Shown here: positions 1 to 26,770 of the stretch, piece by piece
Numbering within the stretch: position 1 is the stretch's first letter
Layout of the letters: every line of letters starts with the position of its first letter
Source: a virus
Direction: 5' to 3' (one strand)
IMG/VR virus record: IMGVR_UViG_3300020160_000982
Location: 1-26,770 of that record
Length of the DNA stretch: 26,770 nucleotides
Made by a program: the position numbers and the translations under genes
Notes under the pieces: generated by a model
Seen by the model: only the letters and a program-made list of their open reading frames with translations
What the model was told of the DNA's origin: nothing
Database searches by the model: none

Positions 1-1
1 T

Positions 2-541
2 GAGTTTACATTTGGTTTAGGTAAACGATTACAATTAGATTTTTATTCACATACGGTTTATGATGGTGAAAATGGAGATAAGGAATTCAAATGGAGAGGA
101 TTCTCTTGGGAGTTCCGTTATGCTTTAGCCGACTGGGGTAAATTGTGGGGTAATCCGACGTTGTATTGGGAAACAAAAATGTTAGATGGTCGTTGGGGTA
201 TTGAACCAAAATTATTGTTAGGTGATAGAGTTGGTAAAAGAGGTATTTGGGGATTCAATGCAATTTACGAAGGTAACTTAGCAAAAACAAAAGAACTTCG
301 TGAAGATGAATACGCTTATACGGCATCATATGCTAACATCATCAATAACGATATAACTTTAGGTGTGTCACACATGTTTAGATACAACGATTACGAAGGA
401 GGTTCACAAGAATGGTATGTTGGACCACTTTTACAATATCGTTTCAACAACAAAGGTTATTTAAACATTGAGCATATGCCAGGTTTAAATAAAGACGCAA
501 AACAATCAAGAACTACAATTATATTCGCATGGAGATTTTAA
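2..541 (+). CDS. Outer-membrane beta-barrel protein, C-terminal part (5' end outside window)
   Basis: The frame is open from base 2, so this is the C-terminal ~179 residues of a longer protein. Throughout, short stretches of alternating polar and hydrophobic residues are separated by charged or Gly/Asn-rich turns, for example around RLQLDFYSH, NPTLYWETK, WGFNAIYEG and EWYVGPLLQYRF. The chain ends in TTIIFAWRF, with the terminal aromatic Phe typical of a last barrel strand recognised by BAM. The ALADWGK...GNPTLYWE...LLLGD pattern resembles, from memory, an uncharacterised bacterial outer-membrane family. The precise function is not recognised. It probably sits in the host outer membrane as a pore or receptor-like barrel. 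Its stop overlaps the start of the downstream permease by 13 bases, so the two are probably translated together. A TTG at 143 is an internal codon, not the start. Confidence 0.72.
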   Translation, partial: EFTFGLGKRLQLDFYSHTVYDGENGDKEFKWRGFSWEFRYALADWGKLWGNPTLYWETKMLDGRWGIEPKLLLGDRVGKRGIWGFNAIYEGNLAKTKELREDEYAYTASYANIINNDITLGVSHMFRYNDYEGGSQEWYVGPLLQYRFNNKGYLNIEHMPGLNKDAKQSRTTIIFAWRF

Positions 542-1536
542 TTAAAGGACAAGAATTTCTTGTATACTTAATATTCATTATGTTCGTAACAGGTATCCTT
601 AAAGAAAAAGGATACCTGATGGACATTTTTAGATTACTAGAACAAAAAGTTAAATCTAAAAAGATGGTAGTATTCTTAGTATCACTATTCGGTGGTATAC
701 TACCAATACCCGGTCGTGTTGCAATTTCAGCATCTATGTTGAATAGTATCGCACCTGTTGATAATAAGAAACGTAAGAAGTTTGGTATCATTGATTACCT
801 TGCAACACATCATTACTATCTATGGTCACCATTAGAGAAAACAGTTATTATTCCAATGGCTGTGTTAGGATTAACATACGTTCAATTCATGTCATATATC
901 TGGCCGTTATTATTAATATCGGGTTTATACATTACATACTATGTGGTATCATTAGATGATGATGAAATTGATATTGAAGTTAAAGACGAACCTATTAATG
1001 GTAAAAACATAATGCTGGTGGTTATACCATTTTTGGCAACGATAATGATGTGTGTATTCTTTACTAACTATTATTTTGGATTCTTTGGTGGATTTACATT
1101 ATGGTTGGTTTATTATTCAAATAGTTGGAAGAAGTTACTTGAATACATCAATTGGGAATTAATTTGGATTGTTGCAGCTGTTATTATCTTAGGTAATCTA
1201 ATAGGATCATATTCAAACCAAATAGAAGGTTATGTCAAACAATATAACAACCCACAATATCTATTGATTATTTGTGTATTGTCGTTCCTATCTTCATTCT
1301 TATTAGGTTCTTCAGCAAAATATGCAAGTATGGTAAGTTTATTAACATCTGTGTTTGGTTTACATTATTTTGTACTATTCTTTACTTTAGAATATGCGGG
1401 ATATCTAATATCACCATCACATAAATGTCTACCAATCGGTCAGAAGTATTTCCACACCGGATTTATGACCTACTTGAAGGCTTTAATTGTATGGATATCT
1501 ATTATGATTACTTATGCGTTATTGACAATAATTTAA
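529..1536 (+). CDS. DUF401-family integral membrane permease
   Basis: A 335-residue polytopic membrane protein with about 8-10 hydrophobic segments. Two signatures fit the DUF401 family, which belongs to the ion-transporter-like permeases: the GGILPIPGR segment near residues 55-63, and the late SPSHKCLPIGQKYF segment near 295-308, which matches the family's SPxHxCLxxxxxYF motif. The substrate is unknown; related permeases move organic anions across the inner membrane. The ATG lies inside the 3' end of the barrel gene (13-base overlap), which implies translational coupling and a shared role. Length is slightly below what I recall for cellular members (about 400). A permease of this type in a phage-like context is unusual. 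The family call rests on remembered motifs, not on a search. Confidence 0.72.
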   Translation: MEILIKGQEFLVYLIFIMFVTGILKEKGYLMDIFRLLEQKVKSKKMVVFLVSLFGGILPIPGRVAISASMLNSIAPVDNKKRKKFGIIDYLATHHYYLWSPLEKTVIIPMAVLGLTYVQFMSYIWPLLLISGLYITYYVVSLDDDEIDIEVKDEPINGKNIMLVVIPFLATIMMCVFFTNYYFGFFGGFTLWLVYYSNSWKKLLEYINWELIWIVAAVIILGNLIGSYSNQIEGYVKQYNNPQYLLIICVLSFLSSFLLGSSAKYASMVSLLTSVFGLHYFVLFFTLEYAGYLISPSHKCLPIGQKYFHTGFMTYLKALIVWISIMITYALLTII

Positions 1537-1586
1537 TCTTTACATTTTTAAAATTAAGATATATATTATAAAAGAAATTAAAAAAT

Positions 1587-2060
1587 ATGGAAAAAAAGTT
1601 ATTAAAATTAGGTGAACACCTCCAATTAGAAAGTGAAATTAACGGGTATGTTGACCCAAATAGTGGAGAACAAGTATATGAAGGTTTTACCAAACAAAAC
1701 CTATCAATAATTTTAAAATATGAATTAGCTGAATTAGGAGAGACGTTATCTGCTGAAAGAAAACGAATCGAAATTCTAAGAGACGAGTTAATTAAAAAAC
1801 ATGGTGAAGCCGATGAAAAAGGTGGAATCATGGTTAAAATGTTCATCGAGGAAAAAGACGAAGAGGGAAATCTAATTTCAAGATTAATGAACCCAAAATA
1901 CGTTGAATTCGATAAAGAATATGGTACATTATTGGACCAAGAAAAAGAAGTGGAATATCCTGAAATTACAAAAGAGGATTTAAAGGAGGCGGGTAAATCA
2001 AAAGACAAATATCAGGTATTATTTAAATTAATAAAAGTAAAAGAAAAGGGACTAAATTAG
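1587..2060 (+). CDS. Phage DUF1617-like protein (tentative)
   Basis: A 157-residue soluble protein with a long charged helical segment around residues 45-75 (KYELAELGETL, then RKRIEILRDELIKKHG). An FDKEYGTLLDQEKEVEYPEI segment follows near 110-130. The order of helix, ELIKKxGE turn, a loop, then FNKE/FDKE...EVE.PxI resembles DUF1617, a small phage family of unknown function; this resemblance is from memory. The start is the ATG at 1587 after an A-rich leader with no Shine-Dalgarno motif. The last codons form the left arm of a bidirectional terminator shared with the convergent glycosyltransferase gene. It may be a virion or accessory protein, but no function can be read from the sequence. Confidence 0.55.
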   Translation: MEKKLLKLGEHLQLESEINGYVDPNSGEQVYEGFTKQNLSIILKYELAELGETLSAERKRIEILRDELIKKHGEADEKGGIMVKMFIEEKDEEGNLISRLMNPKYVEFDKEYGTLLDQEKEVEYPEITKEDLKEAGKSKDKYQVLFKLIKVKEKGLN

Positions 2061-2070
2061 TCCCTTTTTT
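2044..2070. terminator. Bidirectional intrinsic terminator between convergent genes
   Basis: A perfect 12-bp inverted repeat (left arm AAAAGGGACTAA at 2044-2055, right arm TTAGTCCCTTTT at 2057-2068) has an A-run on the left and a T-run on the right, so it can terminate transcription from either side. The stop codons of both flanking genes (TAG at 2058-2060 on plus, TAG at 2054-2052 on minus) lie inside the stem. Confidence 0.85.
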
Positions 2071-3164
2071 ATTTCTATTAACATATTACCTATTTGGTAT
2101 TCACCAGGTTCATAATAAGGTATTGATAACCTTATTTTATGTAATGTCATAATATCTTCATCTGTGAATGGTTCCACTTCGGTAATCATTACATCTACGG
2201 TGTCTGTCATCGTAAATTTAGACCTTAAATCATAACGAGTATTCTTCTGTTCATTATTGATATAATCCTCAGGAATCGTCCCTAAATCGATTTTATCGAA
2301 GAATATCTCTACCTCCATCAAACGATTTTTATTACGGGTGGTTAAACCCATTGTAAATGTCTTATATGTGAAGTTTTTTTCTTCCCAATACCTTAGTTCG
2401 TTAAACGCTCTAAACGGAACACCCCACTTTCTAACAAAGTTTCTATTTGATGCAATTTCATAAAGTAATCTTTTTTGTTTGTACTCATCACTAAACCTCG
2501 ATGTCTGCGAAACAAAATGATACACTATTGCACAATCACAAGTTTTTAATTCATACCCTTTTAGTTTCGCACGAATAAGAAAATCGTCATCCTCACAAAA
2601 AGCAGGAACAAATGTAAACCCATCAAATCCACCCACATCATCAAACATCTTCTTAAATCCTGACATAAAGAACACAGCACCATTGTATATGTTTTTACTA
2701 TCTTTCCATTGATTAACATATTCATTAAAATGATATTGGTCAAAATTATCAAAACTTGAACCTAAATCCATTAAAACTTTACCCGGTCTTTGGTGGTCTC
2801 TAAAAATTGGTGGTTCTATAGTTGTATAGGATAATAAAGTATTTGGATTTTCATCTAATAGTCTATCTAAATTTTCTAAGAAATTCTCACCGATAACCAT
2901 ATCATTGTGAATCAATACAAGTTTACTTGTATCAACTAATTTGATACCAGCATTGTAGTTTTCAGAGAATGTTAATCTATCATCATCATGAATAAAAGAA
3001 AGATTTTCATCATCTAATGAATCTAACCATTCTTTAGTACCATCACTAGAACCTCCACTACTAATTACTAACGGTGTAGTTGGGTAAATTTCACGTAAAT
3101 GTTTATAACATTCTTGTGTTAAATCTAACTTATTGTAAACTGCCAATACGAAACTTATATTCAT
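2052..3164 (-). CDS. Family 2 glycosyltransferase (GT-A fold) with extra C-terminal region
   Basis: A 370-residue protein with a GT2 nucleotide-sugar-binding start (ISFVLAVYN at 3-11, then SSGGSSDGT at 35-43). An HNDM motif at 86-89 takes the place of the DxD metal site, and EDDDF at 191-195 supplies the acidic catalytic-base region. About 120 C-terminal residues lie beyond the GT-A domain and look beta-rich, so this may be a second domain. It should transfer a sugar from a nucleotide donor; donor and acceptor cannot be inferred. It is the last gene of the minus-strand glycan block, ends in the shared terminator, and lies 19 bases downstream of an epimerase gene. Confidence 0.88.
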   Translation of the reverse strand: MNISFVLAVYNKLDLTQECYKHLREIYPTTPLVISSGGSSDGTKEWLDSLDDENLSFIHDDDRLTFSENYNAGIKLVDTSKLVLIHNDMVIGENFLENLDRLLDENPNTLLSYTTIEPPIFRDHQRPGKVLMDLGSSFDNFDQYHFNEYVNQWKDSKNIYNGAVFFMSGFKKMFDDVGGFDGFTFVPAFCEDDDFLIRAKLKGYELKTCDCAIVYHFVSQTSRFSDEYKQKRLLYEIASNRNFVRKWGVPFRAFNELRYWEEKNFTYKTFTMGLTTRNKNRLMEVEIFFDKIDLGTIPEDYINNEQKNTRYDLRSKFTMTDTVDVMITEVEPFTDEDIMTLHKIRLSIPYYEPGEYQIGNMLIEIKKGLI

Positions 3165-3183
3165 TTATTATTTTTTATTTAAA

Positions 3184-4176
3184 TTATTTTTTCCAAAAAC
3201 TATAAATTCCTTTTTCTACCTCATAGTTGACCCAAACAAATCTTTTACGACTTGGTTGTTTTTTTACCCATTCCCACATTTGAGATAACCCATCATACAA
3301 TGTTGTTTTATCTTCATAACCCAATAAATCAACAGATTTTTGCCAAGTCGGTACAGCATTTTTGACTTCATGTCTTTGTTCTTTATATACTGTTTGACCA
3401 TCTTTAATTACTTCTTTTAATGTTTCATTTGCCTCATTAATTGTGTGGTGACGTGTTCCACCTAAATTAATAATTTCTTTAGAACAATTTTCTTGTTGAG
3501 ATGATTTCCATAATGGTTCTAAACAATCATCAATGAAACTAAATGCTCTCTTTTGTTCACCATCACCAAAAATTGACATTGGTTCACCATTCATATGTTG
3601 GTACATCCATATACCTAATACATTACGATATTTGTCCCATATGTTCTGTTTAACACCATATACATTATGTGGTCTAATGATACACCAATCAAGTCCGTGC
3701 TGTTCGCCAGCAACCTTAATATCCATTTCACAAGCATATTTTGCAATACCATATGGATCAACAGGACAAGGTACTTGTATTTCATCAAATATATCCCCAT
3801 TACCATGACCATATACTGCCATTGTTGATGTAAAAACTAATCTTTTAATATCATGTTTAATACATTCATTTATAACACGTGACGTCGCTACTAAATTGTT
3901 TTGGTAATTATAACTTCTAATGAATGGTGATAACCCTTCAGCAGCGTATGCTGCCATATGATAAACGTAATCAAATTGATGTCTTTCAAAACATTCTGAA
4001 ATGTTACCATTAACCAAATTCATTTGCCACAACTCAACTTTTGAATTAACATTTTCAATATATCCACCACTTAAATCATCTATTCCAACAATTTGAACGT
4101 TTGGTTTATTTTCAATAATCCAATCTGATAATCTTGACCCGAGTAAACCAGCAACACCTGTAATCAGTATTTTCAT
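3184..4176 (-). CDS. NAD-dependent sugar epimerase/dehydratase (extended SDR)
   Basis: A 330-residue extended short-chain dehydrogenase/reductase. It shows the Rossmann motif GVAGLLG at residues 7-13, the active-site FTSTMAVYG segment at 115-123, and the catalytic YGIAK (YxxxK) at 142-146, followed by the family's RPHNVYG segment near 168. The length matches UDP-sugar 4-epimerases and NDP-sugar dehydratases. The exact substrate cannot be fixed from motifs. It probably remodels a nucleotide sugar for the surrounding glycosyltransferases. A 34-codon remnant closely resembling its N-terminus lies at 10072-10176. It sits 6 bases downstream of a GT2 gene and is probably co-transcribed with it. Confidence 0.92.
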   Translation of the reverse strand: MKILITGVAGLLGSRLSDWIIENKPNVQIVGIDDLSGGYIENVNSKVELWQMNLVNGNISECFERHQFDYVYHMAAYAAEGLSPFIRSYNYQNNLVATSRVINECIKHDIKRLVFTSTMAVYGHGNGDIFDEIQVPCPVDPYGIAKYACEMDIKVAGEQHGLDWCIIRPHNVYGVKQNIWDKYRNVLGIWMYQHMNGEPMSIFGDGEQKRAFSFIDDCLEPLWKSSQQENCSKEIINLGGTRHHTINEANETLKEVIKDGQTVYKEQRHEVKNAVPTWQKSVDLLGYEDKTTLYDGLSQMWEWVKKQPSRKRFVWVNYEVEKGIYSFWKK

Positions 4177-4182
4177 ATTATT

Positions 4183-4758
4183 TTAATTATGTATATAAAG
4201 AACTTTATTTATTTTTTTTATAGTTCCATGAGGGTATTTTAATAAGTATTCTTCAACAAATAAACCATCAGCGTCTCCTTTAGTAATGTTTATTTTTAAT
4301 TTATTTGAAAGTTGAGTTCTTGTCATAAAATTACCAATATCTATTGCACCTGCTATTGGTCTTGAATTAATAACTAAATATTGTTGTTGTGTCCAATTAT
4401 GTACCATATTACAATAAACAAAGTGAGTATTATCATCAACTTCATTTAAAAAATCTTGAACAAAAATTGGTACATAATAATTATCATCACCTGTCATCAC
4501 TACCCATTCTTCAGTTGCATTTTGTAATCCATAATTTCTAGCGGTGTGTCCCCAATCCATATGTGGACCATTTAATTCTGTAAATTTAATTCTTTCATCA
4601 TTTTCAAAATAATCTTTTACTTTTTGATATCCATCGTAAAATGCGTCAGCAACAACATGTATTTTCCAATTGGGTGATGTTTGGGAAAATATAGAACATA
4701 TCATACTCATTAATTGATGTGGTCTATTGTATGTTGGTATTACGAATTCTATCTTCAT
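4183..4758 (-). CDS. Small family 2 glycosyltransferase
   Basis: A 191-residue single-domain GT-A protein. It opens with IEFVIPTYNRP (3-13), the hallmark GT2 N-terminus, has HTARNYGL near 71-78 in the acceptor-side position, and carries TGDDN at 89-93 as the DxD metal-binding motif. It is shorter than most GT2 enzymes (often 250-350), so it is close to a minimal catalytic domain. It lies between two epimerase genes with spacers of 3 and 6 bases, which indicates one transcript. The sugar and acceptor are unknown. Confidence 0.87.
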   Translation of the reverse strand: MKIEFVIPTYNRPHQLMSMICSIFSQTSPNWKIHVVADAFYDGYQKVKDYFENDERIKFTELNGPHMDWGHTARNYGLQNATEEWVVMTGDDNYYVPIFVQDFLNEVDDNTHFVYCNMVHNWTQQQYLVINSRPIAGAIDIGNFMTRTQLSNKLKINITKGDADGLFVEEYLLKYPHGTIKKINKVLYIHN

Positions 4759-4761
4759 ATT

Positions 4762-5607
4762 TTATTTATTTAAATAGTTTTTAATGTAATCATCTATATT
4801 TTTAGTTGGTTGCCAGTCCAATATTAACTTTGCCAAATAACTTTCACATAGAGTTACTTGTGCTTCTCCTGGTTTATCTTCTGTAAAGATATATTCATGA
4901 TTAAACATTAAAGCAATATCCTTTATTGAAAAGTTTACCCCTCTACCCAATTCAAAAATATGACCCCAAGAGTTCTTTTCAAATATTCTTATTAATCCAT
5001 CAACAATATCGTCTATATGTGTGAAATCTCTTCTTTTAGTACCATCACCATAAATTGTTAGTGGTTCGTTATCTTCAATTGCTTTCTCCCATTTACCAAT
5101 CAATGTACAATATCCACCATCTTTTAAATGATATGGACCGTATACATTATAAAAACGAGCAATAGATGCATTTAATCCAAAGTGTTCTTGGTATAATGTA
5201 ACAATTTCTTCTCCCACATCTTTACTGAACGTATATGGATTTTTTAATTTACCACTATGATGTGAACTACTACCAGCATAAACCAAAGGTACATTATTCT
5301 TATAACAATAGTTAACAACATTTAATGTACCATTCGCATTAGTTTCAAAGTACTCTACGGGTTGTTTAAACGATGGCTGTATCCTCGCAATTGCCGCAAG
5401 ATGATAAACCATATCAAAAGTACCATAAACGTTGTAGTGTTTAATTTCTCTAACATCACCATTTATATATTTTGCACCTTCTTGGTGATTACTTTCAAAT
5501 CCCGTGTAGTAATTATCGATTGAGGTTACACTATGACCTTCATCAATTAATCGTTTAATAAGGTTTGCACCTACAAATCCCGCACCTCCTGTAACTAGTA
5601 CATTCAT
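4762..5607 (-). CDS. NAD-dependent sugar epimerase/dehydratase (extended SDR), second copy
   Basis: A 281-residue SDR protein with GGAGFVG at residues 7-13, an Asp at the end of beta-2 (IDNYYTG near 30-36), the AGSSSHH active-site strand at 111-117, and the YTFSK catalytic YxxxK at 125-129. RFYNVYGP near 165 is the typical epimerase substrate-side motif. It is similar in class to the epimerase at 3184-4176 but clearly diverged and shorter. Related enzymes include UDP-GlcNAc/UDP-Glc 4-epimerases and GDP-mannose dehydratase relatives; which reaction it does cannot be decided here. Close spacing to both neighbours places it in the glycan transcript. Confidence 0.92.
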   Translation of the reverse strand: MNVLVTGGAGFVGANLIKRLIDEGHSVTSIDNYYTGFESNHQEGAKYINGDVREIKHYNVYGTFDMVYHLAAIARIQPSFKQPVEYFETNANGTLNVVNYCYKNNVPLVYAGSSSHHSGKLKNPYTFSKDVGEEIVTLYQEHFGLNASIARFYNVYGPYHLKDGGYCTLIGKWEKAIEDNEPLTIYGDGTKRRDFTHIDDIVDGLIRIFEKNSWGHIFELGRGVNFSIKDIALMFNHEYIFTEDKPGEAQVTLCESYLAKLILDWQPTKNIDDYIKNYLNK

Positions 5608-5611
5608 AATT

Positions 5612-6379
5612 TTAAATTAATTTGTAATATTCTAAACCATTATTCTCACTACTGATATTTGAACTTTGTGTTCCTGAAATATATCCCCTTTCACCCTCAA
5701 CACAAAACTCAGAAACTCTATAAAATTTTGATTCGGGAAAGACTTTTATTTTATTTTCACTAATAAAATTCATTAGTGGATAAACGGTATTATTCCAATC
5801 GTTAACTTGTTGAACATCCCGATTACCAAACTTCTCACCGACTCTTGTTAACTTAACCATTGATAAATCAAATTTACCCCCAATCTTTTCAATGATAGAT
5901 TTTTTAAAAAATTCACAAGAACCTCTTAACATACCAATTGGTGCACCAATACTATTGGTCCATATTTCCCAATCATTAAATGATTGATGTTCAATAATCT
6001 TTTTAAACCAATTGTTTTTAAGAATTAGATTATCGTCATGTGTAAATAACATTAACTCATAATCTTTATAATCATAATCATCGAGCCATTGATTAGAACA
6101 TCCCCAATCACCAACAGTATTTGGATATTCTTTATATACCCAACCAAGGTCTTCAATTTCTTTTATTGATGCAATTTTGGAATAAAGTTTTTGGTCTAAA
6201 TGTTTTCTATCCCCTCTTAAAACAACATCTTTTTTTTCTATTTCAGAATATTGTGGGTCTCTGTGTGAAACACAAAACATATCCATTGACCAATCATTTG
6301 GAAGTATTTGTGTTGATATGTTTTCATAAAAATGTAATGGGAAATGCCAACCTGAACAGACTACTGCAATTTTTTTCAT
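5612..6379 (-). CDS. Probable glycosyltransferase-like protein (HDDN motif)
   Basis: A 255-residue protein that starts MKKIAVVCSGWHFP, typical of a Rossmann or GT-A first strand. ELMLFTHDDNLIL at 108-120 resembles the strand and DxD loop of GT-A enzymes, and WTNSIGAPIGMLRGSCEFFKK follows in the position of the acceptor-domain loop. No full GT2 signature is present, so the family is not certain. Its start overlaps the stop of the upstream methyltransferase gene as ATGA (6376-6379), a classic coupled junction. It probably transfers or modifies a sugar within the island. Confidence 0.6.
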   Translation of the reverse strand: MKKIAVVCSGWHFPLHFYENISTQILPNDWSMDMFCVSHRDPQYSEIEKKDVVLRGDRKHLDQKLYSKIASIKEIEDLGWVYKEYPNTVGDWGCSNQWLDDYDYKDYELMLFTHDDNLILKNNWFKKIIEHQSFNDWEIWTNSIGAPIGMLRGSCEFFKKSIIEKIGGKFDLSMVKLTRVGEKFGNRDVQQVNDWNNTVYPLMNFISENKIKVFPESKFYRVSEFCVEGERGYISGTQSSNISSENNGLEYYKLI

Positions 6380-6933
6380 AATAATACTTTTGATACTGAT
6401 GGAAAACTTTCATTTAAAACAACATAATTTATTTCTTCTTTTATTGAGTTTATTGGTGTCTTATTATATTTTAACATCCACTCAATATTATCCCTTTCTT
6501 CAGTCCCACCTTCAAAAATCATAGTCGAACCACCCTCAATTTTAGATTTTACACGATTAAAAACATCGGTTATTGTTTTACCATCATTTGATATATCTAA
6601 ATGTAATAAATCAAAATCCTCAACAACCCAATCATTTATATTCATTTGTTTTAATTCAATAAAATCAAGTAATGAATATTCATTAATAAATGATTTTGTT
6701 TTTTCAATTGTTGAATGTTTGTATGGGTACGAGTCCCATAAATCATAACAAATAATTTTACCACCTTCACCTATTTCATGTAATGCCATTGCCATACTAA
6801 TTGCGGAATAGCCATTCAATGTACCAAACTCAATTATTTTTCTTGGTTTTAATTCTAAAACTAAATCATATAATGTTTGACCTATATTATTTTCGTTGTA
6901 AGAACTCTCAACATTTGGATTTTTATAATTCAT
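6376..6933 (-). CDS. SAM-dependent methyltransferase (class I, Methyltransf_24-like)
   Basis: A 185-residue Rossmann methyltransferase. Motif I is IEFGTLNGYS at 34-43 and the motif II strand is IICYDLWDSYP near 63-73. The following LLHLDISNDGKT segment takes the place of the usual VYIDGDHxY motif, and GGSTMIFEGGTE comes after it. Loss of the usual IDGxH metal or catalytic residues means activity may differ from its neighbours. Such enzymes commonly O-methylate sugars or their substituents. It is coupled by ATGA to the downstream gene and lies one base from the aminotransferase gene. Confidence 0.78.
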   Translation of the reverse strand: MNYKNPNVESSYNENNIGQTLYDLVLELKPRKIIEFGTLNGYSAISMAMALHEIGEGGKIICYDLWDSYPYKHSTIEKTKSFINEYSLLDFIELKQMNINDWVVEDFDLLHLDISNDGKTITDVFNRVKSKIEGGSTMIFEGGTEERDNIEWMLKYNKTPINSIKEEINYVVLNESFPSVSKVLL

Positions 6934-6934
6934 A

Positions 6935-8119
6935 TTACCAGCCTTTTTTTATACAATCTACAATATATTCTCTATCTTCTTTAGACACCCACCAACCAAC
7001 AGGTATTGATGATACTTTTTTAATGGTACCATCTAAATTTGGTAATATACTTTTATATTCTCTAACACAAGAATGAATATCATTTCTTTCATGTACTTGA
7101 GATGTTGCAATACCTTTCTCAGACATATATCTTTGGAAGTTATCTCTATCCTCAACGAGAATACTATAAATCCAAAATGAAGATTCCATATCTTTATTCC
7201 TTTCTAATAACTCTATACCGTTTACATTCTTTAATTCTTTATCATAGAATTTTGCATTATCCTTATGTTTACCGGTTATCTCGTCAACGTGTTTAAAATT
7301 TTCATTACCAATTGATGCGTTTATATCATTCATATGAAATTTAAATCCCCATTCTGATATGTCAGATTCACATCTAAAATCTTTTCTATTACCGTCTCTA
7401 TCAATACCGTACCATCTTAACAATTTGGCTCTTTTATATAAATCATCATGAGGTAAAAATAATAAACCACCATCTCCGGAAGTGATATGTTTTATGGCTT
7501 GTAAACTAAATGTACAAATATTACCATGTGTTCCAATGTATTTGTTTTTATACTTACTACCCATTGCATGTGCACAATCCTCAATAATTGCGGGTTTAAA
7601 TCCATATAACCTATATGATTGCTCTTGTATTTGTTTTAATTTATCCAAATCAATAGGATAACCACCCCAATGAACAATAAAAATTACTTTTGTTTTTGGT
7701 GTTATTTTTCTGGCTAAGTCGTCCAAATCCATATTTAATGTTTTTGGATCAACATCCACCCATTTAATATTAAAATTATTTGCCAATATCGGCCAATTAG
7801 TTGCGGTACATGTTAATGGAGTTGTTAAAACCTCGTCACCAATTTCAATACCCGGCCAAGTTGATTCATATTGTCCATATCCATCGATACCCTTTAAAAA
7901 TTTATTGGGTTTTTTTAAAAGATGTAAGGCTAAATGTTCGGCAGATGTTGCAGAATTTAATGATACAAGTTTATCGTGTCTAAAATACTGTTTTAAATTC
8001 TCTTCAAAATTTTCAACAACTGGTCCTTGACCTATGAAGCCACTTTTTAATACTTCAGATACTTTTTCAGTAACAGAATCTGACATAAAGACCTTGAATA
8101 AAGGGATATTATTTTTCAT
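6935..8119 (-). CDS. DegT/DnrJ/EryC1/StrS-type PLP sugar aminotransferase
   Basis: A 394-residue fold-type I PLP enzyme. It has SGFIGQGPVVENFE at 26-39 and the SATSAEHLAL phosphate-cup region at 56-65. The PLP-binding Asp is in IIEDCAHAMGS at 178-188, and the Schiff-base Lys is at residue 210 in SLQAIKHITSGDGG. These are the full set of DegT-family signatures, and the length is normal. It transfers an amino group to a keto-sugar nucleotide, consistent with a dehydratase-type SDR supplying the substrate. This implies that the glycan contains an amino sugar. A 42-base spacer separates it from the upstream gene, one of the larger gaps in the block. Confidence 0.94.
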   Translation of the reverse strand: MKNNIPLFKVFMSDSVTEKVSEVLKSGFIGQGPVVENFEENLKQYFRHDKLVSLNSATSAEHLALHLLKKPNKFLKGIDGYGQYESTWPGIEIGDEVLTTPLTCTATNWPILANNFNIKWVDVDPKTLNMDLDDLARKITPKTKVIFIVHWGGYPIDLDKLKQIQEQSYRLYGFKPAIIEDCAHAMGSKYKNKYIGTHGNICTFSLQAIKHITSGDGGLLFLPHDDLYKRAKLLRWYGIDRDGNRKDFRCESDISEWGFKFHMNDINASIGNENFKHVDEITGKHKDNAKFYDKELKNVNGIELLERNKDMESSFWIYSILVEDRDNFQRYMSEKGIATSQVHERNDIHSCVREYKSILPNLDGTIKKVSSIPVGWWVSKEDREYIVDCIKKGW

Positions 8120-8161
8120 TTTTTTATTTTAATTTAATTAATTTTTTTTAGATTATCAAGT

Positions 8162-8758
8162 TCAAAAAACATATTCCCAATTGAATCTTAGACGTTTTGT
8201 GGGTTCAGTTCCTTTCTTTCTTATTAGTTCTAAATTGTGATTACTATCTCTTACACCCTCACTTGAACTCTCTTCCGCATATACTTTAGCTTTGATATGT
8301 CTTAGTTCATGAACTTCAAGTAATTTAGAACATTTGTTGTAAAAATGAATGTCATCATAACCGTAGTTACCACAGAAGTCTTCATCGTATCCACCTATTT
8401 TCTCAAAATCATCTTTATGAATAACATATATGTTTACACTATTAGTGTCTTCTCTACCCAAATAATAAACACAACCCTTTCTTAAGTTAGTATTCATTAA
8501 TTGTTCCATATTTTCTTTAGTAACAAGATGGTCAATATCCGCACAAAGAACCCAACCCTCACATATATGAAATCCTAAATTTCTTGCACCTGGTTGATTC
8601 CACTTAATATCGTCGGTTATTCTTGCCACTCTAATACCATCTATAGAACCTAAAGGTTCCTTTGAACAATCGTCTATTATAACTGTCTTTAATCCTTGAT
8701 TAATAATACCTTGGATTCTTTCTCTTTGACCGAAATAGGTGTATAGTACTGTTATCAT
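8162..8758 (-). CDS. Glycosyltransferase, GT2/galactosyltransferase-like
   Basis: A 198-residue GT-A protein. VIIDDCSKEP near 26-35 is the nucleotide-binding strand, KWNQPGARNLG at 52-62 the donor loop, and DIDH at 74-77 the DxD metal site. A later GGYDEDFCGNYGYDDIHF segment matches the GG(W/Y)xxEDxDF-like acceptor motif of GT2, GT7 and GT27 enzymes. It is a compact catalytic domain without transmembrane helix, so cytoplasmic. The stop of this gene and the start of the aminotransferase gene are 42 bases apart. The upstream methyltransferase gene ends one base before its ATG. Confidence 0.85.
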   Translation of the reverse strand: MITVLYTYFGQRERIQGIINQGLKTVIIDDCSKEPLGSIDGIRVARITDDIKWNQPGARNLGFHICEGWVLCADIDHLVTKENMEQLMNTNLRKGCVYYLGREDTNSVNIYVIHKDDFEKIGGYDEDFCGNYGYDDIHFYNKCSKLLEVHELRHIKAKVYAEESSSEGVRDSNHNLELIRKKGTEPTKRLRFNWEYVF

Positions 8759-8759
8759 A

Positions 8760-9299
8760 TTATAATTTTTTTATCCAACTAGTGTCACAAAATGTAGAAT
8801 CAATTGTTTCAAATTTTTCATCTACTGCTTTCATAACCCCCACCCATCCTGGGTTATAATCGTGACCACCAATAAATCCATTTTTGTTAATTTGTGGTAG
8901 ATAGTTGTCAATATCTTTTATGACCTGTTCATATGTGTGCCAACCATCTATATAAACAAAATCAAATGAAACGTCCTTTAATTTAAGAATGGCATCATCT
9001 GATGTTGAATTAATGTATTCTATATTTTCTTTATTGTTTATCCTTTTATTAAATTTATCAATGACCATTTCAAAATCACTACTGGATGCACTATCATTAT
9101 CATTATCGTATCCATTTACATGTGGGTCAATTGTAATGACCTTTTTAAAATGTTCTGCAAAAATTTCAGTTCCCTCACCAGCATACGAACCAATTTCAAC
9201 CATTGTCATTTCTGATGTTGATTGGAATTGGTTTATGTAATTTATTAAATCTTTTAACCCATTAGTGTATAATTCGGGTCTCATTGTTATTAATGACAT
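8760..9299 (-). CDS. SAM-dependent O-methyltransferase (Methyltransf_24-like)
   Basis: A 179-residue class I methyltransferase with motif I VEIGSYAGEGT at 34-44, ITIDPH at 55-60 (ribose-binding acid), and FVYIDGWHTYE at 114-124, the IDGxHxY signature of Methyltransf_24. NGFIGGHDYN follows near 139-148, with a second His/Asp pair often used for metal or catalysis. Likely target is a sugar hydroxyl or a substituent of one. It lies one base from each neighbouring gene, so it is co-translated within the island. Confidence 0.86.
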   Translation of the reverse strand: MSLITMRPELYTNGLKDLINYINQFQSTSEMTMVEIGSYAGEGTEIFAEHFKKVITIDPHVNGYDNDNDSASSSDFEMVIDKFNKRINNKENIEYINSTSDDAILKLKDVSFDFVYIDGWHTYEQVIKDIDNYLPQINKNGFIGGHDYNPGWVGVMKAVDEKFETIDSTFCDTSWIKKL

Positions 9300-9300
9300 G

Positions 9301-10002
9301 TTAATACTTTAAGTGCCTTCCCTGGTCAACAAAATATTCATTGTCTTCTTGTTCACCTTGCAAGGTAAACTTATTTGCATAACCCCTTAATTTTTTTATC
9401 TTTAATTTCTTTTCCATTCTCCATAAACAAAATGGAAAACTAATCTGGTCTCTAGAACTAAATTTGGTGATTTGTTCCCACCACATTAATTGCAGTTCTT
9501 TAACTGCATGTGTTGTTTTAACAATAAATGTACACATTTCATAAAGACCATATCTATCTGGCATTCTTAATGACTTGTATAATGTGAATTGGTTTTGAAG
9601 ATTATCATGGATATCTAAATTCCATTGAGCACATGCGGTCATTTCTTGATATAAACATTTTCTATCTGGATGTTTAAATAAGAACACATCAGCATCATCA
9701 CCATACTCGTCAATGATTAATTGGGGGTCTTTTTTTAATTGGTGATTACCATCTTCCCATATAATATACTCATATTGTGGAAACATTAATGAAGATAGAA
9801 TTTTATAGGTCTTAGCTTCTCTTCTATTTTTATAATCATCTATTGTTGAGAATTTTAATATATCTCTTTGTTCCCAAACATTTACGTCATCTTCTTTTTT
9901 ATCCACATATGCAATATAATCACAATTTTTAAAAACCACGGGGGGATCAATCAACTTATCCTTTCCGTCTGTGATTGCGGTTATAACTAAAAACTTCTTC
10001 AT
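9301..10002 (-). CDS. TOD1/MUCI70-like glycosyltransferase (DUF616)
   Basis: A 233-residue protein showing the motif order of the TOD1/MUCI70 (DUF616) glycosyltransferase-like domain: RREAKTYKIL at 60-69, YIIWEDGNHQL at 79-89 with the acidic DxN metal site, and the signature SSRDQISFPFCLW at 182-194. In plants this domain acts in pectin and sphingolipid-related glycosylation, and bacterial and viral members are mostly uncharacterised. It should be a cytoplasmic sugar transferase here. It is the first gene downstream of an otherwise gene-poor gap (10003-10179) that holds an epimerase remnant. Confidence 0.78.
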   Translation of the reverse strand: MKKFLVITAITDGKDKLIDPPVVFKNCDYIAYVDKKEDDVNVWEQRDILKFSTIDDYKNRREAKTYKILSSLMFPQYEYIIWEDGNHQLKKDPQLIIDEYGDDADVFLFKHPDRKCLYQEMTACAQWNLDIHDNLQNQFTLYKSLRMPDRYGLYEMCTFIVKTTHAVKELQLMWWEQITKFSSRDQISFPFCLWRMEKKLKIKKLRGYANKFTLQGEQEDNEYFVDQGRHLKY

Positions 10003-10179
10003 ATGATATAATATAAACTATTTTTTTATAATTATGAAATTTCTTTATTATTAAATTTAAAGTGTTCTAAATTATATTATTGTTAAAAACATATGAACAT
10101 TGGTATGATTTTCAATAATGTAATCGGATAATCTTGAACCCAATAAACCGGCAACCCCTGTTATTAATATTTTCATATT
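10003..10179. other. Gene-poor gap in the glycan island
   Basis: This 177-base AT-rich spacer is the longest interruption in the island. Apart from the epimerase remnant at 10072-10176, I see no complete gene, hairpin terminator or convincing promoter. It is best read as a scar from a deletion or recombination event that removed most of a third epimerase gene. Confidence 0.55.
10072..10176 (-). pseudogene. Truncated N-terminal remnant of an SDR sugar epimerase
   Basis: An ATG at 10176 opens a 34-codon frame whose first ~27 residues (MKILITGVAGLLGSRLSDYI, then IENHTNV) are nearly the same as the N-terminus of the epimerase at 3184-4176 (which reads SDWI, then IENKPNV). The Rossmann GxxGxxG is intact. 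Similarity ends after the NV at residues 26-27, and a stop follows after seven unrelated residues. The nucleotide sequence differs from the intact copy at many third positions, so this is an old duplicate or the rest of a deleted sibling gene. The ATG, its upstream TATAAAATATGAAA-like leader and the position at the start of a cassette are preserved. Confidence 0.85.
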
Positions 10180-10722
10180 TTAAAATTTATAAATTACTAA
10201 CACATCATCAACTCTATTTTTTATGTGTCTATTATCAATTATTTCTACATTATTATGTAATTCTTTGTACCTATCAATTGTTGAATCTAAATTATTTACG
10301 TCCTCAATAATATAGATACCATTAGATTTCATTTTATTTTTTAATACATTAAAAGAATTTATTTGGTCATTAATAAAATGACTCCCATCATCAATTATAA
10401 CATCAAATGTTAAATCATTTAAATGTTTTAGTATGTTTTCTGAACAAGCATCCCCAATAATAATATTATACTTATTTTCTGCAATTAAATCTTTAATGTA
10501 TTGATCCGTAATATCAACCCCATACACCTTGGAATTAATAAAATATTCGTCCCACATTTTTAAAGATTCACCTTTACAAATACCAATTTCTAAAACTGTG
10601 GAATTTTCTCTATAGTCATTTAATAATTTTTCATATTCATTAATGTAACTATGTGCGGTTCCCTTGTCTCCGTGACCCTCTGGTGATTGGTAATCTAAAT
10701 ATATTTCACTTAATGATTTCAT
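10180..10722 (-). CDS. SAM-dependent methyltransferase, MycE/TylF-like sugar O-methyltransferase class
   Basis: A 180-residue class I methyltransferase. An N-terminal GHGDKGTAHSYINEY segment (16-30) matches the (D)KGTxHSY signature of macrolide-sugar O-methyltransferases such as the MycE type. Motif I is VLEIGICKGESL at 43-54. The ribose-binding acid is in YGVDIT near 67-72. DVIIDDGSH at 107-115 carries the metal-binding DD and His of that class. Its stop directly precedes the epimerase remnant. Its start overlaps the upstream methyltransferase stop as ATGA. It may act on a deoxy or amino sugar made by the aminotransferase route, which is inference. Confidence 0.84.
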   Translation of the reverse strand: MKSLSEIYLDYQSPEGHGDKGTAHSYINEYEKLLNDYRENSTVLEIGICKGESLKMWDEYFINSKVYGVDITDQYIKDLIAENKYNIIIGDACSENILKHLNDLTFDVIIDDGSHFINDQINSFNVLKNKMKSNGIYIIEDVNNLDSTIDRYKELHNNVEIIDNRHIKNRVDDVLVIYKF

Positions 10723-11330
10723 ATTTTATAATAATTTTCTTTTAAATCTGTTTCATTTGTAAAGTTTATTTTTTTCATAATGACCTGATAACCGGTATGT
10801 ATTATATCTAAATATTTGTGATAACCGTGGTAAAATGCGTCCGCTCCCGTTTTTACTTGTAGATATTGTTCTTGTTCAAGTCCACCACCAAAGTCATCAA
10901 ATATAATATAACCATTATTTTTCAAACAGTAAAATGCATTTACCGCGTCTTCTAAAACATATTTGGACATATGATTACCATCAATATAAACAAAGTCCAA
11001 AAATTCTTTTGTTTTATTGTCATGTTGAAAAGTTTTAAAACTATCGGCTGACTCACCTAAAATATATGTGACCTTATCTTTATATGGATTGATATTATTT
11101 TCAATATATTCATTAGTATTGATGTCCATAATATAGTGATGTGAACCATCCATTTTACAAAAGTTTTCTAATATGTAAAGAGATGAACCACCATACAATG
11201 CGCCAATTTCTAATGTTATATTAGGTTTAGTTTTTAAGTGACCTAAAAAGTCTTCCCATAAATCTATATGGTCTTTAAAGAATATCCTTTCGTCAGGATA
11301 TTTGAAATGTTCTGGGTATTGATATGTCAT
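10719..11330 (-). CDS. SAM-dependent O-methyltransferase (Methyltransf_24-like)
   Basis: A 203-residue class I methyltransferase with EIGALYGGSS (motif I, 41-50), IMDIN (67-71), DFVYIDGNHMSKYV (112-125) and YIIFDDFGGG (141-150). The IDGxH plus DD combination is typical of metal-assisted O-methyltransferases of the Methyltransf_24/CmcI type. It is coupled on both sides by ATGA overlaps, at 10719-10722 and 11327-11330, so three genes here form one translational unit. It is diverged from the other methyltransferases of the island. A sugar or sugar-linked acceptor is likely from context. Confidence 0.85.
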   Translation of the reverse strand: MTYQYPEHFKYPDERIFFKDHIDLWEDFLGHLKTKPNITLEIGALYGGSSLYILENFCKMDGSHHYIMDINTNEYIENNINPYKDKVTYILGESADSFKTFQHDNKTKEFLDFVYIDGNHMSKYVLEDAVNAFYCLKNNGYIIFDDFGGGLEQEQYLQVKTGADAFYHGYHKYLDIIHTGYQVIMKKINFTNETDLKENYYKI

Positions 11331-11950
11331 ATTGATTGATAATAATTGTTTTGTTTTTCTTGACGTTCTATCGTCTTATGGTGTTGAATACAATAATCAT
11401 CCTCATCGGTTGGTAACGATGAGAATTTCTGACCACCTAAAATTCTTTCGTGAACCTTACCATACCAACTCATTCCTTTCTTATAAATTCTTCCCTGCGC
11501 ATCGGGATAATTAACCCACCCTTTTTCGTTAACCCTCCAACCCCATTTTTTAATATGATCTTCGGTTAATCCGTCAACAGTATTAATTCTTGGGACAAAT
11601 ATTAAATCTACACCTGGATTCATTTCCAGTATTGTTGATAAATTTTGTACCATGTACTCACTAATCATTTCATCCGCATCAATTTGATAAATGTAATCAC
11701 CGGTACAATAACCGTTTAATATGTTTTTAAAGTCTGAGAAATTATTGTTCCAATCAAAACATCTCCATGTTTGTACATTAGGTAATTTATTATATGGTAA
11801 TAAAAAATCTAATACTTTGGGATTACCATTTGTTTCATCATACAGAATCACAATCTCGTCTTGAGCTCTCTTGTGTTTCAGTATGAATGGAACTATATTC
11901 TTGATTTCCTCCAACTCGTTGCAAACTGTTATCGCAAAACTTATCTTCAT
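11327..11950 (-). CDS. Family 2 glycosyltransferase
   Basis: A GT-A protein of 207 residues if started at the ATG at 11950 (MKISFAITVCNELEEI, the canonical GT2 opening). An in-frame ATG at 11968 would add six lysine-rich residues. It carries a DADE metal motif (residues 91-94 from 11950) preceded by GDYIYQI, and a WYGKVHERI acceptor-side segment near 160-170. Its N-terminus overlaps a small zinc-ribbon-like frame upstream in another frame, and the junction contains a run of nine A. It is coupled by ATGA to the downstream methyltransferase. It should be cytoplasmic; donor and acceptor are unknown. Confidence 0.87.
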   Translation of the reverse strand: MKISFAITVCNELEEIKNIVPFILKHKRAQDEIVILYDETNGNPKVLDFLLPYNKLPNVQTWRCFDWNNNFSDFKNILNGYCTGDYIYQIDADEMISEYMVQNLSTILEMNPGVDLIFVPRINTVDGLTEDHIKKWGWRVNEKGWVNYPDAQGRIYKKGMSWYGKVHERILGGQKFSSLPTDEDDYCIQHHKTIERQEKQNNYYQSI

Positions 11951-12041
11951 ATTTTTTTTTATTTTCATTTATTGTTAACTCTTCACATTTCCAACACCAT
12001 TCTTTATCGTCGGTGTCCCATGTATGTCTATCACATTTCAT
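11838..12041 (-). CDS. Small zinc-knuckle-like protein overlapping the glycosyltransferase start
   Basis: A 67-codon frame whose first ~33 residues look like a real protein: CxxH at residues 3-6 and CxxC at 16-19 (MKCDRHTW, then WCWKCEE) form a likely zinc knuckle, followed by a Lys/Glu-rich tail. Its ATG overlaps the stop of the upstream gene as ATGA (12038-12041), which supports translation. The remaining ~34 codons run inside the glycosyltransferase gene in another frame and look uninformative. The ancestral gene may have ended before the glycosyltransferase start, or a shift of one base at the A9 tract may fuse the two. A nucleic-acid or protein-binding role is possible but not shown. Confidence 0.6.
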   Translation of the reverse strand: MKCDRHTWDTDDKEWCWKCEELTINENKKKYEDKFCDNSLQRVGGNQEYSSIHTETQESSRRDCDSV

Positions 12042-12274
12042 GCTCTATTTCCTCCTATATTCATCCATCTATTAAAGTAATCCAAGTTATCACCACCATT
12101 TATTCTTCTTGTTAATTGACTTACTATTTCATTATCAATTTCATCAGAAATTCTTTGAGACAATAATCTTGTCAACCCCTCCTCAATATTATATCTTCGT
12201 GGTTGAATGTGATTAGTTTCAAATACGAATGTATCTTTAATAATCCCATCAAAAAATATAAATTTTCTTATCAT
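12038..12274 (-). CDS. Small phage-type protein of unknown function
   Basis: A 78-residue protein with no recognised family. A beta-like N-terminus (KFIFFDGIIKDTFVFETN) is followed by a helical, charge-alternating segment (IEEGLTRLLSQRISDEIDNE, 30-49) and a RRINGGDNLDYFNRWM stretch. It is coupled on both sides by ATGA overlaps with the zinc-knuckle frame and the 84-residue gene. That is convincing evidence that all three are expressed, even though they interrupt a run of sugar-modifying genes. A virion-assembly role would fit the amphipathic helix but is only a guess. Confidence 0.65.
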   Translation of the reverse strand: MIRKFIFFDGIIKDTFVFETNHIQPRRYNIEEGLTRLLSQRISDEIDNEIVSQLTRRINGGDNLDYFNRWMNIGGNRA

Positions 12275-12525
12275 ACAATTTCTCTTGCGAATAGTTTAAA
12301 TTCTTTACCATTATTGTTGAATGCAATGTTAGCATCAGTTGTTGGGTTTAAACGAATACTACATTCATTTGGTCCTGTTGCAAACACTACAGGTTCATCA
12401 TCACCAAACTGAAAACAAAACTCAACATTCTCCGGATTAAATCTACGTCTATTTAATGTTAATAATTGGGTTGGTTCCAATTGTAAGAACATATTATTAT
12501 TCCCCTGAAAAAATTTAAAATTCAT
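12271..12525 (-). CDS. Small beta-rich protein of unknown function
   Basis: An 84-residue protein with alternating hydrophobic strands (MFLQLEPTQLLTL, VEFCFQFGDDEPVVFAT, ECSIRLNPTTDANIAF, KEFKLFAREIV), which suggests a small beta-sandwich or beta-barrel. No known family is recognised and no signal peptide is present. Its stop overlaps the start of the next gene as ATGA, and its ATG shares one base with the stop of the large GT4 gene upstream. It may be a capsid-decoration or adaptor-like phage protein, or an accessory factor of the glycosyltransferases. Confidence 0.65.
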   Translation of the reverse strand: MNFKFFQGNNNMFLQLEPTQLLTLNRRRFNPENVEFCFQFGDDEPVVFATGPNECSIRLNPTTDANIAFNNNGKEFKLFAREIV

Positions 12526-13772
12526 TATTTTATTTTGGTTAATTTGGGTAAAACTAATTTAGCTTCTTGAGGTGTAGAAGAAAAAGGATTGATAATCGAT
12601 TTAAATTTTTCTTTCATTTTTTCCAAACTAAATTTACTTTTATTTTCATCTTTTAATTGGATTGATTTCTTTAAAAACCCATCATAATCTTTTATAACTA
12701 ATTTTAAAACCTCAACAAATTCATTGTAATTTGCTGTAAACCATTTTGAATCTTTAATTATAAAAGTATCAACCGCACTATTATGAACCTCGGTTAATTT
12801 TCCACCTAACATAATTGCTTTATCCATTGGTAAAAAATCTTTATGTCCCGACCAATTGGATGCAATTACTGGTTTACCCGTCATTGTAAATTCTAATAAA
12901 GGTCTACCAAACCCTTCTCCTTTGGTTAACGTAACCATTGCCTTTATTTTCGAATGATTATATAATCTATTCATTTCTTCATTAGATAAATCACCAAACA
13001 AAAGATAGATAGGTGGTGGATTTTCAATCTCACCAACAATAGATTCTATCTTTTTTCTAAATGATTCTCTTTCTTTAACCGAAAAAGTGGCCGAAGATGT
13101 CTTTAATACTAATGCTGGTGGTGTCTCCTCACCTTTGAATGATTCCACAAAACATTTTATTAACATACCAATATCTTTTCTATCTTGACCAATGTCACCT
13201 TTTAACCAATGACCAACAAAAAGATATGCAAAATCTTCTTTAATGTCGATATCTAAACCCTCAGCACTATCGTTGTAAATAGACGTATCAACACCCTCAA
13301 ACAAAACTTCTATCGGACTCTCAATTTTATGTTGTTTGACCAATTTACCTGTGTTTTGTTCATTCTCATTGTAAACAGTTGTCAATAAAACATCCTTAGA
13401 GAATGTTGATGTTGTGATAATTAAATCCATTCTGTTACAACCATCAATCCAATCTTTAGGTGCAATAGTTGTTTCAATACCCGCAGTTATTCCAATATTA
13501 AATTTACCAACTCTTTTAAATTCATTTGGAACAGTTACTTGAACATAAATGTCGGGTGTTTTATTTAATTGACTAACAACATTACCTTCAATCCATTTAT
13601 GAAATAGATTATCTTCTAATGCTGTTAATGGAGTTGATCCCCAAGCACAACTATCAATTTTAATATCAAACATATCCATCTCATATAATGCTTGTAATAA
13701 ATCTCTTGAGTGTGCACCGTATCCACTTCTTGTTTTAACGGGTCCCCTGAATAGTAAAAATGGTTTGCTCAT
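12525..13772 (-). CDS. Family 4 (group 1, GT-B) glycosyltransferase
   Basis: A 415-residue GT-B retaining-type glycosyltransferase. The N-terminal GPVKTRSGYGAHSRDLL (10-26) is the glycine-rich acceptor-side loop. The C-terminal donor domain carries KGEGFGRPLLEFTMTGKPVI (284-303), the classic E-x7-E region of GT4 enzymes, followed by ASNWSGHKDFL. The protein is full length for the family. It has no membrane segment and is probably cytoplasmic. It lies one base from the following GT4 gene, so the two likely act on the same chain. Confidence 0.92.
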   Translation of the reverse strand: MSKPFLLFRGPVKTRSGYGAHSRDLLQALYEMDMFDIKIDSCAWGSTPLTALEDNLFHKWIEGNVVSQLNKTPDIYVQVTVPNEFKRVGKFNIGITAGIETTIAPKDWIDGCNRMDLIITTSTFSKDVLLTTVYNENEQNTGKLVKQHKIESPIEVLFEGVDTSIYNDSAEGLDIDIKEDFAYLFVGHWLKGDIGQDRKDIGMLIKCFVESFKGEETPPALVLKTSSATFSVKERESFRKKIESIVGEIENPPPIYLLFGDLSNEEMNRLYNHSKIKAMVTLTKGEGFGRPLLEFTMTGKPVIASNWSGHKDFLPMDKAIMLGGKLTEVHNSAVDTFIIKDSKWFTANYNEFVEVLKLVIKDYDGFLKKSIQLKDENKSKFSLEKMKEKFKSIINPFSSTPQEAKLVLPKLTKIK

Positions 13773-13773
13773 A

Positions 13774-15132
13774 TTATATTATCTTGTATAAATTAAATTT
13801 TTCTCTTGGTTTAAAATTCTCTAAGGTTTGTTCAATACCCTGAATCATTTTATCACACATTATTTTGTTGGATAGGTTATTAATAACAAATTCTCTACCC
13901 TTTAATCCTTTTTCCTTTCTTTTCTTTTTACCTAGTTTGTACATTTTCATTATTGCATTTGCAACATCATTATCATTAACTCTATCATCAAAGATGTATG
14001 GTGTAGGAACTGAACCATTCAAATTAATTGCTGATGACCAAACAGGTTCAACCCACTCACCGTGTTTTATATTACCATGAACACTTTTATTGTGAAGTGT
14101 ACCTACTTCAATATAATCATCGGCAGTATATTCAAATCCACATTGGTCTTGTAACCCACCCGTAACATTAACAATGATTGGTACACCAGCCATTAAACTC
14201 TCGGCCGTTGTTAAACCAAATCCTTCATTGTTTGCAATATTAATTGTACAATCAACACTATTATAAATCTCATTTAATTTATCTTGCTCCAATTTTAAAT
14301 TGGTGAACTTAACATCGTAATCTTTACAAATAGCATCAATAACCGCAGGTAAATCTGTTCCGTTTTCATCAACAGGATTTGTGTGCATTAATAGTAAACA
14401 CTTATCGGCCTTCTCTTTTGGTAACATATCACAGAATAATCTAAATGAATAAATTACATCACTTGGTTGTTTCCTTCTAATATTTCTGCTGTTAAAGAAT
14501 AAAACAAAATCATATTTCTTATTACCTTGAATTAAATTGTTAACATCATCCGATATTCTATCTAATGGTTTGAATAAATCTGGATTAATACCGTGTGGAA
14601 CATAACTAATTTGCCAATCTTCCAATGGTTTGAATGTTGCTTTATCTGTTCTTTTGCCAACACGATGTACAATACCATATGTTTGTTTAGATATGCAACC
14701 TAACCAATCACAAGATTCAAAAACATCTCTATTGTATTGTGGGTCTGGTAAATCGTCCCATATGTGATAAAATAAAATTGGTGTATGTTGTCTAATCTCA
14801 TGTTCATTGTCATATAACCACTGCCAATAGTGAGGGTCTGTAAAATGTAAAATAGCGTCTGGTTTCTCCTCGTCGATTAACTTTCTAAGTATACCAATAT
14901 CACCATAACCATTATATGGTATGATTTTCAAATTGGCATCTTTAACACCAGTTCTTGCTCTAACATCATCGTTAACATCAACGGTTTTACCAAATTCAGG
15001 ATGTGAGATTGCGGCACCTAATTGTACCCAATCATATTTGTGTAATGTACCTAACACAATTTCTTTAGACATTGTTGCAATACCCGATGTCATTCTTAAA
15101 TCGTCAGATAATAATAATATTTTTTTCTTCAT
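13774..15132 (-). CDS. Family 4 (group 1, GT-B) glycosyltransferase
   Basis: A 452-residue GT-B protein. It starts with KILLLSDDLRMTSGIATMSKE (a GT4 acceptor loop), has VPHGINPDLFKPL (178-190) at the inter-domain hinge, FFNSRNIRRKQ (212-222) at the start of the donor domain, and NEGFGLTTAESLMAGVPIIV (302-321) as the E-x7-E nucleotide-sugar site. Motifs and length are complete. It is only distantly similar to the neighbouring GT4. The ribbon-helix-helix candidate gene ends one base before its ATG, so regulator and enzyme may share a transcript. Confidence 0.92.
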   Translation of the reverse strand: MKKKILLLSDDLRMTSGIATMSKEIVLGTLHKYDWVQLGAAISHPEFGKTVDVNDDVRARTGVKDANLKIIPYNGYGDIGILRKLIDEEKPDAILHFTDPHYWQWLYDNEHEIRQHTPILFYHIWDDLPDPQYNRDVFESCDWLGCISKQTYGIVHRVGKRTDKATFKPLEDWQISYVPHGINPDLFKPLDRISDDVNNLIQGNKKYDFVLFFNSRNIRRKQPSDVIYSFRLFCDMLPKEKADKCLLLMHTNPVDENGTDLPAVIDAICKDYDVKFTNLKLEQDKLNEIYNSVDCTINIANNEGFGLTTAESLMAGVPIIVNVTGGLQDQCGFEYTADDYIEVGTLHNKSVHGNIKHGEWVEPVWSSAINLNGSVPTPYIFDDRVNDNDVANAIMKMYKLGKKKRKEKGLKGREFVINNLSNKIMCDKMIQGIEQTLENFKPREKFNLYKII

Positions 15133-15133
15133 G

Positions 15134-15331
15134 TTAAAATTTGGGCCCAGTAGTTGACAGTCCCATGTGATTGTTTATTGTGTTTCTAAAGTTTTCATCT
15201 TTAGAATATAAATCTAATGAACGATTTACTAATTTTTGTAAATTAATAGAACCATCGATGGATTTAACTTTGAATTTTTTGTAAACATCATCCAATATAT
15301 GGACACTTGTTAATTTTTTTTCTACTTTCAT
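15134..15331 (-). CDS. Candidate ribbon-helix-helix DNA-binding protein
   Basis: A 65-residue protein. A short strand (KLTSVHIL, 6-13) is followed by helix A (DDVYKKFKVKS) and helix B (INLQKLVNRSLDLYSK, ~29-44), in the order and size of Arc/MetJ-type RHH repressors, which bind DNA as dimers through the strand. It is the first gene of the minus-strand block that runs down to 2052, so an autoregulator of the glycan island is plausible. The fold call is from pattern only. A short structural phage protein is the alternative. Confidence 0.5.
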   Translation of the reverse strand: MKVEKKLTSVHILDDVYKKFKVKSIDGSINLQKLVNRSLDLYSKDENFRNTINNHMGLSTTGPKF

Positions 15332-15361
15332 ATTATATACATTTATATATATTACTTAGGT

Positions 15362-15391
15362 TAAAAAATATCGTCAATAAAGACGATATTT
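15362..15391 (-). terminator. Intrinsic terminator after the 53-codon gene
   Basis: Arms AAATATCGTC (15366-15375) and GACGATATTT (15382-15391) pair over a 6-base loop. Read on the minus strand the stem is followed by a run of T (complement of 15363-15368). It lies 20 bases beyond the stop of the small minus-strand gene and separates it from the glycan block. Confidence 0.75.
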
Positions 15392-15411
15392 AAACGATAC
15401 CCAATAATATA

Positions 15412-15573
15412 TTAAGACCCTGTGTTTTCGTTTGTAGATGGACTATTACTTACGTCTACACTAAACATTTGGGGTTCTGGTAATGGTGTTGTTTGTGGTT
15501 CACTAATTGTGATTGTTAATGGAACCGATTGAATCGGTTGTTCTTCATTTCTTTTTTTGCATCCGCATCCCAT
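15412..15573 (-). CDS. Very small protein with MGCGCKK start
   Basis: A 53-residue frame with start at 15573 and TAA at 15414-15412. The protein begins MGCGCKKRNEEQ, with two Cys spaced by one residue and a basic patch. It continues as a Pro/Thr/Ser-rich, probably disordered chain (for example LTITISEPQTTPLPEP). No known family is recognised. Evidence that it is real: a clean downstream terminator, a short divergent promoter region upstream and protein-like composition. The CxC could bind a metal or form a disulfide or redox site. Confidence 0.62.
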   Translation of the reverse strand: MGCGCKKRNEEQPIQSVPLTITISEPQTTPLPEPQMFSVDVSNSPSTNENTGS

Positions 15574-15597
15574 GGTATTTCTTTTTTTATAAATATT

Positions 15598-15634
15598 TTG
15601 GTTTATTGTTTTTTATTTCTTATATTTTATTAAA
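15598..15634 (+). promoter_or_regulatory. Bacteroidota-type promoter for the DPPF methyltransferase gene
   Basis: The stretch TTTCTTATATTTTATTAAA (15616-15634) includes TATATTTT at 15621-15628, close to the TAnnTTTG -7 box of Bacteroidota. A TTG at 15598-15600 lies 20 bases upstream of it, a proper -33 spacing. The same 19-mer recurs exactly at 25965-25983 before another gene. The ATG of the methyltransferase is 28 bases downstream. Confidence 0.5.
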
Positions 15635-15661
15635 GTATACAAAAAAAATATTAAAAAACAA

Positions 15662-16372
15662 ATGGAAAAAGACTTTAAACCGATTAAAAGTGTCTACAAC
15701 ACCAATGACGAAGTTATCAAAAGCATTATGGATTTGTACGGAATCGAACAATTTGACCTTGACTGTACATACTCAACGGGTAATTTTTGGAAAAACCTAC
15801 CTCCACCAAAATTAAAATCGGATTTATTCCCCAAAAATGACACTATTATCGAAGCGAGTTCGGAGAACTTACCATTTGATGATAACTCAATGAAATCTGT
15901 AATGTACGACCCTCCGTTTGTTATTGCGGGTAAATCATATCGTGATAATGTAGAAGGTAGCTCAATAATCGCCAAACGTTATGAGGGTTATGAAACTTAC
16001 GGACATTTGATGAAGAATTATTATAATACTTTAAAAGAATTATATAGAATTACTGATAAGAATGGTTTTGTGGTGTTCAAGTGTCAAGATACCGTCTCAG
16101 GTGGACGTAATCACTTCACACACTCAATGGTAATGAATATGGCCATGGAGTTTGGTTTCTACCCTAAAGACCTTTTTATATTGGTGGCTAATGTGCGTAT
16201 AAACAGTTTTGGGACTAAATGGACTAAACAAGAACATGCTCGTAAGTACCATTCGTATTTTTGGGTATTCCAAAAGACTAAACCAAAAGTTAAATATGAT
16301 TTCTCAAATATTGAACCATACTCTGAGGAAGTAATTATCGAACAGGATTCTGCGGAGTTCCCAAATACATAG
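15662..16372 (+). CDS. DNA N6-adenine/N4-cytosine methyltransferase-like protein (DPPF motif)
   Basis: A 236-residue protein with the amino-methyltransferase catalytic motif IV as MYDPPF at 81-86. A preceding DLDCTYSTGNFW segment (32-43) takes the place of a canonical FxGxG SAM motif, and GFVVFKCQD near 138-146 is the following strand. The motif order and size fit small phage DNA methyltransferases that modify N6-A or N4-C outside a restriction system. A separate target-recognition domain is not visible. Its 3' end overlaps the convergent DUF192 gene by 38 bases. It may protect phage DNA from host restriction. Whether it methylates DNA rather than another substrate is not proved by motifs alone. 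Confidence 0.78.
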   Translation: MEKDFKPIKSVYNTNDEVIKSIMDLYGIEQFDLDCTYSTGNFWKNLPPPKLKSDLFPKNDTIIEASSENLPFDDNSMKSVMYDPPFVIAGKSYRDNVEGSSIIAKRYEGYETYGHLMKNYYNTLKELYRITDKNGFVVFKCQDTVSGGRNHFTHSMVMNMAMEFGFYPKDLFILVANVRINSFGTKWTKQEHARKYHSYFWVFQKTKPKVKYDFSNIEPYSEEVIIEQDSAEFPNT

Positions 16373-16706
16373 CAACTTTATCCCCAATTTTCCAACCATC
16401 AGTTGTTCCACTTGGGAATTCAATTACATGGTCACCAATACCCGTATATCTTGGTGGATTCATACGATGCACATCTGGTGGAGGACAATTAGGGTGAATA
16501 CGATTGATACGATTATTAAGAACAAAAACGATATCTAATGGGATTAAACAGTTCTTCATCCAAAATGAATGGTGACCTTTACCCATTTTAAAAACCATAC
16601 ATCCGTCCAAGGATTTACGTCCCATCATACCTTTTGAGATTTCTTCAGGTGTGGAAACATATTCGGCTGGAAAGGTTTTACTATTAATGTGTACAGACAT
16701 ATTCAT
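16335..16706 (-). CDS. DUF192 (COG1430) family protein
   Basis: A 123-residue protein with the family motifs in order: GMMGRKSLDGCMVF (26-39), HSFWMKNCLIPLDIVFV (46-62), the Pro/Cys/Tyr-rich linker, then HVIEFPSGT with WKIGDKV (93-111). These match DUF192, a small beta-rich family common in bacteria, archaea and some phages whose molecular role is unknown. Cellular members often have a signal peptide; this one starts directly at the domain and is probably cytoplasmic. An alternative ATG at 16700 would remove two residues. It is convergent with the methyltransferase gene and divergent from the small membrane protein genes. Confidence 0.87.
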   Translation of the reverse strand: MNMSVHINSKTFPAEYVSTPEEISKGMMGRKSLDGCMVFKMGKGHHSFWMKNCLIPLDIVFVLNNRINRIHPNCPPPDVHRMNPPRYTGIGDHVIEFPSGTTDGWKIGDKVAMYLGTPQNPVR

Positions 16707-16757
16707 AATTATTTGGAATTTTGGTATAAATTTAATATATTAGTAAAAAACTTGTTT

Positions 16758-16925
16758 ATGATAAAGAAAGTGGTGTATGTGATGATGATAATCACAGGTA
16801 TATTAGTTGAAAAATACGGTTTGAATAGTGGTAATCCAGAATTAGAGAAGTATTTTGGGTTCGGGGCGATAAGTCTCGGGTCTTTTAACATAGTATTAGA
16901 TTATTTTAAAAAACCTAAAAAATAA
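16758..16925 (+). CDS. Small membrane protein of unknown function
   Basis: A 55-residue protein starting at the ATG at 16758 (MIKKVVYVMMIITGILVEK). Upstream in-frame codons to 16689 are less protein-like and overlap the divergent gene, so they are left out. It has one N-terminal hydrophobic helix and a second weakly hydrophobic stretch (KYFGFGAISLGSFNIVLDYF), and ends in a lysine-rich tail. Its TAA overlaps the next ATG as TAATG. No family is recognised. It is the first of four small genes leading to thymidylate synthase. Confidence 0.6.
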   Translation: MIKKVVYVMMIITGILVEKYGLNSGNPELEKYFGFGAISLGSFNIVLDYFKKPKK

Positions 16926-17227
16926 TGATGAATTATTTGTTAATATTATTCTTTCAAATTATGTTTAACATCTTCAAAGTCATGGAGATAAAATTTACAT
17001 ATGAAAATAATATTAAAAGTTTGTTAGTTAATAGTTTTTGGATAAGTCTCGTTTCGTTGGGTGCAACCTACTACTCATTGGATGGTTTATTCAAAGGTGA
17101 TTACTTAGGAGTTTTGTTTTATATTGCGGGAAGTATTATCGGCAAATGGTTCGCCATGTCTCATTATGAATCAATGAAAGATAAATTAAAACCATTCTTT
17201 AAGAAAAATGAAAAAGAAATATTATAA
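16925..17227 (+). CDS. Small integral membrane protein
   Basis: A 100-residue protein with three hydrophobic segments (YLLILFFQIMFNIFKVM, SFWISLVSLGATYYSL, YLGVLFYIAGSIIGKWFAM). A central loop (IKFTYENNIKS) and a basic C-terminal tail (KDKLKPFFKKNEKEI) suggest a cytoplasmic end. No family is recognised. The coupled start (TAATG) and a 20-base overlap with the next gene place it in a translational chain. A holin-like or membrane-remodelling role is conceivable, but nothing in the sequence demonstrates it. Confidence 0.65.
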   Translation: MMNYLLILFFQIMFNIFKVMEIKFTYENNIKSLLVNSFWISLVSLGATYYSLDGLFKGDYLGVLFYIAGSIIGKWFAMSHYESMKDKLKPFFKKNEKEIL

Positions 17228-17396
17228 AGATTTTTTTATTTATAATAAGAAACACCATTGGTTTATAATACCAACAATAGTTTTTTTTTATAATAAAACT
17301 GAGTTCCTCGAAACTGGTGTAACATCACCATCTTGGGGATTAACAATCAGATGGTTAACATACATGGTTGGAATACAAATTCAAGAAGCATATTAA
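17208..17396 (+). CDS. Small protein with a hydrophobic patch, unknown function
   Basis: A 62-residue protein. A basic, aromatic N-terminus (KKKYYKDFFIYNKKHHWF) leads into a short hydrophobic run (IIPTIVFFYN) and an aromatic C-terminal segment (WGLTIRWLTYMVGIQIQEAY). It overlaps the upstream gene by 20 bases in another frame. The stop is followed 12 bases later by the next ATG. It may be membrane-associated. No known family is recognised; the polarity and packing argue that it is expressed. Confidence 0.55.
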   Translation: MKKKYYKDFFIYNKKHHWFIIPTIVFFYNKTEFLETGVTSPSWGLTIRWLTYMVGIQIQEAY

Positions 17397-17408
17397 CAAT
17401 AACATTTA

Positions 17409-17777
17409 ATGGAAAATAAAGATAGAAGTGTTTTATTAATAGGTGCAATTGTGTCCCTATTTGGTGTATTAGTTTCGTTAATGTATTTTAACGATAAACC
17501 TGATGTTGTAATTACAACAAACATTTGCAAGGAAGATTCATTACAAAACGTTATTAACGAATTACAAATGGATTTGAAAATGCAATCAGATGGATTTGAT
17601 GACAAAGAAAATAGATACGAGGAAATTTTATTTGAATATCAATGGGGGATAGATTACTTAAAAGATTATCAACCCGAAGCATATAGAGAGTTCCATAGAA
17701 TTTTATCACATAAAGAAAAATTCAATAGAAAAGACGAACAAGAAAATATAAAAAGATTAGAAACACCAAAATGGTAA
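17409..17777 (+). CDS. Membrane-anchored helical protein, paralogue of the gene at 24215
   Basis: A 122-residue protein with one N-terminal membrane helix (VLLIGAIVSLFGVLVSLMYF, ~8-27) and then a long charged helical region. The C-terminal pattern RYEEILFEYQ...QPEAYREFHRIL parallels RYEMALEMY...NPEAVEEIELIL in the 94-residue protein at 24215-24499, which has the same one-helix architecture. The two are probably paralogues. The topology (membrane anchor plus extended periplasmic or cytoplasmic helix) resembles spanin-like or scaffold proteins, but no family is recognised. It overlaps the start of thyA by 7 bases. Confidence 0.65.
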   Translation: MENKDRSVLLIGAIVSLFGVLVSLMYFNDKPDVVITTNICKEDSLQNVINELQMDLKMQSDGFDDKENRYEEILFEYQWGIDYLKDYQPEAYREFHRILSHKEKFNRKDEQENIKRLETPKW

Positions 17778-18874
17778 GTATGAATACATTGGATTCAAAA
17801 TATCAAGAATTATTACAAGATATTTTAGATAATGGGGTTGTTAAAACTGATAGGACCGGCACTGGAACCATTTCAGTATTTGGTAGACAGATTAAACATA
17901 AGATGTCACAAGGGTTCCCATTACTTACCACAAAGAAAATGGCATGGAATACAATGGTAACTGAGTTATTGTGGTTTCTTCGTGGTGACACTAACATCAA
18001 ATACCTTGTTGATAATGGTTGTCATATTTGGAATGGTGACTCATATAAAAGATATGAGAGGGTTTGGAATTGGGATTTAGATGAACCATTACCAATGGAA
18101 CAATTTATCGAAAGAATTAAAACCGATAACGAATTCTCTAAGATATGGGGTGAACTCGGACCAATCTATGGTAAACAATGGAGACAATGGGGAGGTTTAC
18201 AAGATATAACAGATGACGATAAACCAATTTATTTGGACCAGATATCAAACCTAATCAATGACCTTAAAACAAATCCCGATAGTAGAAGATTAATGGTTAA
18301 CGCATGGAACGTTGGTGAGTTGGATAGAATGGTTTTACCACCTTGTCATTATGGATTCCAAGTTTATACTAGAAAGCTAACAGGTGAAGAAATGTGGGAC
18401 TTATTAAAAAAGAAAGTTGGTGAGGAGAGATTTAAATCAATGGTTGACGATATAGTTCCATTTGGTGGTGGATTAAGTGAGGAGTTGGAATCATATAAGA
18501 TACCTAAACGAGCAATATCATTAATGTGGAATCAAAGATCCGTCGATACATTCTTAGGACTACCGTTCAATATAGCATCATATGGTTTGTTATTAGAGAT
18601 TCTTGCCAGAGAAGTTAATATGGTACCAGAAGATTTAATAGGTAATTTGGGGGACGTTCATTTATATTCCAATCACATTGAACAAGCTAAGGAACAAATC
18701 AATAGAGAACCATTTAAGAACTTACCAATGTTAAATTTTAGTCCAATACAATTAGCTCATTTTGAGCATCACTTGGATAAATTTGAAGACCATATAAAAG
18801 AATCTCAACCACATCAATTCACAATAGATGGATATGAATCACATCCATCAATAAAAGCCCCACTATCGAATTAG
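17771..18874 (+). CDS. thyA: Thymidylate synthase
   Basis: A 367-residue thymidylate synthase, which converts dUMP and methylene-tetrahydrofolate to dTMP for phage DNA synthesis. Conserved features are the phosphate-binding DRTGTGT at 27-33, PDSRRLMVNAWNVGELDRM at 169-187, the catalytic Cys at 192 in LPPCHYGFQ, NQRSVDTFLGLPFNIASY at 254-271, and DVHLYSNH at 295-302. It is about 100 residues longer than the E. coli enzyme. The extra length lies mainly in two insertions: about 30 residues before GELGPIYGKQW (~100-127), and about 40 residues between the active-site strand and QRSxD (~202-248). The insertions do not interrupt the catalytic residues. An alternative ATG at 17780 removes three residues. 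It overlaps the upstream gene by 7 bases. Confidence 0.96.
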   Translation: MVSMNTLDSKYQELLQDILDNGVVKTDRTGTGTISVFGRQIKHKMSQGFPLLTTKKMAWNTMVTELLWFLRGDTNIKYLVDNGCHIWNGDSYKRYERVWNWDLDEPLPMEQFIERIKTDNEFSKIWGELGPIYGKQWRQWGGLQDITDDDKPIYLDQISNLINDLKTNPDSRRLMVNAWNVGELDRMVLPPCHYGFQVYTRKLTGEEMWDLLKKKVGEERFKSMVDDIVPFGGGLSEELESYKIPKRAISLMWNQRSVDTFLGLPFNIASYGLLLEILAREVNMVPEDLIGNLGDVHLYSNHIEQAKEQINREPFKNLPMLNFSPIQLAHFEHHLDKFEDHIKESQPHQFTIDGYESHPSIKAPLSN

Positions 18875-18875
18875 T

Positions 18876-19121
18876 ATGTTTATTCATATTACCCCTGACG
18901 AATTAGAAGAAGAATTTAGAGAGTCCTGGAAATTGGGACATATTATACACCCATCAATAGATTACGCCGACAATGCAATTTATGCGGTTTTTGAGGGTAA
19001 ATTAGTAACTGTGTTTAAATTTAAAAAATATGGATGGTTTAATGACAACCGACAGAACACTTACGATATAAGTGCCGGTTCAGCTGGAATAACCATCCAT
19101 ATAAAAATTCCTAAAAATTAG
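18876..19121 (+). CDS. Hypothetical protein downstream of thyA
   Basis: An 81-residue soluble protein with an acidic, helical N-terminus (TPDELEEEFRESWKLG) and a beta-rich remainder (AIYAVFEGKLVTVFKFKKYG, then AGITIHIKIPKN). No family is recognised. The ATG is one base after the thyA stop, so it is co-translated. Its stop overlaps the stop of the convergent 44-residue gene by four bases (TTAG, 19118-19121). Confidence 0.6.
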   Translation: MFIHITPDELEEEFRESWKLGHIIHPSIDYADNAIYAVFEGKLVTVFKFKKYGWFNDNRQNTYDISAGSAGITIHIKIPKN

Positions 19122-19252
19122 CGACCTTGGCCTCTGTATTTTTTGGGTTTTTGAGCCTTGGGACCCCAGCTCTTTTGAGCCTTACCATTTTTTCTTTTAC
19201 CGAAGGTAATTTTAATGGATGTTGCGGATTTACCACCTTTCGCTTTCGCCAT
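19118..19252 (-). CDS. Very basic 44-residue protein (nucleic-acid-binding candidate)
   Basis: The minus-strand frame from ATG at 19252 to TAA at 19120-19118 encodes MAKAKGGKSATSIKITFGKR, then a Lys/Gly-rich tail ending KKYRGQGR. It has 12 Lys and 3 Arg in 44 residues and no Asp or Glu, a composition found in small nucleoid-like, ribosome-associated or packaging proteins. It is also less AT-rich than its surroundings. It is divergent from the PcfJ-like gene and convergent with the 81-residue gene. I know no characterised family; DNA or RNA binding is inferred from charge. Confidence 0.68.
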   Translation of the reverse strand: MAKAKGGKSATSIKITFGKRKNGKAQKSWGPKAQKPKKYRGQGR

Positions 19253-19289
19253 AATTTAAAGTTTTATATATATAAGTATTTTATAAAAA

Positions 19290-19310
19290 TTTTTCATATA
19301 TTTGATTAAT
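19290..19310 (+). promoter_or_regulatory. Promoter box before the first PcfJ-like gene
   Basis: TATATTTG at 19297-19304 is an exact TAnnTTTG -7 element, set in a TTTTTC...ATTAA context that matches the repeated 19-mer at 15616 and 25965 at most positions. No clear -33 TTG is seen at the usual distance. The ATG is 20 bases further on. Confidence 0.5.
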
Positions 19311-19324
19311 AAACACCTATAATC

Positions 19325-21193
19325 ATGGTAGATATTTTAACCCAAAAATTTAACTACGCCTCAATAGTATTATATAGAAATTATTCCCGTTTGGATGAGA
19401 AGCAACATAGTAGTACCTCGTTTAATAATTCCATTGATGAATTGGATTGTGATGATGAAAAACCACTTTCATTTTTAGGAGGTACGGTATTCATGAACCC
19501 ACCAGTAGGTAGAGTTGTAACTTTACCTGCCAAATTTAGTAAAAGGGACACAATGTTCTTTTATGATAATTCAGAAGTTCAGGAAAGAATTCAGTTAAAT
19601 TACGCATATGTTGGTAAAAATCATTTAACCACTTTTGATACTACAAAGGATAGACATATAAAGAATTATTATAATAACCCTTTTTGTGAAATAAGGGTAA
19701 AGACTATTGAAAGGTCAATTAGAAGACACGGAGATAAGATAACATTAAAAGTTTATTCACACACAAAATTTAGAAGATTTAATTCAAAATACTTTAAAAA
19801 AACAACCTCAGTACTATCGGCCACGTTTAATACTAAAACAGGTAATTTCACAACATTGAGAATGGAATTATCATCAAAAGTTAAAAGTAAAAGATTTAGA
19901 ACAAATAACTTTTTTGAACTAGAAGGTGTTCTAAAAAATGGAGGAGTGTTAGATTTTAGAAGTTATGTTGAAAAAGAATCTAAAGTATATAATAACTATA
20001 AACAGATTTTTAATAACGAAGATTTTTTTTCTGCGGTAAACATCGAGTTTAATTTTAATCAACGTAAACTGGATACGAATAAATTTGTTGAGTTAATGAC
20101 AAATAGATTTGTGGAAACTAAAAAAATAAAAGTCTCAAACGATTTTAGTTTTTGGATAAAAAATCTATACCCAACAGAAAAGTATCTTAAGAAGAACGAA
20201 AGAAAATTAATTGCATCTATATTAGATATGTTTCATATTAAATCTAAAATAACGATAAAGTTAATGCATGATAATAGTCAGTTTGATTTATTTGCGGTAA
20301 GTACGTTATGTTATTTATTTGGTGACAATTTTTCAAAGTATATTGGTAGTATTCATCCTGACCATTTTAAAAATTCAAAGATTGATTTGTCGGACAATAT
20401 GATGGGAACAAAGAATAATTTTATCCAACAGTCTAAGAATCATGACCTTACAGTTACTAATATTGAAAAAGAAAACATTGTTAAAGTTATAAACGATGTT
20501 AAAATTAGTATGTCCACGTCTAAATCAACGTTCATTGAAAAAAGATTTATCTCCGAACTTGTGGATCATTTAAATATGATTAAAAAGTTAAGGGTCTATT
20601 CGTCTGATTTATGTATGAGAGCGAGAACATATGATGAATTTAATGCAGAACACATGGAACTATCTAAAATGATTTCATTCATTAAAAAGGGTTGGGTGAT
20701 TGAATATTATTTTAACGATAAGATGGTTAATGATATGGAAAAACCAATTAAACTTAATATTAATTTAGAAGATGGTGAGTTTGGTGAAATTACATTTTAT
20801 CCGTACATCTTAAAACGAGAAGAGGAGTACGATGAAGAAGGTAGATTCATGCATCATTGTGTTGCGTCATATTCAGATAAAGATAAATCAATTATAATTT
20901 CCTTAAGAACTGAAAATAAAGAAGATAGAGTGACTTGTGAATTTGATTGTCAAACGGGAACATTAATTCAAGCTAGACACTTTTGTAATAAACTACCACC
21001 GGCGGATATGGAGTTGGCAATAGAGGAGTTAAAAAATAAGACAAAATATTATTCTCGTATGGGTATGTTACATTCAAAAGAAAAAAGAAAGGTACCCGTA
21101 AAGATAAACGGTATTGAGGTTACCCCTGAAAAATTGATAATAAAACCCGAAGACCAGTTCGACCGACTTTTTGAACCACTGGTACATTTTTAA
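19325..21193 (+). CDS. PcfJ-like protein, long copy
   Basis: A 622-residue protein with the PcfJ-like signature near residues 505-565: EEGRFMHHCVASYSDK, then SIIISLRTENKEDRVTCEF, then a GTLIQARHFCNKLPP segment. This is the E/G-x-x-x-HHCV...S.R...T.E......Q.+...N pattern of the family named after PcfJ of the enterococcal conjugative plasmid pCF10. A helical region near 285-340 (ERKLIASILDMFHIKSK, then LCYLFGDN) is shared with the next gene. The N-terminal ~250 residues are long and unmatched. Biochemical function of PcfJ-like proteins is unknown; they are frequent in phages and plasmids. The invariant His/Cys suggests metal binding or catalysis, which is inference. Confidence 0.75.
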   Translation: MVDILTQKFNYASIVLYRNYSRLDEKQHSSTSFNNSIDELDCDDEKPLSFLGGTVFMNPPVGRVVTLPAKFSKRDTMFFYDNSEVQERIQLNYAYVGKNHLTTFDTTKDRHIKNYYNNPFCEIRVKTIERSIRRHGDKITLKVYSHTKFRRFNSKYFKKTTSVLSATFNTKTGNFTTLRMELSSKVKSKRFRTNNFFELEGVLKNGGVLDFRSYVEKESKVYNNYKQIFNNEDFFSAVNIEFNFNQRKLDTNKFVELMTNRFVETKKIKVSNDFSFWIKNLYPTEKYLKKNERKLIASILDMFHIKSKITIKLMHDNSQFDLFAVSTLCYLFGDNFSKYIGSIHPDHFKNSKIDLSDNMMGTKNNFIQQSKNHDLTVTNIEKENIVKVINDVKISMSTSKSTFIEKRFISELVDHLNMIKKLRVYSSDLCMRARTYDEFNAEHMELSKMISFIKKGWVIEYYFNDKMVNDMEKPIKLNINLEDGEFGEITFYPYILKREEEYDEEGRFMHHCVASYSDKDKSIIISLRTENKEDRVTCEFDCQTGTLIQARHFCNKLPPADMELAIEELKNKTKYYSRMGMLHSKEKRKVPVKINGIEVTPEKLIIKPEDQFDRLFEPLVHF

Positions 21194-21207
21194 CTACACA
21201 ATCTGAG

Positions 21208-21238
21208 TAAATCCATATATATTTTGTATATGGATTTA
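21208..21238 (+). promoter_or_regulatory. Inverted repeat covering the start of the second PcfJ-like gene
   Basis: A perfect 12-bp inverted repeat (TAAATCCATATA at 21208-21219 and TATATGGATTTA at 21227-21238, 7-base spacer) places the ATG at 21230-21232 inside the right arm. In RNA this would fold a hairpin that hides the start codon. No T-run follows, so it is not a terminator. It could be a translational switch or a protein-binding operator. Confidence 0.6.
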
Positions 21239-22618
21239 TTATTTAAACACAACCAAGAAAAGACTGATAGACATAATTCAAAATCACTATGTGATTTAAA
21301 ATTATTCAATGATGGGATAAATATCATTTATGTTTCGGTATTTGATTTTGAATATGCTCGTTATGGTAAATTAAAGAGAATTACATTCGAACACAATTTA
21401 ACATTAAACATTTCATCTGGCGATATTGTTGTTAGTTATAAAATTATAAATGACAACCTTACCAAGGAAAAGTTATTTGAAAACAAAACTAAAACCAAAA
21501 AGAATGATTTTAAACTGTTCTTTGATTTGACAGAGAATGGTTTTATAAAGGGAGAAAAAAGAATAGGGTATTGGGGAGTAAAATATCATAGAGCTCAGGA
21601 TGTAATATGTAAAGAATTAATTGGTATATTAAAACCTAAATTCAAATCAGAATTTTATAAGATAAAAGATTACGAAAAATCTAGCATCAATCGAATGTAC
21701 GATTTAATTGTTGATTATCATTTAGATATGAAGAACATTAAATCCCACGATGGAATTTATTACGATATCCAAAACGATTACCCAAAAAAGAAATGGTTAG
21801 AGAAGAATGATAATAAGTTTTTACCTGCAATCCTTGATTCATACGGAATTAAATCCAAATACCTTATTGGTGAATTAAGTAAGAAATGGGATAAACCAAT
21901 TCAACTATCTTCATTAAAATACATATGTAGATTATTTGGAGATAACTATTTGGATTATTTAAAACAAATTGTATGGGAATTTCATTGTTATGATTATCCA
22001 CCAAACAAAAAATTTCACACATTGAAAAATGATTCTGAAAAAAGTTGCATGGTTAAGATGATTAACAATTGGGAGAAGGAAACATTACGGTCAGATTCTT
22101 TAGTTTATTCATTGAATAAATTATTTTCAATAAGAGACTTAATGGAAGAACGTAAAGTTGAATTGAAATTTAAAGCAAAGAACGATAATGAATTTGAAAA
22201 CTTAATGGAGACTTGGTCAGGAATTAAGTTACACTTTGCAAGAGGATATAAAGTTAAGTATTCAATACCAGATGAGGTTGTTAATGAATTAGAAAAAGAC
22301 ATCACCATCAATGGAGAAACATTTAAACCGACGGTGTTATTATCTGAAGAGGATTATAGAGTTGAGGGGTATTCAATGAAGAACTGCATGGCAAAACAAT
22401 TCCCACATGGCGCCGTTTACATTTTTGTTTCATTACATTGTAATCGAAAAAAAATCAACATTCAATATAGAAAGGGTCATATTGTACAATCATATGGTAA
22501 AGCAAATACCGCAGTTCCCGAGTTATTCAACGAGGCAATTAACGTGTTAAATGAAAGAATGAAGGGGTTCTCCAATTTGGAATGGAGAAAAGAAAAATAT
22601 GAGTTCCTAACTCATTGA
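21230..22618 (+). CDS. PcfJ-like protein, short paralogue
   Basis: A 462-residue protein beginning at the ATG at 21230; a TTG two codons upstream is less likely. It parallels the preceding protein: KNDNKFLPAILDSYGIKSK followed by YICRLFGDN aligns with KNERKLIASILDMFHIKSK followed by LCYLFGDN. The C-terminal EEDYRVEGYSMKNCMAKQF, IFVSLHCNRKKINIQY and QSYGKANTAVP align with the PcfJ-like domain. Here the HHC motif is KNC (near residues 384-386), so the first His pair is lost and only Cys is kept. It therefore looks like a tandem duplicate with a changed active or metal site. The two may work as a heteromeric pair. No characterised relative can be named with confidence. Confidence 0.72.
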   Translation: MDLLFKHNQEKTDRHNSKSLCDLKLFNDGINIIYVSVFDFEYARYGKLKRITFEHNLTLNISSGDIVVSYKIINDNLTKEKLFENKTKTKKNDFKLFFDLTENGFIKGEKRIGYWGVKYHRAQDVICKELIGILKPKFKSEFYKIKDYEKSSINRMYDLIVDYHLDMKNIKSHDGIYYDIQNDYPKKKWLEKNDNKFLPAILDSYGIKSKYLIGELSKKWDKPIQLSSLKYICRLFGDNYLDYLKQIVWEFHCYDYPPNKKFHTLKNDSEKSCMVKMINNWEKETLRSDSLVYSLNKLFSIRDLMEERKVELKFKAKNDNEFENLMETWSGIKLHFARGYKVKYSIPDEVVNELEKDITINGETFKPTVLLSEEDYRVEGYSMKNCMAKQFPHGAVYIFVSLHCNRKKINIQYRKGHIVQSYGKANTAVPELFNEAINVLNERMKGFSNLEWRKEKYEFLTH

Positions 22619-22632
22619 TAATCAACGTTAAA

Positions 22633-22654
22633 AAAAATATTCTAAAATATTTTT
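22633..22654 (+). terminator. Weak A/T-only terminator hairpin after the second PcfJ-like gene
   Basis: AAAAATATT (22633-22641) pairs with AATATTTTT (22646-22654) over a CTAA loop and ends in a short T-run. The stem has no G/C pairs, so termination would be weak. Its 3' edge overlaps the TTG at 22653-22655 of the next promoter. Confidence 0.35.
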
Positions 22655-22682
22655 GGTATTTCATAAATTATTATTAATTTTG
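22653..22682 (+). promoter_or_regulatory. Bacteroidota-type promoter for the C5-cytosine methyltransferase gene
   Basis: TTG (22653-22655), a 19-base spacer and TAATTTTG (22675-22682) match the TTG-N17-23-TAnnTTTG consensus of Bacteroidota housekeeping promoters in full. The ATG of the methyltransferase is 23 bases downstream. This is the best promoter match in the window. Confidence 0.62.
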
Positions 22683-22705
22683 GTCATTCACTAATCAAAA
22701 GTAAT

Positions 22706-23680
22706 ATGAAATATCTATCAGTATGTAGTGGGATTGAAGCGGCATCCGTTGCTTGGTCACCTTTAGATTGGGAATGTGTTGGTCTTTGCGACTTCGCATC
22801 CTTCCCCCAAAAAGTGCTATCTCATCATTATCCAAACACACCATTATTTTCAGACATCACTAAATTAAACTCACATGAAAGTTACAAAAAAATCAAATTC
22901 AACTTATTGGTCGGAGGAACGCCTTGTCAATCTTTTTCCGATGCGGGACTCAACAAAGGAATGGATGATATCCGTGGTAGAATCTCCCTTGAGTATGGAA
23001 GAATTCTTAAAGAAAAACGACCAAGATGGTTCATTTGGGAAAATGTCGAAGGCGTTTTTAAAAACAAACACAAAAAAGCCCTATGTGAAATCATCTCCTC
23101 TTTCACCGGTGTTGACTTCAAACCAGAAAGTCTCGACAAACAAGGGGTTGTCCAAGGGGAAGAATACTCCATCGCTTATAGGGTTTTCGACAGCCAATAC
23201 TTCGGAGTTCCCCAACGACGCAAAAGAGTGTTCATTGTCGGATATCGCGGAAACAATTGGAAAATCCCATTCTCCGTATTATTTGAAGAAGGATGTTTTG
23301 AAAGCGTTGAAGAGAAGAATCGCATCAAGAGGGATGAGTATACCTCAAACATTCTCGGAAAAATTAAACTCGCAGGTACGGTAACTAAATGTTATGCTCA
23401 AACATTGGTTGATGGATTTGGTAAAGTATCAACATCTAACTTTTGGATTGATAAACATGGTATTAGAACCTTCACAGAAAGAGAATTAGAGAGGCTTCAG
23501 GGTTTTCCTGATGGTTACCTTGATTTTGAAATAGATGGTAAAAAACCAAGTTATTCTTCCGTTAAAGGTGGTATTGGTAACTCTATGACTGTCAATGTAA
23601 TGTATTGGATTGGCCAACGTATCAATTTTATAGACAATTATATTGAATCACAAAAAGTTTTGAAATCTCATAAAAAATAA
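22706..23680 (+). CDS. DNA (cytosine-5) methyltransferase
   Basis: A 324-residue C5-methyltransferase that transfers a methyl group from SAM to C5 of cytosine in DNA. Visible motifs: I as VCSGIEAASVAW (6-17); IV as VGGTPCQSFSDAG with catalytic Cys 74; VI as WENVEG (111-116); VIII as QYFGVPQRRKRVF (164-176); IX as ERELERLQGFPDGY near 259-272; and X as GGIGNSMTVNV near the end. All catalytic motifs are intact and the length is normal for a small phage enzyme with a short target-recognition region. No cognate nuclease is adjacent, so a protective orphan methylase is likely. Codons between ~22930 and 23370 end in C far more often than in the rest of the gene, which suggests recent transfer or recombination. 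Confidence 0.95.
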   Translation: MKYLSVCSGIEAASVAWSPLDWECVGLCDFASFPQKVLSHHYPNTPLFSDITKLNSHESYKKIKFNLLVGGTPCQSFSDAGLNKGMDDIRGRISLEYGRILKEKRPRWFIWENVEGVFKNKHKKALCEIISSFTGVDFKPESLDKQGVVQGEEYSIAYRVFDSQYFGVPQRRKRVFIVGYRGNNWKIPFSVLFEEGCFESVEEKNRIKRDEYTSNILGKIKLAGTVTKCYAQTLVDGFGKVSTSNFWIDKHGIRTFTERELERLQGFPDGYLDFEIDGKKPSYSSVKGGIGNSMTVNVMYWIGQRINFIDNYIESQKVLKSHKK

Positions 23681-23692
23681 CTATATTATATC

Positions 23693-23854
23693 ATGCAACC
23701 AAAAGAATCAAAATCAAATTGGCATTTCAAAATTAGTATTGCTAAGTCAATACTAAGAATTGGTGCGGGAGGAGCATTATTCCAACAATATTTTGTCGCC
23801 GCAGGCACACTATTTGTATTGGCAGAAATATTGGGAATCATTGAAGAAATTTAA
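23693..23854 (+). CDS. Small membrane protein, phage type
   Basis: A 53-residue protein from the ATG at 23693 to TAA. A short hydrophilic start (MQPKESKSNWHFKISIAKSI) is followed by a glycine/alanine-rich hydrophobic hairpin (GAGGALFQQYFVAAGTLFVLAEILGIIEEI) that could span the membrane once or as a hairpin. Similar small SNWHFKI-like proteins occur, as I recall, among phage hypotheticals. It lies 12 bases after the methyltransferase stop. Function is unknown. Confidence 0.65.
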   Translation: MQPKESKSNWHFKISIAKSILRIGAGGALFQQYFVAAGTLFVLAEILGIIEEI

Positions 23855-23915
23855 TTATAGATTATGAATAATTTCCAAATAATTGCATTTGTAAAAAGTT
23901 TAAAAAAACAAAAAG

Positions 23916-24215
23916 ATGGAAGCAACAACAAGACCATTAAACAACATGAACCCAACGTCGTTCAAAGAACTGAACTTCCAACAACACCCAATGGGGGTGG
24001 GACAACAGTGCATAGTTCAATTTTCAAACGGATATGGGGCTAGTATTGTAAAAGGTGAACACACTTATGGTGGTAAGGATGGTTTATATGAATTGGCTGT
24101 CTTTGGTAAGGATGGTCACATTACTTATGACACACCAATCACTAATGACGTACTTGGTTATCTTTCGGAAGAAGACGTAGAAAAAACATTAACTGACATT
24201 AAAAATTTAGATTAA
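23916..24215 (+). CDS. Conserved phage hypothetical protein
   Basis: A 99-residue protein with a beta-rich core: QQCIVQFSNGYGASIVKGE, then YGGKDGLYELAVF, then HITYDTPITNDVLGYLSEEDVEKTL. This NGYGxSxxK...YGGxxGLYELAV...TPITNDVxGYLxEEDV pattern is familiar from many phage genomes but has no assigned function. The ATG follows an A-rich tract, and the TAA overlaps the next ATG (TAATG). It may be an early, host-interaction or regulatory protein; nothing in the sequence decides. Confidence 0.75.
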   Translation: MEATTRPLNNMNPTSFKELNFQQHPMGVGQQCIVQFSNGYGASIVKGEHTYGGKDGLYELAVFGKDGHITYDTPITNDVLGYLSEEDVEKTLTDIKNLD

Positions 24216-24499
24216 TGACAACCGAAACTAAATTTAGAGCGGGGTTAACGATAACATTATTAGGTTTGACCATAATGACGTTTGAATATTTTGAGAAGGA
24301 CAGAGTTTATCAAGAACTTAAAGTGTCGTCATCAAAACAAATTAATAGTTTACAAACATTATCCGATAGTCTTCGTGATGAATCCTTTATTCATTTTACC
24401 GAAGCGGGTAGGTATGAAATGGCTTTAGAGATGTATAGAGAAAAAAACCCCGAAGCCGTTGAAGAAATTGAATTAATATTAACAACACAAACAGAGTAA
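24215..24499 (+). CDS. Membrane-anchored helical protein, paralogue of the gene at 17409
   Basis: A 94-residue protein with one N-terminal membrane helix (AGLTITLLGLTIMTFEYF, ~9-26), a polar helical linker (KQINSLQTLSDSLRDESF) and a C-terminal RYEMALEMYREKNPEAVEEIELIL segment that parallels the 122-residue protein at 17409-17777. It starts in a TAATG overlap and ends one base before the next gene. No named family. The pair may form coiled-coil membrane assemblies. Confidence 0.65.
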   Translation: MTTETKFRAGLTITLLGLTIMTFEYFEKDRVYQELKVSSSKQINSLQTLSDSLRDESFIHFTEAGRYEMALEMYREKNPEAVEEIELILTTQTE

Positions 24500-24500
24500 C

Positions 24501-24806
24501 ATGAGTGAAAAAAATACAAACTTTCACATTGGTAATGGATCTTATATTAATATACAAACCAGTTCAATAATTAAACTAAGTGAGGAGTTTGTTGTGTACA
24601 CCGAAGACGGACCAATTTCATTAACAGTAGATATTGTTGCTGATTTTGCAAAAATAGAAAAAAAACATCATGAGATATTTTTTAACGTACTATCTTCAAA
24701 ATATTTAAATAAAGCTTCTTTTGGTGATAACCCTTTCTCAGAATGTAGACCCATTGTGAAAAGAAAATGGTGGCAAATTTTTAAACCTAAATTCGTAGAA
24801 TTATGA
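24501..24806 (+). CDS. Hypothetical phage protein
   Basis: A 101-residue protein. The beta-rich N-terminal half (FHIGNGSYINIQTSSIIKLS, then FVVYTEDGPISLTVDIVADF) is followed by a helical region and a basic, Trp-rich tail (IVKRKWWQIFKPKFVEL) that could touch membrane or nucleic acid. The last bases overlap the next ATG as ATGA. No family is recognised. Confidence 0.6.
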   Translation: MSEKNTNFHIGNGSYINIQTSSIIKLSEEFVVYTEDGPISLTVDIVADFAKIEKKHHEIFFNVLSSKYLNKASFGDNPFSECRPIVKRKWWQIFKPKFVEL

Positions 24807-24952
24807 CAAATTATCAAATCGTAGGTTCAGTTTTAATTATTTTTGGGTTATGGTTTGCATATGAAATTTACCGAGCACCTACGATGGACAATAATGGTAA
24901 AGTAACTAAACCAGGTAAAAAACTTAAAGACTTATGGCAAAAGCGACGTTAG
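24803..24952 (+). CDS. Small single-span membrane protein
   Basis: A 49-residue protein from the ATG at 24803, overlapping the previous stop as ATGA. It has a single hydrophobic helix (QIVGSVLIIFGLWFAYEIYR, ~5-24) and a basic cytoplasmic-type tail (KVTKPGKKLKDLWQKRR). It overlaps the next gene by 19 bases in another frame. The topology is that of a small membrane effector or holin accessory. No family is recognised. Confidence 0.6.
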   Translation: MTNYQIVGSVLIIFGLWFAYEIYRAPTMDNNGKVTKPGKKLKDLWQKRR

Positions 24953-25179
24953 AATACAACTTAAGTGACCCTGAAGATGCGATGGCACATCTAAGAGCGG
25001 TCAAGTCTTTAGATATGGCGATGGCTTTATGGGACATTGTACATAACACCAAAAAAGGTTTAGAATGGTCAATGGAGGGTAAAGAAATTGACAAATATGA
25101 TGCTTTGGAATTGGTATTTGAAAAGATACACGAAATCTTAAATGACCATAACATTATAACAGACGAACTAATTGACTGA
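24934..25179 (+). CDS. Conserved phage hypothetical protein (helical)
   Basis: An 81-residue acidic protein of mostly helical character. It starts MAKATLEYNLSDPEDAMAHL, continues AVKSLDMAMALWDIVHNTKK, and ends in a long amphipathic helix (ALELVFEKIHEILNDHNIITDELID). The MAKATLExNLxDPxD...SxDMAxAL...ILxxxxIxxDEL pattern recurs in many phages, from memory, without assigned function. The helical surface suggests an oligomer or a partner-binding role. Confidence 0.72.
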   Translation: MAKATLEYNLSDPEDAMAHLRAVKSLDMAMALWDIVHNTKKGLEWSMEGKEIDKYDALELVFEKIHEILNDHNIITDELID

Positions 25180-25202
25180 TATTTATCATATAAACAACTA
25201 TT

Positions 25203-25613
25203 ATGGCATATTCAGATAAGGTCTTGGACCACTATTCAAATCCTAAAAACGTAGGGACATTAGACAAATCCAAATCAAATGTAGGTACTGGATTGGTTGG
25301 AGCACCCGAGTGTGGAGATGTAATGAGATTACAGATTGAGGTTATTGATAATATCATTATTGATGCTAAGTTCAAAACCTTTGGATGTGGTTCCGCAATT
25401 GCTTCTTCTTCAGTCGCAACTGAATGGTTGAAAGGTAAATCGTTAGATGAGGCAGTCACAATCGATAACATGGATTTAGTTGAGGAGTTAAACCTTCCGC
25501 CAGTTAAGATACATTGTAGTGTCTTAGCAGAAGATGCAATTAAATCCGCAATAAATGATTATCGTGTTAAAAATGGTATGGAAGAAATAAAATTTGAAGA
25601 ACATTTAAGTTAA
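25203..25613 (+). CDS. iscU: IscU-type Fe-S cluster scaffold protein
   Basis: A 136-residue protein of normal IscU length, on which [2Fe-2S] clusters are built before delivery to apo-proteins. The three scaffold cysteines are present: Cys 37 in GAPECGDVM with the Asp 39 that destabilises the bound cluster, Cys 62 in TFGCGSAIASSS, and Cys 105 in KIHCSVLAEDA with the preceding His 104. LPPVK at 98-102 is the HscA chaperone recognition motif. All catalytic residues are intact, so it should be active. No iscS or hscA/hscB is in the window, so sulfur and chaperones would come from the host. Its TAA overlaps the iscA-type ATG (TAATG). Confidence 0.95.
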   Translation: MAYSDKVLDHYSNPKNVGTLDKSKSNVGTGLVGAPECGDVMRLQIEVIDNIIIDAKFKTFGCGSAIASSSVATEWLKGKSLDEAVTIDNMDLVEELNLPPVKIHCSVLAEDAIKSAINDYRVKNGMEEIKFEEHLS

Positions 25614-25945
25614 TGATAACAATATCCGATAAAGCGTTAAACCATTTAGTAGAATTAATGGTAAATCAAGGAATAACTCCCGATACACATCATCTTCGTG
25701 TTGGTGTAATTGGTGGTGGATGTAGTGGTCTTTCATATAAAATGGACTTCGATGATGTTATGGATATAACAGATGAAATAGTTGAACTTGAAGGTGGTTT
25801 AAAAGTCGCCATAGATAGAAAATCTTTATTATATCTTTTTGGTACAGAATTAGATTATTCAGATGGTTTAAATGGAAAGGGATTTACGTGGGCCAATCCG
25901 TCTGCATCACGTACTTGTGGATGTGGAGAAAGTTTTGCTCTCTAA
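25613..25945 (+). CDS. A-type Fe-S cluster carrier (IscA/ErpA/HesB family)
   Basis: A 110-residue A-type carrier. The HesB motif GVIGGGCSGLSYKMDF holds Cys 37, and the C-terminal SRTCGCGESFAL supplies Cys 102 and Cys 104 (C-x64-CGC). All three cluster-binding cysteines are present and the length is typical. It accepts clusters from IscU-type scaffolds and passes them to target enzymes. The TAATG junction couples it tightly to iscU. IscA, ErpA and SufA cannot be told apart here. Targets could be phage or host Fe-S enzymes outside this window. Confidence 0.93.
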   Translation: MITISDKALNHLVELMVNQGITPDTHHLRVGVIGGGCSGLSYKMDFDDVMDITDEIVELEGGLKVAIDRKSLLYLFGTELDYSDGLNGKGFTWANPSASRTCGCGESFAL

Positions 25946-25964
25946 TTTTTTTATCTCGTATATT

Positions 25965-25983
25965 TTTCTTATATTTTATTAAA
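25965..25983 (+). promoter_or_regulatory. Second copy of the repeated 19-base promoter element
   Basis: TTTCTTATATTTTATTAAA is identical to 15616-15634 and resembles 19290-19310. It contains a TATATTTT -7-like box and lies 18 bases before the ATG of the gene at 26002. A clear -33 TTG is not seen at the right distance. Confidence 0.45.
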
Positions 25984-26001
25984 CATTTAAAATTAAAATA
26001 T

Positions 26002-26283
26002 ATGCCAGAATTTGAAGCATCAGTTGATATCGACCCAAGTGAGTTTGTTGATTCATGTAATAAAAGAGAAAAGGACAGATTAGTTGAAATCTTAATTGAG
26101 GATGGTTACATTCAACCAGACCAAGATACCAAAAATAGTAGTAATGGTGTTCGTAAACCAAATGTAAACGACCAAATATTTTGGGATAGTTTACAACACT
26201 TATCAAAGTGTAGAGATTTATTATCAATCGAAGAAGAAAATTTTATAAATAACTTATCTAATAAGTTTAAACATCTACGTTAA
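26002..26283 (+). CDS. Hypothetical protein
   Basis: A 93-residue protein starting at the ATG at 26002 (MPEFEASVDIDPSEFVDSC). Upstream in-frame codons back to 25888 overlap the iscA-type gene and look out of frame, so they are left out. It is acidic and helical, with CNKREKDRLVEILIEDGYI in the middle and a basic C-terminus. No family is recognised. The TAATG overlap couples it to the next methyltransferase-like gene. Confidence 0.6.
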   Translation: MPEFEASVDIDPSEFVDSCNKREKDRLVEILIEDGYIQPDQDTKNSSNGVRKPNVNDQIFWDSLQHLSKCRDLLSIEEENFINNLSNKFKHLR

Positions 26284-26770
26284 TGAAAATATTGGAATTG
26301 TTTGCGGGTAGTCGATCTGTTGGAAAGGTTGCCGAGGGTTTAGGTATGGAAGTATTTTCATCTGACATTACACCATTTGAAGGAATTCATTACGCTATTA
26401 GTATTTTAGATTTTGACGTTACCAAAGTTCCATTTCAACCGGATATTATTTGGGCATCACCACCTTGTACTGGTTTTAGTGTTGCTGCTTTAGGACATCA
26501 TTGGACTGGTGGTAAAGGGGCGTACATTCCCAAAACAGATACCGCTCGTTTAGGTATTGAATTAGTTAAAAAAACAATTGAGATTATAAATCATTTCAAT
26601 CCAACATATTGGTTTATTGAAAACCCAAGAGGGGTTCTTCGTAAGATGCCATTTATGCAAGACCTTAAAAGAAATACAGTTACATATTGTCAATATGGTG
26701 ATGAGAGAATGAAACCAACAGACATATGGACAAATAGTAATGAATGGATTCCTCGTAAGATGTGTAAGAA
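26283..26770 (+). CDS. C5-cytosine methyltransferase-like protein, partial (continues past window)
   Basis: The first 162 residues of a second C5-MTase-like protein. The SAM motif I is ELFAGSRSVGKVAEG (5-19). Motif IV is WASPPCTGFSVAA with Cys 62, and motif VI is WFIENPRGVL (110-119). TYCQYGDERMKPTDIWTN follows in the place of the later motifs. PPC and ENP replace the usual PPCQ and ENV, and no Q follows the Cys. It is common in phages as a small MTase-like protein and may differ in target from the enzyme at 22706. The 3' end is not in the window. Confidence 0.82.
   Translation, partial: MKILELFAGSRSVGKVAEGLGMEVFSSDITPFEGIHYAISILDFDVTKVPFQPDIIWASPPCTGFSVAALGHHWTGGKGAYIPKTDTARLGIELVKKTIEIINHFNPTYWFIENPRGVLRKMPFMQDLKRNTVTYCQYGDERMKPTDIWTNSNEWIPRKMCK

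Follow-up and report, generated by a model that had tools for sequence, protein, structure and literature searches.

An overlapping gene pair at the contig edge

The IMG/VR virus contig IMGVR_UViG_3300020160_000982, whose full 26,770 bases form the window analysed here, begins with two genes, the first encoding the end of a predicted outer-membrane (OM) beta-barrel and the second a DUF401 permease (Table 1). The barrel reading frame, in frame 2, runs from the contig edge, where its 5' end is missing, to 541, and its translation ends in ...RTTIIFAWRF*. To judge from complete relatives, the missing part would comprise a signal peptide, a TonB-box-like tail, a mini-plug segment, and the start of the barrel. 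The permease reading frame begins with ATGGAGATTTTAA within the last codons of the barrel gene. The original prediction described the two proteins as fused by a 13-base overlap; the overlap is borne out by the sequence, but the proteins are encoded by two overlapping reading frames. The same 13-nt overlap recurs in almost all loci with a small barrel 5' of the permease.

Table 1. Features of the barrel and permease genes, with positions in the window
Feature	Position	Strand	Remarks
C-terminal 179 aa of predicted 12-stranded OM barrel	2..541	+	5' part beyond contig edge; 93% identical to residues 116-294 of relative L070
C-terminal F-A-W-R-F of last barrel strand, terminal-Phe OM signature	524..538	+	Read from translation
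13-nt overlap of barrel stop and permease start	529..541	+	Sequence ATGGAGATTTTAA
DUF401 permease, 335 aa, multi-helix, predicted inner-membrane protein	529..1536	+	Pfam DUF401, phrog_14035
PIPGR motif of permease	703..717	+	P59, G62, R63 invariant in 13 diverse viral permeases
THHYYLWSPLEK motif of permease	805..840	+	H94, H95, Y96, Y97, W99, S100, P101, L102, E103 invariant in 13 diverse viral permeases
SPSHKCL motif of permease	1411..1431	+	S295, P296, H298, K299, C300 invariant in 13 diverse viral permeases

The assignment of the second protein to the DUF401 permeases, with PIPGR and SPSHKCL-like motifs, was confirmed. It matches Pfam DUF401 (PF04165) over residues 11-332 with 43.4 bits against a curated cut-off of 24 (E 3.8e-11), and phrog_14035, which has no assigned function, with E 4.6e-81. 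Its score against CitMHS (28.5 bits) is below the cut-off of 31.9 and indicates weak kinship, while the 60 bits against TIGR00529 are far below that model's cut-off of 378. Most PIPGR and SPSHKC residues are invariant across permeases down to 32-40% identity, and dN/dS values of 0.03-0.11 point to strong purifying selection. The permease of one related contig (L057/L140) has an internal deletion of ~75 residues beside an intact barrel. Compared with the known DUF401/TIGR00529 permeases (the cyanophage copies and AF0261), the window's protein passes the DUF401 cut-off and is 36-38% identical to the cyanophage copies, which among annotated phages are found in nine records only, including S-H25, metaG-MbCM1, S-CAM4, and ACG-2014j. 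Unlike the window's permease, these copies stand in genomes without a barrel relative. A search of annotated phages for the barrel found none. The suggestion that neither protein is standard phage cargo has to be qualified for the permease. The open-access literature yielded nothing on DUF401 in phages.

The gene that follows the permease (1587-2060) is common to 44 of the 49 related permease loci with enough sequence, and the glycosyltransferase after it is present in 47 of them, which rules out a chimeric start of the contig, including its first 1.5 kb. Farther along, the minus strand at 2052-15132 carries a long series of glycosyltransferases, NDP-sugar epimerases, and SAM methyltransferases with a DegT-like aminotransferase (all recognised by eye), which looks like a phage glycan-building cluster. 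The plus strand encodes a thymidylate synthase (17771-18874) of 367 aa against a 266-position model, with the ~100 extra residues present as insertions, and, at 19325-22618, a PcfJ-like protein (PF14284, E 2.8e-12) with another gene of similar appearance after it. It also encodes, at 25203-25945, a NifU-like scaffold (PF01592, E 1e-49) and then an IscA/HesB-like gene called by eye, which together make up a phage-borne pair for Fe-S cluster assembly. A gp23 capsid gene of T4 type is present in several larger relatives, and L189 has a terminase and a tail-sheath-like gene. A Shine-Dalgarno core is absent from all 32 gene starts of the window, and the signal peptides of this group end in SFGQ or SYGQ. 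Both features are usual in Bacteroidota, so the host of the phage is probably a member of this group.

The barrel family and its TonB-box-like tail

The cut barrel of the window matched no family in Pfam or PHROG, and the full-length protein is represented by relatives such as that of L070 (294 aa). Scans of viral contigs for the barrel recovered 47 loci and then 80. Complete viral barrels are about 285-310 aa long. A signal peptide, recognised by eye (...TTTMSFGQYSS), is followed by ~35-45 residues of tail, a short conserved region (GPYGQPLWTTMRMFxSTRVYVMNPPGT-MYEKWFD), and the barrel itself, and almost all of these proteins end in W-R-F or a close variant. The call of a beta-barrel with a terminal Phe, made by eye in the original prediction, agrees with an AlphaFold2 model of a full-length relative that is 93% identical in the part covered by the window. 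This model, built on 50 viral and cellular rows, has 12 strands at a mean pLDDT of 91. In the model the tail is disordered and is the sole unstructured part, residues 37-69 before the first strand are ordered, and ~35 residues lie between the TonB-box-like motif and that strand. The barrel is under strong purifying selection, with dN/dS of 0.04-0.11.

The closest solved fold is FapF (PDB 5o65; Z 22.9, rmsd 2.6 over 221 residues), followed by a COG4313 channel (PDB 4rl8; Z 20.9, rmsd 2.8 over 213 residues), with autotransporter and KdgM barrels ranking lower at Z 18 or less. In FapF (PMC5557850) and in the COG4313 channels (PMC4493636), an N-terminal segment is inserted into a barrel of 12 strands and closes it. 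The alignment with FapF, at 14% identity, starts at model residue 36, and it thus takes in the ordered segment ahead of the barrel and includes the FapF plug region. However, FapF works in export, has a long coiled coil in the periplasm, and belongs to a fap operon, and a TonB box is unreported for it, whereas the phage barrel has a mature tail of ~35 residues, mostly unstructured, before the segment, and no fap-like neighbours were seen at the loci examined. With the COG4313/Phenol_MetA_deg channel Pput2725, the phage protein shares a 12-stranded barrel and an N-terminal segment before or in the lumen. Phage barrels score 16.5-17.8 bits or nothing against PF13557 (Phenol_MetA_deg), below the cut-off of 22, whereas cellular relatives score above it (31.5 and 25.0 bits). 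The COG4313 paper proposes passive, lateral uptake of hydrophobics and leaves TonB unmentioned (PMC4493636). Among viral folds, the best matches to the barrel were porin-like proteins with TM of 0.45-0.5. The full barrel matched no PHROG and no phage adhesin or tail family, and the complete small barrel has no match to the Pfam plug domain (PF07715). Sequence searches of the PDB returned nothing for the barrel, the permease, or the receptor-like protein described below.

The disordered tail has a single motif that is conserved, L-x-[E]-[VI]-x-V-[TE]-A, which appears in viral barrels as LQEIVVTA, LDEVVVTA, LKEVVVTA, or LNEVVVTA. Of 14 diverse viral barrels, 13 show a looser pattern, [D/E/Q..]-[VI]-x-V-[TES]-[AG], where shuffled tails would lead one to expect 0.46. 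Known receptors have TonB boxes of this form (DTLVVTA in BtuB and DTIVVTA in FepA). At the level of the motif, the viral tail carries a TonB-box-like sequence near the mature N-terminus, although a match to a motif as short as a TonB box is weak evidence for TonB binding.

Independent support for a TonB box comes from the neighbours of cellular relatives. A scan of bacterial genome contigs found 42 of these, mostly in Planctomycetota, Verrucomicrobiota, Lentisphaerota, and Myxococcota-like bins, at 25-43% identity with one exception at 56%. Among the 37 that were checked, 11 directly adjoin, on either side, a gene with a TonB C-terminal domain, and Pfam TonB_C confirmed six of these 11 neighbours (E 1e-10 to 8e-27). 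With few tonB genes among the several thousand of a bacterial genome, chance adjacency would by our estimate be expected in far fewer than one of 37 loci. The tails of cellular relatives also contain TonB-box-like text, such as LPPIVVTG and LPAVVVEG. The barrels at the loci beside tonB (L206, L207, L209, L217, L198, L224, and others), 12-stranded and with a TonB-box-like tail, form an as yet undescribed protein family in bacteria. One relative with such a tonB neighbour is that of Chthoniobacter flavus. A wide profile detected distant relatives in seven of 395 Bacteroidota genomes, without a TonB-box tail where this part was read, except in L194.

In nine viral loci, the slot of the small barrel is occupied by a protein of 590-600 aa (L029 4197-5999 and L236-L245). 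It has a near-identical signal sequence, the motif ELKEVVVV, and sequence of the kind typical for TonB-receptor plugs. The protein has no direct Pfam match, while a profile of the nine sequences matches certain Bacteroidota ORFs in their plug region, and Pfam assigns these ORFs to Plug and TonB_dep_Rec. An AlphaFold model, made from nine close rows only, reached a pLDDT of 25. The exchange between the small barrel and the receptor-like protein looks as if recombination had taken place within the signal region.

Linkage and origin of the pair

In each of the 62 viral permease loci that were fetched, the gene directly upstream encodes a predicted OM protein, which is the small barrel in 53 (two of them only 40% identical) and the TonB-receptor-like protein in the other nine. 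From the side of the barrel, the permease is beside or near it in 77 of 80 viral loci. It is directly downstream in 71, directly upstream, with the order swapped, in four, and ~2.3 kb downstream with another gene between in two, while a fifth case of swapped order (L110) came from the first barrel scan. Three barrel loci are without a permease, one of them on a 119-kb contig. In L165, where it is missing, the barrel gene is followed by a gene (8823-9245) for a protein of 141 aa that starts like a signal peptide and may be a further small barrel. Larger records have one copy each of barrel and permease. The viral loci are mutually related, so these counts do not represent independent events, and linkage is better supported by the rearrangements and by the replacement of one OM protein with another than by the counts. 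In the swapped and separated loci, the permease is ~32-43% identical to that of the window, and linkage persists overall with permeases only 32-55% identical. The idea that phages keep barrel and permease together is strongly supported by this co-occurrence.

Other genes are found near the pair in some relatives. A tryptophan-halogenase-like gene (PF04820, E 1.8e-111) is located just upstream of a divergent barrel-permease pair (L003 3219-4739). A TIM-barrel-like and Methyltransf_24 protein (phrog_1458; L070 3793-5492, L110 3096-4724, L112 5925-7505) adjoins the pair in most relatives, and was considered as a third partner. This protein is widespread in cyanophages, with 123 records against nine for the permease, and is unlinked to the permease in S-CAM4; we rejected it as part of the cyanophage backbone. 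It is fused in cyanophages and proteobacterial-looking phages, and split into two genes in the relatives of the window.

A copied host operon was rejected as the source of the pair. Across 25 bacterial genomes with the barrel, DUF401 was matched once, in part, and among 296 Bacteroidota the cut-off was passed by three matches, all partial. No permease was found in the flanks of cellular barrels, which were fetched to a length of up to 8 kb. A profile of viral permeases searched against 193 genomes of one phylum gave no match and no clue to the substrate, a result that shows little as the search had no positive control. Taken with the cyanophage permeases that have no barrel, the near-absence of DUF401 from bacteria and the lack of a permease beside cellular barrels make the combination look virus-assembled rather than taken from a host operon. 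Since cyanophage permeases occur without a barrel and cellular barrels without DUF401, neither part needs the other everywhere.

A proposed uptake line and its alternatives

We propose, with a probability of about 0.58, that the two genes form a virus-borne uptake line, in which a TonB-gated OM pore and an inner-membrane carrier import one solute. The infected cell, probably a member of the Bacteroidota, would carry the small barrel in its outer membrane, where the barrel's ordered N-terminal segment of ~30 residues would close the lumen and the flexible tail before this segment would hold the TonB box. Host TonB would bind the box, and the proton motive force would drive the segment aside, allowing the solute to enter the periplasm. 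The DUF401 permease, as a CitMHS-like carrier, would then move the same solute from periplasm to cytoplasm and so feed phage replication. In some phages, the TonB-dependent-receptor-like protein would replace the small barrel, with the permease remaining the same. The original prediction of a route across both membranes is favoured by the linkage of OM barrel and permease, but a passive path between two pores is not; the TonB-box-like tail and the receptor-like replacement, which lie left of the contig edge or in relatives, indicate that the route is probably TonB-energised. As for the solute, the hydrophobics proposed for COG4313 channels, the weak likeness to CitMHS, and the Fe-S assembly genes of the phage suggest carboxylates, aromatic acids, or an iron chelate as candidates, no more.

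The pair might instead serve in receptor masking or superinfection exclusion, with the barrel filling the outer membrane or occupying host TonB, thereby blocking competing phages or TonB-dependent toxins, and the permease doing a separate job. Phages are known to block TonB-dependent receptors, as T5 Llp does with FhuA (PMC9586334), and several relatives have the pair close to genes of the adsorption region, tail-fibre-like ones among them. An arms race over surface proteins would likewise lead to the exchange of two different OM proteins in one slot. Masking leaves unexplained, however, why an OM protein is kept with the permease in nearly all barrel loci and across swapped orders, and the cellular relatives beside tonB point to a housekeeping role in transport. 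The uniformly low dN/dS gives, on average, no sign of diversifying surface loops, and we consider this explanation unlikely. Mere synteny, with two independent metabolic genes held together only by the conserved gene order of related T4-like phages, would fit the many loci that are close relatives, the conservation of neighbouring backbone genes, and the cyanophages with a permease alone. It seems rather improbable to us, as it would not preserve the pair through swapped order, gene insertion, and a receptor-like replacement in the same slot.

The fold by itself would leave the direction of transport unsettled, since its FapF relative is an exporter. Permease and barrel could serve to export a compound or peptide made by phage or host, in the way that FapF secretes amyloid subunits, a possibility favoured by the closeness of this polypeptide secretion pore and by the methyltransferase/TIM-barrel protein encoded nearby. 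The barrel is without the FapF-type coiled coil, however, and the nearby protein belongs, as noted, to the general cyanophage backbone. The TonB-receptor-like replacement belongs to an import class, and to our knowledge all TonB systems described so far work inward. We give export very little credence.

The proposed uptake line has a partial counterpart in the classical TonB-dependent transporters (BtuB, FhuA, FepA, and SusC), which likewise combine a signal peptide, a TonB-box-like motif, and an OM beta-barrel. The tonB neighbours of cellular relatives and the receptor-like protein that replaces the barrel in nine phage loci add to this likeness. Those transporters, however, have 22 strands and a plug domain, against 12 strands, ~30 ordered residues, and no Pfam plug in the small barrel, which most likely works like a TonB-dependent transporter yet stands outside that family. 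Among phages, the marine megaphage Mar_Mega_1 encodes a SusC-like TonB-dependent receptor proposed as an uptake gene (PMC9723777). That gene is likewise a phage-borne OM uptake gene of TonB type, but it is a single gene for a classical receptor without an inner-membrane partner, whereas here a 12-stranded barrel is paired with a permease. The open-access literature that was searched contained nothing on a 12-stranded barrel with a TonB box or on a phage pair for two membranes. A phage-borne TonB receptor thus has one published precedent, while the barrel-permease pairing and this class of barrel appear undescribed.

Single phage transport genes are known, and a pair serving both Gram-negative membranes is not described in the literature searched. 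More tentatively, at somewhat less than even odds, the barrel may represent a second architecture of TonB-gated OM transporter, a COG4313-type pore of 12 strands with a mini-plug of ~30 residues, which would be present beside tonB in Planctomycetota, Verrucomicrobiota, and other bacteria and would have been recruited by large phages, together with an inner-membrane carrier of their own, as a full trans-envelope uptake line. TonB gating of the barrel would show that TonB-driven transport can do without 22 strands and a full plug domain, and the bacterial members of the family beside tonB make such gating directly testable. The presence of a pore and a transporter side by side in large aquatic bacterial viruses suggests that the virus installs its own nutrient intake during takeover of the cell. 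If this is true, infected cells would take up a solute that is closed to their uninfected neighbours, with a bearing on virus-steered nutrient flow in lakes and coastal water.
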